Below are positions 1 through 64,000 of a stretch of DNA of 64,000 nt, piece by piece. The DNA is from Nitratireductor mangrovi. Its GTDB lineage: Bacteria; Pseudomonadota; Alphaproteobacteria; Rhizobiales; Rhizobiaceae. Position 1 is the first letter of the stretch. Each line of letters begins with the position of its first letter. The stretch lies in NCBI RefSeq assembly GCF_007922615.2, contig NZ_CP042301.2:620001-684000 (forward strand). The letters are read 5' to 3'. The notes beneath the pieces were generated by a model that saw only the letters and a program-made list of their open reading frames with translations, made no database searches and was not told where the DNA came from. A program made the position numbers and the translations under genes.

Positions 1-1355
1 CACCGAAGCAGAACGACTACCGCTCCATCCACACGACCATCGTCGGGCCGTCGCGGCAGCGCGTGGAACTGCAGATACGCACCTTCGAGATGCACAGGGT
101 CGCCGAATACGGCGTCGCCGCGCATTCGATCTACAAGGACCTCGGCACCAAGCCGAACGGCGCTGGCCATGCGATCTCCAAGGAAACCAATGCCTACGCC
201 TGGCTGCGGCGTACGATCGAGTCGCTGTCGGAAGGCGACAATCCGGAGGAGTTCCTCGAAAACACCCGGCTGGAGATGTTCCAGGACCAGGTGTTCTGCT
301 TCACGCCCAAGGGCAAGCTGATCGCGCTGCCGCGCGGCGCCACGCCGATCGACTTCGCCTATGCCGTCCACACCGACATCGGCGACACCTGCGTCGGCGC
401 CAAGGTCAACGGCCGCATCATGCCGCTGATGACCGAACTGAAAAACGGCGACGAGGTCGAGATCGTGCGTTCCAAGGCGCAGGTGCCGCCGGCGGCCTGG
501 GAACAGGTGGTGGTGACCGGCAAGGCGCGTTCGGCAATCCGCCGCGCCACCCGCGCTGCGATCCGCAAGCAATATTCCGGGCTCGGCACCCGCATCCTGG
601 AGCGCGCCTTCGAGCGTGCCGGCCACGACTATTCGCGCGACCTCCTGAAGCCGGTGCTGCACCGGCTGGCGCGCAAGGATGTCGAGGACGTGATCGCTGC
701 GGTCGGCCGCGGCGAACTTTCCTCGCCCGACGTGCTGCGCGCCGTCTTTCCCGACTACAAGGACGAGCGCGTCACCGCCGTCGTGCCCAAGGCGCGCGAG
801 GAGGGCTGGTTCAACCTCAGGAACGCCGCCGGGATGCTGTTCCGGGTTCCCGGCCGCTCCTCGAAGAAGGGCGAGGTGCCGAAGCGCGAGAAGAAAAGCG
901 GCGGCGGCGCGCTGCCGATCCGGGGCGTTGCCGGCGACCTGCCGGTGCGTTTCGCGCCAGAGGGCGCGGTGCCGGGCGACCGCATCGTCGGTATCATGCA
1001 GCCCGGTTCCGGCATCACCATCTACCCGATCCAGTCGCCGTCATTGACCGCCTTCGACGACCAGCCCGAACGCTGGATCGACGTGCGCTGGGACATCGAG
1101 GAAGGCAACAAGGAGCGCTTTCCGGCGCGCATTTCCGTGACCGCCATCAACGAGCCCGGCTCGCTTGCGGAAATCGCGCAGGTGATCGCGTCGAACGATG
1201 CCAACATTCACACGCTCTCCATGGTGCGCACCGCGCCCGACTTCACCGAGATGGGTTTCGACCTCGAGGTATGGGACCTGAAGCATCTCAACCGCCTGCT
1301 TGGACAACTTCGCGACACGCCTTCGGTGAGCGAGGCGCACCGCGTCAACGGCTGA
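1..1355 (+). CDS. rsh: Bifunctional (p)ppGpp synthetase/hydrolase, C-terminal part
   Basis: The frame is open from the window edge, so the N-terminal hydrolase and most of the synthetase lie upstream. The first in-frame residues, PKQNDYRSIHTT, are the end of the RelA/SpoT synthetase signature. A TGS domain follows at about nt 280-470 (FCFTPKGKLIALPRGATPID), then a helical linker, and an ACT domain at about nt 1105-1350 that would sense the ribosome or ligands. The family makes and degrades (p)ppGpp in the stringent response. Alphaproteobacteria usually have one such Rsh enzyme. Whether the hydrolase is intact cannot be seen here. The gene ends with TGA, and 179 bases with no recognisable feature separate it from the next gene. 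Confidence 0.95.
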   Translation, partial: PKQNDYRSIHTTIVGPSRQRVELQIRTFEMHRVAEYGVAAHSIYKDLGTKPNGAGHAISKETNAYAWLRRTIESLSEGDNPEEFLENTRLEMFQDQVFCFTPKGKLIALPRGATPIDFAYAVHTDIGDTCVGAKVNGRIMPLMTELKNGDEVEIVRSKAQVPPAAWEQVVVTGKARSAIRRATRAAIRKQYSGLGTRILERAFERAGHDYSRDLLKPVLHRLARKDVEDVIAAVGRGELSSPDVLRAVFPDYKDERVTAVVPKAREEGWFNLRNAAGMLFRVPGRSSKKGEVPKREKKSGGGALPIRGVAGDLPVRFAPEGAVPGDRIVGIMQPGSGITIYPIQSPSLTAFDDQPERWIDVRWDIEEGNKERFPARISVTAINEPGSLAEIAQVIASNDANIHTLSMVRTAPDFTEMGFDLEVWDLKHLNRLLGQLRDTPSVSEAHRVNG

Positions 1356-1534
1356 TTGCAAGGCCGGCCAACCGCCCCGCTTTCGCCCTTAGTCCGTGTT
1401 GGCGGCGCCACATTGCGCGGCTATATGTTTGTTAAGCGGGCAGTGGGATAGTTGCGCAGCCGCTTTTGCGGGGGCAGGGCGGCGGGCGCGGATGGCTTTT
1501 CTGATTCCCGCAAGGACCGAGGTAACGAGCGACG

Positions 1535-2125
1535 ATGCTGTTTCGGCGCAGAAAGCCGGCAGATGTTTGGGAGCGGACGCGTACGCTGTTCTGGCCGCGC
1601 CGTTCGTTCTGGCGTTCGGCGCAATACTACGCCAAGCGCGTGCTGCGGCTGACGGCAACGCCGCATGCGATCGCGGCAGGCATCGCCGCCGGCGTCTTCG
1701 TTTCCTTCCTGCCCTTCCTGGGCTTCCATTTCATTTTGGCCGCCGTGCTTGCCTGGGTTCTGGCCGGCAATCTGATCGCCTCCGCCATCGGCACGGCAAT
1801 CGGCAATCCGCTCACCTTTCCGCTGATCTGGGGATCGACCTACAAGCTCGGCTGCTTCATCCTCGGCAGCCATGACGCATCCGACGGCATCCATTTCGGC
1901 CGCCTGCTGGGCCATTTCGAGTTCTGGCAGCTCTGGGATCCGGTGCTGAAGCCGATGGTCGCCGGCGCCATTCCGATCGGCATGGCCTTCGCCCTCGGCT
2001 TTTACCTTGTGACGCGGTGGAGCGTCGTCACCTTCCGTCACGAACGCCAGCGCCGGCTGGCCGAGCGCGCGACGCGCCGCGCCGCCCTGTCGCGGGCGCA
2101 TGCCGGAGCCGTTGCTCGCGGATGA
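1535..2125 (+). CDS. DUF2062 membrane protein
   Basis: A 196-residue protein with several hydrophobic segments at about residues 45-70, 70-95 and 135-160 and a strongly basic C-terminal tail. The central block [20 protein letters not shown] and the following [10 protein letters not shown] are typical of DUF2062, an inner-membrane family of unknown function. The start follows GAGGTAACGAG, a weak ribosome site. Its stop overlaps the acpS start (ATGA), which suggests translational coupling. In Rhizobiales this family is often found beside acpS and rsh. No biochemical role can be given. Confidence 0.85.
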
Positions 2126-2523
2126 TCGTCGGCCTCGGATCCGACCTGATCGACATCAGGCGCATCGAGCGCTCGCTGGAACGCCACGGCGAACGCTTCA
2201 TCCAGCGCATCTTTACCGATATCGAGCGCGAGCGCTCCGAGCGCCGCAAGACCCGCGCCGCCTCCTATGCCAAGCGCTTCGCCGCCAAGGAAGCCTGCGC
2301 CAAGGCGCTGGGCACCGGGATCGCCGACGGCGTCTTCTGGCGCGACATGGGCGTGGTCAACGACGCCGCCGGCCGCCCGACCATGGAGCTTGCCAATGGC
2401 GCGGCGAGGCGGCTTGCCGCGCTGATGCCGCCTAGGCACAGGCCGCACGTGCACCTGACCATCACCGACGACTTTCCGCTCGCCCAGGCATTTGTCGTGA
2501 TCGAGGCGCTGCCCGCCGAATAA
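2122..2523 (+). CDS. acpS: Holo-[acyl-carrier-protein] synthase
   Basis: A 133-residue enzyme that transfers 4'-phosphopantetheine from CoA to the serine of acyl carrier protein. The N-terminal [13 protein letters not shown] carries the Mg-binding Asp, and [16 protein letters not shown] carries the conserved Glu of the family. The start at 2122 was preferred over the in-frame start at 2017 because it gives the normal family length and overlaps the DUF2062 stop by four bases. It lies in the same direction as lepB-rnc-era. Its substrate gene acpP is probably just beyond the right edge of the window, after fabG. Confidence 0.95.
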
Positions 2524-2624
2524 GCGCCATCTTTGCCGTGTTTTGCGCCTGATCCTGCCGGCTATTGCGTTGCTCCGCGCCGCCGGAGCCGATATGACCT
2601 TCCGGCTGGTGAATCGAGGACCAT

Positions 2625-3371
2625 ATGAGCGTGGCTGACAAATCGCAGAAGAAATCCGGCGGCCTTGGCGAAACCGTCAGCGTCATCGTCCAGGCCCTGC
2701 TGCTGGCCCTCGTCATCAGGACCCTGCTGTTCCAGCCGTTCTCGATCCCGTCCGGCTCGATGCGCCCGACGCTGCTCGAGGGCGACTACCTGTTCGTGAC
2801 CAAATGGGCCTACGGCTATTCGCGCCACTCGCTGCCGTTTTCGCCCGACCTGTTCGAAGGCCGCATCTGGGCTTCGCCGCCCGAGCGCGGCGACGTCGCC
2901 GTCTTCAAATACCCGCCGGACCCGTCGCTCGACTACATCAAGCGCGTCATCGGCATGCCGGGCGACCGCATCCAGATGCGCGGCGGCCAGTTGTTCATCA
3001 ATGGCGAGGCGGTGGCGCGCGAAAAGACCGGGCAGATCGACAATCCCGACATCACCGAGGTCGACCGCCCCGTCGACGTCTGGCGCGAGACGCTTCCCAA
3101 CGGCGTCTCCTACGACACGCTCGACATCACGCCGAACGGCATCGACGACGACACGCGCGAATTCGTCGTGCCGGACGGGCATTATTTCATGATGGGCGAC
3201 AACCGCGACAACTCCGCCGACAGCCGCCGTTTCGGCTTCGTGCCGGACGACAATCTGGTCGGACGCGCCAACATCATCTTCTTCTCGATCTCCGGCGGCG
3301 CCAGCCCGCTCGAGGTCTGGAAATGGCCGACCAACATTCGCGTGTCGCGGCTGTTCAACATGATCCAATGA
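2625..3371 (+). CDS. lepB: Signal peptidase I
   Basis: A 248-residue inner-membrane serine protease that removes signal peptides from exported proteins. One transmembrane segment (about residues 17-36) is followed by IPSGSM, with the nucleophile Ser45. The general base is Lys106 in DYIKRVIGMPGD, and the box E motif MGDNRDNSADSRRFGFV is present. A GAGGA ribosome site sits just before the ATG. The stop overlaps the rnc start (ATGA). The lepB-rnc-era order is widely conserved in Proteobacteria. Confidence 0.96.
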   Translation: MSVADKSQKKSGGLGETVSVIVQALLLALVIRTLLFQPFSIPSGSMRPTLLEGDYLFVTKWAYGYSRHSLPFSPDLFEGRIWASPPERGDVAVFKYPPDPSLDYIKRVIGMPGDRIQMRGGQLFINGEAVAREKTGQIDNPDITEVDRPVDVWRETLPNGVSYDTLDITPNGIDDDTREFVVPDGHYFMMGDNRDNSADSRRFGFVPDDNLVGRANIIFFSISGGASPLEVWKWPTNIRVSRLFNMIQ

Positions 3372-4090
3372 GTTTCCGCAAGCGACCGTCAGGCGCCGCA
3401 CTGGTGGAGGCGCTGCGCGAGCGGACCGGTTACGCCTTCCGCGACCAGGACAGGCTGGAGCGTGCGCTGACCCACGCCAGCGCCCGCCGCGGCACCGGCT
3501 CCGACTATGAAAGGCTGGAGTTTCTCGGCGACCGTGTGCTCGGCCTCGTCGTCTCCGACATGCTTTTTCATGCCTTTCCGGGCGCGCCAGAAGGCGAGCT
3601 CGCCTTGCGCCTCAATGCCCTGGTGAGCGGCGAGGCCTGCGCCGAGGTCGCCGAGGAGATCGGCCTTGCCGATTTCATCCGCGCCGAGGCCGGGCTGCGG
3701 TCGGCCAAGGGCCGCAAGGGCCGCAGCACGCGTGCCGACGTCATGGAGGCGCTGATCGCGGCGATCTATCTCGATGGCGGGCTGGAAGCGGTGCGCCCGT
3801 TCGTGCTGCGTTACTGGGAGCCGCGCAGCCGGGCGGCGGCGCAGGCCGTGCGCGACGCCAAGACCGAGCTTCAGGAATGGGCGCATCAGTCGGTTGGTAC
3901 GACGCCGGTTTACGCGCTGAAGGGCCGCGAAGGCCCCGACCACGAGCCGCTGTTCACCGTGACCGTCACCGTCGGCGACCTGCCGCCGGCGACCGGGTCA
4001 GGCCGCGCCAAGCGCGAGGCCGAGCAGGCCGCGGCCGGCGCGCTTCTGGTGCGCGAGGGCGTGTGGAACGAGCCGGAGCCCGTGTCATGA
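3368..4090 (+). CDS. rnc: Ribonuclease III
   Basis: A 240-residue double-strand-specific endoribonuclease that processes rRNA precursors and structured mRNAs. The signature ERLEFLGDRVLGLVVSDM and the second metal-site segment DVMEALIAAIYLDGG are intact. The C-terminal third (about residues 165-235) is the dsRNA-binding domain with GSGRAKREAEQAAA. A longer in-frame ORF begins at 2804, but its extra part is an out-of-frame shadow of lepB. Starts and stops overlap by four bases with both lepB and era. Confidence 0.96.
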   Translation: MSFRKRPSGAALVEALRERTGYAFRDQDRLERALTHASARRGTGSDYERLEFLGDRVLGLVVSDMLFHAFPGAPEGELALRLNALVSGEACAEVAEEIGLADFIRAEAGLRSAKGRKGRSTRADVMEALIAAIYLDGGLEAVRPFVLRYWEPRSRAAAQAVRDAKTELQEWAHQSVGTTPVYALKGREGPDHEPLFTVTVTVGDLPPATGSGRAKREAEQAAAGALLVREGVWNEPEPVS

Positions 4091-5007
4091 GCGGGGCGGG
4101 CGGCGAGGGCGGCGCCGCGACCCGCTCCGGCTTCGTGGCGCTGATCGGCGCGCCCAACGCCGGCAAGTCGACGCTGGTCAACCAGCTTGTCGGCACCAAG
4201 GTCTCGATCGTCTCGCACAAGGTGCAGACCACGCGCGCCATCGTGCGCGGCATCGCCGTCCACGGCAACGCCCAGATCGTGTTCGTCGACACGCCCGGCA
4301 TCTTCAGCCCGCGCCGCCGGCTCGACCGTGCCATGGTCACGACCGCCTGGGGCGGGGCCAGGGATGCCGACATCGTCGTGGTGCTGATCGATGCCGAACG
4401 CGGCATCAGCGGCGACGCCGAGGCACTGCTCGACCGGCTCGGCGACATCCGCCAGCCCATGCTGCTGGTGCTTAACAAGATCGACCGGGTGAAGCGCGAG
4501 ACGCTGCTGGCGCTGGCGGCGACGGCGAACGAGAAGGCCGGCTTCGAGGAAACCTTCATGATCTCCGCACTCACCGGCTCGGGCTGCGCAGACCTGCTCG
4601 ACCATCTGGCGAAACGATTGCCGGAAGGGCCGTGGTATTACCCCGAAGACCAGATTTCCGACCTGCCGATGCGCCAGCTCGCGGCAGAGATCACCCGCGA
4701 AAAGCTCTATCTCAGGCTGCATCAGGAGCTTCCCTATTCGTCGCATGTCGAGACCGAGAAATGGGAGGAAAAGCCCGACGGCTCGGTGCGCATCGAACAG
4801 GTGATCTATGTCGAGCGCGACAGCCAGAAGAAGATCGTGCTCGGCGCCAAAGGCGAGACGATCAAGGCGATCGGAAGCGCGTCGCGCAAGGAGATAGCCG
4901 AGGTGCTGGAGCAGAAGGTGCACCTGTTCCTGTTCGTCAAGGTGCGCGGCAATTGGGGCGACGACCCCGAGCGCTATCGCGAGATGGGGCTCGACTTCCC
5001 CGAGTAG
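4087..5007 (+). CDS. era: GTPase Era
   Basis: A 306-residue GTPase that binds 16S rRNA in 30S ribosome assembly. The G1 motif is GAPNAGKST, G3 is DTPG, G4 is NKID and G5 lies near SALTG. The C-terminal KH domain includes GAKGETIKAIGSASRKEI (about residues 255-275). The start at 4087 overlaps the rnc stop. The upstream in-frame extension to 3877 lies inside rnc and lacks Era similarity. Confidence 0.96.
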   Translation: MSGAGGEGGAATRSGFVALIGAPNAGKSTLVNQLVGTKVSIVSHKVQTTRAIVRGIAVHGNAQIVFVDTPGIFSPRRRLDRAMVTTAWGGARDADIVVVLIDAERGISGDAEALLDRLGDIRQPMLLVLNKIDRVKRETLLALAATANEKAGFEETFMISALTGSGCADLLDHLAKRLPEGPWYYPEDQISDLPMRQLAAEITREKLYLRLHQELPYSSHVETEKWEEKPDGSVRIEQVIYVERDSQKKIVLGAKGETIKAIGSASRKEIAEVLEQKVHLFLFVKVRGNWGDDPERYREMGLDFPE

Positions 5008-5121
5008 CTGACGGCTTCGGCCGCAAACCGTCCGCGTGCGCGAAAGTCGGCGGCTTTCCTTATTTTACATTTGTGTTAAATTGCATTGGAAACCGCCCGC
5101 GATCGAACGAAGGGGAAGCCG

Positions 5122-5541
5122 ATGACGACCGAACTCTTCTACCTGTTCCTGTCCACGGTCCTGCTCGGTGTCTTGTGGATACCCTATATCTACGGCCAGG
5201 CGACCAAGGTCGGGCCGCTGCAGCCGAAGGAATATGTCGAAGGCCGTCACGCCGAGGTGCCGCACTGGGTGCGTCGCGCCGACCGTGCCCACATCAACCT
5301 GGTCGAGCAGTATGGCGCCTTCGCCGGGTTGGTGGTCATCGCCCATCTCGCCGGCGTGCACGACGCGGTGACGGTCTGGTGCGCCGCGATCTTCTTTTTC
5401 GCCCGCATCGCCCATGCGGTGATCTACATTGCCGGCGTTTCCGTCTTCATGGCGCGCACGATGGTCTTTCTCGTCGCCTTCCTGGCGCTCGTCGTCTACG
5501 CCATCGACATCTTCGTCAGCTTCGAATGGGCGACCGCTTGA
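5122..5541 (+). CDS. MAPEG family membrane protein
   Basis: A 139-residue protein with four predicted membrane helices. It fits the MAPEG (eicosanoid/glutathione metabolism) superfamily, with HWVRRADRAHINLVEQYGAF matching the usual R-A-x-x-N-x-x-E pattern in the second helix. The start at 5122 follows AAGGGGAAG. An earlier in-frame ATG at 5086 has no ribosome site. An AT-rich stretch at about 5056-5085 could hold its promoter. The substrate is unknown. Confidence 0.85.
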   Translation: MTTELFYLFLSTVLLGVLWIPYIYGQATKVGPLQPKEYVEGRHAEVPHWVRRADRAHINLVEQYGAFAGLVVIAHLAGVHDAVTVWCAAIFFFARIAHAVIYIAGVSVFMARTMVFLVAFLALVVYAIDIFVSFEWATA

Positions 5542-5612
5542 CCCATAGCGTCCGGCCTGCAACGACCATGCGATGAGGCCCGCGACCGCGGGCCATCACG
5601 CGGGACGGCCGG

Positions 5613-5771
5613 ATGATCGGCGAAGTGCTCGAAGGATATGCTGCGGTCGGTGACGACTGGATCGCGCGCAGCGAGGCGATCTCCTGCGAGACGCTGTTTG
5701 CGCCCGTCGCCGATCTTTTCCCGCAACGCCCGTTGCGCATCGCCGATATCGGCGCCGGCACCGGGCGCGAC
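5613..5771 (+). pseudogene. Remnant of a class I SAM-dependent methyltransferase (N-terminus only)
   Basis: About 53 codons read like the start of a methyltransferase and reach motif I, LRIADIGAGTGRD, the SAM-binding glycine loop. After this the frame continues to 5867, but the sequence (WLVLARPSHLGEP) no longer resembles the fold and ends inside recO. The remaining domain is missing, so this looks like a 3' deletion that joined the stump to the recO upstream region. It is probably not functional. The 312 bases between the MAPEG gene and recO hold only this remnant. Confidence 0.6.
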
Positions 5772-5853
5772 ATCTGGACATGGCTTGTCCTGGCGCGGCC
5801 CTCGCACCTTGGCGAGCCTTGCCAAGTCCCTGAAAACAGTTCAAGCATGAACA

Positions 5854-6615
5854 ATGGAATGGCGTGACGAAGGCATCATCATCGGCACGCGCCGCCACGG
5901 CGAGACCAGCCTTATCCTGGAGGTGATGACGCGCGACCACGGCCGTCACCTCGGCCTGGTCCGCGGCGGCCGTTCGCGCAAGCAGCAGCCGGTGCTGCAG
6001 CCCGGCAACCGGGTCGAACTCGCCTGGCGCGCGCGCCTCGACGAGCATCTCGGCAATTTTGCCGTCGAACCGGTCGAGCTCAACGCCGCGCGGCTGCTGG
6101 CGAGCGCCTGCGCCGTCTACGGCCTGCAGACCATGGCCGCGCATCTGCGGCTGCTGCCCGAACGCGACCCGCATCGGGGCCTCTACGAGACGCTGGAGAT
6201 TGTCATCGGCCACCTCGACGAGCCCGCTTCGGCGGCCGAACTGATCGTGCGCTTCGAATTGCTGCTCCTCGACGATCTCGGCTTCGGGCTCGACCTGGCG
6301 CGCTGCGCGGCGACGGGAACCGGCGACGACCTTACCTATGTTTCGCCCAAGACCGGCCGCGCCGTGTCGCGGCTTGCCGGCACGCCCTATCGCGACCGGT
6401 TGCTGCCGCTGCCCGCCTTCCTGCGCGCGGGCTCCGGCCTGCGCGCCGACGCCGCGGCGCTGGAGGACGCCTTCCGCCTGACCGGCTATTTTTTTGCCCG
6501 CCACGTCTACGAGCCGCGCGGCATCGAGCCGCCGGAAACCCGCGCCGGCTTTCTGGCTGCGCTGCGGCGCCTGCGCGAGGTGGGCGCGACATCACCAGCG
6601 AGGAGCCTTGAATGA
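5854..6615 (+). CDS. recO: DNA repair protein RecO
   Basis: A 253-residue mediator of RecFOR recombinational repair, which helps load RecA on SSB-coated DNA. The N-terminal OB-fold segment begins [19 protein letters not shown], with the GGRSRK basic loop near residue 46. The helical C-terminal part carries [16 protein letters not shown]. The start lies 13 bases before the end of the methyltransferase-remnant frame. The stop overlaps the next start (ATGA). There is no zinc cysteine cluster, which is common in alphaproteobacterial RecO. Confidence 0.93.
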
Positions 6616-7130
6616 GCGAAGTGGAACTTTACCCGGGCTACGTGTCGCCGCTGGGATTGGGGACGATCCCGCATGAGGACATCGAGAAATATACCGGGCT
6701 CGAACTGCTCCAGCGCATCGTCGACCGCAAATATCCGGCGCCGTCGATCGGCGCGCGGCTGAATTACGGTCTGGTCGAGGTCTCGGAAGGCCGAGCCGTC
6801 TTTCGCGGCGTGCCGGGCGAGCGGCACCTCAACCCGCTCGGCGGCGTCCATGGCGGCTGGGCCGCGACGCTGCTCGATTCCGCGCTCGCCTGCGCCGTGC
6901 AGACCTTGCTTGCCAGGGGCGAGGCCTACACGACGGCCGAGTTCAAGGTGAACCTGACCCGCCCGATCACGCCGAAGACCGGCGAGGTGGTCTGCGAGGG
7001 GTTCGTCGTGCACAAGGGCCGCACCCTCGCGGTCTCCGAGGCCAAATTGCTCGACAGCAGCGGCAAGCTGCTCGCCTTCGGCACCGAGACCTGCTCGATC
7101 TTTCCGGCCGAGAAGCTGAAGCCGCGCTGA
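6612..7130 (+). CDS. PaaI-like hotdog-fold thioesterase
   Basis: A 172-residue protein of the PaaI/YdiI thioesterase group, predicted to hydrolyse acyl- or aryl-CoA thioesters. The hotdog motif [20 protein letters not shown] (about residues 76-95) holds the conserved HGG loop and catalytic acid region. A family-like segment, VKGRT-type ([15 protein letters not shown]), lies at about residues 133-147. It is coupled to recO by ATGA. The substrate is not evident. Confidence 0.85.
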
Positions 7131-7182
7131 CCGGTCACGGGCGGCCGGAGGCGGAGAAGTTCCGCCCCCTGCACAGGCTGGA

Positions 7183-9201
7183 TCAGCCGATCCTGGCGCC
7201 GTCGGCCCTGGTGATGACCACGACGGCCGGGCGCACCGGCAGCGCGGGGTCGAAATCGGGCCAGCGCGTCGCCGGGTTTTCGTAGGTGGCGAGGCCTTCG
7301 TCACCTGGATGCTGGACGGCGAGGAACAGCGTCGCGCCGTCGGGCGTGAACAGCGGACCGCACATTTCCGCGCCCACCGGCACGCGGAAGAACAGCCGCG
7401 ACGTGCCGCGCGCTTCGCCTTCGGTGTCGACCGCCCACAGGCCGTCGGTGCGTCCGGTGGCTTTCTGGCTGTTGCCGTCGGTCGAGACCCACAACCGCCC
7501 GTCGGCGTCGATGGCGCAATTGTCGGGCATGCCGAACCAGCCATTCGCGGTCGTGGCCGCCGAGAAGGTGGCGCCGACCTCGGCGACGCTCGGATCGCCG
7601 CATCTGAGCAGGATTTCCCAGGTCGAGCGCGTCGAGGCGAAATCGCCGCCAGTCTCGCTGATCTCGATGATGTGGCCGAAGGCGTTTCCGGCGCGCGGGT
7701 TGGCGGCGTTGAGGTCGTCGGCCTTGCGGCGCGTATTGTTGGTCAGCATCACGTAGACCTTGCCGGTCTTCGCGTTGGGTTGGACGTCTTCCGGCCGGTC
7801 CATCTTGGTCGCGCCGAGCAGGTCGGCGGCGCGGCGGGTCTCGATCAGAATGTCGGCCTGGCCGGCGAAGCCGTTTTCGGCCGTGAGCGGGCCTTCGCCG
7901 TGCGTGAGCGGCATCCAGTCGAGACTGCCGTCCTCGTTGAACTTCGCCACGTAGAGCGTGCCCTCGTCGAGCAGGTCCATGTTGGCGGCGCGGTCGTCGG
8001 CGTTGAAGGTGCCGGTCGAGACGAATTTGTAGACATAGTCGAAACGCTCGTCGTCGCCCGAATAGGTCACGACGCGGCCGTCCGGATTGACGATGGTTTC
8101 GCAGCCTTCATGCTTGAAGCGGCCAAGCGCCGTGCGCTTCTTCGGCACCGAATTCGGGTCCATCGGATCGACCTCGACGATCCAGCCGAAACGATTGGGC
8201 TCGTTCGGCTCCTTGGCAACGTCGAAACGGTCGTGGAACGCGCCCCAATTGTACCAGCCTGCCGGCACGCCGACGCGTCCGTAGTTGGCTGCCTCGGGAT
8301 GTTCCGGCTCGCCCTCCCTGGTCAATTCGCCCGTGAAATAGCCGTGAAAATTCTCCTCAGCCATCAGGTAGGTGCCCCACGGGGTGAAGCCGCCGGCGCA
8401 GTTGTTGAGGGTGCCGAACACCCTGGTGCCCGACGGGTCGGCCTTTGTCTTGACGCGGTCGTGGCCGGCGACCGGGCCGGACAGGGTCATCTCCGTGTCG
8501 ACGGTGATGCGCCGGTTCATGGCCCCGTCGAGCACCGGCTGCCACTTGCCGTTGGTCTTGCGGATCTCGATGATGGTGCCGCCATGCGCCGCCATCTCGA
8601 TGTCGACGAGGTCCCTGGTGTACTCGCCGGTCTTGACCTTCTCGACCTCGACCGGCTCCTGGCCTTCCTTCTCGATCTTCTCCTTCACCACCATGGCGAA
8701 GCCGGGAAACATCAGCTCTGCATTGGTGTATTCGTGGTTGACCAGCAGCAGGCCGTGTTCGGCCGAGCCTTCGAGCGGCACGAAGCCGATATAGTCGTTG
8801 TTGTAGCCGAACTGGCGCGCCTGGGCCGCGGCAGTCTGGTTGGCAGGGTCGAATTCGGGCGAATCGGCGAAAACCTTGTCGCCCCAGCGCAGCAGGACGT
8901 CGGCGTCATAACCCTCGGCGACATGATGCGTCTCGTCCACGCCGGCCTCGATTTCGGTGAAATCGAATGCGGAGGCCGACGCGGCCTTCGCCTCGCGCGC
9001 GCTCAACAGGGCAAGCGGGCTGACCGTGGCGCCGATCGCCGCCACCGCCAGCGAGCCGCCGAGAAAGCCGCGCCGCGAGTAGCGGCGGTTGATGATGTCG
9101 CCGAGCGTCGGATTGGCGCTCGGGTTGCGGCCGACATCCTCCGATTCCTCGCGGATGTCGGTGGGTGTCCTGATATCTGACGGGTCGATGCGCTCGTTCA
9201 T
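7183..9201 (-). CDS. PhoX-like phosphatase (DUF839), Tat-exported
   Basis: A 672-residue protein with a twin-arginine signal SRRGFLGG at residues 42-49, preceded by an unusually long N-region. It belongs to the DUF839/PhoX family. Characterised PhoX members are periplasmic Ca/Fe-dependent alkaline phosphatases. Family-type segments include LLVNHEYTNAELMFPG, NNCAGGFTPWGTYLMAEENF and FKHEGCETIVNPDGR. The start at 9201 is supported by AGGAGG ten bases upstream. An in-frame extension to 9387 lacks support. It converges on the thioesterase gene, and a weak dyad (GGCGGA/TCCGCC, near 7155-7171) lies between them. Whether it is a true phosphatase is not settled. Confidence 0.85.
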   Translation of the reverse strand: MNERIDPSDIRTPTDIREESEDVGRNPSANPTLGDIINRRYSRRGFLGGSLAVAAIGATVSPLALLSAREAKAASASAFDFTEIEAGVDETHHVAEGYDADVLLRWGDKVFADSPEFDPANQTAAAQARQFGYNNDYIGFVPLEGSAEHGLLLVNHEYTNAELMFPGFAMVVKEKIEKEGQEPVEVEKVKTGEYTRDLVDIEMAAHGGTIIEIRKTNGKWQPVLDGAMNRRITVDTEMTLSGPVAGHDRVKTKADPSGTRVFGTLNNCAGGFTPWGTYLMAEENFHGYFTGELTREGEPEHPEAANYGRVGVPAGWYNWGAFHDRFDVAKEPNEPNRFGWIVEVDPMDPNSVPKKRTALGRFKHEGCETIVNPDGRVVTYSGDDERFDYVYKFVSTGTFNADDRAANMDLLDEGTLYVAKFNEDGSLDWMPLTHGEGPLTAENGFAGQADILIETRRAADLLGATKMDRPEDVQPNAKTGKVYVMLTNNTRRKADDLNAANPRAGNAFGHIIEISETGGDFASTRSTWEILLRCGDPSVAEVGATFSAATTANGWFGMPDNCAIDADGRLWVSTDGNSQKATGRTDGLWAVDTEGEARGTSRLFFRVPVGAEMCGPLFTPDGATLFLAVQHPGDEGLATYENPATRWPDFDPALPVRPAVVVITRADGARIG

Positions 9202-9298
9202 GCCTGCCTCCTGGGTGGGTCTGCGAAACCACCCGGGATTTAGGCCGCCGGCTGTTGCATCCGCATGACGGAAGCCGGCTAAGGCAGGGTGATTTTCC

Positions 9299-10537
9299 CT
9301 ATTCGGCCGCCGCCAGGGCAGGGCGCTCCACAGCAGCCTCGCGGATCGGCCAGTGCACGATCGCCGCGAAGATACCAAGCGCCACACCCAGCCACCAGAC
9401 CGCGTCGTAGGACCCGTAGATGTCGTAGAGATAGCCGCCGAGCCAGACGCCCAGGAAGGAGCCGATCTGGTGTGACAGGAAGACGATGCCGCCCAGCATG
9501 CCGAGATGGCTGGTGCCGAACATGATCGCCACCAAGGCGTTGGTCGGCGGCACGGTCGACAGCCACAGCAGCCCCATGATGCCGGCGAAGACGATGACGG
9601 TGGCTGGCGTCTGAGGCAGAAGCAGGAACGCCGTTACCAGCACCGACCGGCCGATATAGATCCAGGCCAGGAAGATCGGCTTCGAATAACGCTGGCCGAT
9701 GAAGCCCGAGGCGAGCGAACCGATAATGTTGAAGAAGCCGATCAGCGCCAGTGCGATCACCGCGTAACGGGCCTCGATGCCGATATCGGCGACATAGGCC
9801 GGAAAATGCGCGGTGATGAAGGCGACCTGGAAGCCGCAGACGAAGAAGCCTGAAACCAGCAGCAGGTAGCTGTGGTGGCCGAGGGCCTCGCGCAGCGCCT
9901 GGCCGACGCTCTGTTCGATCTCGGTCTGGCTGACCGAGCCGCTCCTGGAGTTGCCGCGCAGCGGGATGGCCAGCACCGGGATGGCAAGCATCATGAAGCT
10001 CATCACGATCAGCGAATCGTACCAGCCATAGGTGTCGATCAGCCCCTGGCTCAGCGGCGCGAAGAAGAACATGCCGGCCGAACCGGCCGCCGTGCCGATG
10101 CCGAAGGCGAGGCTGCGGTTTTCCGGCGCGACGTTGCGGGCAAACGCCGCGAGCACGATGCCGAACGATCCCGCCGCCACGCCGAGGCCGACCAGCAGGC
10201 CGCCGCCGACATGCAGCATCGTCACGCTGTCGGCGTTCGCCATCAGGTAGAGGCCCGTCGCATACATGACGCCCGAGAGCGCCAGCACGCGCCAGGTGCC
10301 GAACTTGTCGGCGATGGCGCCGAAGACCGGCGTGCCCAGGCCCCAGGCGAGGTTCTGGATCGCCATGGCGAGGCCGAAGGTGGTGCGGTCCCAGCCTTTC
10401 TCTGCCAGCATCGGCAACTGGAAAAAGCCCATCGCGGAGCGCGGACCGAAGGTCAGCGCCGCTATGAGACAGCCGCAGATGATGATCAGCCACGGAAGCG
10501 TGGACCTGCTCTGCGCGGTGGCCGAAATGCTCGCCAT
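9299..10537 (-). CDS. MFS transporter
   Basis: About 412 residues with 12 hydrophobic helices. The MFS loop 2-3 motif appears as GAIADKFGTWRVLALSG. The overall layout resembles oxalate/formate or monocarboxylate MFS carriers. The ATG at 10537 (MASISAT) has GGAG nine bases upstream. A GTG ten codons earlier (10567) has no visible ribosome site. It ends 97 bases upstream of the PhoX-like gene and lies in the same direction. The substrate is unknown. Confidence 0.88.
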   Translation of the reverse strand: MASISATAQSRSTLPWLIIICGCLIAALTFGPRSAMGFFQLPMLAEKGWDRTTFGLAMAIQNLAWGLGTPVFGAIADKFGTWRVLALSGVMYATGLYLMANADSVTMLHVGGGLLVGLGVAAGSFGIVLAAFARNVAPENRSLAFGIGTAAGSAGMFFFAPLSQGLIDTYGWYDSLIVMSFMMLAIPVLAIPLRGNSRSGSVSQTEIEQSVGQALREALGHHSYLLLVSGFFVCGFQVAFITAHFPAYVADIGIEARYAVIALALIGFFNIIGSLASGFIGQRYSKPIFLAWIYIGRSVLVTAFLLLPQTPATVIVFAGIMGLLWLSTVPPTNALVAIMFGTSHLGMLGGIVFLSHQIGSFLGVWLGGYLYDIYGSYDAVWWLGVALGIFAAIVHWPIREAAVERPALAAAE

Positions 10538-10688
10538 GTCGAAGGACTCCGATTTGGAGGCCGACACTAGCGGTTTCGTTGATTCATTCCAGTGAATTGG
10601 ACGCGCTGGATCAATCAGTTTTTTTGATCTGACGCAGCAGCGGAACGCTCTCGCGCCCCGCCGCCCGGTTTTCGTGCGTGGCGGCGTC

Positions 10689-11558
10689 TCAGGCGTTCTG
10701 CGCCTGCGGCTGGCCGATCAGATGCACATCGCGCTGCGGGAACGGGATCGAAATGCCCCTGGCGTCGAAGGCGAGCTTCGCCGCCTTGGTGAGGTCGAGC
10801 TTGGTCTGGAACCAGTCCGGCGTCTTGGTCCAGTAGCGCACCGTCACCGCCACCGCGCTGTCGCCAAGCTCGCCGACGAACGTCGTCGGCGCCGGCTCGG
10901 CAAGCACCCGGTCGTCACCGTCGATCAGGCCGGCAAGCGTCGTCTGCGCGAGGTCGATGTCGTCGTCATAGCCGATCCCGATGCTGATGTCGGCGCGGCG
11001 CACCGCATTGCGGGAATAGTTGGTGACTGGCGAGTTCCAGAGTTCACTGTTGGGAGCCAGCACGAACAGGCCGTCGATCGACTTGAGCTCGGTCGCAAAC
11101 AGGCCGATCTCGACGATGGTGCCGGAAACGCTGCCGGCATCGACATATTCGCCGACCCGGAACGGCCGCAGGACCAGGAGCATGATGCCGGCGGCGATGT
11201 TTTGTAGCGTGCCCTGCAGCGCCAGGCCGATCGCGAGGCCGGCGGCGCCGAGGGCGGCCAGGATGCTGGCGGTCTGGACGCCGAACTGGGCCAGAACCGC
11301 GACGATGCTGATGATCAGCACGCCGTAGCGGGCGACCTTGGAAAAGAAACGCTTGAGCGTCTCGTCGAAACCGCGGACGCGGCCAAGACCGCGATAGGAG
11401 GCGCGTTCGACGACGCCTGCCGCGACGAAGCCGGCGATCAGGAGGATGATCGCACCCAGGATCGAGAAGGAATATTCGACGGCGAGCGCGCCCGCCTGCT
11501 GCATTCCTCCGGAGACCGCCGCCATCAGCCCCGACATGTTCGTTTCGATTTTTTCCAT
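10689..11558 (-). CDS. MscS family mechanosensitive channel
   Basis: A 289-residue small-conductance mechanosensitive channel. Three N-terminal hydrophobic helices lead to the pore-lining TM3, with GAAGLAIGLALQGTLQNIAAG, the alternating Gly/Ala pattern of MscS. The beta domain with VGTIVEIG-type sequence (SGTIVEIGLFATELKSIDG) and the C-terminal alpha/beta part follow. The start at 11558 has AGGAGA seven bases upstream. In-frame codons further up to 11663 are outside the family. The channel would release solutes on osmotic downshock. Confidence 0.93.
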   Translation of the reverse strand: MEKIETNMSGLMAAVSGGMQQAGALAVEYSFSILGAIILLIAGFVAAGVVERASYRGLGRVRGFDETLKRFFSKVARYGVLIISIVAVLAQFGVQTASILAALGAAGLAIGLALQGTLQNIAAGIMLLVLRPFRVGEYVDAGSVSGTIVEIGLFATELKSIDGLFVLAPNSELWNSPVTNYSRNAVRRADISIGIGYDDDIDLAQTTLAGLIDGDDRVLAEPAPTTFVGELGDSAVAVTVRYWTKTPDWFQTKLDLTKAAKLAFDARGISIPFPQRDVHLIGQPQAQNA

Positions 11559-11818
11559 GTTCTCCTGCCTGAACTCCAATGTCGCCCCTTGGGCTGTTCG
11601 ATTCCTATTAGAAAGGATCGGCCGGGGCGATGAAAGCCGCGTACCGGCCGTCAGCCTTAACATGCGGCGGAGTGCGGATAGCGGAGGGTGACGCGCAGGC
11701 AGCGTTCACGGCCGTCGCCACAATTCCGTCTCAATTCCGGCGCGTTGGCAATTTTCAGCTTGGGCTCCATGATGCCCGGTGCAGGCGCTCCCTGATCGAG
11801 GGGGCCAAAGGGCCGATC

Positions 11819-12010
11819 ATGGGATGTGAAGTCCGCATGCCATCATCCATCCGACAGGCGGAACCGCGCGACATCGATGCGCTCGTGGCGATCGAGAACG
11901 CCGTCTTTTCGACTGACCGCATCTCGCGCCGCTCGTTCCGGCAACTGATCGAAAGCGACAGTGCGAAGCGGTCGACGCTGATTCCCCAATTCTCGCGCAG
12001 GCCAGACTAA
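11819..12010 (+). pseudogene. Truncated GNAT acetyltransferase (N-terminal stump)
   Basis: The first 49 codons (IRQAEPRDIDALVAIENAVF, then SRRSFRQLIESDSA) are a GNAT N-terminus with host-like GC-rich codons. Similarity stops at about 11965, and the reading frame runs out at 12010 through unrelated, AT-richer sequence. The acetyl-CoA-binding core is absent. The stump aligns with the start of the complete GNAT at 13227 (VRKAEYRDVESLLVIEKLCF). It therefore looks like the left remnant of a resident gene cut by the insertion that carries 12049-14266. The start may be 11819 or 11837. Confidence 0.7.
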
Positions 12011-12048
12011 TATAGGAAATATCGAACTAAGGCGCGCGGGAGGAACAC

Positions 12049-13227
12049 GTGCTCGAAAGATCGGACACAACCACGAAAATCGTTTGTGTAGTTCCGCTCA
12101 TGTTTGGCTCTCGACCTAGGCTCCGCGACGATGTCGCCGGAACGGCGTCGGGATGGGAGCGCTCGAGTTGGCATAGCTGGTTCCCCGAACAGCTGCGTAA
12201 CTCGTTTCCGCGTACGACAATCTTTACAAACATAATTCAGTTATCACCGATATCGGAACTGGATCGCCATTTAGACATGGCGGATTTCTCCAGTTGGCTT
12301 ATCTTCTTTGACGACCGCTTGGGCGCGGCGGTTTTTTGTTTTGATACTTCAATTGGCGGGCTTTCGAGCGCCGAACTATCTGAAATTTATGGAAATTTGT
12401 GTACGATGCAGGAGCGGAGCGTTGAATCTGCTATTCTGTCTCTGCTCCATCATGACGACCAGAAAGCTCGCGCTAGATTAGCACTTACATGGAGCTTTTC
12501 TATCAACATAATAAAAATTGCTGATAAGATCGAGATGGATGCTGAGTCGATGCGGCAGTTTGTGACGATTTGCGGAGGCAGCGACCTAGGAGGACATCAT
12601 CAATTCGATTCCGAAGAAGTGCTTCATCTCGTCGGTGCGACTGGTTCTCTTGCAATTGTAATAAAGGATAGCCCGAAAAAGAAGAATTGGCAGCGCATTA
12701 TTGGACTATGGACGGCATTTTATTCGTACTATGCTGCATCAATCAATGACTACTCTCGGCTGGCGCGCGAGAACGCTAATGCGCCGAAAAAGCATACACG
12801 TCGTCAGCTTCTGGAGAGCATAAGATATCATGATGAGAGTTATCGATACATAACGAGCAGAATAAGTCTTTTCGATCCACTCAGTATATGTACAAGATCT
12901 TTCGATAGCCAGATATACGAAAATTGCTGGAAGACACTGGATGTCGAGTCTGATTCTGTGAAGCTGGAGCGTATGTCGAATTTTTTCCTGGAGAGCGCCA
13001 GAGGAGCCCAAGCCGAACTTACTCGCCGTTACGAAAGGGTCGTGGAGCTTGTCCTGTTCTTATTGGCTTTCACGCAAGTGCTGCCAATATTTGAGTGGCT
13101 TATCGGATGGGCAGCAAATCTAATGGGTATGAACACATCGATTGATGGTACGAAGTTGGCAGCCTTAGCATTTTCTATAAGCTTGTTTATTCTTGTTTAC
13201 ATTTATGCATACAAAAGGAGCAACTGA
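12049..13227 (+). CDS. Unknown 392-residue protein with two C-terminal membrane helices, possibly CorA-like
   Basis: GTG start with a strong GGGAGGA site five bases upstream. The first 330 residues are soluble, mixed alpha/beta then helical. Two hydrophobic helices follow at about 333-356 and 367-388, and the chain ends in a short basic tail (YKRSN). The tripeptide GMN at 360-362 sits between the helices, as in CorA magnesium channels, which also have a long cytoplasmic N-terminus and two C-terminal TMs. The rest is not recognisable, so CorA membership is a guess from architecture. Base composition is far more AT-rich than the neighbours. The stop overlaps the next start (TGATG), so it is probably coupled to the GNAT. 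Confidence 0.75.
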   Translation: MLERSDTTTKIVCVVPLMFGSRPRLRDDVAGTASGWERSSWHSWFPEQLRNSFPRTTIFTNIIQLSPISELDRHLDMADFSSWLIFFDDRLGAAVFCFDTSIGGLSSAELSEIYGNLCTMQERSVESAILSLLHHDDQKARARLALTWSFSINIIKIADKIEMDAESMRQFVTICGGSDLGGHHQFDSEEVLHLVGATGSLAIVIKDSPKKKNWQRIIGLWTAFYSYYAASINDYSRLARENANAPKKHTRRQLLESIRYHDESYRYITSRISLFDPLSICTRSFDSQIYENCWKTLDVESDSVKLERMSNFFLESARGAQAELTRRYERVVELVLFLLAFTQVLPIFEWLIGWAANLMGMNTSIDGTKLAALAFSISLFILVYIYAYKRSN

Positions 13228-13682
13228 TGAGCAATGTGCGGAAGGCTGAGTACCGAGACGTAGAAAGTCTTCTTGTCATCGAGAAGTTATGCTTTAATCA
13301 GGCATATTACTCGCGAATGACGCCACGGCAGTTCTATAGACATTTATCCAGTCCGAACGCTTTGCTTCTCGTCGTTGAAGATGACAGCGGTACGGTGCAA
13401 GGATACGCTCTCGGGTTCCTTCACGGAAAACGGAAGGCGCTCAGGTTCTACTCATTGGCCGTTGCACCCGATGCGCAGCGCGGCGAATACGGAAAGCAGC
13501 TTTTTGGTGCAATTGAACAGCGGGCTCAAGAAATGGGACTTGGGGTGCAATGTGAAGTACGCGAAGACAATGAAAAACTAATAAATCGGTACACGAAACT
13601 TGGGTATAGAAAATATAAGACAGTAAGAGATTATTATCCAGACGGCGCAGCATGCATAAAGATGGTGAAAGAGTTTCTCTAG
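13227..13682 (+). CDS. GNAT family N-acetyltransferase (RimI-like)
   Basis: A 151-residue complete GNAT domain. The acetyl-CoA loop is LAVAPDAQRGEYGKQLF (about residues 76-92), and the C-terminal LINRYTKLGYRK holds the usual xGF/Y-type ending. It is AT-rich and overlaps the preceding ORF by one base. Its N-terminus matches the stump at 11819. GNAT domains of this kind are known next to, or fused with, C39-like peptidases beside RimK-like ATP-grasp genes, as seen here. Its acceptor is probably a peptide or protein amine, but this is inference. Its TAG stop shares a CTAG palindrome with the convergent peptidase gene. Confidence 0.85.
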   Translation: MSNVRKAEYRDVESLLVIEKLCFNQAYYSRMTPRQFYRHLSSPNALLLVVEDDSGTVQGYALGFLHGKRKALRFYSLAVAPDAQRGEYGKQLFGAIEQRAQEMGLGVQCEVREDNEKLINRYTKLGYRKYKTVRDYYPDGAACIKMVKEFL

Positions 13683-14266
13683 AAAATTATATCTACTATG
13701 TATTTTTCGTATGCGGATAGCGTACTATGTAAACCGTTGTGCAGGAAGCTCTCGAAAAAACGTAGGTCGATTTTTGTTTCATATTGACCTGACAGCGGAT
13801 CGTATATTGCCATGTCTGCGCCCGGCTTGAAGGTAATCCAGTGGTATTCGTTTGACATAGAATAAGCGCGCATACTGCATAATAAGAGAGCAGGAGTGTC
13901 GGGCAAAAATTGTTTAGCTGATTTCATTTCATTTATGGTTATCAGTCGACCTAGTGCGTCAGCAAAGGCAAGGTTATCATTCTCAACTTGGCGTATCACG
14001 GTTTTCTGCACTTCACTACGAACAGTGCGCGCGAAACTGAAGTCCGACTTGGTGCGAATGAGTTTGAGCTTCTGATTGTGCTTATCGGCAGCTCTCAGCA
14101 GACCAGCGCCGTCGCAGCCAGCTGGTCCCTGGCCCATGAAAACGGTGTTTGCTGTGCGCCACAAATCGATCTGATTGCCAAGGTCATTGGCTATGATAGA
14201 CCCTTTCCACGAGAGAAGTGTGATCAACGCGGCCGGACCGCACAGAAAGGGTAGCGCCTGCGACAT
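13679..14266 (-). CDS. C39-like (DUF3335-type) papain-fold peptidase
   Basis: A 195-residue protein beginning MSQALPFLCGPAAL, the catalytic-Cys signature of C39-like cysteine peptidases, with candidate nucleophile Cys9 and Gln3 for the oxyanion hole. His142 (EYHWITFK) and Asp156 (IYDPLSG) complete a plausible triad. LWRTANTVFMGQGPAGCD matches the conserved middle of the DUF3335 group. The ATG has GAGGA six bases upstream. The gene is AT-rich and convergent with the GNAT gene. Its 5' end lies 33 bases from the divergent ATP-grasp gene. There is no signal peptide, so it should act in the cytoplasm. The reversed orientation relative to RimK is unusual for this cassette. Confidence 0.8.
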   Translation of the reverse strand: MSQALPFLCGPAALITLLSWKGSIIANDLGNQIDLWRTANTVFMGQGPAGCDGAGLLRAADKHNQKLKLIRTKSDFSFARTVRSEVQKTVIRQVENDNLAFADALGRLITINEMKSAKQFLPDTPALLLCSMRAYSMSNEYHWITFKPGADMAIYDPLSGQYETKIDLRFFESFLHNGLHSTLSAYEKYIVDIIF

Positions 14267-14299
14267 GACCGTCCTCGTTGAACTGGTGGATTAGCAGCG

Positions 14300-15766
14300 A
14301 TGGCTTCGTGGGTTATCCTTGTAGGCCGGATCAGCGACGTTGACCACTCGGCTACTCCGCACAAGATCATCACCAACCGCGACTACCTCGCCCATCCGGC
14401 GCTGTTTCGCGGCCAGCGCCCCAACGTCATCAACCTTTCCAACAATTACGGCTACCAGAGCAGGGGCTACTACGCCTCGCTGCTCGCCTCCTCGCGCGGC
14501 CACCGGGTCATCCCTACCGTGGAAACGATGATCGATCTTTCCGAGCGTAAGCTTTACGAAAACGCACTGCCGGAGCTTGAACAGGCGCTGAACCGCTGCC
14601 GCAAGGAGCTTGGCGGCGAAATCCCGTCGCGCCTGACCGTCTTTTTCGGCATCGCGCCGAGCAAGGCGTCCGACCGCTTCGCACGGCTCCTGTTCGACTG
14701 GTTCCGGGCCCCGGCGCTGGAGGTCGCCATACGCGACGAGAAAGGCTGGGCGTCGATCCGCAAGATCGGTTTCTTGCCACTCGCCCGCATGAGCGAAGCC
14801 GAGAAGGAGCGCTTCGTCGCCTGCCTCGGCACCTATACCAGCCGCGAATGGCGCGATTCGCGCACCCGCACCCAGGCCCGCTACAGCTTCGCGACCCTGG
14901 TCGATCCCAACGAGGAACTGCCGCCCTCGGCGATTAGCTCGCTGCGCCACTGGGCGCGGGTGGCCGAGAAGATGGGCGTCGAGGTCGAGCCGATCACGAA
15001 GAAGGACCTTGCCCGGCTGGCCAACTACGACGCTCTCTTCATCCGCGAGACGACCGCGATCTCCAACCATACTTACCGCTTCGCACGCCGCGCCCAGCAG
15101 GAAGGCATGCCGGTCATCGACGATCCGCTGTCGATGATCCGCTGCACCAACAAGGTCTATCTCAACGAGCTGATGACCCTGAACAAGGTGCCGGTGCCGC
15201 CGACGGTGATGATCGCCGGTCCCGCCGACCTTGAGATCGCCGCCCAGACGCTGGGCTTTCCGCTGGTGCTCAAAATCCCGGATTCCTCGTTCTCGCGCGG
15301 CGTCAAGAAGGCCAGTTCGCCCGCCGAACTGAAGGCGCTGGCGACGCAATGGCTCGCCGATTCGGATCTCCTGATCGCGCAGAAGTTCCTGCCGACCGAA
15401 TATGACTGGCGCATCGGCGTTCTGGGCGGCGAGCCGCTGTTTTCGGTGCACTACCTGATGGCGAAGAAGCACTGGCAGATCGTCAACCACGAACGCGGCG
15501 GCAAGCCGGTGGAGGGCGGCTTCAAGTCGTTCACGCTCGCCGGCACGCCGCAGCATGTCATCGATGTCGCCGTGCGCGCCGCCCGCTGCATCGGCGACGG
15601 GCTCTACGGCGTCGACCTCAAGGAGACGGCCGAGGGCGTCTACGTCATCGAGGTCAACGACAACCCCAATCTCGACCATGGCTGCGAGGACGCCGGCGAG
15701 AAGGACGTGGTGTGGCAGCGCCTGACGCAATGGTTCATCGACCGGCTCGAGCGCCAGGGGCGGTAG
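14300..15766 (+). CDS. RimK-like ATP-grasp ligase with RLAN N-terminal domain
   Basis: A 488-residue protein. The N-terminal half (about 1-200, NLSNNYGYQSRGYYASLLASS) fits the RLAN domain found in front of some RimK-like ligases. The C-terminal half is an ATP-grasp domain with the nucleotide-binding loop KIPDSSFSRGVKKA, DWRIGVLGGEPLF, and the metal-binding EVNDNPNLDHGCEDAG near the end. Relatives of RimK form amide bonds between amino acids and peptide C-termini or side chains. The codons are GC-rich, like the chromosome and unlike the island beside it, so this looks resident. The ribosome site before the ATG is weak. The substrate is unknown; association with GNAT and C39-like genes points to peptide modification. 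Confidence 0.9.
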   Translation: MASWVILVGRISDVDHSATPHKIITNRDYLAHPALFRGQRPNVINLSNNYGYQSRGYYASLLASSRGHRVIPTVETMIDLSERKLYENALPELEQALNRCRKELGGEIPSRLTVFFGIAPSKASDRFARLLFDWFRAPALEVAIRDEKGWASIRKIGFLPLARMSEAEKERFVACLGTYTSREWRDSRTRTQARYSFATLVDPNEELPPSAISSLRHWARVAEKMGVEVEPITKKDLARLANYDALFIRETTAISNHTYRFARRAQQEGMPVIDDPLSMIRCTNKVYLNELMTLNKVPVPPTVMIAGPADLEIAAQTLGFPLVLKIPDSSFSRGVKKASSPAELKALATQWLADSDLLIAQKFLPTEYDWRIGVLGGEPLFSVHYLMAKKHWQIVNHERGGKPVEGGFKSFTLAGTPQHVIDVAVRAARCIGDGLYGVDLKETAEGVYVIEVNDNPNLDHGCEDAGEKDVVWQRLTQWFIDRLERQGR

Positions 15767-15874
15767 CCGGTCTGAAGGCCGGGCCGGCGTTTCGTGGCGC
15801 CAGCCCGGCAAGCCGGCCTAGTCCGGATCGGGGCGAACGATCGCCGTCGTGGCGACCGGCTGAAAGTCTTCGCT

Positions 15875-16099
15875 TTAGGCGCCGATCCTGCGGCCATGTT
15901 CGCGGATCGCGTCGGGATCGCGGGCCTCATAGATGCACACCGATCCGACGCGGCCGTCGTCCTCCTTCACCGCATAGGAGCGGATCCAGCGCACCCGGTC
16001 GGTCATTTCTTCGCCGACCCGCGCCGACTCCGCGGCGGCAGCCTCCATTTCCGTTTCGTTCGCCCACATGCCGCGACGGCGGATGACATAAAGGTCCAT
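15875..16099 (-). CDS. DUF4242 small protein
   Basis: A 74-residue protein, MDLYVIRRRGMW to the C-terminus, matching the DUF4242 (SCO4226-like) family of small ferredoxin-fold proteins. One member has been reported to bind nickel. GAGGAGA precedes the ATG. It is divergent from the GlxA-type regulator at 16259, with 159 bases between starts, so that regulator may control it. In-frame sequence further upstream to 16504 runs antisense into the regulator and was discarded. Confidence 0.75.
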   Translation of the reverse strand: MDLYVIRRRGMWANETEMEAAAAESARVGEEMTDRVRWIRSYAVKEDDGRVGSVCIYEARDPDAIREHGRRIGA

Positions 16100-16258
16100 T
16101 TCGATTCTCCTCGGTTGCGGCCCTTGTGACCATGAAAGGAAGAATGGCCCTGTCGTACGCTGGCCTGAAGTGGACGATCCCGACATTGAACGGTGGCAAA
16201 TCTGCCGATCTGCCTTCGGGGTCTGGAAATTTCGGCTCGCTGCCCGATAATCGGGACC

Positions 16259-17272
16259 ATGGTTGAGACAAGCCGCAAGCCTGTGCTCGACGTTGCGATC
16301 CTGCTTGCCAACGACGGCTACGCGTCGACCGCGGTCGGGCCGATCGAGGTCTTTGCCGCCGCCGGCAAGATGTGGAACGAGATGAGCGGCCGCCCGGTCC
16401 GGCCACGCTTCCGGGTGACCATGGTCTCGGTGGATGGCGCCCCGATCGAAAGCGCCTACGGGCTGAAGATACAGCCGGATGCAAGCATCCACGACGTTAG
16501 CCATGCCGATGTCGTGTTCGTGTCGGCATCCGGCCCGACGCCGTCACAATGGATCGACCGCCATCGCGGCGTGTTGCCGTGGCTTCTCGACTGGCGCCGG
16601 CGCGGCGCGATGCTGGCCGGCGTTTGTTCCGGCGTTGCCTTTCTCGCCGAGGCCGGGCTGCTCGATGGCCGTCGCGCCACAACCCACTGGGGGGTGGCGG
16701 AGGATTTCCGGCACCGCTACCCGGATGTCGACTGGCGCACGGACCTCCTGATTACTGAAGACCAGGGTCTTTTCTGCGGCGGTGGCGTCAACGCATCGAC
16801 CGATCTGAGCCTTTACCTGGTCGAGCGGTTATGCGGACGCGAGGTCGCGATCCAATGCTCCAAGGCGCTCATTCTCGACATGCCGCGCCTTCACCAGTCC
16901 GGCTATGCATTTCTCCCTGTCGCGCGAAGTCACGGCGATCCACGGGTGAGGGACGTCGAGGAATATCTGCATGCCAATTTCCGTGACTGTCCGCCCACCG
17001 AAGATGTGGCGCGCCAAGTCGGAATGAGCCCGAGGACGCTTGTCCGCCGCTTCAAGGCGGCCACCGGACACCTTCCGGGCGAATACCTGCAGATGATCCG
17101 TGTCGCCGCCGCCAGGCAGTTGCTCGAGGACGGCGAGCCTTCGGTCCAGCAGGCTGGTCTCAAGGTTGGTTACGAAGACACCGCCCATTTCCGGCGCGTC
17201 TTCAAGCGCCACAGCGGACTGACGCCATCCGCCTACCGCGAGCGTTTTCGGCTGCGGCAGTCCAGCGGATGA
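16259..17272 (+). CDS. GlxA family transcriptional regulator (DJ-1/PfpI + AraC HTH)
   Basis: A 337-residue protein. Residues about 8-190 form a DJ-1/PfpI-like amidotransferase fold with the nucleophile-elbow cysteine in GVCSGVAFLAEAG, probably used for ligand binding. Residues about 225-330 hold two AraC-type helix-turn-helix motifs (TEDVARQVGMSPRTLVRRFK and AGLKVGYEDTAHFRRVFKRH). The start at 16259 was chosen because the 22 codons upstream fall outside the domain. Regulators of this type often control adjacent genes; here the divergent DUF4242 gene is the nearest candidate. Confidence 0.9.
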   Translation: MVETSRKPVLDVAILLANDGYASTAVGPIEVFAAAGKMWNEMSGRPVRPRFRVTMVSVDGAPIESAYGLKIQPDASIHDVSHADVVFVSASGPTPSQWIDRHRGVLPWLLDWRRRGAMLAGVCSGVAFLAEAGLLDGRRATTHWGVAEDFRHRYPDVDWRTDLLITEDQGLFCGGGVNASTDLSLYLVERLCGREVAIQCSKALILDMPRLHQSGYAFLPVARSHGDPRVRDVEEYLHANFRDCPPTEDVARQVGMSPRTLVRRFKAATGHLPGEYLQMIRVAAARQLLEDGEPSVQQAGLKVGYEDTAHFRRVFKRHSGLTPSAYRERFRLRQSSG

Positions 17273-17317
17273 GGCCCCTGCGGCCCGCTGCGATCCGATC
17301 ATGTCGGCCTGCGTGCG

Positions 17318-18298
17318 CTAGAGGTCGCTCCCCGGCCGGGCATCGGGGTGGCCTTCGGTTGCCGGTTCCCGCGCGGGCGGCGGCAATGCCGGCCCACTGC
17401 CGCGAAGCGGACGTGTCTGCCCGAGCAATAGCGGGCGGTGCTTGACGATCGCCTGCGCCATGAAGTCGAAGAAGACCCGCACCTTCGGCCGCTTGTGAAG
17501 GTCTGGATGGGTGAGGATCCACAGTCCGCCGGTCAGGCCCGGTTGCGGGTCGAGCACCCGGACCAGGTCTTCCTCCGGGTCCCCGATCTGGCAGGGCAGC
17601 AGTGCCAGCCCGAAACCCGCCTTTGCAGCCTGCAGCAGCCCCAGCACGCTGTTGCTGCGGGTGGTGATCTCGCAACGCGGCGCGACTTCCCGCAGCCAGC
17701 GGGCGGCGGTGATGTCTTCGATGACGCCTTCGAAGCCGATGACACGGTGAGCGTTGAGGTCGTCGGGCGTGGCTGGAGCGCCGTGGCGTTCGACATAGTC
17801 GCCGGTCGCGTAGACGGCCCAGGTCTGGTCGCTCAGTTTTCGACCGACCAGGGTGCTGCTCCCCGGCGGACCTGCCCTGAGGGCGACATCCGCCTCGCCG
17901 GCGCCGAGGTCGGCGTATCTTTCCTCGATCATCAGGCTGACCTTGATGTCCGGATGATGCCGCTCGAATTCGCGGATCAGCCGCGGCACCAGCCCCAGGG
18001 CGACGGCCGAAACCCGCAGCGAGCCGGTGAGCGTGCTGTCGAGCGCGGCCGCGCGTCGTGTCAGTTCCAGAACGGCGGTTTCGACCGAACCGGCGTTGGC
18101 GACCAGCGCCTCGCCTTCGGGGGTCAGGCGGTAGCCCTGCCGCTGCTTCTCGAACAACCTCAGACCAAGCCCGGCCTCGAGTGCGGCGAGACGGCGCACC
18201 ACCGTGGACTGGTTGACGCCAAGCTGCCGGCCGGCCGCCGCCGTGCTGCCGGAGCGCGCGATGGCGAGGAAATAGCGCAAATCGTTCCAGTCGATCAT
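17318..18298 (-). CDS. LysR family transcriptional regulator
   Basis: A 326-residue LysR regulator. The N-terminal winged HTH is intact (DLRYFLAIARSGSTAAAGRQL, then VNQSTVVRRLAALEAGLGLRLFEK), followed by a periplasmic-binding-like effector domain. The C-terminal 30 residues are Pro/Arg-rich and extend beyond the usual family end. It is divergent from the GNAT gene at 18428, with 129 bases between starts, so the pair may share a control region. The inducer is unknown. Confidence 0.92.
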   Translation of the reverse strand: MIDWNDLRYFLAIARSGSTAAAGRQLGVNQSTVVRRLAALEAGLGLRLFEKQRQGYRLTPEGEALVANAGSVETAVLELTRRAAALDSTLTGSLRVSAVALGLVPRLIREFERHHPDIKVSLMIEERYADLGAGEADVALRAGPPGSSTLVGRKLSDQTWAVYATGDYVERHGAPATPDDLNAHRVIGFEGVIEDITAARWLREVAPRCEITTRSNSVLGLLQAAKAGFGLALLPCQIGDPEEDLVRVLDPQPGLTGGLWILTHPDLHKRPKVRVFFDFMAQAIVKHRPLLLGQTRPLRGSGPALPPPAREPATEGHPDARPGSDL

Positions 18299-18427
18299 GG
18301 CGCGGGATTATGCATTTTTGCCGCGACAAGCGCCACAATCGCTGATGGCCCGGTGCCACCCTCGGGCGTATCAGTCGCGCCCGCCGCCAGAGACGGGCGG
18401 CATGGACCGATTGGACGAGAAACGATC

Positions 18428-19291
18428 ATGACGACACAGATACGAGCAGCCGTTCCGGCGGATGCCGAAGCTTGCGGCCGCATCATGTACGAGGCGTTCG
18501 CGGCTGTCGCCCACAGGCACGGCTTCGAGCCCGATTTTCCCTCGGCGGAGGCGGCCATCGGCCTGGCAGCCGCACTCACTCGATCCGGCACCACCTATGG
18601 CGTGGTGGCCGAGCGTGACGGCCGGATCATCGGCTCCAACTTCCTCAAGGAGAGCGATTCCGTGCGCGGCGTCGGCCCGATCACGGTCGCCCCCGGCTTC
18701 CAGGGCGACGGCACCGGGCGACGCCTGATGCAGGCGGTGATCGAGCGCGGCAACGGAGCCGACAGCGTGCGCCTGCTGCAGGACGGCTTCAACATGGGAT
18801 CGCTCGGCCTTTATGCCTCACTGGGCTTTGCCGTGCGCGAGCCGGTGGTGGTGATGGCCGGCACGCCCGACGGCAAGGCCAAGGGCGACGTCGAGGTCCG
18901 GCCGCTGCTGGAGGAGGACATCGATGCCTGCGACGCGCTCTGCAAGCGCGTGCATGGCTTTTCGCGTCGCTCCGAACTGGTCGATGCCGTGCGCGATCTC
19001 GCGCCGATGGTCGCCGTCAGGGAAGGGCGTGTCGTCGCCTACGCTACCGAGCCCTTGCGCTGGATCATCAGCCATGCCGTCGCCGCGACGACCGATGACA
19101 TGGAGGAGTTGCTTCTCGGCGCGGCACGGCTTGCCGGCGCTCCGCTGTCGTTCCTGCTGCCCACCCGCCAGGAAAAGCTCTTCCGCCGCTGCCTGGCGCT
19201 CGGTCTGCGTGCGACCAAGCCGATGACGCTTATGACGCGCGGACGATATGACACCCCGGCGGGCGTCTACATGCCCTCGGTCTTCTATTGA
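18428..19291 (+). CDS. Tandem-domain GNAT family acetyltransferase
   Basis: A 287-residue protein. The first half is a canonical GNAT with PITVAPGFQGDGTGRRLMQAV (acetyl-CoA loop, about residues 83-103) and LLQDGFNMGSLGLYASLGF. The second half (about 155-285, starting VEVRPLLEEDIDACDALCKR) looks like a second, degenerate GNAT domain without a clear CoA loop. The ATG at 18428 was chosen because the upstream open frame is antisense to the LysR gene. It is divergent from the LysR regulator, which may control it. The substrate is unknown. Confidence 0.85.
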   Translation: MTTQIRAAVPADAEACGRIMYEAFAAVAHRHGFEPDFPSAEAAIGLAAALTRSGTTYGVVAERDGRIIGSNFLKESDSVRGVGPITVAPGFQGDGTGRRLMQAVIERGNGADSVRLLQDGFNMGSLGLYASLGFAVREPVVVMAGTPDGKAKGDVEVRPLLEEDIDACDALCKRVHGFSRRSELVDAVRDLAPMVAVREGRVVAYATEPLRWIISHAVAATTDDMEELLLGAARLAGAPLSFLLPTRQEKLFRRCLALGLRATKPMTLMTRGRYDTPAGVYMPSVFY

Positions 19292-19347
19292 GCCGAAAAC
19301 GGGCGGTCCGGCGCGGCCGGACGACATCCTCCCAGAGAAAGGAAATC

Positions 19348-19884
19348 ATGATGGATGACATGGCAACAGGCTGTGACGTGGCGCCCGGCGCATCTGCCGG
19401 TACGGTCGCGAGCACGGGCGACGTGGGCCAGACCGCCGCGAGCGACGGTTTGCATCGTGGCCGCTGCTTTTGCGGCACCGTGGAGATCGAGGCAAAGGGC
19501 ACGCCGCTGGAAATGGGGTATTGCCATTGCAGTTCCTGCCGCTCCTTCACCGGAGCGCCCCTCAATGCCTTCACGCTGTGGAAGGCGGAGCAGGTGCGGG
19601 TCGTGCGGGGCGAAGAACATCTGGGCCACTTCAACAAGACCGGCATGAGCGACCGGCAATTCTGCACGAAGTGCGGCGGCAACGTGATGACAGGCCATCC
19701 CGGCCTCGGTTTCACGGACGTCTTTGCTGCCATCCTGCCGAGCGTGAAGTTCGAGCCCTCGGTGCATCTCAACTATGCCGACACCGTGCTCCCGATCCAT
19801 GACGGCCTGCCGAAACTGCGTGATTTCCCGGCGCATGCCGGCGGGTCCGGCGAACTGCTGCCGGAAGATCCGCAGCTGTTCTGA
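19348..19884 (+). CDS. GFA-type zinc-binding protein (glutathione-dependent formaldehyde-activating family)
   Basis: A 178-residue protein with the three Cys clusters of the GFA fold: GRCFCGTVEIEA, YCHCSSCRSFTGAP and CTKCGGNV. The family includes the S-hydroxymethylglutathione-forming enzyme of Paracoccus, but most members have no known substrate. About 50 Ala/Gly/Thr-rich residues precede the fold. AAAGGA lies about seven bases before the ATG at 19348, and a second ATG follows directly. It trails the GNAT gene by 56 bases. Two more GFA genes occur in tandem at 29517-30474. Confidence 0.85.
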   Translation: MMDDMATGCDVAPGASAGTVASTGDVGQTAASDGLHRGRCFCGTVEIEAKGTPLEMGYCHCSSCRSFTGAPLNAFTLWKAEQVRVVRGEEHLGHFNKTGMSDRQFCTKCGGNVMTGHPGLGFTDVFAAILPSVKFEPSVHLNYADTVLPIHDGLPKLRDFPAHAGGSGELLPEDPQLF

Positions 19885-19971
19885 CCTGGTACGGACGGGA
19901 AAGGCGCGTTTCTCGTCGTGTGGCTCGGCGGCGCCCGGATCGCAGACGCGGTCCGCCCGGCAAGAAATCCG

Positions 19972-20029
19972 GGAACGTTTTCGCAACGGCGGCATCCAAT
20001 GGACCGAAATCCCCGCGTTGTGCGGGGAT
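19972..20029 (+). promoter_or_regulatory. Candidate ECF-type promoter and leader hairpin of the sigma-factor operon
   Basis: GGAACG at 19972-19977 and CATCCAA at 19993-19999 are separated as in ECF sigma promoters (16 bases between GGAAC and CATCC), and they resemble the GAACC/CGACCAA pairs at 46502 and 46957. Downstream, an 8-bp perfect hairpin (ATCCCCGC/GCGGGGAT, 20009-20029) sits in the presumed leader, 21 bases before the first gene. The hypothesis is autoregulation by the ECF factor encoded at 21009. It rests on pattern only. Confidence 0.45.
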
Positions 20030-20050
20030 CGTCCACGGGAGATTGCCGTC

Positions 20051-20476
20051 ATGAAGACCCTATCCGCCTCGCTCGCCTTCCTGCTCGCCGGATCGTTCGC
20101 CGCGCTCGCGAACGACGTCCCGGCCGAGATCGCCAAGTCGCCTCCCGGCGGTGCCTACCAGGCTGTCTCCGGGCTGGTGAAGCTGCCCGACTTCATTCCG
20201 GGCCTCGGCCAGCTTTTCGTCGACCCGTCGACCCTGCCGGCCGGGCCGTTCCTCGCCTATGACCGCGACGGGGAACTGGTGAGCACCATCTACATGCTGC
20301 CGGTCGACGACCTCGCCGACCCGGACAAGCGCTTCGACGACCTCCTTTCGCCGGCCGGCAGCGTCGATCACATCGACGTCTATCACAATGCCGGCCATCC
20401 GGGCGTGGAGATGCCACACGCGCATATCGTGCTGTGGCACGTTCCGGCCGCGGAAGAAGCGCGGGTGGCGCAGTGA
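20051..20476 (+). CDS. Secreted protein of the ECF operon (possibly TTHB210/DUF5602-like)
   Basis: A 141-residue protein with a classic signal peptide (MKTLSASLAFLLAGSFAALA). The mature part contains PLAGP-like LPAGPFLAYDRDGELVSTIYMLP and a His-rich end, DVYHNAGHPGVEMPHAHIVLWHV, which could bind a metal. From memory this resembles TTHB210/DUF5602-type proteins, which have been linked to ECF sigma regulons, but the match is uncertain. It begins an operon with a cupredoxin and an ECF sigma factor. Its TGA overlaps the next gene's GTG start. Confidence 0.75.
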   Translation: MKTLSASLAFLLAGSFAALANDVPAEIAKSPPGGAYQAVSGLVKLPDFIPGLGQLFVDPSTLPAGPFLAYDRDGELVSTIYMLPVDDLADPDKRFDDLLSPAGSVDHIDVYHNAGHPGVEMPHAHIVLWHVPAAEEARVAQ

Positions 20477-21000
20477 TCGTCACGCGGCGCACTCTGCTCG
20501 GGCTCGGCGGCGGTTTCGCCGCCGGCCTGCTCCTCCGCCCGGCCTTCGGCGCAGGCAGAACAGCCGAAATCGCAATGGTTGGCAACAGCGACGGCTCGCG
20601 CGTCGGCTTCGATCCTGTCGGGCTGCATGTCGCCCCCGGTGCCAGGGTACGCTGGGTCAATCGCGATGCCGGCAACAGCCACACGGCGACCGCCTATCAT
20701 CCGGACCTTCTGGACCGGCCAAGGCGCATCCCCGACGGCGCCGAGCCCTGGGACTCGGACTATCTGCTGCCGGACGAGGTCTTCGCGGTGACACTGACCG
20801 TCCCCGGCGTCTATGATTTCTACTGTGTGCCGCACGAGCATGCCGGCATGGTCGGGCGGATCGTCGTCGGCGAGCCGCCGCGCGGCTGGCAGGACTATGC
20901 CGGCGGTGGAGACACGGAGGGGGCGCTGCCGCACGCTGCCCTGGACAGGTTTCCGTCCGTCGAGGCGATCATGCAATCCGGCATCGTGCGCGAGGGTTAG
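20473..21000 (+). CDS. Tat-exported cupredoxin (plastocyanin/azurin-like)
   Basis: A 175-residue protein starting at GTG (GTGA overlap with the previous stop). The N-terminus VTRRTLLGLGGG is a twin-arginine signal. The fold is a type 1 copper cupredoxin with likely ligands His70 (NSHTATAYH), Cys118, His121 and Met126 in CVPHEHAGMVG, the plastocyanin spacing C-x2-H-x4-M. The last 40 residues (after IVVGEPP) are an extra tail not in classic plastocyanins. Being co-transcribed with an ECF sigma factor suggests a periplasmic redox or copper stress response. Confidence 0.85.
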   Translation: MIVTRRTLLGLGGGFAAGLLLRPAFGAGRTAEIAMVGNSDGSRVGFDPVGLHVAPGARVRWVNRDAGNSHTATAYHPDLLDRPRRIPDGAEPWDSDYLLPDEVFAVTLTVPGVYDFYCVPHEHAGMVGRIVVGEPPRGWQDYAGGGDTEGALPHAALDRFPSVEAIMQSGIVREG

Positions 21001-21008
21001 AAAACGTC

Positions 21009-21704
21009 ATGCAGGCACTGGCTAGACACATGGGCGCCGACGCCGTCCGGCTGGACGAGACGGCCCTGGTCGATCTCGCCCGCGGTGGCGACGAGGCCGC
21101 CGTCCGCATCCTCGTCCAGCGCTACAACCGTCGGCTCTACCGGGTGGCGCGGGCCGTGCTGCGCGACGACGCCGAGGCCGAGGATGTGGTGCAGGAGGCG
21201 CATGTCAGCGCTTTCTCGGCCCTCGACCGCTTTCATGGCCGGTCGAGCTTCGCGACCTGGATTACCCGCATCGCCATCAACGCCGCGCTGGCGCGCCGGC
21301 GGCGGCGAAGGCCGGCGCTGCCTCTGGAAGCGGCGGAGAGCGAAAACGGCGGGGCCGCGCGTGTGATCGCCTTCCCAGCCGTCCAACCGAACCCGGAGCA
21401 GGCCATGGGCCGGTCACAGGTACGCGAACTCTTGCAGCAGGTCGTCGAGGAGTTGCCCGATGCGTTCCGCATCGTCTTCATACTGCGCGACATCGAGGGC
21501 ATGAGCGTGGAGGAGACCGCCGGTCACCTCGACATCAAGCCGGCGACCGTCAGGACCAGACTGCATCGTGCGCGCGGCATGATGCGCGCCGGCCTTGCCC
21601 GCCATGCCGCCGAAAGCCTGCCGGACCTGTTTCCCTTCGCCGGCAGCCGCTGCGACAGGATGGCCGGGCGGGTAGTGCGGTCGCTGAAGCAGGCGAGGGC
21701 GTAG
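21009..21704 (+). CDS. ECF RNA polymerase sigma factor
   Basis: A 231-residue group 4 sigma factor. Region 2 spans about residues 25-95 (LVQRYNRRLYRVARAVLRDD, DVVQEAHVSAFSALDRFHGRSSFATWITRIAINAA). Region 4 spans about 135-190 (LPDAFRIVFILRDIEGMSVEETAG, then IKPATVRTRLHRARGMMR). A C-terminal extension of about 35 residues follows. No anti-sigma gene is visible next to it, so control may be autoregulatory or through the cupredoxin-side genes. It lies eight bases after the cupredoxin gene and converges on the HD gene. Confidence 0.9.
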   Translation: MQALARHMGADAVRLDETALVDLARGGDEAAVRILVQRYNRRLYRVARAVLRDDAEAEDVVQEAHVSAFSALDRFHGRSSFATWITRIAINAALARRRRRRPALPLEAAESENGGAARVIAFPAVQPNPEQAMGRSQVRELLQQVVEELPDAFRIVFILRDIEGMSVEETAGHLDIKPATVRTRLHRARGMMRAGLARHAAESLPDLFPFAGSRCDRMAGRVVRSLKQARA

Positions 21705-21711
21705 CTCGCCG

Positions 21712-22317
21712 TCAGGTGTGCAGCGCCTCGATCGCATCGAAGCGGGCAAGAAACGCCTTCTGCACGGTCTTGGCAGGCAACGGCCTGAGGTCGAGGGCGT
21801 CGGCGGAGATGCCGCGCGGCCGTCCGAAGAAGCGGTTCGCCTCCTCGACCGCGAAGCCCGCGAGTTCGGTTGCCTCGTACCAGGCGGCGACCTGGTCGGC
21901 GCGCTTGATCGAGGTCTTCAGCCTCTCCGCCCGCTCCGGGAGCGAGAAGCGGCGGTGGACCGCCGCCTGCAGGCGTTGCTCCACGGCCTTGTAGCCGCCG
22001 CCGACCACCGCCTTGAACGGCGAGATCATGTCGCCGATGACATATTCGGCCGCGTCGTGCAGCAGCGCCGCGAGCAGCGCGGTTGGCGCTGCGTTGGGAT
22101 GGCGCAGCCGGTAGATGTGCTCGACCAGCAGCGAGTGCTGCGCGACCGAGAAGGCGTGGTCGCCATGCGTCTGGCCGTTCCAGCGCGCCACGCGCGCCAG
22201 CCCGTGCGCGATGTCGGCAATCTCGATGTCGAGCGGCGAGGGGTCGAGCAGGTCGAGCCGGCGTCCCGACAGCATGCGCTGCCAGGCCCTCGGCGGCGCT
22301 CCGGCGCGGTCGGCCAT
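21712..22317 (-). CDS. HD-domain phosphohydrolase (YfbR-like)
   Basis: A 201-residue HD protein. The metal-binding H...HD...D pattern is visible in HGDHAFSVAQHSLLVEHI and ALLHDAAEYVIGD. The layout (IADIAHGLARVARWNGQTHGD) matches YfbR-like 5'-deoxynucleotidases or uncharacterised relatives. The ATG at 22317 overlaps the ygfZ stop (TGATG), so the two are coupled. A GTG one codon upstream is an alternative. The role is probably in nucleotide-pool housekeeping. Confidence 0.85.
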   Translation of the reverse strand: MADRAGAPPRAWQRMLSGRRLDLLDPSPLDIEIADIAHGLARVARWNGQTHGDHAFSVAQHSLLVEHIYRLRHPNAAPTALLAALLHDAAEYVIGDMISPFKAVVGGGYKAVEQRLQAAVHRRFSLPERAERLKTSIKRADQVAAWYEATELAGFAVEEANRFFGRPRGISADALDLRPLPAKTVQKAFLARFDAIEALHT

Positions 22318-23234
22318 CACGCTCCGGCCTCGCCGGCAGCAGCTTGGGGAAACCCGAAGCGGGCACCGGGCGGGATCGACGCGGTGACCGGTACGTCGCC
22401 GGCCAGCACCGGCTCGCCGGCGTCGATGGCTTCCTTCACGCGGTCGATGCGCAGGATTGCGAGTCCTGTTTTGCCTGCAACCGTTCCGAGTGTGCCGGCG
22501 GCGCGGCCGGCGGTCGTCACGGCCGTGCCGGGCGCGGGCAGGGCGGTCTCGCCCTTTACGATCAGCACGCGCCGGCGTGCGGTGCCGCGATGCTGCATGC
22601 GGCTGACCACCTCCTGGCCGACATAGCAGCCCTTCTTCAGCCCCAGCCCGCCATTCTGGTCGAGCAGCACGTCGTGCGGGAAGGCATCGCCGAGTTCGTA
22701 GTCGCTGCCGCTCTCGGCAACGCCATGGGCAACGCGCAACGCCGTCCAGGCCTCGATCGCCTCCGGTGGGATCCCGGCGGTGGCGCGGTCGCCGAAACTG
22801 CGCTGCACGGCCAGCGCCTCGGGGAAGCGGGTGTCGCGATAGCCGGTTGAATCGGGTTGTGAAGAAGCTGAATCGGTTTGCGAGGAACCTGACTCATTCT
22901 GCAAACTATCAGAATCATTCTGCCAGGAAACGCTCACAACGCTTTGTTCTCGCGTCGTAATGTCGGCCTTGGCGCGCAGCTTGTAGAGCCTCAGCCGGCG
23001 CCGGAAATCCTCCGCGATGTCGCTCCGGCACTCGATCAGGAAGCCGTCGGCGCCCTCGCGCACGATCATGAAGTCGAACAGGATCTTGCCTTGCGGGGTC
23101 AGCAGTGCGCCCGGTTTGGCCTCGCCCTGGCCGAGCGCGCCGAGGTCGGTGGTGAGGATATTCTGGAGCAGGTGCTCGGCATCGGGACCGGAAACGGAAA
23201 TGATGGCGCGGTCGGGCAGGTCGATCGAGGGCAT
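22317..23234 (-). CDS. ygfZ: YgfZ/GcvT-like folate-dependent Fe-S repair protein
   Basis: A 305-residue protein of the YgfZ (IbaG-linked GcvT-like) family, which supports Fe-S cluster enzymes in a folate-dependent way. The family signature is intact: KKGCYVGQEVVSRMQHRG, with the conserved cysteine. The N-terminal GcvT-like folate domain is present. An unusual Ser/Asp/Gln-rich insert at about residues 105-132 is encoded by four 21-bp tandem repeats (see the repeat entry). It is coupled to the downstream HD gene. Confidence 0.92.
   Translation of the reverse strand: MPSIDLPDRAIISVSGPDAEHLLQNILTTDLGALGQGEAKPGALLTPQGKILFDFMIVREGADGFLIECRSDIAEDFRRRLRLYKLRAKADITTREQSVVSVSWQNDSDSLQNESGSSQTDSASSQPDSTGYRDTRFPEALAVQRSFGDRATAGIPPEAIEAWTALRVAHGVAESGSDYELGDAFPHDVLLDQNGGLGLKKGCYVGQEVVSRMQHRGTARRRVLIVKGETALPAPGTAVTTAGRAAGTLGTVAGKTGLAILRIDRVKEAIDAGEPVLAGDVPVTASIPPGARFGFPQAAAGEAGA
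22839..22922 (-). repeat. Four 21-bp tandem repeats inside ygfZ
   Basis: Read on the minus strand, four consecutive 21-bp units begin with CAR and encode heptads QNDSDSL, QNESGSS, QTDSASS and QPDSTGY. The units are diverged but in register, and they are AT-richer than the gene. They keep the frame, so they add a flexible linker rather than break the protein. Confidence 0.8.
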
Positions 23235-23354
23235 GGTGAAACTGCGGTGTCGGTTGGGGTTCAGGCTCTACCTAAGCCTGCCGCAGCAGGGCGACAAGCC
23301 GCAACGCCATGATAGCGACGGTTTGCTGTCCCATGCTGACGCGGCAGCGACCGC

Positions 23355-23807
23355 TCAGTCGCCGGCCGGGGCCTCGCCCCCGGCAGGGCGCGCACCGCGC
23401 CGGCGCAACTGTTGCGCGAGCGCGCGCAGCCGTTCCGCTCCCTGGGCGCTGACGCCGCCGCCGGCATAATCGCGCCTCACCGCCTCCTCCAGATCGTCGG
23501 CGATGGTGTCGAGCGTGGTCGTGTCGCGACGCTCCGGATCGTGCAGTTCGAACAGGTTGATCCAGCGATCGGTGTCGCGGCCGAAATGCATCAGCCGGTC
23601 GAAATAGACATCGGGATCGCGCGAGGAAATGGCGCCGGCGATCGCCGCCACGATCGACAGCGGGCTCATCACGATGTCGCGCAGGCCGTCGGCGAAAAGC
23701 TTGAACTGGAAGATGGCGACGCGGCGGAAGAGTCTGCCGCGGCTGGTCTTGCGCTGCGTGCGCAGCGCGCGGTCATGCGACGGAACGGTCTCTTCGTAGG
23801 TGTCCAT
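23355..23807 (-). CDS. Conserved hypothetical protein with a membrane-associated helix
   Basis: A 150-residue protein. A basic N-terminus (RTQRKTSRGRLFRR) precedes a hydrophobic stretch, SPLSIVAAIAGAIS (about residues 47-60), then acidic and Arg-rich helices ending in APAGD. No family function is recognised. The ATG at 23807 has GGAGGGAGG five to six bases upstream, stronger than the alternatives. It stands between ygfZ and the exported protein at 23873, both on the same strand. Confidence 0.7.
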   Translation of the reverse strand: MDTYEETVPSHDRALRTQRKTSRGRLFRRVAIFQFKLFADGLRDIVMSPLSIVAAIAGAISSRDPDVYFDRLMHFGRDTDRWINLFELHDPERRDTTTLDTIADDLEEAVRRDYAGGGVSAQGAERLRALAQQLRRRGARPAGGEAPAGD

Positions 23808-23872
23808 CGGCCTCCCTCCGGCAATTTTCATATGGGGGCCAGGTTGCGGCATGCAAGGCCGGACGGCGGGAC

Positions 23873-24682
23873 TCAGTCGCCGGCGACGAAGAACAGCCAG
23901 CGGCCGTCGGGATTGATGCCGACGCGGTAGAAATTGTAACCGCCGAAATTCTTCATGTCCTCGTAGTCGCCGGCGGTGACGATCTTGAACAGTTCGACGC
24001 GCTGCGGCGGCGTCAGCCCGTCGAGCGGCATCGAATAGAAATAGGGCCAGACATAGATTTCGTTGGCCGTGCCGGGTTCGAGATGGACGAAGCCGGCATC
24101 CAGCACCTCGAGCAGGATGGCGAGGATCTCCTGGCCGCCGCCATCGCCGGAGACGTCCTGCAGGTAGGCGATCGGATCGTCGACCGGGCCGCCGAAGGAA
24201 AGCTGGGTTCCGTTCGGCCCGGGACCGATCAGCGGCCGCAGGGCCTCGAGGTCGCCGCTTGCGCAGGCTTCCATGATCAGCGCCCGCATGCGCCGCACCG
24301 GCTCGGGCAGGCGGTCGAGGTCGTGGATGATCTCGGGCAGCGGCTCGCTCGCGATCGTGTCCGGCTCGCCGGCCTCCTCGCTGTCGGTCCCGCTCTCCGG
24401 GGCCGGCTCGGTGGCCTGGGGCAGCGGCAGCCGCTCGATCGGGTCGGGCATCGGCACCGTGTCGACCGGCGCCGGCTGCTCCGGCATCGCGGCCGGGTCC
24501 TCGGTCTCTGCCGCTTCTGCCGGCACCTCGTCGCGCTTGATTTCGCTGAGTGCAAGAACATCGCGCGGCGTGGCGTAGGCGTTGCTGGCAAGGCCGAGCG
24601 GCGCGCATGCCAGCGCGGCCAGAACCGCGACCCGCATCGTCAGGAAGAAGCTCTGCTCTGAGGGTGCCGGAGCCGATGTCAT
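23873..24682 (-). CDS. Exported hypothetical protein with Pro/Glu-rich linker
   Basis: About 269 residues. A hydrophobic signal segment (MRVAVLAALACAPLGLASNAYA) is followed by a low-complexity Pro/Glu/Ala-rich stretch of about 90 residues and a C-terminal globular domain (GDLEALRPLIGPGPNG to GRWLFFVAGD). The domain resembles uncharacterised rhizobial exported proteins. Starts are uncertain: 24682 (ATG) is preferred, 24637 (ATG) and 24748 (TTG) are possible. No good ribosome site marks any of them. Confidence 0.7.
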   Translation of the reverse strand: MTSAPAPSEQSFFLTMRVAVLAALACAPLGLASNAYATPRDVLALSEIKRDEVPAEAAETEDPAAMPEQPAPVDTVPMPDPIERLPLPQATEPAPESGTDSEEAGEPDTIASEPLPEIIHDLDRLPEPVRRMRALIMEACASGDLEALRPLIGPGPNGTQLSFGGPVDDPIAYLQDVSGDGGGQEILAILLEVLDAGFVHLEPGTANEIYVWPYFYSMPLDGLTPPQRVELFKIVTAGDYEDMKNFGGYNFYRVGINPDGRWLFFVAGD

Positions 24683-24707
24683 CGCCAGGGCGTCGTCCCC
24701 GATAGCA

Positions 24708-24977
24708 TCAGTGGCAGGCGCGGCCCGCGTCGAATTCGCCGCTGACAACCTTTTCGCGGATCCTTTCGATCAGGCTCAGCGCGATGTCCTCGTTGCAGCT
24801 GCGCAGCAATTCCTCGAAAGCCGTGGTGAGTGCCGCCTCGGCAATGATTTCCGGTTCGATCCCGGCGGAAAGGCCCTCGGCCCAGGCCTCGGTTTGACTC
24901 TCGATCGCGGTCAGGCGCTTTTCCTCGCGGATCAGCGCGTCGATTTCGCCGCTACCATGTTCCATGCAGCATTCCAC
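24708..24977 (-). CDS. Small acidic hypothetical protein
   Basis: An 89-residue, largely helical protein with two early cysteines (MECC) and a final Cys-His (RACH). GTG at 24977 follows GAAAGG; the ATG at 24965 would shorten it by four codons. No family is recognised. It ends 25 bases upstream of the exported protein and may be in the same transcript. Confidence 0.55.
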   Translation of the reverse strand: MECCMEHGSGEIDALIREEKRLTAIESQTEAWAEGLSAGIEPEIIAEAALTTAFEELLRSCNEDIALSLIERIREKVVSGEFDAGRACH

Positions 24978-25096
24978 CCTTTCAACGGTGCCGCGAATCG
25001 CGCGGCATCCGCCCGTCGTCCCTTAATGTCCCGTTAATCTTTTAGCACATGCATCGTGGCTTGCACGCCGCGCCTGCCGAAAAAGTTAACGATCTG

Positions 25097-25474
25097 CTAA
25101 TTGCCGAACATGACGGCGATGTCGCGCGAGAGCTCTTCGCCCTCCTTCATGTAGCGTTTGATCGCCTCGCGGGTCGATTCCGTGCAGGTCACGTGGGTGG
25201 CCGCGAAGGAGCGGTAGCCGCGATTGAAGCGGGCGACGAAACGGGCCCGCTTGTCCGGCGTCGGGTTCTCGCTGGCCAGCAGCGCTTCCATCTGTTCGCG
25301 CCACAGATTGCCGGTCTCCCCGCACAGATTGCGCAGATAGTGGAGCGAGCCCAGCACTTCGCTGAGCCGCATCAGTCGCTCCTCATAGGGGGCGTCGACG
25401 GCGCGCGCCGGCTGCGCGGCGGCGAGGGCCGCGGCGAGCACGAGGAATGAGGGAAGAAGGCGGGGTCTGATCAT
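25097..25474 (-). CDS. TIGR02301 family secreted protein
   Basis: A 125-residue protein with a cleavable signal peptide (SFLVLAAALAAAQPARA) and the conserved core RLMRLSEVLGSLHYLRNLCG, RARFVARFNRGYRSFAATH and CTESTREAI. This is the TIGR02301 family, found almost only in Rhizobiales, of unknown function. Its ATG overlaps the end of the NUDIX gene (ATGA), so the two are coupled. Confidence 0.85.
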   Translation of the reverse strand: MIRPRLLPSFLVLAAALAAAQPARAVDAPYEERLMRLSEVLGSLHYLRNLCGETGNLWREQMEALLASENPTPDKRARFVARFNRGYRSFAATHVTCTESTREAIKRYMKEGEELSRDIAVMFGN

Positions 25475-25932
25475 GCGCTGCCGTTCTGCACGTCGATTTT
25501 GTCACCAGCAAGACCCGTGGTCCCGGGAGGTGCCAGCATGGCCAGCACCGCCTCATGCATGGAAGCCGGCATCGGCAGTTGCACCGCCTCCTCCAGCGTA
25601 AACCAGCCGACGGCCTCGGCGTCGTCGCCTGCCACTGGCTCGCCGCCGGCATGGTCGGCACGAAAGACCGTCAGGCGATAGGGCGGGAAGGCGCTTTCGG
25701 AGCGCTCGATCTCCACCACTGCATGGATGGTCAGCCGCCCGGTCGAGAGGCCCGTCTCCTCGAAAAGCTCGCGCCGTGCCGCCTCTTCCAGCGTCTCCCC
25801 GGGTTCGACGCGTCCGCCCGGAAAGGCATAGAGGCCCTGCGACGGCGCGCGCCCGCGCCGGACCAGGAGCAGGCGTTCGCCGCGCCTCAGCGCTACGGAA
25901 ACGGCGGCCTGGGCCTGTTCGGGATCGGGCAT
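25471..25932 (-). CDS. NUDIX hydrolase
   Basis: A 153-residue NUDIX protein with the complete box GGRVEPGETLEEAARREL plus FEETG (about residues 38-60). It would hydrolyse a nucleoside diphosphate linked to another group. The layout (FPGGRVEPGE, VVEIERSES) suggests ADP-ribose-type or similar substrates, not identifiable from sequence. Its stop overlaps the TIGR02301 start. Confidence 0.9.
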   Translation of the reverse strand: MPDPEQAQAAVSVALRRGERLLLVRRGRAPSQGLYAFPGGRVEPGETLEEAARRELFEETGLSTGRLTIHAVVEIERSESAFPPYRLTVFRADHAGGEPVAGDDAEAVGWFTLEEAVQLPMPASMHEAVLAMLAPPGTTGLAGDKIDVQNGSA

Positions 25933-26020
25933 GCCCCAGCGTTAGCCGCGACGCCGGCCGCGCGCAATGCTTGCCGCATTGCGGCTTGACGCGCAGGGGC
26001 ACGGCGGCGAGTTTGCGCCG

Positions 26021-26785
26021 ATGTGCGGACGATACACATTGGCGGTGAGCCCCGACGAGGTGGCGGCCTACCTGGGCCTCATGGAACTGGACGCGTTTCC
26101 GCCACGCTACAACATCCCGCCGACCGAGCCGATCCTGATGGCGGTCGCCGGCCCGCCGCGACAGCCGGGCTCGAACTTGCCCGACCGGCAGGCGCTCTTG
26201 GTGCGCTGGGGATTCATCCCGTCATGGGCCAAGAGCCCGAAGGACATGCCGCTCCTGATCAACGCGCGCTCGGAGACCGCGGCCGAAAAGCCCGCCTTCA
26301 AGGCGGCCATGCGCCATCGCCGCTCACTGGTGCCGGCGTCGGGGTTCTTCGAGTGGAAGCGCGAAGGCAAGAAGGCCGCGCAGCCCTATTACGTCCGGCC
26401 GCGCGATGGCGGCGTCGTCGCCTTTGCCGGCCTTTGGGAGACCTGGTCGGAGCCCGGCGGCTCGGAGATCGACACCGGGGCCATCCTGACCACCGGCGCC
26501 AATGCCGAGTTTGCCGCGATCCACCACCGCATGCCGGTGGTGATCAGGCCCGAGCACTTTTCCCGCTGGCTCGACTGCCGCAACCAGGAGCCGCGCGACG
26601 TCGCCGACCTGCTCCAGCCAGTGGAGCCAGGTTTCTTCGAGGCGATCCCGATATCCGACAAGGTCAACAAGGTAGCCAACACCGGGCCCGACATCCTGGA
26701 GCGGGTCGAGCCCGCGGCGCAGGCCACGGAGGCGGAAGCCGAGGCGGCCAAGCCGGGCGGTCAGGGACAGCTGACGCTGTTCTGA
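26021..26785 (+). CDS. yedK: SRAP-domain abasic-site DNA-protein cross-linking enzyme (YedK/HMCES)
   Basis: A 254-residue SRAP protein. The catalytic Cys2 follows the start (MCGRYTL), which fixes the start at 26021 because Cys2 must be exposed after Met removal. Other conserved parts are RYNIPPTEP, INARSET, PASGFFEWK (catalytic Glu) and IHHRMPVV (His). The family forms a covalent bond with abasic sites in single-stranded DNA to shield them. The C-terminus carries an Ala/Glu-rich tail. Confidence 0.94.
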   Translation: MCGRYTLAVSPDEVAAYLGLMELDAFPPRYNIPPTEPILMAVAGPPRQPGSNLPDRQALLVRWGFIPSWAKSPKDMPLLINARSETAAEKPAFKAAMRHRRSLVPASGFFEWKREGKKAAQPYYVRPRDGGVVAFAGLWETWSEPGGSEIDTGAILTTGANAEFAAIHHRMPVVIRPEHFSRWLDCRNQEPRDVADLLQPVEPGFFEAIPISDKVNKVANTGPDILERVEPAAQATEAEAEAAKPGGQGQLTLF

Positions 26786-26817
26786 CCGGCCGCGAAAGGC
26801 CGCAGGCCGCGGCCTGT

Positions 26818-26982
26818 TCAGGCCGCGCGGCTGCCGGCCAGCGACGGGCGCTCGTCCTTGGACTTCAGGCAGATCAGCGCGGCCAGGACGGCGGCCGGGC
26901 CAATGGCGCGGTAGTTGCTGGTGAGCGCTTCGGCCTCGGCGCGCTTGCGCTCGCGTTCGGCGTCGGTGGTGGTGCGTGACAT
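26818..26982 (-). CDS. Small hypothetical protein, one membrane helix
   Basis: A 54-residue candidate: basic/charged N-terminal helix (TTDAERERKRAEAEAL), then a hydrophobic segment (IGPAAVLAALICL). It converges on yedK. The ATG at 26982 is preferred over a TTG at 27018. The ribosome site is weak. Similar small proteins occur in Rhizobiales, but this one could be spurious. Confidence 0.45.
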   Translation of the reverse strand: MSRTTTDAERERKRAEAEALTSNYRAIGPAAVLAALICLKSKDERPSLAGSRAA

Positions 26983-27181
26983 CGTTGTCGTACCCGTGTC
27001 TTTTTCTGCTCGCGACAACCGCTGAGCGGCCGCGCACTTGATGGGTGATTACGACGGAAACGTGGCGGCTGCCGCACTGTTCCTGATGGTCTCGCGATTC
27101 CGCTTAACGGGAGGTTTCCTTCCGGCGCCGATGTTGCATGGCGACAACAGTTCCGGTGGGCGCGGCACGGGCCGGATACGG

Positions 27182-27211
27182 CTTGACGCCCGCGCCTGCC
27201 GGGGCGATAAA
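27182..27211 (+). promoter_or_regulatory. Candidate sigma-70 promoter of the cysS leader
   Basis: CTTGAC at 27182-27187 and GATAAA at 27206-27211, with an 18-base spacer, fit the housekeeping promoter of Alphaproteobacteria. The predicted start lies about 7 bases after the -10 box, at or next to the ATG at 27219, so the transcript would be leaderless. It is about 180 bases ahead of cysS. Confidence 0.6.
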
Positions 27212-27218
27212 GCCGCCC

Positions 27219-27263
27219 ATGAAAACGATGCGCGCCATTACCGGCATTTGCATTTGCGGCTAG
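27219..27263 (+). CDS. Putative cysteine-rich leader peptide of cysS
   Basis: A 14-codon ORF, MKTMRAITGICICG, ending in TAG. Two of its last four codons are TGC (Cys). The ATG coincides with the predicted start of transcription, as in leaderless attenuator peptides such as peTrpL of Sinorhizobium. It lies 129 bases upstream of cysteinyl-tRNA synthetase. The inferred role is to sense charged tRNA-Cys by ribosome stalling at the Cys codons. It could be a chance ORF. Confidence 0.45.
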   Translation: MKTMRAITGICICG

Positions 27264-27270
27264 CCACACG

Positions 27271-27373
27271 CTGGCCCGGTCGTTTTCGCCCCTCATCAAG
27301 GTTGAGAAAAACGCCCCGGCCAGTCGGCGGGCGACGGATTGCGGCTTGCCGCCGGGCGGATGGCGCCGGCGGC
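27271..27373 (+). promoter_or_regulatory. Candidate attenuator/sequestering structures in the cysS leader
   Basis: A long stem pairs CTGGCCCGGTCGTTTTC (27271-27287) with GAAAAACGCCCCGGCCAG (27306-27323), imperfectly but strongly. Downstream, GCGGC-TT-GCCGC (27341-27352) overlaps another stem, 27348-27358 with 27364-27373 (GC-rich arms). These are mutually exclusive. No T-run follows, so translation control of the GAAGGGGA site (27378-27385) is as likely as termination. The rest of 26983-27392 holds only this leader region. Confidence 0.4.
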
Positions 27374-27392
27374 CGATGAAGGGGACGATTGC

Positions 27393-28892
27393 ATGCCAGA
27401 GGCTTTTCGCGGACTTCGCCTCTACAACACGCTGACCCGGGCGAAGGAGGATTTTCTCCCGATCGACCCGGACAATGTGCGCATGTATGTCTGCGGGCCG
27501 ACGGTCTACGACTATGCCCATATCGGCAATGCGCGCCCGGTCATCGTCTTCGACGTGCTGTTCCGGCTGCTGCGCCATCTCTATGGCGAAGACCACGTCA
27601 CCTATGTGCGCAACATCACCGACGTCGAGGACAAGATCAACGACCGCGCCCGGCGCGACTTCCCCGACCTGCCGCTCAACGAGGCGATCCGAAACGTCAC
27701 CGAAAAGACCGCGCGCCAGTACCACGAGGACGTGAAGGCGCTCGGCTGCCTGGAGCCGACCTTCGAACCGCGGGCGACCGAGCACATCGACGGCATGGTG
27801 GCGATGATTCAGACGTTGTTGGATCGGGGCCATGCCTATGTCGCCCATGGTCAAGACGGACGCGAGGCTCTTTTCGACGTTCTTTCCATGCCGGAGTATG
27901 GACAGCTGTCACGCCGCCGCTTGGAAGACCAGCAAGCCGGTGCTCGGATCGAGGCCAAGGATCACAAGCGTAATCCCGGGGATTTTGTTCTTTGGAAGGA
28001 AAGCCACGATAACGAACCGGGATGGGATGCGACGTTTGAACTGTCAGATGACAACCGCGATGCGTTGCGACTGAATTCGAACACGCTTGGTATTCGCGGT
28101 CGACCTGGGTGGCACATCGAATGCTCGGTGATGAGCCAGCACCATCTGGGCAAAGTCTTCGACATCCATGGCGGCGGGCTCGACCTGATCTTCCCGCACC
28201 ACGAGAACGAGATCGCCCAGTCGCGCTGCGCCCACGGCACGGAGGTCATGGCCAATTACTGGATGCACAACGGCTTCCTGCAGGTCGAGGGCCGCAAGAT
28301 GTCGAAGTCGGAGGGCAATTTCGTCACCATCCACGATCTCCTGCACACCGAAAAGTTCGGCGGGCGAAAGTGGCCGGGCGAGGTGCTGCGGCTCGCCATG
28401 CTGATGACGCACTACCGCGAGCCGATCGACTTTTCGGTGCGGCGGCTGGAGGAGGCGGAGAAGAAGCTGATACGCTGGCTTAAGAGCGCATATCTCCGCG
28501 ACGAACCATCAGACGACTTGGTTTCTTCGTCCGTGATTTCCCACCTATTGGACGATCTAAGCTTCTGGCCAGCGATTAGCGATTTGGATCATCTGGCCAA
28601 CCCGGGAAATGCATCGGACGGAGTTTCGCACGCGAGCCTAAATGCCACATTGCGATTCCTCGGGCTGCTGCCTGCTTATGAGATCTTTACGCGGTGGTTG
28701 AATGAAGTCGACGACGATACCAAGCTGATTATCGACGCAAGAATAGAGGATCGCCTCGCCTTCATCCGCGAAAAAAACTGGGCCGAGGCCGACCGCATCC
28801 GCGACGAGTTGCTGGCGCAGGGCATCCAGCTCAAGGACGGCAAGGACCCCGAGACCGGCGAGCGCGTCACCACCTGGGAGGTGAAGCGGTGA
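27393..28892 (+). CDS. cysS: Cysteinyl-tRNA synthetase
   Basis: A 499-residue class I synthetase that charges tRNA-Cys. [18 protein letters not shown] holds the zinc ligand Cys and the HIGN ATP motif. WHIECSVM and HHENE complete the zinc site, and KMSKSEGN is the second ATP motif. GAAGGGGA precedes the ATG at 27393. The protein is longer than relatives I know (about 460), with an extra segment near [17 protein letters not shown]. Two internal blocks, about 27800-28130 and 28490-28750, use AT-richer codons than the rest. This suggests a mosaic gene built by recombination, though all motifs are intact. Confidence 0.95.
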
Positions 28893-28914
28893 GGGCAGGG
28901 CACGTTTTCAAAGA

Positions 28915-28970
28915 CACCCCCCTCTGTCGGCTGCGCCGACATCTCCCCCTCAAGGGGGGAGATTGGCAGC
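28915..28970 (+). repeat. Left arm of a rhizobial intergenic palindromic repeat
   Basis: CACCCCCCTCTGTCGGCTGC to GATTGGCAGC. It contains an internal palindrome (CTCCCCC/GGGGGAG). It is about 80-90 percent identical, as an inverted copy, to 29026-29075. Repeats of this CCCCCTCTG...CTCCCC...GGGGGAGAT type are scattered between genes in Mesorhizobium-like genomes. Confidence 0.75.
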
Positions 28971-29025
28971 TCCAGCGTTGGCGCCTCGGCGCTGGCGGTA
29001 GCGATTGCCTTGGCCGACAGCGACA

Positions 29026-29075
29026 GCCGATCTCCCCCCTCGAGGGGGAGATGGCCGGCAGGCCAGAGGGGGGTG
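29026..29075 (-). repeat. Right arm of the intergenic palindromic repeat
   Basis: Inverted copy of 28915-28970, separated from it by 55 bases. Its last bases, AGAGGGGGG, lie six to seven bases before the GTG of the DUF559 gene and could act as its ribosome site. Confidence 0.75.
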
Positions 29076-29079
29076 CGCC

Positions 29080-29520
29080 GTGAGCCACTATCGTGTTCCC
29101 GCCACGCACCGTGCCAACGCGCGCAAGATGCGCAAGGTAATGACAGAGGCCGAACTGAAGCTTTGGAGCGAGTTGCGCGGTCACAGGCTGATGAGGCTTG
29201 GCTTCCGCCGGCAGATGCCGATAAGCGGATACATCGTCGACTTTGCGTGTCCGGCCAGAAAAATCATCGTTGAGGTAGACGGCTCCCAACATGGCAGAAC
29301 CGGTGCGGCGTTGCGGGATCGGGCACGCGACCGACGGCTGAATCTGCTGGGCTGGACCGTTCTTCGCTTCTGGAATGATGACGCCGGTGTCTGCGATCAC
29401 ATCGCGACGGTCGCCGGGCTTTCGGCGGCGGACGCGACGGCGCAGGCGCCCCGCGGCCACGCACCCATCAAGGGGCAGGCGACCTCCGCCGCACGGCTAC
29501 ATGGGAGCCACCGGTCATGA
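29080..29520 (+). CDS. DUF559 endonuclease-like protein
   Basis: A 146-residue protein with the DUF559 (very-short-patch-repair-like restriction fold) core: AELKLWSELRGHRLMRLGFR, then FACPARKIIVEVDGSQH (catalytic E-V-D region), RLNLLGWTVLRFWNDD. The fold is shared with Vsr endonucleases, but the function is unknown. It is often mobile in rhizobial genomes. GTG at 29080 follows a G-rich stretch supplied by the upstream repeat. Its stop overlaps the GFA start (ATGA). Confidence 0.75.
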   Translation: MSHYRVPATHRANARKMRKVMTEAELKLWSELRGHRLMRLGFRRQMPISGYIVDFACPARKIIVEVDGSQHGRTGAALRDRARDRRLNLLGWTVLRFWNDDAGVCDHIATVAGLSAADATAQAPRGHAPIKGQATSAARLHGSHRS

Positions 29521-30003
29521 GCCTCGACAACCGGCCCGTCTACACCGGCGGCTGCCAGTGCGGCGCGGTGCGCTTCCGCATCGAGGGCGCGCTCGGCGAC
29601 GCCTCGGTCTGCCATTGCCGCATGTGCCAGAAGGCGAGCGGCAATTTTTACCTGCCGCTGGTCTCGGTGCGCGGCGCCCGGCTCGACTGGACCCGCGCCG
29701 AACCGAAGCGCTTCCGCTCCTCAAGCCATGCCTGGCGCGGCTTCTGCGCCGAATGCGGCACGCCGCTCACCTATGAGGCGCCCGACGGCGTGGCGCTGGC
29801 GATCGCCGCCTTCGACCACCCGGAGGAGATCGCGCCGACGGTGCAATGGGGGCTGGAGAGCAAGCTGCCCTATGTCGACGGCGTGCCCGGCCTGCCTGCC
29901 CACGCCACGCTGGAGGATGTCGAGGCGGAGCATTTCCTGCGCGAACTGCAGAGTTACCAGCATCCCGACCATGACACCGAAAGCTGGCCGCCGGAGGACG
30001 ATC

Positions 30004-30011
<8 letters not shown>
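29517..30011 (+). CDS. GFA-type zinc-binding protein (first of tandem pair)
   Basis: A 164-residue GFA-fold protein with zinc-binding clusters GGCQCGAVRFRI, CHCRMCQKASGNF and CAECGTPLTYEAP. It overlaps the DUF559 stop by four bases and the second GFA by eight. Close similarity to the next gene (e.g. [16 protein letters not shown] against [16 protein letters not shown]) indicates a tandem duplication. The substrate is unknown. Confidence 0.9.
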
Positions 30012-31542
<1,531 letters not shown>

Positions 31543-31546
<4 letters not shown>

Positions 31547-33162
31547 GCCACAAAGAACGCATCTACCTCTTCGACACGACGCTGCGCGACGGCCAGCAGA
31601 CGCCAGGCATCGACTTCTCCGTCGAGGACAAGATCGCGATCGCCAGGCTGCTCGACGAGTTCGGCGTCGACTATGTCGAAGGCGGCTACCCGGGCGCCAA
31701 CCCGACCGACACGGCGTTCTTCGCCGAAAAGCGCACGACGCGGTCGGCCTTCGTCGCGTTCGGCATGACCAAGCGCGCCGGCGTTTCGGCCTCCAATGAT
31801 CCGGGCCTTGCCGCGCTGGTCGCCTCGGCTTCCGATGCGATCTGCTTCGTCGCGAAGGGTTGGGACTATCACGTCCGCGTCGCGCTCGGCTGCTCCAACG
31901 AGGAAAACCTCGATTCCATCCGGACCTCGGTCGAGGCCGCGGTTGCCGCCGGCAAGGAAGCGATGCTCGACTGCGAGCATTTTTTCGACGGTTTCAAGGC
32001 CAATCCCGACTACGCGCTGGCCTGCGCGAAGACCGCCCATGACGCCGGCGCGCGCTGGGTGGTGTTGTGCGACACCAACGGCGGCACGCAGCCGTCCGAA
32101 ATCCGCGCCATCGTGGAAAAGGTGATCGCGTCCGGCATCCCCGGCGAGAGGCTCGGCATTCACGCCCATGACGACACCGGCCAGGCGGTCGCCAATTCGC
32201 TGGCCGCCATCGAGGCCGGCGTGCGCCAGGTGCAGGGCACGCTGAACGGCATCGGCGAGCGCTGCGGCAACGCCAACCTGGTCTCCATCATCCCGACACT
32301 GATGCTGAAGGAAGCCTATGCGGCGCGCTTCGAGACCGGGCTTTCGTCCGACGCGCTGGCGGACATCTCGCGCCTCAGCCACGCCTTCGACGAACTCCTG
32401 AACCGCGCGCCGGAACCGCAGGCGCCCTATGTCGGCGCCTCGGCCTTCGCCACCAAGGCCGGCATCCATGCCTCGGCGCTGCTCAAGGAGCCGCAGACCT
32501 ATGAGCATGTGCCGCCGGAGGCGGTCGGCAACAGGCGCCGCGTCATGGTGTCTGACCAGGGCGGCAAATCCAACTTCATCGCCGAACTGAAGCGCCGCGG
32601 CATCGAGGTGGCGAAGGACGATCCGCGCCTCGACACGCTGATCTCGCTGGTCAAGGAGCGCGAGGCGACGGGTTACGCCTATGAGGGGGCGGACGCCAGT
32701 TTCGAGCTTCTGGCGCGGCGCACGCTCGGCCGCGTGCCGGACTTCTTCAAGGTCGATTCCTTCCGCTGCATGGTCGAGCGCCGCTTCGACGCCAACGGAC
32801 AGCTGAAGACGGTGTCGGAGGCGATCGTGCGCGTCACCGTCGACGGCGAGGAGAAGCTGTCGGTGGCCGAGGGCCACGGCCCGGTCAACGCGCTCGACAT
32901 CGCGCTCAGGAAGGACCTCGGCAAATACCAGGCCGAGATCGGCGACATGACGCTGGTCGACTTCAAGGTCCGTATCCTCAATGGCGGCACCGAGGCGATC
33001 ACCCGCGTGCTGATCGAAAGCCATGACGGCACCGGCGCGCGCTGGTGGACGGTCGGCGTCTCCGACAACATCATCGACGCCTCCTTCCAGGCGCTGATGG
33101 ATTCGATCGTCTACAAGCTGATGAAGAACCGCGAGATGGCCGGGCTGGCCGCGGCGGAGTAG
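31543..33162 (+). CDS. cimA: (R)-citramalate synthase
   Basis: A 539-residue member of the 2-isopropylmalate/citramalate synthase group. LFDTTLRDGQQTPG is the catalytic and metal-binding start, GIHAHDDTGQAVANS holds the metal-binding HxH, and GTLNGIGERCGNANL is a typical family segment. The C-terminal 130 residues match the allosteric LeuA dimer domain. The length fits the CimA group, which condenses pyruvate with acetyl-CoA for isoleucine synthesis. An isopropylmalate or homocitrate role is less likely. It is coupled to the 40-codon ORF. Confidence 0.88.
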
Positions 33163-33239
33163 GCCAGCCCGCAAATTCGCGCTGGTCCATTGCCCGAAAG
33201 CGGTTGGCCGATGGCAGGTCGCCATCGCATAGGAGACGA

Positions 33240-34172
33240 ATGACCACCGAGACGGCTCCGGCCGACAACGCCGCCGCGCGCGGCTTCGCCTTCGCCTTTT
33301 CCGCCTATTTCCTGTGGGGCCTGCTGCCCTTGCTGATGAAGGCGCTGGGCCACATCCCGGCAGTGGAAGTGGTGGCGCACCGCATCGTCTGGTCGGTGCC
33401 GATCGCCGGCGCGGTGCTGGTCGCACTCGGACGCACTGCCGACCTGAAGGCGGCGCTGCGCTCGCCGCGCACGCTCGCCATGGCGGCGCTGACGGCGGGT
33501 TTCATCACCGTCAACTGGGGCCTCTACGTCTGGGCGATCGCCGTCGGACGCGCCGTCGAGACCTCGCTCGGCTATTACATCAACCCGCTGGTGAGCATCG
33601 CCATGGGCGCGGTGCTGCTCGGCGAGAAGCTGACCCGGGCGCAGATTGTCGCGGTGGCCCTCGCCGCCGCCGCCGTGGCGCTGCTGACAGTCGAGGCCGG
33701 CGGCCTTCCGTGGGTGTCGCTGGTGCTGGCCTTTTCCTTCGCCTGCTATGGCTTTCTGCGCAAGACGCTGCCGATCGGCCCCAGCCAGGGCTTTTTCCTC
33801 GAAGTGCTGATCCTGGCGCTGCCGGCGCTTTTCTACCTGTTCTGGCTGGAAACCACCGGCGCCAGCCATTTCGCGCTCGCCGAGCCCGGCAACATCGCGC
33901 TGCTGCTCGCCTGCGGCCCGGCGACCGCGGTGCCGCTGCTGCTTTACGGCTTCGGCGCCAAGCTGTTGCGTCTCTCGACCATCGGCCTGATGCAATACAT
34001 CGCCCCGACGATGATTTTCCTCATCGCCGTCTTCGTGTTCGACGAACCCTTCGGCGGCGTACGACTCGCGGCCTTCGCGCTGATCTGGGCGGCGCTGGCG
34101 ATCTACACCTGGTCGATCCTCGCCGAGGCGCGCCGCGCCCGCCTGGCGGACATCGAGCCGGGCACGACTTAG
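33240..34172 (+). CDS. rarD: EamA/RarD-family permease
   Basis: A 310-residue protein with ten predicted helices, of the RarD branch of the EamA drug/metabolite transporter superfamily. The start reads FAFSAYFLWGLLPLLMKAL, with ETSLGYYINPLVSI in the middle, typical of RarD (chloramphenicol-sensitive protein). AGGAGACGA precedes the ATG at 33240. The in-frame extension to 33045 overlaps cimA. The substrate is unknown. Confidence 0.88.
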   Translation: MTTETAPADNAAARGFAFAFSAYFLWGLLPLLMKALGHIPAVEVVAHRIVWSVPIAGAVLVALGRTADLKAALRSPRTLAMAALTAGFITVNWGLYVWAIAVGRAVETSLGYYINPLVSIAMGAVLLGEKLTRAQIVAVALAAAAVALLTVEAGGLPWVSLVLAFSFACYGFLRKTLPIGPSQGFFLEVLILALPALFYLFWLETTGASHFALAEPGNIALLLACGPATAVPLLLYGFGAKLLRLSTIGLMQYIAPTMIFLIAVFVFDEPFGGVRLAAFALIWAALAIYTWSILAEARRARLADIEPGTT

Positions 34173-34224
34173 GGCAATTGCATGAAAAGTCGGAACAGGT
34201 TTTCCGCCCGGGCCGAGGCCAAGC

Positions 34225-35451
34225 CTAGTTCGTCAGGCCGAAGCAGTTGGCGTAGTAGGTCGTCGTTGCCGGCCAGTCGGAGAACAGCCCGGCAATGCCG
34301 ACATCCTCGTGCAGGACGTTCATCATCTCGAACACATCGCCTTCATTGTCGACCACCTCGCCGACCGACTGATAATACCAACCGCCGCCCTGCGTGAGCA
34401 GGCCGGAGCGCTCCGCCGTCCAGGTGATGATCTTAAGGTCGGCTTTCCTGGCCTCCCTGGCGTAGGCGGAAGGGACCATCCGGCCGTCATCGAGCGTGAC
34501 CAGAACCCACATCGGCGGCGCGATGTAGTTGACGCCCATGTCCTTGAGTTCCTGCATGGAATGGGGCCATGTCGACGGGTCGGTGTGCGACCAGCCATCC
34601 ATGTCGTAGCTGTCGTCCAGATAGACCGCCTGCCTGCCGAATTCGGGTTCGTTCTCGATCCAGTAGAGCACGTCTTCAAGCTGGAACGACTGCGCGAAGA
34701 CGTCCGCCGGGTCGACGCCGGCCGCCTTGTATTCGTCGATCATCGCCTGCGCGTAAGCCTCCTGGGTGAAGCCGTCGAACGGCATCTCGACCGCCGGCGC
34801 CTTCAGTTCAGGCGTGAACTTCACGCCTAGCGCCTTGAAGAGCTCGATCGATTCCGCATGGGTCATCAGTGTGCCGGAGCCGGCATAGAGGTCGGTGCGC
34901 CATGCCGGGGTGGCGTCGAGGAACGCCTCGACGGTCGTCGCCGAGGCGTTGCCCGCGTCCATCTTGCCGCTGAGCGTCCTGAATTCGGCCAGCGTCAGCT
35001 CCGAGGTGCGGCAGGAGGCCGACGCCTTGTCGTCGCCGGCTGCCGCCTTGAACGGCTTGACGCAGGTGCCGGCGAGCTCGGTGGCGAGGATGTTGGTGGT
35101 TGTTGCCAGATCGGCCTGCGAATGCCGGCACACCAGCTGCTTGTCCTTTGTGAAGGTGACGTCGCATTCGAGGATGCCGGCGCCCATGCGCGCCGCTGCA
35201 ACATAGGATTCGCGCGTGTGCTCGGGGAACTGCATGGCCGCGCCGCGATGGCCGATCGACCAGTCGGATTTCGAGAACGGTCCGGCCTGGCAGGCGGCAA
35301 GTTTCTCCTTGAGCGGGCCGTCCCTCATCTGGTCGATGAGGTAGAAGGGGCGCGGGCCGAGCTGCACGCTCGCCGCCGTGTCGGCCGACAGCGCCGGCAA
35401 GGATCCTCCCGCCGTCGAGATGGCGAGGGCGGCGATGGCGATGCGAATCAT
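34225..35451 (-). CDS. Glycerophosphodiester phosphodiesterase, periplasmic
   Basis: A 408-residue protein with a signal peptide ([22 protein letters not shown]) and a GDPD TIM-barrel. [22 protein letters not shown] holds the catalytic His and metal-binding residues, and [18 protein letters not shown] continues the active site. The length fits the GlpQ-like longer group with disulfide-forming cysteines. GGAGA lies seven bases before the ATG at 35451. It would release glycerol-3-phosphate from phosphodiesters. Confidence 0.9.
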
Positions 35452-35551
35452 GATGGTCTCCTGCAGCTTTGCGAAGAGACCACAGAACCAGCGGCTGATG
35501 ACAGGCCGACTGCGGGCGCGCGACAGTTTCGTGACGACGCGCAAGGGCGCG

Positions 35552-36157
35552 CTACATGCGCTCGATGACGGCCTGCGAGCCTTCCGGGTGCTTGCCCTGC
35601 CTCGTGTTCAGGATCGCCGGAACGACATCGTCGACATCATCGAGCACCAGCGGCCGGACATTGGCGGCCGAATGGATGAAGCCCTGCGCCTTCATGTGAT
35701 CGAGCAGCGACACCATCGGGTCCCAGAAGCCGTCGAGATTGGCGAAGACGATCGGCTTAGAATGCCGCCCGAGCTGGGCCCAGGTCATGATCTCGACGAT
35801 TTCCTCCAGCGTGCCGATGCCGCCCGGCAACGCCACGAAAGCGTCGGATTTCTCGAACATGATGTGCTTGCGCTGATGCATGTCCTCGGTGGTGACGAGT
35901 TCGTCGAGTTGGGCAAGGGCGTCTTCGGTCGCTTCCTTGTTCATCAGGAATTCCGGGATGATGCCGGTCACCTTGCCGCCGGCTTCCATCGCGCCGGTGG
36001 CGACGGCTCCCATGATGCCCCTGGCGCCGCCGCCATAGACCAGCCGCAGGCCGGCATCGGCGATGGCGTTGCCAAGCCGCCGGCCCGCCTCGACGTGCAG
36101 CGGAGATTTGCCCGGCGAGGAGCCGCAATAGACGCAGATGGAGTGGATGTCGCTCAT
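35552..36157 (-). CDS. LOG family protein (TIGR00730, Rossmann fold)
   Basis: A 201-residue protein with [27 protein letters not shown] and the PGGxGTxxE motif ([16 protein letters not shown]). This is the cytokinin riboside 5'-monophosphate phosphoribohydrolase (LOG) family, which cleaves nucleoside monophosphates. It lies 100 bases upstream, on the same strand, of the phosphodiesterase gene. A physiological role in bacteria is not clear. Confidence 0.9.
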
Positions 36158-36272
36158 GTTTCAGATTGGTGGTGACAGTCGCCGTGGGCGTCAAGGCCGG
36201 CACGGCGTTTTTCTTGTCGCACTGCCAAAAACAGGCTAATCGTCCGTAATCGGCAAAGGATTCGCACAACCG

Positions 36273-38234
36273 ATGGTCATCTCGCCGCTGAAGGCGCTTC
36301 TATTCCTGGCCGGTGGATCGGCCGCAGCCGTCACGACTGCCTACGTTACCGGCGCACTGGACGGTGTCCTCGAGGACCCGCCGGCGATGATCGCTGCGCT
36401 GCCCGACCCGGCAGCCCCCGACGACGCCCCCGGGGAAGCGGTGATCCCGGCTCCCGACAAGCCGGACGCGGCGCCCGCGGCCGGCAACAATGAGGACGCG
36501 CCTCCGGACAAGGCCGAGGTCGTGCCGCCTACCTTCGATCTGGTGCGGGTCGAGCCCGACGGTTCGGTGGTGCTGGCCGGAAAGGCCGCCGCCAACGCTG
36601 CGATCGAGATCATCACCGGAACGACAGTGATTGCGCGCACGACCGCAACGCCGGAAGGCGATTTTGCCGTGGTGCTGGACGATCCGCTGAAGCCCGGCGA
36701 CTACCAGATCGTGCTGCGCTCGACGACGCCCGACAATCTTGTTGCAACGTCGGTCGAGACGGCGCTGGTGTCGGTTCCCGAAACGGCGTCCGGCGAGGTC
36801 CTGGCGCTGGTCGAGGAGCCCGGCAAGCCGAGCAAGCTGATCACTGTGCCCAAGGCCGCGCCGGCCGAGGCTGCGACGGAAGAGGTGGCGCCCGCCGAGG
36901 AGGCCGAGCCGGCCGCAACCGCCGAGGCGCCGGCGCCAGAGACGGAAGAAGCCCCGCCGGCACCGGACACCGCCGAGGCGCCTGCCGTGGAAAGCGAAGC
37001 GCCTGCTGAAGAGACAGCCGCGGCCCCCGCCGAGGCAGGGGAAACGGTTGTCGCCAGGGCGGAGCCGGACCCGGCCGTTGAGCCGGAGGCCGAAGGCATG
37101 GCTGAGGAGCCGCAAGCGGCCGCACCCGAGGCAGCGCCCGCCGACGCTGCCGAAGCGCCGGCCGAGGAGGCCGAGTCGACCCCAGCCGCCGCCGAGCCCG
37201 AGCCTGCGGAAGAGCCCGTCGACGTCGCCAGGGCAGACCCCGCGCCGGCCGAACAGGCCACGCCGGAACCGCCGGCCGCCGAGCCGGCCGCGCAGGCGCC
37301 CGCGCCTGCCGAAGCCGACCGGCCCGTGGTGCTGGTCGAGGCGGTCGAGATCGAGGGCCGCAAGGTCTTCGTTGCCGGCATCGGCCAACCCGGCCTGACG
37401 GTGCGTGTCTATGCCAATGCCGACCTCTTGGGCGAGACCGAAGTGTCGCCCTCCGGCCGCTTCCTGATCGAGACCGAACGCGATCTGCCCGTAGGCGACT
37501 ACATCATTCGTGCCGACCTGCTCGACGATGGCGGCCGCAAGGTGGTGGCGCGCGCCGCCGTGCCGTTCCAGCGCGAGCCCGGCGAGGCGATCGCCGCCGT
37601 GGCGCCGGCGCCGGAAATGCCGGCACCGGTCGTGGTCGAGACCGAACCGCGCGCCGAGACGCCGGCGGAAGCCGACGGTGAAGAAGAATTGGCGATGGCC
37701 AGGGCCGAGGAAAAGCCGGCGATGTCGGCCGACAACGGCGAGACGGAGGCGGCCGAAGCGCCTGCGGCGGCAAAGCCGGAGCCGGAGATGAAGGCGGCAA
37801 CGCCTGCCGGAGAGACGGGCGAGGACACGGCCGGCAAAGAGGCTGCGTCGCCCGAACCGGCCGTCACGTCCGAGAAGCCCGCGCCGGAGGCTGTGGTCGC
37901 GGCCACCGAGCCTGCCGCAGACACCGTGCCCACTGCGCCGGAGGTCGAGGAGGTTCTGGCGCCGAAGCTGCAGCCGGTCGCGAGTGCCGTCATCATCCGG
38001 CGCGGCGACACGCTGTGGCGTATTTCGCGCCGGGTCTACGGTCGCGGCATTCGCTATTCGACCATCTATCTGGCCAATCAGGACCAGATCGAGGATCCGC
38101 ACCGCATCTGGCCGGGACAGGTCTTCCGCGTGCCGGACAAGTCGAATGACGGCGAGGATGCCGACATGCAGGCGATGGAAGACCAGATGACGACCATCGA
38201 GGCGTCGGGCGACGCCGCTTCCGCGATCGAGTAG
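36273..38234 (+). CDS. LysM peptidoglycan-binding protein with Ala/Pro/Glu-rich linkers
   Basis: A 653-residue protein. An N-terminal hydrophobic segment (ALLFLAGGSAAAVTTAYV) anchors or exports it. Two Ig-like beta repeats (about residues 88-175 and 348-440; VRVEPDGSVVLAGKA, VEIEGRKVFVAGIG) are separated and followed by very long Ala/Pro/Glu-rich tracts. The C-terminus is one LysM domain (RRGDTLWRISRRVYGRGIRY), which binds peptidoglycan. This layout is common in Rhizobiales. The compositional bias gives long antisense open frames, which are not genes. Confidence 0.85.
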   Translation: MVISPLKALLFLAGGSAAAVTTAYVTGALDGVLEDPPAMIAALPDPAAPDDAPGEAVIPAPDKPDAAPAAGNNEDAPPDKAEVVPPTFDLVRVEPDGSVVLAGKAAANAAIEIITGTTVIARTTATPEGDFAVVLDDPLKPGDYQIVLRSTTPDNLVATSVETALVSVPETASGEVLALVEEPGKPSKLITVPKAAPAEAATEEVAPAEEAEPAATAEAPAPETEEAPPAPDTAEAPAVESEAPAEETAAAPAEAGETVVARAEPDPAVEPEAEGMAEEPQAAAPEAAPADAAEAPAEEAESTPAAAEPEPAEEPVDVARADPAPAEQATPEPPAAEPAAQAPAPAEADRPVVLVEAVEIEGRKVFVAGIGQPGLTVRVYANADLLGETEVSPSGRFLIETERDLPVGDYIIRADLLDDGGRKVVARAAVPFQREPGEAIAAVAPAPEMPAPVVVETEPRAETPAEADGEEELAMARAEEKPAMSADNGETEAAEAPAAAKPEPEMKAATPAGETGEDTAGKEAASPEPAVTSEKPAPEAVVAATEPAADTVPTAPEVEEVLAPKLQPVASAVIIRRGDTLWRISRRVYGRGIRYSTIYLANQDQIEDPHRIWPGQVFRVPDKSNDGEDADMQAMEDQMTTIEASGDAASAIE

Positions 38235-38266
38235 ACGTTTTTGCTAGCCGACGTTGCGCCGGGGCA

Positions 38267-38297
38267 ATTCATCGTATATCGTCGATTTACGATGAAT
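38267..38297. promoter_or_regulatory. Candidate operator of the ArsR gene
   Basis: Perfect 10-bp inverted repeat ATTCATCGTA (38267-38276) and TACGATGAAT (38288-38297), 11-base spacer. The right arm covers the arsR start codon, so binding would block both transcription and translation. Such dyads are typical of ArsR-family autoregulation. Confidence 0.7.
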
Positions 38298-38621
38298 ATC
38301 GCGGCCGCAACAACCTGCCTGAAACCCGACGGTACCGCCCTGCCGGCGCTTGCCGCCGGCTTCGCGGCACTTGCCCATCCGGCCCGTCTGCGCATCCTTT
38401 GCCATCTCGCCGGCCGTGAAGCGTGCTGCTGCCGCGAGATCGTCGACGAGATCGACCTTGCCCAGTCCACGGTCTCGCAGCATCTCAAGGTGCTGGTCGA
38501 GGCCGGGCTGGTGCGCTACCGGCCCGAGAACCGGCGTTCGCAATACACGGTCGATCGCGAGGCCGTCGCCCGCCTCTCGGGCAGCGCGTCGACCTTCCTC
38601 GCCGGCTGCTGCGACCAATAG
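38292..38621 (+). CDS. ArsR family transcriptional regulator
   Basis: A 109-residue winged-helix repressor with the core AALAHPARLRILCHLAGREACCCREIVDEIDLAQSTVSQHLKVL (shown in parts; HTH helix is QSTVSQHLKVLVEAG). The Cys triplet at about residues 46-48 in ACCCREIV sits where ArsR proteins bind As(III)/Sb(III), so a metal-thiol signal is likely. Another cysteine pair ends the chain (GCCDQ). The start lies inside its own operator dyad, without a normal ribosome site. It is 45 bases ahead of the Atm1-type exporter, probably in the same operon. Confidence 0.88.
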   Translation: MNIAAATTCLKPDGTALPALAAGFAALAHPARLRILCHLAGREACCCREIVDEIDLAQSTVSQHLKVLVEAGLVRYRPENRRSQYTVDREAVARLSGSASTFLAGCCDQ

Positions 38622-38666
38622 CGACAAGGGCGGCTGCGACGCCGCGACAAACCCCGGGAGCCATCC

Positions 38667-40559
38667 TTGGCCGACAAGACCGTTTCCGCCGAATCCGGCT
38701 CGACGCTGCAGACGCTGCGCAATTTATGGCCCTATATGTGGCCCGCCGACCGCGCCGACCTGAAGATGCGGGTCGTGTGGGCGACGCTTTTCCTCGTCAC
38801 CGCCAAGCTCGTGCTGCTCCTGGTGCCTTATTTCTTCAAATGGGCGACCGACGCGCTCGACGGCGACCTGTCGGCTCTGCCTGCCTTGCCCGCTTTCCTC
38901 ATCGCGCCGGTGATGCTGGTCGTCGCCTATAATGTCGTGCGCCTGGTGCAGCTTGGTTTCAACCAGCTGCGCGACGCCCTGTTCGCGCGTGTCGGCCAGC
39001 ATGCGGTGCGCCAGCTCGCCTACAGGACCTTCGTGCACCTGCACACGCTGTCGCTGCGCTTTCACCTCGAGCGCCGCACCGGCGGCCTGTCGCGCATCAT
39101 CGAGCGCGGCGTGAAGGGCATCGAGACGATCGTCCGCTTCACCATCCTCAACACGCTGCCGACCGTGATCGAGTTCGCGCTGGTCGCGATCGTGTTCGCG
39201 GTCGCCTATGGCTGGAGCTACGTCGCCGTCATCGCCGTCACCGTCTGGCTCTACACCTGGTTCACGGTCAGGGCGAGCGACTGGCGCATCGGCATCCGTC
39301 GCGAGATGAACGACAGCGACACCGACGCCAACACCAAGGCGATCGATTCGCTGCTCAATTTCGAGACGGTCAAATATTTCGGCAACGAGGCGATGGAAGC
39401 GCGCCGCTTCGACCGCTCGATGGCCCGCTACGAGGTGGCCGCGACCCGCATCTGGACCTCGCTCGGCTGGCTGAACTTCGGCCAGGGCGTCATCTTCGGC
39501 GCCGGCATGGCCACCGTCATGGTGATGTCGGCGCTCGAGGTCGCCGCCGGAACCCACACGCTCGGCGACTTCGTCTTCGTCAACGCCATGCTGATGCAGC
39601 TCTCGATCCCGCTCAACTTCATCGGCTTCATCTACCGCGAGATCAGGCAGGGCCTGACCGACATCGAGCAGATGTTCGACCTTTTGGACGTGCCGCAGGA
39701 AATTACCGACCGGCCGGGCGCCACCGCGCTCGAGGTCAGCGAAGGCGCGATCCGCTTCGACGATGTGCATTTCGCCTATGACGCCAGCCGGCCGATCCTG
39801 AAGGGAATCAGCTTCGAGGTGCCGCCCGGCAAGACCGTGGCGATCGTTGGCCCGTCCGGGGCCGGCAAGTCGACCATCTCGCGGCTGCTGTTCCGCTTCT
39901 ACGATATCCAGCAAGGCACGATCACCATCGACGGCCAGGATGTGCGCGACGTCACCCAGGAAAGCCTGCGCGGCGCCATCGGCATGGTCCCGCAGGACAC
40001 GGTGCTCTTCAACGACACCATCGCCTACAATATCCGTTACGGCCGCACCGAGGCGGGCGACGAGGAGGTCGAAAAGGCCGCCGATCTCGCCCAGATAGGC
40101 GCTTTCATCGCGCAGCTGCCGGAAGGTTATCGCACCATGGTCGGCGAACGCGGCCTCAAGCTCTCCGGCGGCGAGAAGCAGCGCGTGGCGATCGCCCGCA
40201 CCATCCTCAAGGCGCCGCCGATCCTGATTCTCGACGAGGCGACCTCGGCGCTGGACACCCACACCGAGCAGGAGATCCAGAGCGCGCTCGACCTGGTCAG
40301 CCGCGGCCGCACGACGCTGGTCATCGCGCACCGGCTGTCCACCGTCATCGCCGCCGACGAGATCATCGTCTTGAAGGACGGCGTGATCGCGGAGCGCGGC
40401 ACCCATCGTGCGCTGCTCGATTGCCGCGGTCTTTACGCCGAGATGTGGGACCGCCAGCGCGAGGCGACCGAAGCCGAGGAGAAGCTGCGCCGCGCCCGCG
40501 AGACCGACGAGATGGGCGTCATTGTCCGCCGGCGGACGGCCGAGGTCGGAGAGGCCTGA
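38667..40559 (+). CDS. Atm1-type ABC exporter
   Basis: A 630-residue half-transporter with an N-terminal six-helix membrane domain and a C-terminal ATPase. Walker A is GPSGAGKST, the signature is LSGGEKQR and Walker B ILILDEATS. FHLERRTGGLSRIIERGVKGIE and NEAMEARRFD match the Atm1/heavy-metal-tolerance group. Bacterial Atm1 exports glutathione-metal or polysulfide species. TTG start with GGGAG eight bases upstream. Its place behind an ArsR with a Cys triplet suggests metal or thiol stress control. Confidence 0.93.
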   Translation: MADKTVSAESGSTLQTLRNLWPYMWPADRADLKMRVVWATLFLVTAKLVLLLVPYFFKWATDALDGDLSALPALPAFLIAPVMLVVAYNVVRLVQLGFNQLRDALFARVGQHAVRQLAYRTFVHLHTLSLRFHLERRTGGLSRIIERGVKGIETIVRFTILNTLPTVIEFALVAIVFAVAYGWSYVAVIAVTVWLYTWFTVRASDWRIGIRREMNDSDTDANTKAIDSLLNFETVKYFGNEAMEARRFDRSMARYEVAATRIWTSLGWLNFGQGVIFGAGMATVMVMSALEVAAGTHTLGDFVFVNAMLMQLSIPLNFIGFIYREIRQGLTDIEQMFDLLDVPQEITDRPGATALEVSEGAIRFDDVHFAYDASRPILKGISFEVPPGKTVAIVGPSGAGKSTISRLLFRFYDIQQGTITIDGQDVRDVTQESLRGAIGMVPQDTVLFNDTIAYNIRYGRTEAGDEEVEKAADLAQIGAFIAQLPEGYRTMVGERGLKLSGGEKQRVAIARTILKAPPILILDEATSALDTHTEQEIQSALDLVSRGRTTLVIAHRLSTVIAADEIIVLKDGVIAERGTHRALLDCRGLYAEMWDRQREATEAEEKLRRARETDEMGVIVRRRTAEVGEA

Positions 40560-40648
40560 TGGGCGTCGCCATGGTCGCGCCACGCGTTGCGGCGCAAGGT
40601 CGTTTCCGCTAAGCATCCGGCTCTGAAAAACCGGAGCCCGCCACGGCG

Positions 40649-41347
40649 ATGAGCCTGCAGCAATCGATCCGCAACGCCCTCGTTCCCGTGCACCGCGAGG
40701 GCTGGCCCTTTGTCGGCGCCTTTGCCGGTGCGGCCATCATTCTGGGCGTCTTCTCGACCAGCCTGTTCTGGATCGGCGTAGCGCTGACCGCCTGGTGCGC
40801 CTATTTCTTCCGCGACCCCGAGCGCGTGACCCCGGTCGACGACCGGCTCGTCGTCAGCCCCGCCGACGGCATCGTGTCGAATGTCGGGCCGGCCATGCCG
40901 CCACGCGAGCTCGGTCTCGGCGATGTCGAGATGCTGCGCATCTCCGTGTTCATGAACGTCTTTTCCTGCCACATCAACCGCGCCCCGGTGCGCGGCCGGC
41001 TGAGCCGCATCGAGCATCGCGCCGGCAAGTTCCTCAACGCCGAGCTCGACAAGGCGAGCCGCGAGAACGAACGCAACAGCCTGCTGATCGAAAGCCCCAA
41101 CGGTCCGGTCGCCACGGTGCAGATCGCCGGGCTCGTGGCGCGCCGCATCGTCTGCTGGGTCGAGGAGGAGACCGATATCGCCGTCGGCGAGCGCATCGGG
41201 CTGATCCGCTTCGGCTCGCGCGTCGACGTCTTCCTGCCGGCGGGCGCGGTGGCGCGCGTCGCCGTCGGCCAGACCTCGATTGCCGGCGAGACGGTGATCG
41301 CCGAGTTCGGCGCACCGGCTTCGGCGCCGCTGATGCGGGTATCGTGA
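40649..41347 (+). CDS. psd: Phosphatidylserine decarboxylase proenzyme
   Basis: A 232-residue Psd of the short PSD-A type, which self-cleaves before a Ser to make a pyruvoyl group and then decarboxylates phosphatidylserine to phosphatidylethanolamine. The conserved segment is [13 protein letters not shown], with the Gly-Ser cleavage site, and [16 protein letters not shown] lies in the core. A hydrophobic N-terminus anchors it. It is followed by pssA after three bases. Confidence 0.94.
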
Positions 41348-41350
41348 CCG

Positions 41351-42160
41351 GTGGCTGACGGCCTCGAACCGGGCAGCGCACCGAGACGCGACCCGCGCGG
41401 GCCGCGCATCCGCGAAATCCCGCTGCGCATGGTGATCCCGAACCTGGTCACCGTGCTCGCCATCTGCGCCGGGCTGACCGGCATTCGTCTGGCCTTCGAA
41501 CACCGCATCGAGTTGGCCGTCGCCATGGTGCTGCTCGCCGCCTTCCTCGACGGCGTCGACGGCCGTGTGGCGAGGGCGCTGAAAGCGACGTCGAAGTTCG
41601 GCGCCGAGATGGATTCTCTGGCCGACATCGTCAATTTCGGCGTCGCGCCGGGGCTGGTGCTTTACGCCTTTCTGCTCGACCGCGCGGGTGCGCCGGGCTG
41701 GATCGCCGCGCTGCTTTTCGCCATCGCCTGCGGGCTGCGGCTCGCGCGTTTCAACGTCATGGACCACGATCCGGGCAAGGGTTGGCGCGCCGGCTATTTT
41801 ACCGGCGTGCCGGCCCCGGCTGGCGCCATGCTGGTGCTGCTGCCGGCCTATCTGAGCTTTCTGGGCGTCGAGCATTCGCGGGGCTTTGCCTGGTTTTCCT
41901 GCGCTTTCACGCTGCTGGTCGCCGTCCTGCTGGTGAGCCGCATTCCGGTCTGGTCGGGCAAGAACCTCGGCCGCATCCGCGGCGACATGGTCATGCCGCT
42001 GATCCTTCTGATCGTCTTTTACGTGCTGTTGCTGATCAACTATCCCTGGCACACGATGAGCGTGACAGCGCTCGCCTATCTCTGCTTCATCCCCCTGAGC
42101 TGGCTCGGCTACCGCCGCCGCGAGGCGCGCGACGGGCCGGACGAGGGGGGGGAGGGCTGA
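41351..42160 (+). CDS. pssA: CDP-diacylglycerol-serine O-phosphatidyltransferase
   Basis: A 269-residue membrane enzyme that makes phosphatidylserine from CDP-diacylglycerol and serine. The CDP-alcohol phosphotransferase motif appears as DGVDGRVARALKATSKFGAE plus MDSLAD, with the metal-binding Asp residues, followed by several transmembrane helices. GTG start three bases after psd. The pair psd-pssA is the usual phosphatidylethanolamine operon. Confidence 0.94.
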   Translation: MADGLEPGSAPRRDPRGPRIREIPLRMVIPNLVTVLAICAGLTGIRLAFEHRIELAVAMVLLAAFLDGVDGRVARALKATSKFGAEMDSLADIVNFGVAPGLVLYAFLLDRAGAPGWIAALLFAIACGLRLARFNVMDHDPGKGWRAGYFTGVPAPAGAMLVLLPAYLSFLGVEHSRGFAWFSCAFTLLVAVLLVSRIPVWSGKNLGRIRGDMVMPLILLIVFYVLLLINYPWHTMSVTALAYLCFIPLSWLGYRRREARDGPDEGGEG

Positions 42161-42226
42161 TCGGTCCCACACCCGGCGCCTGCCCCCGGCATAGCTCCGA
42201 TTTCCAAGTCCCAAGGAGAAAAAACC

Positions 42227-42571
42227 ATGACCATCCGCCGCATCGAACCCGGCAAGCGCATGAGCCAGGCCGTGATCCACAACGGCACCGTCTATCTCGC
42301 CGGCCAGGTCGGAACGCCCGGCAAGCCGGTCGCCGAGCAGACGAAGGACGTCCTCGCCGCGGTCGACCGCCAGCTTGCCGCCGCCGGCACCGACAAGTCG
42401 AAGCTGCTGCAGGCCACGATCTGGCTCGCCGACATGCGCGACTTCGCGGCCATGAACGAGGTCTGGGAGGCCTGGATCGATCCGGCCAACCCGCCGGCGC
42501 GTGCCACCGGCGAGGCGCGGCTGGCCGCCCCCGACCTTCTGGTCGAGATCATCATCGTCGCTGCCGCGTAA
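42227..42571 (+). CDS. RidA family deaminase
   Basis: A 114-residue YjgF/RidA-family protein. The core includes SQAVIHNGTVYLAGQVG and a C-terminal ARATGEARLAAPDLLVEI. The family hydrolyses reactive enamines and imines from PLP enzymes. The arginine usually needed for RidA activity may be the one in ARATGEARL. AAGGAGAA lies about eight bases before the ATG. Confidence 0.9.
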   Translation: MTIRRIEPGKRMSQAVIHNGTVYLAGQVGTPGKPVAEQTKDVLAAVDRQLAAAGTDKSKLLQATIWLADMRDFAAMNEVWEAWIDPANPPARATGEARLAAPDLLVEIIIVAAA

Positions 42572-42589
42572 GCGCTCGTCGAGCAAAAG

Positions 42590-42613
42590 GGAAGGGCGGT
42601 CGCCCGCCCTTCC
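42590..42613. terminator. Candidate terminator between ridA and the FMO gene
   Basis: GGAAGGGCGG/CCGCCCTTCC, a perfect 10-bp stem with a 4-base loop, between two convergent genes. No T-run follows on either side, so termination strength is uncertain. Confidence 0.5.
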
Positions 42614-42654
42614 AGTTGCCGCCCGGAGGGAGCCCGGCCGGCGAGGGAGGCCTG

Positions 42655-44145
42655 TCAGGCGGCGCGGTATTGCGGCGTCGAGGCGAGGTAGCGCGCAAAC
42701 GCGTCGGCATTGGGCGGCGTCAGGTTTTCCGCCAGCGGATTGCGCCGCCTGACCCTGGCGCCCATGTCGGCCAGAAGCTCGTCGAAATGCTTGAAATGGT
42801 AGGGCGCCACGCAGAGCCCGCCATAGACGCCTGCGGCCGGCCGCTCCTTGCGCTTCCAGTTGAGCATCATCTCGATGTTGCGGTTCATCTCTTCCGCGCT
42901 CGGCTGGCGCGCCAGCATGCCATCGGCGTAGCGCACCAGCCAGTTGGCGGCGAGTTCGGCGCTGAGCACGGTGCAGAAGGAGGAGTTGAAGCCGACGAAT
43001 CCCATGTCCGGCAGGTCGGGATTGGCGATGATGCGATAGAGCCGGTACTGGCCGTCGCGCTCGACGAGCTTCTGCCGGTATTCCTCCGGCAGGAACGGCA
43101 CGCCGAGTTTCCAGCCGACCGCCTGGATGGCGATATCGGCCGCCACCCGCTCGCCGCCGGTGAGAAACACGGTTCCGGGCTCGTAGCGCGCGAACGTGCC
43201 TTGGATGGCGCGGATGCGGCCGTCGGCGACCATGTCGAAGAACCCGGGCGTGACGATCGGCACCGAGCAATTGATGCCGCGCTCGATCGGCTCGTTGGGT
43301 TTCAGCCCGGTCTTCTTCAGCTTGAGCTGCATGGTCAGCAGGCTCTCCAGCGCCCGCCAGTTGGCCCACACGAAAGGCTTGGCGATCGCGTGGTTGGCCC
43401 GCGCCAGCCATGACTGGCCCCAGCCCGGGAACATCTTTTCCTGGGCGCGGATATAGAGGATGCGCTTGAAGTTGATCAGCCCGCCGATGAAGTAGGGGAT
43501 CCGCCAGACCGATTCCAGATAGACGATGGTGACGGCGGCGGCGCCGGACTTGACCGCATTGACGGCGATGTCGGTCGCGGATTTGGAAAAGCCGAGCACC
43601 ACCACCTTCCGGCCCCTGAGCGCGGCCGGGTCGGTGTATTCGGACGAATGCATGACCTTGCCGCCGGCGGCGACGAAATCGTCCTGGCCGGGATGGGTCA
43701 GCACGTTCTTTTCGGAGAACTGGCCGGTGCAGATGGCGACGAAGTCGAAATCCTCTCCGGTCGAAGCTCCATCCTTGTCTTCCAGCTTCAGCGTCCAGCC
43801 TCTGGCGCCGCCGCCCCGCCGCTCCATGCCGGCGACCCGCGTCTGGTAGCGGATCAGCGGCACGATGCCGTTTTCCGCGGCGTAATCTTCGAGATAGGCA
43901 TGCACCTGCGGCCCCTTCGGCCATTCCGGGTAGTCGCCCGGCATCGCTTTCGAGGTGTAGCGATAGAGGTCCTTCGGGCTTTGCGTCTGCACGTCGGGAT
44001 AGGAGCGCGACGGCTCCCAGACGCCGCCCAGCCCTTGGCTGCGCTCGATGACCGTCACCTCATGTCCGCGTTCCTTGAACGCCTTGGCGGCGGCAAGCCC
44101 GCTGACGCCGGCGCCGATGACGGCGACCTTTTTCTTCTCGACCAT
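42655..44145 (-). CDS. Flavin-containing monooxygenase
   Basis: A 496-residue FAD/NADPH enzyme. The FAD-binding motif is GAGVSGLAAAKAFKERGHEV, followed by GLGGVWEPS. The NADP-binding glycine motif appears in KVVVLGFSKSATDIA and the FMO segment in VHAYLEDYAAENGI. FMO-like enzymes oxidise nitrogen, sulfur or carbonyl substrates. It follows the cupin gene on the same strand, with 107 bases between. Confidence 0.9.
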   Translation of the reverse strand: MVEKKKVAVIGAGVSGLAAAKAFKERGHEVTVIERSQGLGGVWEPSRSYPDVQTQSPKDLYRYTSKAMPGDYPEWPKGPQVHAYLEDYAAENGIVPLIRYQTRVAGMERRGGGARGWTLKLEDKDGASTGEDFDFVAICTGQFSEKNVLTHPGQDDFVAAGGKVMHSSEYTDPAALRGRKVVVLGFSKSATDIAVNAVKSGAAAVTIVYLESVWRIPYFIGGLINFKRILYIRAQEKMFPGWGQSWLARANHAIAKPFVWANWRALESLLTMQLKLKKTGLKPNEPIERGINCSVPIVTPGFFDMVADGRIRAIQGTFARYEPGTVFLTGGERVAADIAIQAVGWKLGVPFLPEEYRQKLVERDGQYRLYRIIANPDLPDMGFVGFNSSFCTVLSAELAANWLVRYADGMLARQPSAEEMNRNIEMMLNWKRKERPAAGVYGGLCVAPYHFKHFDELLADMGARVRRRNPLAENLTPPNADAFARYLASTPQYRAA

Positions 44146-44252
44146 CGTGATTCCCCTTGTCTGGCGACCGTCGGCGCAAGGCTCCGCCCCGCGGCGCGCT
44201 GCTGCGCGCCGCCCGGACCGCTCGCGGCGGCCGCTTTGTTGCGTTCAGGCGG

Positions 44253-44705
44253 TCAGTCGTTGGCTTCCGGCGGCAGGAAGTCGACCTCGTGATCGGCGGA
44301 GATCTTCACCACCTCCTCCGGATCGGTGAGGTCGTGCAGCCGGTTGAACAATTCTTCCAACTTGCGCGCCGGCGACACCCAGAACATCGCCCGGGCCGGC
44401 TTGTCCGACTTGTTGAAATAGCCGTGCGGGATGCCGCGCGGCATGCGCACCAGGTCGCCGGCTTTCGCCTTCACCCATTCGCCATCGAGCTTCAGGTCCA
44501 ACTCACCCTCCTGCACCAGGATGAACTCGTCCTGGGTCGGATGGACGTGGACAGGCACGAATTGCCCGGGCTCGCTGTTGGTCTCGAACGCGAAGGTGCT
44601 TTCGCATACGGCCTTCGGGAAATAGACCTGGCCGAGGATGTTCCAGGTCTTGCCGTTGAAGCCGGTGCCTTCGCGGGTGATGCCCTTGTCGAGGTTGTCG
44701 CTCAT
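44253..44705 (-). CDS. Cupin-domain protein
   Basis: A 150-residue single-cupin protein with metal ligands in PVHVHPTQDEFILVQEGEL and a second motif PRGIPHGYFN. The ATG at 44705 has GGGAGA six bases upstream. It runs ahead of the FMO gene, and the AraC regulator at 44870 faces away, so these three may form one inducible catabolic unit. The substrate is unknown. Confidence 0.88.
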   Translation of the reverse strand: MSDNLDKGITREGTGFNGKTWNILGQVYFPKAVCESTFAFETNSEPGQFVPVHVHPTQDEFILVQEGELDLKLDGEWVKAKAGDLVRMPRGIPHGYFNKSDKPARAMFWVSPARKLEELFNRLHDLTDPEEVVKISADHEVDFLPPEAND

Positions 44706-44869
44706 GTTGTTCTCCCATTTGTGGCTGGAAAGGCGCGTTCTCGGGACGCCTTTTCCTGCCTGCAAGACTAGACCCGCCGGCGGCCGCTCGGCTGTCCGCA
44801 AAACGAGATCACTATCCGGAAAACGAAATTTTCTGCCATGCGCGGCGTCTTGAAGCGGCAAAAGCTTGG

Positions 44870-45895
44870 ATGGAACGCCAACGGTGCTACACTTTGCCAA
44901 TGTGGGCTGAAGAGGGTTCCCGCCGCGAGCTTCCGCTTTCCCGCCACGTCCTGTTCGACACGGACGATCTCGACTGCGCGCGCGAAAGGGTCGCCCGCAT
45001 TTTCTGCAGCCACCGGCTCGAGATCATCGGCCAGGGGCGCTCCTTCCGCGCGACCCACCGCCATGTGCCCGGCGAGATGATCTCGCTCAACTACATCAGC
45101 TACGGCGCCGACGTGATGATCGATCCCGGCGCGCTCGACAGTTTTTACCTGATCCAGATGCCGATCGCCGGGGCGGCGACGATCCGCAACGGCGGGCGTG
45201 AGTTCCTGACCGGGCCGCAGACCGCATCGGTGCTCAACGCCGATCTGGAGACCCGCATGCGCTGGTGGAGCGGCTGCGGGCAGTTGCTGATCCAGGTCAG
45301 CAAGGCGCCGTTCCTCGCCTTCGCCGAAAAGGTATTCGACCGCGCCCTGCCGGGGCCGCTCGTCTTCGACCCGTGCATCGATTTCACCCGGCCCGAGATG
45401 AATGGCTGGCGTGCCTTGTCGCGGCTTCTGTTCGAGGGCGCGGAAGCCGGCGTCCATTCCGGCATCCAGGCCACCTTCAACGAACAGCGGCTGATGGAGG
45501 CGTTTTTGACCTGGCAGCCGAGCAACATGACGCTGTTCCTCGACCGGTCGGGCCGCGGCGCCGCGCCGCGGCATCTGCGCCGGGCGGAAGAGTTCATCCG
45601 CGAAAACAGCGCTCGCGCCATCACCGTGCTCGACATCGCGCAAGCCGCCGGCGTCACCCCGCGTACGCTGCAACTGGCTTTCAGGGACAGGCACGGCGTG
45701 TCGCCGATGCGCGCCTTGCAGCGCGAACGCATGCGCCGTGTCCGCTTCGACCTGCTCGACGGCGGTGAGGGTGTGTCGGTAACCGACGTGGCGCTGAAAT
45801 GGGGCTTTGCCCATCTCGGCCGTTTTTCCGCCGCCTACCGCCGCGAGTTCGGCGAACTGCCAAGCGAGACCGCGCGCCGCACCCGCGCGAACTGA
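44870..45895 (+). CDS. AraC family regulator
   Basis: A 341-residue regulator: an N-terminal AraC-binding-like (cupin_6 type) ligand domain and a C-terminal AraC DNA-binding domain, with HTH segments ITVLDIAQAAGVTPRTLQLAF and VALKWGFAHLGRFSAAYRRE. The start is uncertain: 44870, or 44900 (MWAEEGS), which is preceded by a TTGGAT/TACACT pair that would make a leaderless message. Its 164-base gap to the divergent cupin gene is the likely operator region. Confidence 0.88.
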   Translation: MERQRCYTLPMWAEEGSRRELPLSRHVLFDTDDLDCARERVARIFCSHRLEIIGQGRSFRATHRHVPGEMISLNYISYGADVMIDPGALDSFYLIQMPIAGAATIRNGGREFLTGPQTASVLNADLETRMRWWSGCGQLLIQVSKAPFLAFAEKVFDRALPGPLVFDPCIDFTRPEMNGWRALSRLLFEGAEAGVHSGIQATFNEQRLMEAFLTWQPSNMTLFLDRSGRGAAPRHLRRAEEFIRENSARAITVLDIAQAAGVTPRTLQLAFRDRHGVSPMRALQRERMRRVRFDLLDGGEGVSVTDVALKWGFAHLGRFSAAYRREFGELPSETARRTRAN

Positions 45896-45978
45896 CGCTC
45901 TTCCTCGGCCGCAATCCCGCTTGCTGCTGCGCGGGGGCCGTGATTTTCTGAGCGCCTTCTGTAACGGAGGGAAATCCG

Positions 45979-46482
45979 ATGGATGCGGAAGCGCTGAAGA
46001 GCCTGCAGGCCCCGATCAAGGCGCGCCTGCGCGAGGATGCCGCGGCCGGCCTGATCACTCTGAAGGCGACGGGCGCGGTCGACGACCGGAACATCGCCTG
46101 CAAGGTCGAGACCGGCCGCGCCATCGCTGTCGCGGGCCTGCACCCGGCCACCGGCGGCACCGGCGCCGAGCTCTGCTCGGGTGACATGCTGCTGGAGGCG
46201 CTGGTCGCCTGCGCCGGCGTGACGCTCAAGGCTGTCGCTACCGCGCTCGAATTCCGCCTCGGCAACGCGACGGTATCGGCCGAGGGCGACCTCGACTTCC
46301 GCGGCACGCTCGGCGTCGCGAAGGATGCGCCGGTCGGCTTTTCCGCGATCCGGCTTGCCTTCGACCTCGACACCGACGAGCCGCAGGAGCGCATCGACAG
46401 CCTGCTGAAGCTTACCGAACGTTATTGCGTCGTGTTCCAGACGCTGAGCACGAAACCGGAGCTGTCCGTCTCGGTCGCCTGA
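45979..46482 (+). CDS. OsmC family protein
   Basis: A 167-residue OsmC/Ohr-fold protein with the CSGDMLLEALVACAGVTLKA helix that normally carries the peroxidatic cysteine (here Cys in VACAGV) and a C-terminal ERYCVVFQTL with the second Cys. OsmC proteins reduce organic hydroperoxides. It follows the AraC gene by 83 bases. Confidence 0.9.
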   Translation: MDAEALKSLQAPIKARLREDAAAGLITLKATGAVDDRNIACKVETGRAIAVAGLHPATGGTGAELCSGDMLLEALVACAGVTLKAVATALEFRLGNATVSAEGDLDFRGTLGVAKDAPVGFSAIRLAFDLDTDEPQERIDSLLKLTERYCVVFQTLSTKPELSVSVA

Positions 46483-46501
46483 CCGGTTTTTTGGACGCTT
46501 T

Positions 46502-46527
46502 GAACCTTTCGTCCCTCCGTTGCGACC
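46502..46527 (+). promoter_or_regulatory. ECF-like promoter, copy 1
   Basis: GAACC (46502-46506) and CGACC (46523-46527) with a 16-base spacer, followed by AA. An almost identical pair lies at 46957-46982. It stands 36 bases ahead of the secreted protein gene. Confidence 0.5.
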
Positions 46528-46563
46528 AACCGGCATTGGCAACGCAAACCATGGAGGGACGCC

Positions 46564-46881
46564 ATGTCCACGACTATCTCCAAGCTTATGAATGCCTTCG
46601 CCGCCGCCGCGATCCTCGCCGGATCGCTGGCCGCAACCAATGTCGCCTCGGCCCGCGACGGCGGTCTGCCGGACATTGATGCCCGGCCGATCTTCCTCGA
46701 TACCGTGCCGCCGCCGGGCATTCTCGACGACATCCGGCCGTGCCGTAACTGTCAGCCCGGTCCCGGCGAGGATCGGCGCTTGCCCGACATTTTCAACCGC
46801 TCCAACCCGCCTGCGCCGCTGTCGCCGCATCCGTTCAGTACAACTCCGGGCGCGAGCTTCCGGTTCGAACTCGGCCGCTGA
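46564..46881 (+). CDS. Small secreted protein A of the twin pair
   Basis: A 105-residue protein with a signal peptide (FAAAAILAGSLAATNVASA) and a short mature part with two cysteines (CRNC) and Pro-rich segments. No family is known. A GGAGGG ribosome site lies about six bases before the ATG. The promoter, leader and signal peptide are shared with the gene at 47020, but the mature parts are unrelated. It ends before a strong terminator, so it is a single-gene transcript. Confidence 0.75.
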   Translation: MSTTISKLMNAFAAAAILAGSLAATNVASARDGGLPDIDARPIFLDTVPPPGILDDIRPCRNCQPGPGEDRRLPDIFNRSNPPAPLSPHPFSTTPGASFRFELGR

Positions 46882-46900
46882 CAAGGCCGAGAGGGAAGGA

Positions 46901-46928
46901 AAAGGCCCGGTGCAAGCCGGGCCTTTTT
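46901..46928 (+). terminator. Rho-independent terminator
   Basis: AAAGGCCCGG/CCGGGCCTTT, 10-bp stem with 6-base loop, followed by a T-run. It ends the first secreted protein gene. Confidence 0.85.
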
Positions 46929-46956
46929 CACGCCCGGATTTTTTCGCCGCTCCTTT

Positions 46957-46982
46957 GAACCTTTTGTCCCGCCGCCGCGACC
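46957..46982 (+). promoter_or_regulatory. ECF-like promoter, copy 2
   Basis: GAACC (46957-46961) and CGACC (46978-46982), again with a 16-base spacer. The sequence from here to the start codon closely matches copy 1, including GGCAAACGCAAACCATGGAG. Confidence 0.5.
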
Positions 46983-47019
46983 AACAGTCATTGGCAAACG
47001 CAAACCATGGAGGGACAAG

Positions 47020-47667
47020 ATGTCTGCCAGCTTTTTCAAACTGACCAATCTCGTGACCGCAACCGCGATCCTCGCCGGCACCCTGGCGGCGACCGACATC
47101 GCCTCGGCCCGTGACGGCGGCGGCCCGGACCGCACCTATGCCGGCACGATCGAGATCGGCGACACGCCCGCAACCGCCACTCCGAAGAAGAAGGAAACCG
47201 CCAGCAAGCCCAAGCCGAAGAAGCGCGACAGCTTCGAGGATGCCGCGAAGATCATCCAGACCGCCGGCGCGCCGCGCCGCATCGGTTTGGGCCTGATCGG
47301 CGGCGTCGTCGGCGATTTTTCCTGCACGGTGGTGTGGTGCATCTTCGATCAGGTTCTCGGCTTCGACACCCGCTACACGCCCGGCGACGTGACCCGCCAG
47401 GTGATGGGCTACGAGCCCGCCAAGCGCGCACCGAAGCCAAAGAAGGAAAAGGCATCGAAATATCGCGACGACTGCCCCAAATGCCAGGAGGAAAAGAAGA
47501 AGGATGAGCGGCTTGCCGCCTGGCGCGCCCAGCAGAAAGCCAAGCGTGACGCGGCGATGAAAGCCCTGCACGAGGAGGCGGTCAAGCGGGCGGCTCTGCA
47601 CAAGAAATATGGTGGCAACAACTACGACCGCCATGGCCCCGGCTACCAGATGCGCCTCGGCCGCTGA
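47020..47667 (+). CDS. Secreted Lys/Ala-rich protein B of the twin pair
   Basis: A 215-residue protein with a signal peptide (NLVTATAILAGTLAATDIASA) very like that of the gene at 46564, then ARDGGGPD. The mature part is rich in Lys, Glu and Ala, with a Cys pair, DDCPKCQEEKKK, and a C-terminal basic segment. A short hydrophobic stretch, LGLIGGVVGDFSCTVVWCIF (about residues 96-115), could insert in the membrane. No family is recognised. The promoter is shared with the upstream gene, but the transcript is separate. Confidence 0.75.
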   Translation: MSASFFKLTNLVTATAILAGTLAATDIASARDGGGPDRTYAGTIEIGDTPATATPKKKETASKPKPKKRDSFEDAAKIIQTAGAPRRIGLGLIGGVVGDFSCTVVWCIFDQVLGFDTRYTPGDVTRQVMGYEPAKRAPKPKKEKASKYRDDCPKCQEEKKKDERLAAWRAQQKAKRDAAMKALHEEAVKRAALHKKYGGNNYDRHGPGYQMRLGR

Positions 47668-47685
47668 GCGAGGATTGTCCGCAGG

Positions 47686-47718
47686 AAAGCCCCGGCGAAG
47701 CGTCGCCGGGGCTTTCTT
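47686..47718. terminator. Bidirectional terminator
   Basis: AAAGCCCCGGCGA/TCGCCGGGGCTTT, a perfect 13-bp stem with a 4-base loop and short T-rich ends, between two convergent genes. Confidence 0.8.
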
Positions 47719-47737
47719 GCGTGTAGCCGTGTTGCGA

Positions 47738-48358
47738 TCAGTTGGCCGCGAAGCAGTAGAACAGGCCGTCGCCGCCCGTGCCCTGCAGCGCTTCCTGGCT
47801 GCAGCCGCGCGAGGGATGCGACGAGTTCCATGATTTCGAGGGGGCGTCGTCGCGCAGGCCGATGCGGTCGTGATGGCCGACGATCGCCGAGCCTTCGCCG
47901 CTCGCCGTCCAGTTCTCGCAGGTCGCGGCGGCCGCCGTGCCGTCGGGGTTGGAACCGGTCAGGATGTCGTGCCGGTTGGGCTGGTCGCCGCGGCCGTTGA
48001 CCGTGTTGCCGCTCTCGTCGAGTCCCGTTTCCTTCGAGATCGCATTGGCGTCGCTGTGCAGCGCGGCGACATCGTCGGCGATCTTGTCGCCCTTGGCGTT
48101 GTGCCAGGGACCGCTGCCGATGCGGTCGCGGGCGTTTTCGCCGTCGGTCGACAGATAGGCGCGCCAGGTCTTGCCGGACACGCCGGCCGCCTCGGCAAGG
48201 CTTGCGCAATGGGCGTCGGCGCCTTCCAGCCCGCCGAGATCGGCGCCATTGCCGGGCCCGGCGCTGGTGATGAAGAAGCTCATCGAATTGTCCTGGGCGT
48301 TGGCGGCAAGCACGCCGCCGGCCAAGAGCGCGGCGGCGACAAGGAACGTTCTCGTCAT
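47738..48358 (-). CDS. Secreted lectin-like protein (endostatin/collagen-XV-like fold)
   Basis: A 206-residue protein with a signal peptide (TFLVAAALLAGGVLAANA) and a mature part beginning SFFITSAGPGNGADLGGLEG. The ADAHCASLAEAAG and RAYLST segments resemble the endostatin-like/C-type-lectin-like fold (DUF1554-type) of bacterial surface proteins. Paired cysteines (HCASL, TCENW, GCSQE, FYCFA) suggest disulfides. GGAGGAAA lies six bases before the ATG. Function unknown. Confidence 0.7.
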   Translation of the reverse strand: MTRTFLVAAALLAGGVLAANAQDNSMSFFITSAGPGNGADLGGLEGADAHCASLAEAAGVSGKTWRAYLSTDGENARDRIGSGPWHNAKGDKIADDVAALHSDANAISKETGLDESGNTVNGRGDQPNRHDILTGSNPDGTAAAATCENWTASGEGSAIVGHHDRIGLRDDAPSKSWNSSHPSRGCSQEALQGTGGDGLFYCFAAN

Positions 48359-48453
48359 CGGTTTCCTCCCGAACTGAGCTCCCCGGCCCGTCGCAAAGGC
48401 TACGGGCCGGAACAAAAGGAGGAAAATCAACAACGCGTGTGGAAAGCGCCTAT

Positions 48454-48480
48454 GCCGGCTTCTGCCAGGCCGTGAAGCGG
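48454..48480. repeat. Direct repeat, left copy (old SDR 3' end)
   Basis: Exact 27-base copy of 49101-49127. In the minus-strand SDR frame it encodes RFTAWQKPA followed by TAG, the likely original end of that gene. It lies one base from the stop of the 195-residue gene. Confidence 0.9.
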
Positions 48481-48481
48481 T

Positions 48482-49069
48482 CTATTTCGTGGCTGCTGCC
48501 TGTTGCAGATAGTCAGTCCCACTCACTCTGTGGGTAACGATCCTCGACAGTGCCTTACGCTGCTCGCGGCCAGACGGCGTTGAATGGCCATAGATGCTGT
48601 CGATGTCGAACCGGTCCTCGGGAAAGGGACTCGGACTGCGGCCTGGCTGCCATTCACTGCCGGAGTCTGCCTGGCATGTGCCCACGACTTCCACGGCGTC
48701 GCCGAGGAACAGATGCAGGACGAACTCATCGCCATCGGCGTAGAAATGAAGCTCGGTCTCCGCCGGTTGCCGGAGGCTCAGTCGAATCAACTTGGAGACT
48801 GTGGTCGATCGCCTGACGCCATCGAGCTGAAGCCTCAATCGCGAGCACAGGGCGGTCGTAGCCCGCCTCATGTAGGCGAAACCCTCGATCTGAAACCACC
48901 GGATCGAGTGCGGCTCGGCCTCTGCAAAGAGAATCTCGAGATTGCCGTATCGCCGGTAGAAAGGGCAGAGATCGGTATCGTCGGGAGTTCCCAGCAAACT
49001 TTCGACCTCTGCGCGGTTCTGCACAACCGAAAGCGGCCCGAGCTTTCCGGTCGCGAGGAAATCGATCAC
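48482..49069 (-). CDS. Hypothetical 195-residue protein on a one-gene insertion
   Basis: MIDFLATGKLGPLSVVQNRA to the end, with LGTPDDTDLCPFYRRYGNLEILF, a pattern seen in scattered small bacterial proteins of unknown role. Base composition is lower in GC than the neighbours. GTG start, without a ribosome site, 27 bases after the SDR stop and in its frame, so reinitiation is possible. It lies between two 27-bp direct repeats that duplicate the SDR 3' end. No integrase or transposase is visible. Confidence 0.7.
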   Translation of the reverse strand: MIDFLATGKLGPLSVVQNRAEVESLLGTPDDTDLCPFYRRYGNLEILFAEAEPHSIRWFQIEGFAYMRRATTALCSRLRLQLDGVRRSTTVSKLIRLSLRQPAETELHFYADGDEFVLHLFLGDAVEVVGTCQADSGSEWQPGRSPSPFPEDRFDIDSIYGHSTPSGREQRKALSRIVTHRVSGTDYLQQAAATK

Positions 49070-49096
49070 GATGCGGTCGCTTGGGCAGGCACGGCT

Positions 49097-49858
49097 TTAC
49101 GCCGGCTTCTGCCAGGCCGTGAAGCGGCCGAGCTCGACGTTCCAGATCAGCCCGGTCTCGGTCAGAGTGGGGCTGGCAAGCGGCAGGATCTCCGCCGCAA
49201 CCTCGGAAGGATGCGGCAGTGTCTCGGGGTCTTCGCCCGGCATCGCCAGCGCGCGCATGGCCGTGCGCGCCACGCCGGGATTGACGATGTTGACCCGGAG
49301 CGGCGTGTTTCTGGTCTCGTCGGCCCAGGATCGCGCCAGCGCCTCGACCGCCGCCTTCGATGCCGCGTAGGGCGCCCAGTAGGCGCGCGCCGAATGCGCC
49401 GACCCCGAGGAAAGCACGATCGCGCGGCCGGCGTCGGACCGCCTCAGCAGCGGATCGACGGAGCGGATCAGCCGCCAGGTACCGGTCACGTTGACCGCCA
49501 TCACCTTGTCGAACACCTTGGCCTCGACATGGCCGATCGGCGCGATGACGCCGAGCACGCCGGCATTGGCGACGAGAATGTCGAGCTTTTGCCAGCGCTC
49601 GTTGATCGCGCCGCCGAGCCGGTCGATGCCGGCCATGTCGGTGAGGTCGAGCGGCACCAGCGTCGCTTCACCCTTGCCGGTGCGGGCCGCCTCGGCCTTG
49701 ATCTCGTCGTCGAGTTCCTCCAGCCCGCCGACGGTGCGGGCAACCGCGATCACGTGCGCGCCGGCCGCCGCCATCTGCCTGGCGACGAAATAGCCGATGC
49801 CGCGCGAGGCGCCGGTGACGAGCGCGACGCGCCCGGTAAGGTCGGGGGAGGATGTCAA
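49097..49858 (-). CDS. Short-chain dehydrogenase/reductase
   Basis: A 253-residue SDR with TGASRGIGYF (NAD(P)-binding), DILVANAGVLG, and catalytic YAASK. TTG start, with AGGAAA about 12 bases upstream, 15 bases after the purF stop. The SDR downstream of purF is a common rhizobial order. Its last nine codons are duplicated on the far side of the 195-residue gene, so the annotated end is a regenerated copy with a TAA stop. Confidence 0.88.
   Translation of the reverse strand: MTSSPDLTGRVALVTGASRGIGYFVARQMAAAGAHVIAVARTVGGLEELDDEIKAEAARTGKGEATLVPLDLTDMAGIDRLGGAINERWQKLDILVANAGVLGVIAPIGHVEAKVFDKVMAVNVTGTWRLIRSVDPLLRRSDAGRAIVLSSGSAHSARAYWAPYAASKAAVEALARSWADETRNTPLRVNIVNPGVARTAMRALAMPGEDPETLPHPSEVAAEILPLASPTLTETGLIWNVELGRFTAWQKPA
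49101..49127. repeat. Direct repeat, right copy (current SDR 3' end)
   Basis: Exact 27-base copy of 48454-48480, 647 bases away. It encodes the last residues of the SDR and is followed, on the minus strand, by a TAA stop rather than the TAG of the other copy. Confidence 0.9.
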
Positions 49859-49873
49859 TTCGAGAACGCTTTC

Positions 49874-51379
49874 CTAAAGCTGTGCGCGCGAGGCGAGGAT
49901 CGAGAGCGTGCGCACGTTGTCGGCGCCCTCGTGGTCGAGCAGCCGGGTCGGGTAGTCGCGCGTGAAGCAGGCGTCGCAGAACTGCGGCGCATCGTTGTCG
50001 CGCGCCGCCTCGCCGACCGCCCGGTAGAGCCCGTCGATCGACAGGAAGCCCAGGGAATCGACGCGGATGAAGTCGCGCATTTCCTCGATCGACATGCGCG
50101 AGGCGAGCAGCTTGGCGGTCTCCGGCGTGTCGACGCCGTAAAAGCACGAGGCGCGCGTCGGCGGCGAGGCGATGCGCATGTGCACCTCCTTCGCGCCGGC
50201 GTCGCGCACCATCTGCACGATCTTCTGCGAGGTTGTGCCGCGCACGATCGAATCGTCGACCAGCACCACGCGCCGGCCCTCGATCATGCGCCGGTTGGCG
50301 TTGTGCTTGAGCTTCACGCCCATGTGGCGGATGGAATCGGTCGGCTGGATGAAGGTGCGGCCGACATAATGGTTGCGGATGATGCCGAGCTCGAAGGGCA
50401 GGCCCGCCGCCTGCGCGAAGCCGATCGCTGCCGGCGTGCCGGAATCGGGTACCGGCACCACCAGATCGGCCTCGACCGGGTTCTCGCGCGCCAGTTCCGC
50501 CCCGATCTGCTTGCGCACGTCGTAGACGTTACGGCCCTCGACGGAGGAGTCCGGGCGCGCGAAGTAGACATATTCGAAGATGCAGAAGCGCGGCTTCGCT
50601 TCCTCGAACGGGAAGTGGCTGTTGACCCCTTTCGAGGTAATCACCACCATCTCGCCCGGCTTGATGTCGCGCACGAAGCGGGCGCCGATGATGTCGAGCG
50701 CGCAGGTCTCCGAGGCGAGGATCCAGGCCCCGTCGAGATCGCCCAGCACCAGTGGGCGGATACCGAGCGGGTCGCGGCAGCCGATCATCTTTTTCGACGA
50801 CAGCGCCACCAGCGAGAAGGCGCCTTCGAGCTGGCGCACCGCCTCGATGAAGCGCGCGTTGAAATCCTTCTCCTTGCTGGTCGCGACCATGTGCAGGATG
50901 GTCTCGGTATCGGAGGTCGAGGAGAAGATCGCGCCCTGCTTCTGCAGGTTGCGCTGCGCCGTCATGGCGTTGGTGATGTTGCCGTTGTGGGCGACGGCGA
51001 AGCCGCCATCGGCGAGTTCGGCGAACAGCGGCTGGATGTTGCGCACGCCCGAGCCGCCGGTGGTCGCGTAGCGCGTGTGGCCGATGGCGCGACTGCCCTT
51101 GAGGCTGTCGATCACCGCCTGCTTGGTGAAGGTGTCGCCGATCAGCCCGACATGCCGTTCGATGTGGAACTGGCTGCCGTCGAAGGAGACGATGCCGGCC
51201 GCCTCCTGGCCGCGATGCTGGAGCGCGTGCAGCCCGAGCGTGACGATCGCCGCCGCGTCCTGGCGCCCGAAGATGCCGAAGACGCCGCATTCGTCGTGGA
51301 AATGATCGTCCGCCTCGTCCGTCACCTGTCCCTCGCGGGAAGTTTGGTCGGAAACGGGGCTTGCAAGCGTGTCTGCCAT
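49874..51379 (-). CDS. purF: Amidophosphoribosyltransferase
   Basis: A 501-residue enzyme of the first committed step of purine synthesis. Cys31 in DECGVFGIFG becomes the N-terminal nucleophile after removal of a 30-residue propeptide. VLVDDSIVRGTT is the PRPP-binding motif. It lies downstream of cvpA, as usual. 66 bases separate the cvpA stop from its ATG. Confidence 0.96.
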   Translation of the reverse strand: MADTLASPVSDQTSREGQVTDEADDHFHDECGVFGIFGRQDAAAIVTLGLHALQHRGQEAAGIVSFDGSQFHIERHVGLIGDTFTKQAVIDSLKGSRAIGHTRYATTGGSGVRNIQPLFAELADGGFAVAHNGNITNAMTAQRNLQKQGAIFSSTSDTETILHMVATSKEKDFNARFIEAVRQLEGAFSLVALSSKKMIGCRDPLGIRPLVLGDLDGAWILASETCALDIIGARFVRDIKPGEMVVITSKGVNSHFPFEEAKPRFCIFEYVYFARPDSSVEGRNVYDVRKQIGAELARENPVEADLVVPVPDSGTPAAIGFAQAAGLPFELGIIRNHYVGRTFIQPTDSIRHMGVKLKHNANRRMIEGRRVVLVDDSIVRGTTSQKIVQMVRDAGAKEVHMRIASPPTRASCFYGVDTPETAKLLASRMSIEEMRDFIRVDSLGFLSIDGLYRAVGEAARDNDAPQFCDACFTRDYPTRLLDHEGADNVRTLSILASRAQL

Positions 51380-51446
51380 GACAGGCCGCCTTTCGAAGGG
51401 TCCGATGCGCGGTGCCGTCCGCGTCGCCGCCGGCTTCGGCCGGGTC

Positions 51447-51968
51447 TCAGCCGCCGTCGCTGCTGGTGATCTTCTTGATGATCGAGTTCTCAGGGTCGTC
51501 CGGCAGCAGCGCCTGCAGCCGCTCGCCGATGCCTTCCAGCAGCGGCAGCGACTTCGCCTCGTTGACCCAGGCCGGCCGGTTCTCGCCGACGAGCCAGTTG
51601 AAGAACAGCAGCGCCACCGCGATCACCAGCACGCCGCGCGCCGCGCCATAGACAAAACCGAGCGTGCGGTCGAGCGCGCCGATGCGGCTGTCGATGATGA
51701 AGTCGGCGATCTTCATCGTGATCACCGACACCACGATCAGCGCGATGAAGAACACGATCGCCGCCGCCACCGCGAGCGCCAGCTGGGCGTTGTCGACATA
51801 GGGCGTCACATAGGGCAGCACCAGGGGATAGAAGAAGAAGGCCGCCGCCGCCGATGCCGCCCACGACGCGATCGACAGGATCTCGCGCGAAAAACCGCGC
51901 ACCATGGCGAGAACCGCCGAAACCAGGGTGAAGCCGACGAGGATTCCGTCAAGCAGCGTGATCGGCAT
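51447..51968 (-). CDS. cvpA: CvpA family protein
   Basis: A 173-residue protein with four predicted helices at the N-terminus (LDGILVGFTLVSAVLAMVRG, REILSIASWAASAAAAFFF). The family is linked to colicin V export and envelope stress. Conserved neighbour of purF. It is 30 bases downstream of radA on the same strand. Confidence 0.9.
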   Translation of the reverse strand: MPITLLDGILVGFTLVSAVLAMVRGFSREILSIASWAASAAAAFFFYPLVLPYVTPYVDNAQLALAVAAAIVFFIALIVVSVITMKIADFIIDSRIGALDRTLGFVYGAARGVLVIAVALLFFNWLVGENRPAWVNEAKSLPLLEGIGERLQALLPDDPENSIIKKITSSDGG

Positions 51969-51998
51969 TAGGGCTCCGCTCCGTTTGGGGCATCGGCG

Positions 51999-53396
51999 TC
52001 ATTCCCCGCCATGCCCTCGTTTCGAACCGGCGATCCGGGCCACCAGGTCGGCCAGCGCTCCGGGCTGGAACGATCGCGTCGCGATGCCGCCGGCCAGTTC
52101 GCCGCTTCCGGCCGGCAGGACAGCCTGGCCAAATCCCAGCTTCTCCGCTTCCTTCAGCCGCTGCTGCGCATGCGCGACAGGCCTGACGGCGCCCGATAGG
52201 CTGATTTCGCCGAAATAGACACAATCGGCCGGAAGGGCAAGTCCGGTGAGCGAGGAAACCAGCGCCGCCGCCACCGCCAGGTCGGCCGCGGGCTCGGCGA
52301 TGCGGTAGCCGCCGGCGACGTTCAGATAGACGTCGTTGGTGGCGAAGCGCACCCCGCAATGCGCTTCCAGCACCGCCAGCACCATGGAAAGCCGCGAGGA
52401 ATCCCAGCCGACCACGGCCCGCCGCGGCGTGCCGAGCGGCGAGGCGGCGACCAGCGCCTGGATCTCGACCAGCACCGGCCGCGTGCCCTCCATGCCGGCG
52501 AAGACCGCCGCGCCCGGCGCCTGCGCGCTGCGTTCGCCGAGGAAAAGCTCCGACGGGTTCGGAACCTCGCGCAGGCCGCGATCCGACATCTCGAAGACGC
52601 CGATCTCGTCGGTCGGCCCGAAGCGGTTCTTGACCGTCCGCAGGATACGGTAGTGATGGCCGCCTTCGCCCTCGAAATAGAGCACGCCGTCGACCATGTG
52701 CTCGACGACGCGCGGTCCGGCGATCTGGCCGTCCTTGGTGACATGGCCGACAAGCACGACCGCGGAACCTGTGGATTTCGCGTGGCGGATCAGCGCCTGG
52801 GCGGAGGCGCGCACCTGGGTGACGGTGCCCGGCGCCGATTCGGCCACGTCGGTCCAAAGCGTCTGGATCGAATCGATGATCAGCAGGTCCGGCCGACGGC
52901 CGTCGGCGATGGTGGCAAGGATGTCCTCGACATTGGTCTCCGCCGCCAGTTCCACCGGCGTGTCGGCGGCTTCCAGCCGCTGCGCCCGCAGCCTGATCTG
53001 TGCCACCGCCTCCTCGCCGGAGACGTAGACGACGCGGTGGCCCTGGCGTGCCAGGGCCGCCGCCGCCTGGGTCAGAAGCGTCGACTTGCCGATGCCGGGG
53101 TCGCCGCCGATCAGCAGCGCCGAGCCGCGCACGAAGCCACCGCCGGTCGCCCGGTCAAGCTCGCCGATGCCCGACGCGATGCGCGGCGCGTCCTCGATTT
53201 CGCCGGAAAGCGTCGTCAGCGCCACGGCGCGCCCCTTGCGCGCCTTGCGCAGGGTCGCCGGGCCGGAGCCGATGCCGCCGGCCGTGCCTTCCTCGACCAG
53301 CGTGTTCCATTCGCCGCAGGCGTCGCATTTGCCTGCCCAGCGCGAATGCACGGTGCCGCAGCTCTGGCAGATGAACTGGATGCGGGATTTGGCCAT
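51999..53396 (-). CDS. radA: DNA repair protein RadA
   Basis: A 465-residue RecA-like branch-migration factor. The N-terminal zinc finger is CQSCGTVHSRWAGKCDACGE, Walker A is GGDPGIGKSTLL, and the RadA-specific KNRFG motif appears in TVKNRFGPTDEIG. The C-terminal Lon-protease-like domain is present, without the active serine-lysine pair. The start at 53396 gives the zinc finger its normal position; 15 more codons upstream are not supported. Confidence 0.96.
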   Translation of the reverse strand: MAKSRIQFICQSCGTVHSRWAGKCDACGEWNTLVEEGTAGGIGSGPATLRKARKGRAVALTTLSGEIEDAPRIASGIGELDRATGGGFVRGSALLIGGDPGIGKSTLLTQAAAALARQGHRVVYVSGEEAVAQIRLRAQRLEAADTPVELAAETNVEDILATIADGRRPDLLIIDSIQTLWTDVAESAPGTVTQVRASAQALIRHAKSTGSAVVLVGHVTKDGQIAGPRVVEHMVDGVLYFEGEGGHHYRILRTVKNRFGPTDEIGVFEMSDRGLREVPNPSELFLGERSAQAPGAAVFAGMEGTRPVLVEIQALVAASPLGTPRRAVVGWDSSRLSMVLAVLEAHCGVRFATNDVYLNVAGGYRIAEPAADLAVAAALVSSLTGLALPADCVYFGEISLSGAVRPVAHAQQRLKEAEKLGFGQAVLPAGSGELAGGIATRSFQPGALADLVARIAGSKRGHGGE

Positions 53397-53468
53397 GGAA
53401 TGCCTTCTTGTTCCAGTTCCATACTTGTTGCGCGCCGTCAACCGGCGGCAAGGCCCGTGCGCCGGCCA

Positions 53469-54641
53469 TCAGGCCTCGTCGTCGTTGCTGACATAGCTGC
53501 GGTGAAACCGCCGGCCCATACTCGTGAGCAACTCGTACGAGATCGTTCCGGCAGCGGCAGCGGCCTCATCGAGAAGAATGTTGGGACCAAACAGCTCGAT
53601 CGTGTCGCCGACCGCGAGCGCCCCGTCGCCGAGCTCGGTCACGTCGAACATGGTCAGGTCCATGGTGATGCGGCCGAGGATCGGTACCCGCCGCCCATGC
53701 ACGAAACCCTGGCCGCCTGCCGCCGAGGCGGCACGCAGCGGCACGCCGCTGCCCGAAAGCGCGCGATGCAGGCCGTCGGCATAGCCGGCTGAGGCCACGG
53801 CGATGATGGTGGCGCGCTCGAGTGTGACGGTCGCGCCGTAGCTCACCGTTTCCCCGGCTGCGGCGTGGCGGATCTGGACGATGCGCGCGGCGGTGGTCGC
53901 GACCGGATGCATGCCGGTGCGCCCGCCCGGCGAGCCGCCATAAAGCGCGATGCCCGGCCGCACCATGTCGAAATGGAAGTCGCGCCCGAGCACGATGCCG
54001 GCCGAATTGGCGAGGCTCGCCGGGACACCGGAAAAGAGCGCTCGCACGGCGCGAAACGCCTCCAGTTGCAGCCTGTTTTGCGGATGCTCGCGTTCGTCGG
54101 CGCAGGCAAGGTGGCTCATTATCAGCACCGGCCTGAGCGCGCCGGTGAGCGCGTTTTCCTCCGCGAGCGCCCTTGCTTCGGCCATGGTCAGCCCGAGCCG
54201 GTTCATGCCGGTGTCGACATGGATGGCGCAGGGCCACGGCTTGCCGCCGGCGTGCCCCACAGCTTCCCATATCGCCGCTTCCTCGCGCGTGTTGATGACC
54301 GGCACCAGTGCCGCCTCGGCATAGACTTCCGCCGCCTCGCGGCCGAACAGCCCGCCCAGCACGTAGATGCGCGCCTTCGGTGCCGCCTCGCGCACGGCGA
54401 TGCCCTCGGTCGGCAGCGCGACGAAGAAGGTGTCGCAGCCGGCCTCGACAAGTGCGGGCACGACTGCTTCCGCGCCGAGCCCGTATGCATCGGCCTTGAC
54501 CACGCCGGCCGTGTGCGCCTTGCCTGCAATGCGGGAGAGGGCGCGGTAGTTCGCCTGCAGGGCGCGCAGATCGATCGTCAGCTGGCCGCCGGCGAGCCGC
54601 GCGTCCGGCCCGGCTTCGCGATAACGTACTTCGTCCGCCAC
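53469..54641 (-). CDS. alr: Alanine racemase
   Basis: A 390-residue PLP enzyme that makes D-alanine for peptidoglycan. VVKADAYGLG holds the PLP-binding Lys49, and the catalytic tyrosine lies in VASAGYADGLHR. It is five bases after dnaB on the same strand, a usual rhizobial order. Confidence 0.95.
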   Translation of the reverse strand: MADEVRYREAGPDARLAGGQLTIDLRALQANYRALSRIAGKAHTAGVVKADAYGLGAEAVVPALVEAGCDTFFVALPTEGIAVREAAPKARIYVLGGLFGREAAEVYAEAALVPVINTREEAAIWEAVGHAGGKPWPCAIHVDTGMNRLGLTMAEARALAEENALTGALRPVLIMSHLACADEREHPQNRLQLEAFRAVRALFSGVPASLANSAGIVLGRDFHFDMVRPGIALYGGSPGGRTGMHPVATTAARIVQIRHAAAGETVSYGATVTLERATIIAVASAGYADGLHRALSGSGVPLRAASAAGGQGFVHGRRVPILGRITMDLTMFDVTELGDGALAVGDTIELFGPNILLDEAAAAAGTISYELLTSMGRRFHRSYVSNDDEA

Positions 54642-54646
54642 TCCGT

Positions 54647-56137
54647 TTACTCGAAGCGTTCCGGCAGCCGATCTTCCTCGGCCAGATCGGAAAAGCGCGT
54701 GAACTGGCCCTCGAAGGCGAGATCGACCGTTCCGGTCGGACCGTGGCGCTGCTTGGCGACGATCAGTTCGGCCTTGCCGCGTACGCGCTCGAACTTCACC
54801 AGCCAGTCCTCATATTCGGGCGTGCCCTGCTCCGGCTCGCGGTTCTGCAGGTAATATTCGTCGCGATAGACGAACAGCACCACATCGGCATCCTGCTCGA
54901 TCGAGCCGGATTCGCGCAGGTCGGCAAGCTGCGGGCGCTTGTCGTCGCGGCTCTCGACCTGGCGCGACAGCTGCGACAGGGCGATGATCGGCACGTTGAG
55001 TTCCTTGGCGAGCGCCTTTAGCCCGGTGGTGATCTCGGTGATCTCCTGCACGCGGTTCTGGGCCGCGCGCGCCGAGGTGCCCTGCATGAGCTGCACATAG
55101 TCGATGATGATGACGTCGAGGCCGCGCTGGCGTTTCAGCCGCCGCGCACGCGCGGCCAGCTGGGCGATCGAGATGCCGCCGGTCTGGTCGATGTAGAGCG
55201 GCGTCTTTTCCATCATCTGCGAGCAGGCGACGAGCTTCTCGAACTCGACCTCGGAAATCTCGCCGCGGCGGATCTTCGATGAGGAGATTTCCGTCTGCTC
55301 GGAGATGATGCGGGTGGCGAGCTGCTCTGACGACATTTCCAGCGAGAAGAAGCCCACCACGCCACCATTGGCGGCCTTGAAGGAGCCGTCGGCCTGTTGC
55401 GCCGGCACGTAGGACGAGGCGATGTTGAAGGCGATGTTGGTGGCAAGCGACGTCTTGCCCATCGCCGGGCGTCCGGCGAGGATCACGAGGTCCGACGGCT
55501 GCAGCCCGCCGAGCCTGCGGTCGATGTCGCGGAAGCCGGTCGAGATGCCCGACAGGTGCCCGTCGCGCATATAGGCGGCGTTGGCCATGTCGATGGCCGT
55601 CTTGACGGCGTCGGTGAAGCTTTCGAAGCCGCCGTCATAGCGGCCGGTTTCGGCCAGTTCGAACAGCCGCCGCTCGGCGTCCTCGATCTGGTCGGACGGC
55701 GACATGTCGACCGGCGCGTCGAAGGCGATGTTGACCATGTCCTCGCCGACGGTGATCAGCGCCCGGCGCGTCGCCAGATCGTAGATTGCGCGGCCGTAGT
55801 CGGCGGCGTTGATGACGGTGACCGCCTCGGCCGCCAGCCGCGCCAGGTAATGCGCGACCGTCATGTCGCCGACCTTCTCCTCGGCCGGCAGGAAGGTCTT
55901 CATGGTCACCGGATTGGCCATCTTGCCCATCCGCACCAACTCGCCCGCGACCTCGAAGATCTTGCGGTGCAGCGGCTCGTAGAAATGCCCTGGCTTCAGG
56001 AAATCCGATACCCGGTAGAAGGCGTCGTTGTTGACCAGAATGGCGCCGAGCAGGGCCTGCTCGGCTTCGATGTTGTTGGGAGGCTCGCGATAAAGCGGGG
56101 TTTCCGCCGCGCCGAGTTTGCGGACTGCTTCTGCCAT
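54647..56137 (-). CDS. dnaB: Replicative DNA helicase DnaB
   Basis: A 496-residue hexameric helicase of the replication fork. The N-terminal domain begins PPNNIEAEQALLGAIL, Walker A is GRPAMGKTSLA, and the downstream DnaB motifs GLKALAKELNVPIIALSQLSR and SGSIEQDADVV are intact. It starts the dnaB-alr-radA-cvpA-purF run. The 204 bases to cfa hold nothing I recognise. Confidence 0.97.
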   Translation of the reverse strand: MAEAVRKLGAAETPLYREPPNNIEAEQALLGAILVNNDAFYRVSDFLKPGHFYEPLHRKIFEVAGELVRMGKMANPVTMKTFLPAEEKVGDMTVAHYLARLAAEAVTVINAADYGRAIYDLATRRALITVGEDMVNIAFDAPVDMSPSDQIEDAERRLFELAETGRYDGGFESFTDAVKTAIDMANAAYMRDGHLSGISTGFRDIDRRLGGLQPSDLVILAGRPAMGKTSLATNIAFNIASSYVPAQQADGSFKAANGGVVGFFSLEMSSEQLATRIISEQTEISSSKIRRGEISEVEFEKLVACSQMMEKTPLYIDQTGGISIAQLAARARRLKRQRGLDVIIIDYVQLMQGTSARAAQNRVQEITEITTGLKALAKELNVPIIALSQLSRQVESRDDKRPQLADLRESGSIEQDADVVLFVYRDEYYLQNREPEQGTPEYEDWLVKFERVRGKAELIVAKQRHGPTGTVDLAFEGQFTRFSDLAEEDRLPERFE

Positions 56138-56341
56138 CGTCTCTCTTCGGATTTATGCCGAACCTCGGTACCAGAACTCCTTACCAATGGGTGAAGGAAT
56201 GCGGCTCACCACACGTGATTCACAGCCATCCACAGGACAATCGTCGTTTGCCGGTGAAATGCGGTTGACGCGAATCAGCGCCCGGACCAGCCGCCCGATT
56301 CTATACCAGAAGGCTCGACAATGGTCGCGGCGGGAGGTGTG

Positions 56342-57631
56342 TCAGGCCGTGCGCTTGCGGCGTCGTCCGGGCTTCGCGGGCGCCTGTGGCTTGGTCCCCC
56401 GGTCGGGTGCGTCCTGCCTGGCAAGACGCTCCTCCACCGCGCCCATATAGTCGCGGGTGACCGGCAGGGTTGTGTTCTTGCGTGTGAGCTGGATCTGGAA
56501 CACCATCAGGTCCTGCCAGCGGAAGCCGGCCTCCGAGCCGGCGAGATAGAACTCCCACATGCGGCAGAAACGCTCGTCGTAGATGTCGCGGATGCGGTCG
56601 CGATTGGCGAGGAAGCGCTGCCGCCAGTGTTTCAGCGTGTCGGCGTAGTGGAGCCGCAGGATCTCGATGTCGCTGACCATCAGCCCCGAGCGTTCGATCG
56701 CCGGCAGCACCTCCGACAGCGCCGGAATGTAGCCGCCGGGGAAGATGTGCTTGCGGATGAACGGCGTCGTCGCCGCCGGCGGGCCGGAGCGGCCGATCGA
56801 ATGCAGCACCATCACTCCGTCCGGCTTCAGGATCGTGGCGCATTTGTCGAAGAAGGTCCGGTAGTGGTTGACGCCGACATGTTCGAACATGCCGACCGAG
56901 ACGATGCGGTCGAAGCGCTCCGAAAGCTTGCGGTAGTCCTTGAGCTCGAAATGTACGTGGCCTTCGAGCCCTTCCTCCTGGGCGCGCTCATTGGCGATCG
57001 CCAGCTGTTCCTCGGACAGCGTGATGCCGAGCACGTCGGCATCGAAATTGCGCGTCAGGTAAAGGCTGAGCCCGCCGAAGCCGCAGCCGATGTCGAGCAC
57101 CGTCTGGCCCGGCTTGATCGCCAGCTTGGCGGCGAGGTGGCGCTTCTTGGCGAGTTGCGCCTCCTCCAGCGTCATGTCGGGCCGGGTGAAATAGGCGCAG
57201 GAATATTGCAGGTCCTCGTCGAGGAAGAGCCGGTAGAGCTCGCGCGACAGGTCGTAGTGGCGGCGCACGTTCTGCCGCGCGCGCGCCGTGGTGTTGAGCT
57301 GCTGGAAACGCCGGAACAGATAGCGCATGCCGTCGGCCATGCGGGCCCAGAAGGCGCCGGCATTGACCATGCCTGTATTGGTGTAGACGATCTCGAGCAG
57401 GTCGAGGAGGTCGCCCTCCACCATGTCGATCTCGCCGTTCATGTAGGCTTCGGGAAGCGCAAGCGTCGGGTCGACGGTGATGGCGCGTTCGGCATGGCGT
57501 GTCCGGATCGCCACCGTCACCTTCCTGCCGTTCTGGTCGCCGAAGGCATGGGCCGCGCCGCCGGGGTCGATGACGGTCAGATTGCCCGTCCGGATCAGGC
57601 GCTCGATCACACTTCGCAACAGCATGTTCAT
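56342..57631 (-). CDS. cfa: Cyclopropane-fatty-acyl-phospholipid synthase
   Basis: A 429-residue SAM-dependent enzyme that adds a methylene bridge to unsaturated phospholipid acyl chains. SAM motif I is LDIGCGFGGLSLYLTR. The family segments RRHYDLSRELYRLFLDED and VSVGMFEHVGVNHY are present. The start at 57631 has GGAGG ten bases upstream; the ORF extension to 57664 is unsupported. The tail is Arg/Lys-rich. Confidence 0.93.
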   Translation of the reverse strand: MNMLLRSVIERLIRTGNLTVIDPGGAAHAFGDQNGRKVTVAIRTRHAERAITVDPTLALPEAYMNGEIDMVEGDLLDLLEIVYTNTGMVNAGAFWARMADGMRYLFRRFQQLNTTARARQNVRRHYDLSRELYRLFLDEDLQYSCAYFTRPDMTLEEAQLAKKRHLAAKLAIKPGQTVLDIGCGFGGLSLYLTRNFDADVLGITLSEEQLAIANERAQEEGLEGHVHFELKDYRKLSERFDRIVSVGMFEHVGVNHYRTFFDKCATILKPDGVMVLHSIGRSGPPAATTPFIRKHIFPGGYIPALSEVLPAIERSGLMVSDIEILRLHYADTLKHWRQRFLANRDRIRDIYDERFCRMWEFYLAGSEAGFRWQDLMVFQIQLTRKNTTLPVTRDYMGAVEERLARQDAPDRGTKPQAPAKPGRRRKRTA

Positions 57632-57710
57632 GGGATCAACACCTCCACAAACAGACAATGCCACGCCGCACCTGAGCCAGAATGTGGGTCAGGGGGCCGT
57701 TCTATCAAGC

Positions 57711-57743
57711 AAAAAAATACCCGGGAGTTGCCTCCCGGGTATT
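57711..57743 (-). terminator. Terminator of the rplI transcript
   Basis: AATACCCGGGAG/CTCCCGGGTATT, a perfect 12-bp stem with a 4-base loop, and on the minus strand a run of seven T residues follows. Confidence 0.9.
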
Positions 57744-57768
57744 GAACCTGACCGGTTTTTTCTCTGGA

Positions 57769-58353
57769 TCAGGCGTTTTCGTCCGTCTCGTCGCCATCGG
57801 CATCCGGCTCGAAGAAGGCTTCCGGGCGGGCATTCTCGTTGATGTCCTCGCCATAGATCGCTTCCGCCGAATCGAGCGTCTCGCCTGCCGCCTGACGCTC
57901 GGCCTCGTCGGCCGAACGGGCGATGTTCAGCGTCACCGTGACCTCGACTTCCGGATGCAGCGCGATGACCACATTGGTGAGGCCGATCGCCTTGATCGGC
58001 TGATTGAGCTCGACCTGGTTGCGGCCGACCGAAAAGCCTTCCTCGGTCAGCAGGTCGGAGATGTCGCGGGTCGACACCGAACCGTAGAGCTGGCCGGTCT
58101 CGGCGGCGGCGCGCACCACCACGAAGGACTTGCCGTCGAGCTTTTCGGCGACCTGCTCGGCCTCGCTCTTGCGTTCCAGGTTGCGCGCCTCGAGCTGCGC
58201 GCGCTGGCCTTCGAACTTCTTCTTGTTGGCCTCGTTGGCGCGCAGCGCCTTGCCCTTCGGCAGCAGGAAATTGCGTGCGAAGCCGTCGCGCACCTTGACG
58301 GTGTCGCCCATCTGCCCGAGGCGGGCAATGCGTTCGAGAAGAATGACTTCCAT
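57769..58353 (-). CDS. rplI: 50S ribosomal protein L9
   Basis: A 194-residue L9. The N-terminal domain is [20 protein letters not shown], with [13 protein letters not shown], and the linker helix and C-terminal domain follow. The acidic tail ([13 protein letters not shown]) is longer than in E. coli but typical of Rhizobiales. It is 194 bases from rpsR. Confidence 0.97.
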
Positions 58354-58547
58354 GGTTCCGTACCTTTCATATGCGCCTTGGCGGCGCGCCGGACGGAGGA
58401 AGCCTGACAGGGCGTTGAGCCCGCTTGTCGCTGTCCTGCCGGCCGGCAGTTAGGGGCCAGGGCCCCAGCCCGGGATTTCTTTGCTCGTCCGTACCGCGCC
58501 CGTCGCGGGGGACGCGCGGGCGGCGGGCCGCCCGCGTCATCGCTCGG

Positions 58548-58796
58548 TTAGCGTACCACGTAGGGCAAAAGGCCCAGGAAGCGGGCGCGCTTGATCGCCT
58601 TGGCGAGTTCGCGCTGCTTCTTCTGGCTCACCGCGGTGATGCGCGACGGCACGATCTTGCCGCGCTCGGAAATGTAGCGCTGCAGCAGGCGCACGTCCTT
58701 GTAGTCGATCTTCGGCGCATTGGAGCCCGAGAACGGGCACGTCTTGCGGCGGCGATGGAAGGGACGGCGGGTCGGGATCTGGTTGATGTCGACCAT
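58548..58796 (-). CDS. rpsR: 30S ribosomal protein S18
   Basis: An 82-residue S18 with the family core [18 protein letters not shown] and [20 protein letters not shown]. The first bases overlap the rpsF stop (TAATG). The 194 bases downstream to rplI hold a GC-rich palindrome near 58522-58541. In related genomes a DUF2232 membrane protein gene often lies here; it is absent. Confidence 0.97.
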
Positions 58797-59239
58797 TATT
58801 GCGCTCCTCCGTCGGAATGTTCGCGCGGACGGCGCGGACGGTCGTCACGATCGCCGCGCGGGCCACGGTCGCCGCGGTCGCCACGCGGGCCACGATCGCC
58901 GGGGCGGTCGTCGCGGTCGCGCTTCTGCATCATGGCCGAGGGGCCTTCCTCGTGCGCGTCGACGCGGATGGTCATGAAGCGCAGCACGTCTTCCGACAGG
59001 CCCATCTGGCGCTCCAGTTCCTGGACGGCGGCCGCGGGCGCGGTCATGTCCATGAGCGTGAAATAGGCCTTGCGGTTCTTCCTGATGCGGTAGGTGAGGG
59101 ACTTCAGCCCCCAATTCTCCACCCGGCCGATGGAACCGCCATTCGCTTCCACGACGCCCTTGTACTGCTCGACAAGCGCATCGACCTGCTGCGAGGACAG
59201 ATCCTGCCGGGCAAGGAACACATGCTCGTAAAGTGCCAT
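58796..59239 (-). CDS. rpsF: 30S ribosomal protein S6
   Basis: A 147-residue S6. The core begins [20 protein letters not shown], with [15 protein letters not shown]. The C-terminal 40 residues are a repetitive Asp/Arg/Gly/Pro tail ([17 protein letters not shown]) longer than in most relatives. The start at 59239 gives the normal N-terminus. S6 and S18 form a pair in the 30S platform. Confidence 0.96.
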
Positions 59240-59465
59240 TGTTCTTTGCCTTTCTTCGTTCGCTCTCCCGGCGGCCAACGGCTAAGCCTCTGCGACTTGT
59301 CTTTTCCCGTCGATCGCGGGGAAGAAAGGCGCAAATTCGAGACGGTCGAGAGCGGAGACACGGGAGGCGGAAGGCTTTTTGCCTTCACACGATGCGGCGG
59401 ATTCCCAGGAAGTCGGCGCACGGCCCTCCGTTCAGCCCCCAGCTGGGACCGGCAGAGTGAGCGCG

Positions 59466-59493
59466 CTTATACAGGTTTTGGCCGCCTGCGCAA
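59466..59493 (-). promoter_or_regulatory. Candidate promoter of rpsF-rpsR-rplI
   Basis: On the minus strand TTGCGC (59493-59488) and TATAAG (59471-59466) are separated by 16 bases. This gives a leader of roughly 220 bases, which contains the hairpin GAAGGC/GCCTTC and may be where S6:S18 autoregulation acts. Confidence 0.45.
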
Positions 59494-59509
59494 CCTCAAT
59501 CGCCGCCGT

Positions 59510-60442
59510 TCAGCCGGACGAGAGGTAGAGGCAGGCGGTATAGAAGGCGTAGGCGGCCAGCATCGCGCCCCCGGTCTTGCGGCCGAGCCGGTCGCTCCAG
59601 CTCAGGATCAGCGCGAAGACGATGCTGATCGCCAGCACCAGCGGCACGTCGATACGCAAGAAGCGTTCCGCGATCGGCAGCGGCGCGACGAGCGCGGTGA
59701 CGCCGAGAATGGCGAGGATGTTGAAGATGTTGGAGCCGACCACATTGCCGATCGCCACCGCGGTGCGGCCGCGCCAGGCCGCGACCACCGACGTGGCGAG
59801 TTCCGGCAGGCTGGTGCCGACGGCGACGATCGACAGCCCCACCACCGCTTCCGAGACGCCGAGCGCCAGCGCGATGGCGCTGGCGCCCTCGATCAGCATG
59901 TCGGCGCCGACGAAGAGCAGCGCCAGGCCGGCCAGAAGCAGCAGCCCCGCGAGCCAGGCCGGCTTTGTCGCCGACCGGACTTCGAGGTCTTCGGGCACCG
60001 CACCGCTGGCGCGGTAGTGCGCATAAAGATAGGCCGACAGCAGCGCGAGCAGCAGCACGCCGCCCCATGTCGGCAGCGCGCCCCATGCCGCGGCGACGAG
60101 CAGCAGCGCGGTCGCGCCGAGCATGACGCGCACGTCGCGCTTGACGTCCGCTCCCCAGCCGCCCGACGGCGCCATCAGCCCCGTGAAGCCGGCGATCAGC
60201 AGGATGTTGGCGATGTTGGAGCCGACCACATTGCCGATGGCGATCTCGGGACGGCCCTTGAAGGCCGCTTCGACCGAGACCAGCATTTCGGGCATCGAAG
60301 TGCCGAAGCCGACCACGGTGAGGCCGATGACGAGTTCGCTGATCCCGAGCCGCCGCGCCGCCGAAACGGCGCCGCGCACCAGAAGTTCGCCGCCGCCGAA
60401 CAACAGCACGAATCCGGCTATGACGAAAAGCACATCGCGCAC
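59510..60442 (-). CDS. CaCA-family calcium/sodium antiporter (YrbG-like)
   Basis: A 310-residue protein with ten helices and the two alpha repeats GFGTSMPEMLVSVEAAFKG and VGTSLPELATSVVAAWRGR, each followed by GNVVGSN. This is the CaCA/YrbG group of cation:calcium exchangers. GTG at 60442 is preceded by GGGGGAA. The in-frame ATG at 60520 adds 26 codons that do not resemble the family. Confidence 0.85.
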   Translation of the reverse strand: MRDVLFVIAGFVLLFGGGELLVRGAVSAARRLGISELVIGLTVVGFGTSMPEMLVSVEAAFKGRPEIAIGNVVGSNIANILLIAGFTGLMAPSGGWGADVKRDVRVMLGATALLLVAAAWGALPTWGGVLLLALLSAYLYAHYRASGAVPEDLEVRSATKPAWLAGLLLLAGLALLFVGADMLIEGASAIALALGVSEAVVGLSIVAVGTSLPELATSVVAAWRGRTAVAIGNVVGSNIFNILAILGVTALVAPLPIAERFLRIDVPLVLAISIVFALILSWSDRLGRKTGGAMLAAYAFYTACLYLSSG

Positions 60443-60619
60443 AGGCGGTGTTCCCCCAGGTTCCAGCAAACCGCCCTCTCGCGGTAGCGCTAAGATGGGC
60501 CGCCGCCATGGCGCAGACAAGGGCGCGGTCAGCGCGCTGGATCAGCATTTTCCTTTTTACCGGCCCCGCGCAATCGGGCACAACGTGCCCACGAACGAAC
60601 ATTCGAGGAGAACATCTTT

Positions 60620-61786
60620 ATGCCGATCATCAACCGCATCGCCGAATTCCACGACGATGTCACCGCCTGGCGGCGCGATATCCACGCCCATCCCGAACTG
60701 CAGTTCGATGTCCATCGCACCGCCGCCATGGTCGCCGAAAAGCTGAAGGAATTCGGTGTCGACGAGGTGGTGACCGGCATCGGGCGCACCGGCGTCGTCG
60801 GTGTCATCAAGGGGCGCAAGAACGGCAGCGGCAAGACCATCGGCCTGCGCGCCGACATGGACGCTTTGCCGATCCACGAGGCGGTCGATCGGCCCCACAA
60901 GTCGAAGACGGACGGCGTCATGCATGCCTGCGGGCATGACGGGCACACCGCGATGCTCCTCGGGGCCGCGCGCTACCTGGCCGAGACGCGCAACTTCGAC
61001 GGCACCGCGGTCGTCATCTTCCAGCCGGCCGAGGAGGGCGGCGGCGGCGGCCGCGAGATGGTCGACGAGGGGATGATGGACCGCTTCTCGATCGACGAGG
61101 TCTACGGCATGCACAATGCGCCGGGCATTCCGCTTGGCCATTTCGCGCTGCGCACCGGCTCCATGATGGCCGCTGCCGACATGTTCATCATCGACATCGA
61201 GGGCATGGGCGGCCATGCCGCGCGCCCGCAGCGCTGCATCGATACCACGCTTGTCGGCGCCCACATCATGACTGCCTTGCAGTCGGTGGTGGCGCGCAAT
61301 GTCGATCCGGTCGAGGCGGCGGTGATCTCGGTCACCACCTTCAAGGCCGGCGACGCCTTCAACGTCATCCCGCAGACCGCGCGGCTGACGGGCACGGCGC
61401 GCACGCTGTCGCCCGAAATCCGCGACCTGCTGGAAGAGCGCATGAAGGAGGTGGTCGAGCACACCGCCGCGGCCTTCGGCGCCAAGGCGACGCTCGATTA
61501 CCAGCGTCACTACCCGGTGCTCTCCAACCATGTCCGCGAGGCGGGTTTTGCCGGAGAAGTGGCACGTCAGGTGGTCGGCGACCGCGTCGACATGGAGACC
61601 CCGCAGGTCATGGGTGGCGAGGATTTCGCCTTCATGCTGGAGGCCCGCCCCGGTGCCTTCATCTATCTCGGCCAAGGCGACACCCAATATCTCCACCACC
61701 CGGAGTATGACTTCAACGACGAGATCATCCCGATCGGCTGCTCCTATTGGGCCAGGCTGGTGGAGACGGCGCTTCCGGCCGGGTGA
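60620..61786 (+). CDS. M20 family amidohydrolase (hippurate hydrolase-like)
   Basis: A 388-residue metallo-hydrolase. Metal-binding motifs include MHACGHDGHTAMLLGAA and EEGGGG, with ADMDALPI earlier. The M20D group includes hippurate hydrolase, N-acetyl-amino acid deacetylases and auxin-conjugate hydrolases; which one is unclear. A GAGGAGA ribosome site precedes the ATG. The 232 bases to fabD have no identifiable feature apart from the fabD ribosome site. Confidence 0.9.
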   Translation: MPIINRIAEFHDDVTAWRRDIHAHPELQFDVHRTAAMVAEKLKEFGVDEVVTGIGRTGVVGVIKGRKNGSGKTIGLRADMDALPIHEAVDRPHKSKTDGVMHACGHDGHTAMLLGAARYLAETRNFDGTAVVIFQPAEEGGGGGREMVDEGMMDRFSIDEVYGMHNAPGIPLGHFALRTGSMMAAADMFIIDIEGMGGHAARPQRCIDTTLVGAHIMTALQSVVARNVDPVEAAVISVTTFKAGDAFNVIPQTARLTGTARTLSPEIRDLLEERMKEVVEHTAAAFGAKATLDYQRHYPVLSNHVREAGFAGEVARQVVGDRVDMETPQVMGGEDFAFMLEARPGAFIYLGQGDTQYLHHPEYDFNDEIIPIGCSYWARLVETALPAG

Positions 61787-62018
61787 AGGACAGCAACGGG
61801 TCACTGTTGCGCAGGATAGGAAGGGGGTCGGGCGCTGCCGCTGGACCTCCTTTTCCTCGGGGGAATGTGCGACGAGCAGGGCTCGGGCTGGCCAGGGGCA
61901 TTCTGCCTCCGCCGACCTTCGACTGGAGTTCCCATGGCGCGGTCCGGGGTCGTGGCCTTGACTTTGCCGCCCCTCCTGCCGCACAGGCTCGGCAAGGAAA
62001 ACGACGGGGAGACGCCGG

Positions 62019-62960
62019 ATGGCGATCGCATTCACCTTTCCGGGCCAGGGCAGCCAGACCGTCGGCATGGGGCGCGAGCTTGCCGAAGCCTATCCGGAGG
62101 CGCGCGCCGTCTTCGACGAGATCGACGAGGCGCTCGGCGAAAAGCTGTCGAACCTGATCTGGGAAGGCCCCGACGACCGGCTGACGCTCACCGCCAATGC
62201 CCAGCCGGCGCTGATGGCGGTGTCGATCGCCGCGCTGCGCGCGCTGGAGGCGGGCGGCCTTTCGCTCAAGGACAGGGTCGCCTATGTCGCCGGCCATTCG
62301 CTGGGCGAATATTCCGCGCTTTGCGCGGCAGGCGTGTTTTCGCTTGCCGACACCGCGCGGCTCCTGCGTATCCGCGGCAATGCCATGCAGGCCGCGGTGC
62401 CGGCGGGCGAGGGCGCCATGGCGGCGATCCTCGGCCTGGATGACGCCGCCGTCGATGCGGCCTGCCGCGAGGCGGGGGCGACCGGTGTCTGCCAGATCGC
62501 CAACGACAATGGCGGCGGCCAGATCGTGATTTCCGGCGCCCGGGCCGCGGTCGAGAAGGCCGCAGCGCTCTGCACGGAAAAGGGCGCCAAGCGCGCCATC
62601 ATGCTGCCGGTCTCCGCGCCCTTCCATTCGGCTCTGATGACGCCGGCTGCCGACGCCATGCGCGCGGCCTTGGCGGAGGTCGCCAAGAAGGCGCCCGCCG
62701 TTCCGGTGGTTGCCAATGTCAGTGTCAGCCCGGTCAGCGATCCCGAGAGGATCGCGACACTGCTGGTCGAACAGGTGACCGGACGCGTGCGCTGGCGTGA
62801 GACCGTGGAATGGTTCGGCCAGAACGGCGTCTCGACGCTTTACGAGATCGGCGCCGGCAAGGTCCTTTCGGGCCTGGCGCGCCGCATCGACCGCGACATG
62901 GCGACGTCGGCGATCAACACGCCGGCTGACGTCGAGGCGGCGCTGGTCGCGCTGGCTTGA
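62019..62960 (+). CDS. fabD: Malonyl-CoA:ACP transacylase
   Basis: A 313-residue transferase that loads malonyl onto acyl carrier protein. TFPGQGSQ is the first conserved loop and the nucleophile is Ser94 in AGHSLGEYSAL; PFHSALM holds the catalytic His. GGGGAG precedes the ATG. It is followed by fabG and probably by acpP outside the window. Confidence 0.96.
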   Translation: MAIAFTFPGQGSQTVGMGRELAEAYPEARAVFDEIDEALGEKLSNLIWEGPDDRLTLTANAQPALMAVSIAALRALEAGGLSLKDRVAYVAGHSLGEYSALCAAGVFSLADTARLLRIRGNAMQAAVPAGEGAMAAILGLDDAAVDAACREAGATGVCQIANDNGGGQIVISGARAAVEKAAALCTEKGAKRAIMLPVSAPFHSALMTPAADAMRAALAEVAKKAPAVPVVANVSVSPVSDPERIATLLVEQVTGRVRWRETVEWFGQNGVSTLYEIGAGKVLSGLARRIDRDMATSAINTPADVEAALVALA

Positions 62961-63018
62961 TCGGCTGCGGGCGCCGGCCTACCAACGACAACGTTTCGAT
63001 CCTCTACGGGAGAAAAAG

Positions 63019-63756
63019 ATGTTCGACCTGACCGGCCGCAAGGCACTCGTCACCGGCGCATCCGGCGGCATCGGCGAATCGGTCGCGCGCGTTCTGCATG
63101 CCCAGGGCGCGACCGTCGGCCTGCATGGCACCCGCGTGGAAAAGCTCGAGACGCTGGCCGGCGAGCTCGGAGAGCGGGTCAAGGTCTTCCCGGCCAATCT
63201 CTCCGACAGGGCGGACGTGAAGGCACTGGGGCAGAAGGCGGAAGCCGAGCTCGAAGGCGTCGACATTCTGGTCAACAATGCCGGCATTACCCGCGACGGC
63301 CTGTTCGTGCGCATGTCGGACGAGGACTGGGACGCGGTGATGGAGGTCAATCTCGGCGCCGTCTTCCGGCTCACCCGTGAACTCACCCATCCGATGATGC
63401 GCCGCCGTTTCGGCCGCATCGTCAACATCACCTCGGTCGTCGGCGTCACCGGCAATCCCGGCCAGGCCAACTATTGCGCCTCCAAGGCCGGGATGATCGG
63501 CTTTTCGAAATCGCTGGCCCAGGAAATCGCCAGCCGCGCGATCACCGTGAACTGCATCGCGCCCGGCTTCATCGAGTCGGCGATGACCGACAAGCTGAAT
63601 GAAAAGCAGCGCGACGCCATCATGGGCGCCATCCCCATGAAGCGCATGGGCACCGGCGAGGAAGTTGCCGCTGCGGTAGCCTTCCTGGCGACCAGCGAGG
63701 CGGCCTACATCACCGGCCAGACGATCCACGTCAATGGCGGCATGGCGATGATCTGA
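63019..63756 (+). CDS. fabG: 3-oxoacyl-[acyl-carrier-protein] reductase
   Basis: A 245-residue SDR that reduces beta-ketoacyl-ACP in fatty acid synthesis. TGASGGIGES is the NADP motif, NNAGITRDG is typical of FabG and YCASKAG holds the catalytic Tyr-Lys. The ATG at 63019 follows GGGAGAAAA. It is 58 bases after fabD in the usual fabD-fabG-acpP order. Confidence 0.96.
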   Translation: MFDLTGRKALVTGASGGIGESVARVLHAQGATVGLHGTRVEKLETLAGELGERVKVFPANLSDRADVKALGQKAEAELEGVDILVNNAGITRDGLFVRMSDEDWDAVMEVNLGAVFRLTRELTHPMMRRRFGRIVNITSVVGVTGNPGQANYCASKAGMIGFSKSLAQEIASRAITVNCIAPGFIESAMTDKLNEKQRDAIMGAIPMKRMGTGEEVAAAVAFLATSEAAYITGQTIHVNGGMAMI

Positions 63757-64000
63757 AGGCGGACCGCGGCCTGTACAGGTTCTTCTCCACAGGTGCAGGC
63801 AGCGCGGCGATTTGCGTCGCCTTTTCGCCTTTGCCGGCCATATTTTTCGTGTTATGCGGCCCGGCAAACCGGTGATCTGGCGATTGCACCCTTGGCGCAT
63901 CGACCGGGTTGGGGGTCCGGCAAGGTCTGTTTCGGCCATCCTGCCGGGGCGCTATCTTTCAACTTGATTAGCGGTCGACGTGCCGCTAACGAAGACCAAC
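63757..64000 (+). other. Intergenic region downstream of fabG
   Basis: The rest of the window is AT-richer, non-coding sequence. It would lead into acpP in the usual order, but no part of acpP is visible. I see no clear terminator. Confidence 0.6.

Follow-up and report, generated by a model that had tools for sequence, protein, structure and literature searches.

The locus considered here lies within a 64-kb stretch of DNA (the window), and it raises the question of how three AT-rich genes came to be sandwiched between a truncated resident acetyltransferase gene and an RLAN-RimK ligase gene, and whether they work with that ligase. We consider it probable that the block at 11959-14299 is a horizontally acquired three-gene module that replaced a resident GNAT-DUF3335 fusion, an exchange through which the kept ligase would gain another capping enzyme and a peptidase under separate control. 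This reading draws on base composition, a residual gene stump and the unreplaced allele carried by two genus mates; the gene trees conflict, a second genome repeats the module order, and the geometry of overlap and divergence is conserved. The arrangement is a variant of the known GNAT-DUF3335/RLAN-RimK cassette, said to have been described by Iyer et al. in 2009. No paper naming RLAN together with RimK was found in the literature collection searched, where DUF3335 is mentioned by one paper, and the excerpts on the cassette itself give no substrate.

The block, at 47% GC, comprises TM392 (12049..13227, plus strand), with a predicted cytosolic domain and, by hydropathy, two C-terminal transmembrane (TM) segments; GNAT' (13227..13682, plus strand), an acetyltransferase (PF00583, 50 bits); and C39' (13679..14266, minus strand), a short cysteine peptidase of the DUF3335 type, encoded on its own (PF11814, 74.9 bits; cut-off 25). 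The start of GNAT' overlaps the stop of TM392 (TGATG), and C39' lies tail-to-tail with GNAT', their ends overlapping. GC and GC3 in these three genes are 0.466-0.477 and 0.48-0.52, against 0.645-0.654 and 0.76-0.89 in the GC-rich MFS, MscS, RimK and AraC genes. All eight of the lowest-GC steps in the window (1-kb steps, 250-base spacing) fall within 11751-14500, and the three reading frames rank lowest in GC3 among 54 scored, a set picked by a rule favouring long, high-GC3 frames. An earlier note on this DNA had described five genes and an AT-rich island here; coordinates and Pfam domains agree with that description, as do GC and GC3.

The flanks are resident. To the left stand an MFS transporter gene (9299..10567, minus strand; PF07690), 88% identical to a gene beside the cassette in the genus mates G001 and G002, and a gene for an MscS-type mechanosensitive channel (10689..11663, minus strand; PF00924/PF21082), 81-83% identical in the same genomes. 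They are followed by the GNAT stump (11819..12010, plus strand), which is homologous up to about 11958 and thereafter acquires a new tail and a stop. The stump alone was recognised by none of the domain libraries searched and was identified through relatives, matching the N-terminus of the full GNAT of the GNAT-DUF3335 fusion in G001 and G002 at 70% and 67% over 43 aa. The uninserted allele was sought and is present in those two genomes, in the order MFS, MscS, GNAT-DUF3335 fusion, RimK. To the right, the RLAN-RimK ATP-grasp ligase (14300..15766, plus strand; PF14401 138 bits, PF08443 35 bits) joins both domains in one protein. Beyond it lie a gene that we take to be HD-type (21724..22305, minus strand; 73% match to a G002 gene), which adjoins RimK in G001 and G002 and stands some 6 kb off in the window, and a presumably YgfZ-like gene (22344..23255, minus strand; 62% match to a G002 gene).

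DNA homology with G001 and G002 is lost at 11952-11958 and returns at 14351; with five other native loci compared it returns at 14309. On the left, the change from resident to AT-rich DNA falls at 11959..12048. C39' and RimK diverge from a gap of 33 bp (14267..14299), and the right junction lies near the RimK start; homology there or close by is the probable basis of the crossover. The first RimK codons read ILVGR in the window and in the second module bearer, locus L080, against ILTGR in ten native loci (L031-L040); locus L043 also reads LVGR, and a transfer of these codons along with the module is suggestive only. Sliding identity along RimK showed no clear breakpoint. No tRNA was found in the 64-kb window, no direct repeat at the block junctions, no integrase among eight proteins scanned for domains and no RNA element at gathering threshold.

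Gene trees conflict. RimK clusters with G001 and G002, the two genus mates carrying RLAN-RimK (support 97/98), while GNAT' and C39' group with other clades: GNAT' of the window joins that of L080 (100/100), and C39' of the window, of L080 and of G573 (locus L079, from another family) splits from 13 native sequences (100/99). The proposal that foreign alleles took the place of the resident GNAT and DUF3335, with RimK retained, is thus upheld. Across the family, RLAN domains occur in 155 of 394 genomes, and among adjacent DUF3335-RLAN pairs in 109 genomes the two are on the same strand in 107 and opposed in two (G000 and G692). The native loci examined carry GNAT and DUF3335 as one fusion, and a native-type GNAT adjoins RimK in all 40 listed RLAN genomes that lack DUF3335. 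In the window GNAT and DUF3335 likewise adjoin RLAN-RimK, but DUF3335 is inverted and unfused.

The inverted arrangement, found in two of 149 RLAN loci examined in the family, has its second bearer in L080 (genome G692, JAHBYW010000001.1, Rhizobiaceae bacterium ACE_PRO29). L080 resembles the window in genes, order and orientation (TM392, GNAT', inverted C39', RimK), in the overlap of the TM392 stop with the GNAT' start and in its 34-bp gap between C39' and RimK. Identities are 41% for TM392, 57% for GNAT', about 54-55% for C39' and 80% for both RimK and MFS. Unlike the window, L080 has normal GC and no detectable stump, and sigma/anti-sigma genes stand upstream of the module where the window has MscS and the stump. 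Because the order recurs at a locus of normal GC that shows no stump, TM392, GNAT' and inverted C39' form a coherent module. The picture of a new gene added to a pair of foreign alleles therefore holds as regards foreign replacement and is not supported as regards separate pieces. The same arrangement with normal composition and no stump had been named as the result that would overturn the insertion reading; finding it in L080 means only that the gene order cannot be a scar peculiar to this genome. G573 shares an inverted short C39, tail-to-tail with its GNAT in an overlap and divergent from RLAN-RimK, a geometry common to all three loci, but it has no TM392 match, a native-type GNAT and normal GC. 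GNAT' differs between the window and L080 as much as native GNATs do at equal RimK distance, and C39' is less alike between them (54%) than native C39 pairs are (74%, from eight pairs only). The GNAT' divergence fits one shared history as well as it fits separate imports into the two genomes, though the left flanks differ.

TM392 has no Pfam match and belongs to no detected family. Its start is taken as the GTG at 12049, which is supported by alignment with its homologue; the database protein P0001 starts at residue 77 instead. The sole homologue found is P0007 of L080 (41% over 385 aa). A single-sequence search of 5.77 billion proteins returned only TM392 itself, and a two-row profile added only P0007, each among the best approximately 8,000 candidates scored. 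TM392 occurs in one of 385 genomes of the class (the window's own) and in two of 394 of the family. A scan of the genome contig collection with TM392 alone gave nothing and is insensitive, since the same collection holds the L080 record that it missed; scanned with the C39' profile, the collection yielded one locus, L080. Three PHROG matches to TM392 (E 0.11-0.4) are at chance level, every match of its profile to solved structures had E of at least 1, and its AF2 model has a pLDDT of 44. CorA channels carry a GMN loop between two TM segments. TM392 was considered as such a channel and rejected: GMN is present in the window protein and absent in that of L080, there is no Pfam match, and hhalign with the two-row profile gave a probability of 4.1%.

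Papain/C39-like peptidases use Cys, His and Asp with an oxyanion Gln, and in C39' (AF2 pLDDT 82) Q3, C9, H142 and D156 are invariant in all eight aligned sequences. Relatives of C39' were absent from viral contigs. In plasmids there were matches in eight records, from Azospirillum and Tistrella; a mobile plasmid carrier was rejected, the two plasmid loci examined being ordinary same-strand GNAT-DUF3335-RimK. Metagenomic relatives include P0003, P0005 and P0006. The best solved-structure matches of GNAT' are N-terminal acetyltransferases, for example Naa20 and Ard1. The ligase scores 32.3 bits on the ribosomal protein S6 ligase RimK equivalog (NCBIfam PRK10446) against a cut-off of 331, and TIGR03103, the NAGGN synthetase, is not among the best 25 of 27 families for it. 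Characterised RimK enzymes use glutamate.

From these assignments, the RimK-like enzyme would ligate amino acids, probably glutamate, to a peptide or small acceptor, GNAT' would acetylate a free N-terminus, and C39' would cleave or trim the product. TM392, whose translation would be coupled to that of GNAT', may anchor the acetyltransferase at the membrane or sense the state of the envelope. Because the gap between C39' and RimK is just 33 bp, RimK is probably transcribed by read-through from TM392-GNAT', antisense to C39'. A search for promoters and terminators is weak evidence either way: it gave no sigma-70-like site in that gap, 5 promoter-like sites (against 2.3 +/- 1.5 in shuffles) and 4 terminator-like sites (against 4.6 +/- 2.6). 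With C39' on the opposite strand inside a co-directional gene set, the layout is that of a noncontiguous operon, and the best reading of the gene order is that the inverted peptidase and the ligase would form one, the ligase/cap and peptidase messages limiting each other through antisense transcription. More tentatively, and with considerable doubt, there may be a class of RLAN-RimK loci in which the operon of the ligase contains, in antisense, a peptidase that undoes the product, making synthesis and removal mutually exclusive at the RNA level, in which TM392 coupled to the acetyltransferase is the trigger sensor, and the whole moves as a plug-in reusing the resident ligase. The import would make an old ligase work with new partners; as everything was swapped except the ligase, it is a natural experiment, and setting the products of the native allele against those of the swapped one, with RimK unchanged, could reveal which part sets specificity. 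It also adds a conserved antisense peptidase arrangement and a membrane-protein family with two known members.

Other histories can account for parts of the evidence. The module might be the older state in this part of the family and the fusion seen in G001 and G002 the newcomer; relaxed mutation would then account for the AT-richness, and the stump would be a remnant of separate origin. The native-like divergence of GNAT' between the window and L080 would fit, as would the inverted C39 in a different family, but we regard this as very improbable given the 107 of 109 co-oriented pairs, the native GNAT in 40 of 40 loci without DUF3335 and a GC3 that is about 0.5 between the junctions, against above 0.84 (0.84-0.89) in MFS, MscS and RimK. 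It is also unlikely that an illegitimate insertion broke the resident fusion and that the imported genes have no joint function with RimK: in favour, the crossover signature is unclear and the left junction intragenic, yet the module adjoins RLAN-RimK in both bearer genomes across that short gap and supplies homologues of exactly the functions lost.

The remaining alternatives concern function. Conceivably the product of the cassette is an N-acetylated peptide resembling an osmolyte, made in the manner of the NAGGN pathway (GNAT-ATP-grasp enzyme, amidase, peptidase), the import altering which peptide is made. The GNAT-family synthetase of NAGGN has an ATP-grasp part; in 13 of 46 family loci an MscS gene precedes RimK, and the NAGGN operon, in the text available of PMC8070244, combines an asparagine synthase, a GNAT-family synthetase and a glutamyl aminopeptidase. 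Against this, MscS was not found in the other 33 loci and GNAT' scores 21.8 bits on TIGR03103, cut-off 569, leaving the idea possible rather than probable. A cassette for conflict or defence, as suggested earlier, with TM392 a membrane effector, C39' its activating protease and alleles exchanged in an arms race, is not supported and seems highly unlikely: PADLOC matched none of four proteins, relatives of TM392 were not found in phages, plasmids or viral contigs, the module occurs in two of 149 loci, and its neighbours are a transporter and channel or a sigma/anti-sigma pair. GNAT alleles as such may still have been exchanged repeatedly, because order-preserving swaps escape that count.

Returning to the imported module beside a resident ligase, several known systems offer comparisons. 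C39 peptidases are tied to RiPP ATP-grasp loci through ABC transporters in the passages available of PMC8939145; for a graspetide reading, no ABC transporter was seen at the window locus. According to excerpts of PMC12239564, RimB removes the glutamylation added by RimK, and when the Rlo peptidases are lost, mutations in rloC bring rescue. RimB-RimK and RloA-RloC thus share with the window the pairing of an ATP-grasp protein with a peptidase, but their peptidases are aspartic where that of the window is a cysteine enzyme, and the excerpts name no GNAT. The men noncontiguous operon of S. aureus, as excerpted from PMC7154746, resembles the gene layout of the window in having an opposite-strand gene amid one predicted operon. 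Another comparison is the native GNAT-DUF3335/RLAN-RimK cassette, whose DUF3335-GNAT fusion is described in a portion of PMC10318531: the window has the same three domain types adjoining and keeps the C39 catalytic residues, but its GNAT and peptidase are split, the peptidase is inverted, both belong to other clades, and TM392 is extra.

The AT-rich block at 11959-14299 is a real replacement, and it forms a coherent partner module, a variant of a known cassette distinguished by a new membrane protein and by the conserved inversion of its peptidase. It comprises TM392 (12049..13227, forward), the acetyltransferase GNAT' (13227..13682, forward) and the peptidase C39' (13679..14266, reverse), set between a resident GNAT remnant (the stump, 11819..12010, forward) and the resident RLAN-RimK ATP-grasp ligase (14300..15766, forward); the coordinates and gene calls of the earlier note for this cassette were correct on re-analysis. 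Its reading of the composition was borne out: GC3 is 0.48-0.52 in the island (TM392 0.49, GNAT' 0.48, C39' 0.52) versus 0.84-0.89 in the surrounding genes (MFS 0.89, MscS 0.84, RimK 0.87). The three genes have the lowest GC3 among 54 window ORFs scored under a rule favouring long, high-GC3 frames, and 11751-14500 holds all eight of the lowest-GC 1-kb steps in the window. A second, milder dip lies at 27501-29250 (0.58-0.61 per 1-kb step, median 0.66).

RimK was sought in 61 genomes, of which 30, including the window's own, gave a match, many of them weak; for the 19 relatives with a strong match (split into two pieces in G026), the locus was examined together with as much as 10 kb of upstream and 4 kb of downstream sequence. 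The uninserted allele, which the earlier note expected among sister strains, is present in the genus mates G001 and G002, ordered MFS, MscS, a 372-aa GNAT-DUF3335 fusion and RimK, with the cassette genes on one strand. The stump shares 70% and 67% identity with these fusions over 43 aa near the fusion start. DNA homology to G001 and G002 ends at 11952-11958 and restarts at 14351; against the relatives' loci L031 and L034-L037 it restarts at 14309. A third genus mate, G003, gave no RLAN match and lacks the cassette: MFS and MscS are followed by a 279-aa lipoprotein-like gene (locus L127, 4022-8394) and then by putative HD-type and YgfZ-like genes. These two genes come directly after RimK in G001 and G002; in the window they lie at 21724-23255, separated from RimK by about 6 kb of GC-rich DNA (15800-21700) that also differs from G001 and G002 and contains an AraC-type regulator (Pfam) among otherwise unnamed genes. 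The cassette slot also varies on its right side.

The same module occurs in Rhizobiaceae bacterium ACE_PRO29 (L080; JAHBYW010000001.1, contig C1 of G692), where TM392 is 41%, GNAT' 57%, the inverted C39' 55% and RimK 80% identical to the window's proteins and the same MFS adjoins. There the module has a GC3 of 0.84-0.90, and the 164 bp separating the anti-sigma gene from TM392, examined with their surroundings, showed no detectable stump. G573, a genome of another family, has RimK with an inverted short C39 and a GNAT of native type, all of normal GC, and gave no TM392 match. The TM392 stop overlaps the GNAT' start in the window and L080, the GNAT and C39 tails overlap in all three loci, and the divergent C39-RimK gap is 33 bp in the window, 34 bp in L080 and 94 bp in G573.

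By the gene trees, RimK is resident and its partners, GNAT' and C39', are not. The RimK tree (59 rows, N-terminal 271 columns) groups the window with G001 and G002 (97/98), and the GNAT tree (59 rows) places window GNAT' beside its L080 counterpart (100/100) and well away from the genus. In the C39 tree (16 rows), the window, L080 and G573 proteins separate from 13 native domains (100/99), the window-L080 pair within them reaching only 91/66; the tree tool flagged window GNAT' and C39' as unusual in letter make-up, and several long branches also drew a flag. One import or more may lie behind the window and L080 modules, because the two GNAT' proteins, at 57% identity, are as divergent as native GNATs whose RimK proteins are equally distant.

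Among 394 family genomes, 117 have DUF3335, 155 RLAN and two TM392. In the 150 RLAN genomes listed for position analysis, RLAN and DUF3335 lie at most 3 kb apart in 109, on the same strand with DUF3335 upstream in 107 and opposed in two (the window's genome and G692). RLAN occurs without DUF3335 in 40, and in all of these a native-type GNAT is the immediate upstream neighbour of RimK and shares its strand; only G884 has the two on different contigs. Counted from domain positions and strands, the inverted module occupies 2 of 149 family loci, a count blind to swaps that preserve native order. The figure speaks against frequent exchange of this module.

The solved structures nearest to GNAT' are N-terminal acetyltransferases; against TIGR01575 (RimI) it scores 57 bits, below the cut-off of 86.4. 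By alignment it shares with its L080 homologue an unusual acetyl-CoA loop, QRGExG (13476-13493), in the position of the canonical Q/RxxGxG/A motif. C39' retains Q3, C9, H142 and D156; the best structural alignments of its model (pLDDT 82) are to C39 peptidase domains and to the papain-like, glutathione-handling enzyme Alr0975, at scores near background, and a Foldseek search with the model returned nothing at E <= 0.001. Short C39' relatives (P0003, P0005, P0006) come from a Rhizobiaceae MAG and metagenomes, P0005 on 7 contigs. The GTG start of TM392 at 12049 is preceded by a GGAGG site and backed by homologue alignment; the database protein (P0001) begins 76 residues downstream (12049-12276). 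Both TM392 members have two C-terminal hydrophobic segments; the L080 protein has two weaker peaks as well, around residues 68 and 81. TM392 has no detected family and no usable structure model, and the searches that came back negative for it were of limited sensitivity: one missed L080 and another its TM392 protein, P0007.

RimK enzymes act as alpha-L-glutamate ligases, and the peptidase RimB works against them (PMC12239564); GNATs neighbouring R2K-type ATP-grasp ligases are proposed to cap the product (PMC4431377), and DUF3335 frequently occurs fused to GNAT (PMC10318531). By family, RimK would be the ligase, GNAT' the cap and C39' the eraser. Since TM392 is translationally coupled to GNAT', it might, at a guess, be its membrane anchor or sensor. 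Upstream genes in 46 family loci (those with at least 4.4 kb upstream among 53 scanned, window excluded; enriched for close relatives and loci without DUF3335) include MFS (34 loci), a sigma/anti-sigma pair (24) and MscS (13); the sigma/anti-sigma pair precedes the GNAT-RimK cassette or module in L080 and several of the relatives' loci L088-L119. This context, with the NAGGN precedent (PMC8070244), is at most a hint of an envelope-related or osmotic function. The antisense placement of C39' would allow transcription of the peptidase gene to restrain that of the ligase gene and vice versa, as in the Staphylococcus aureus men operon (PMC7154746).
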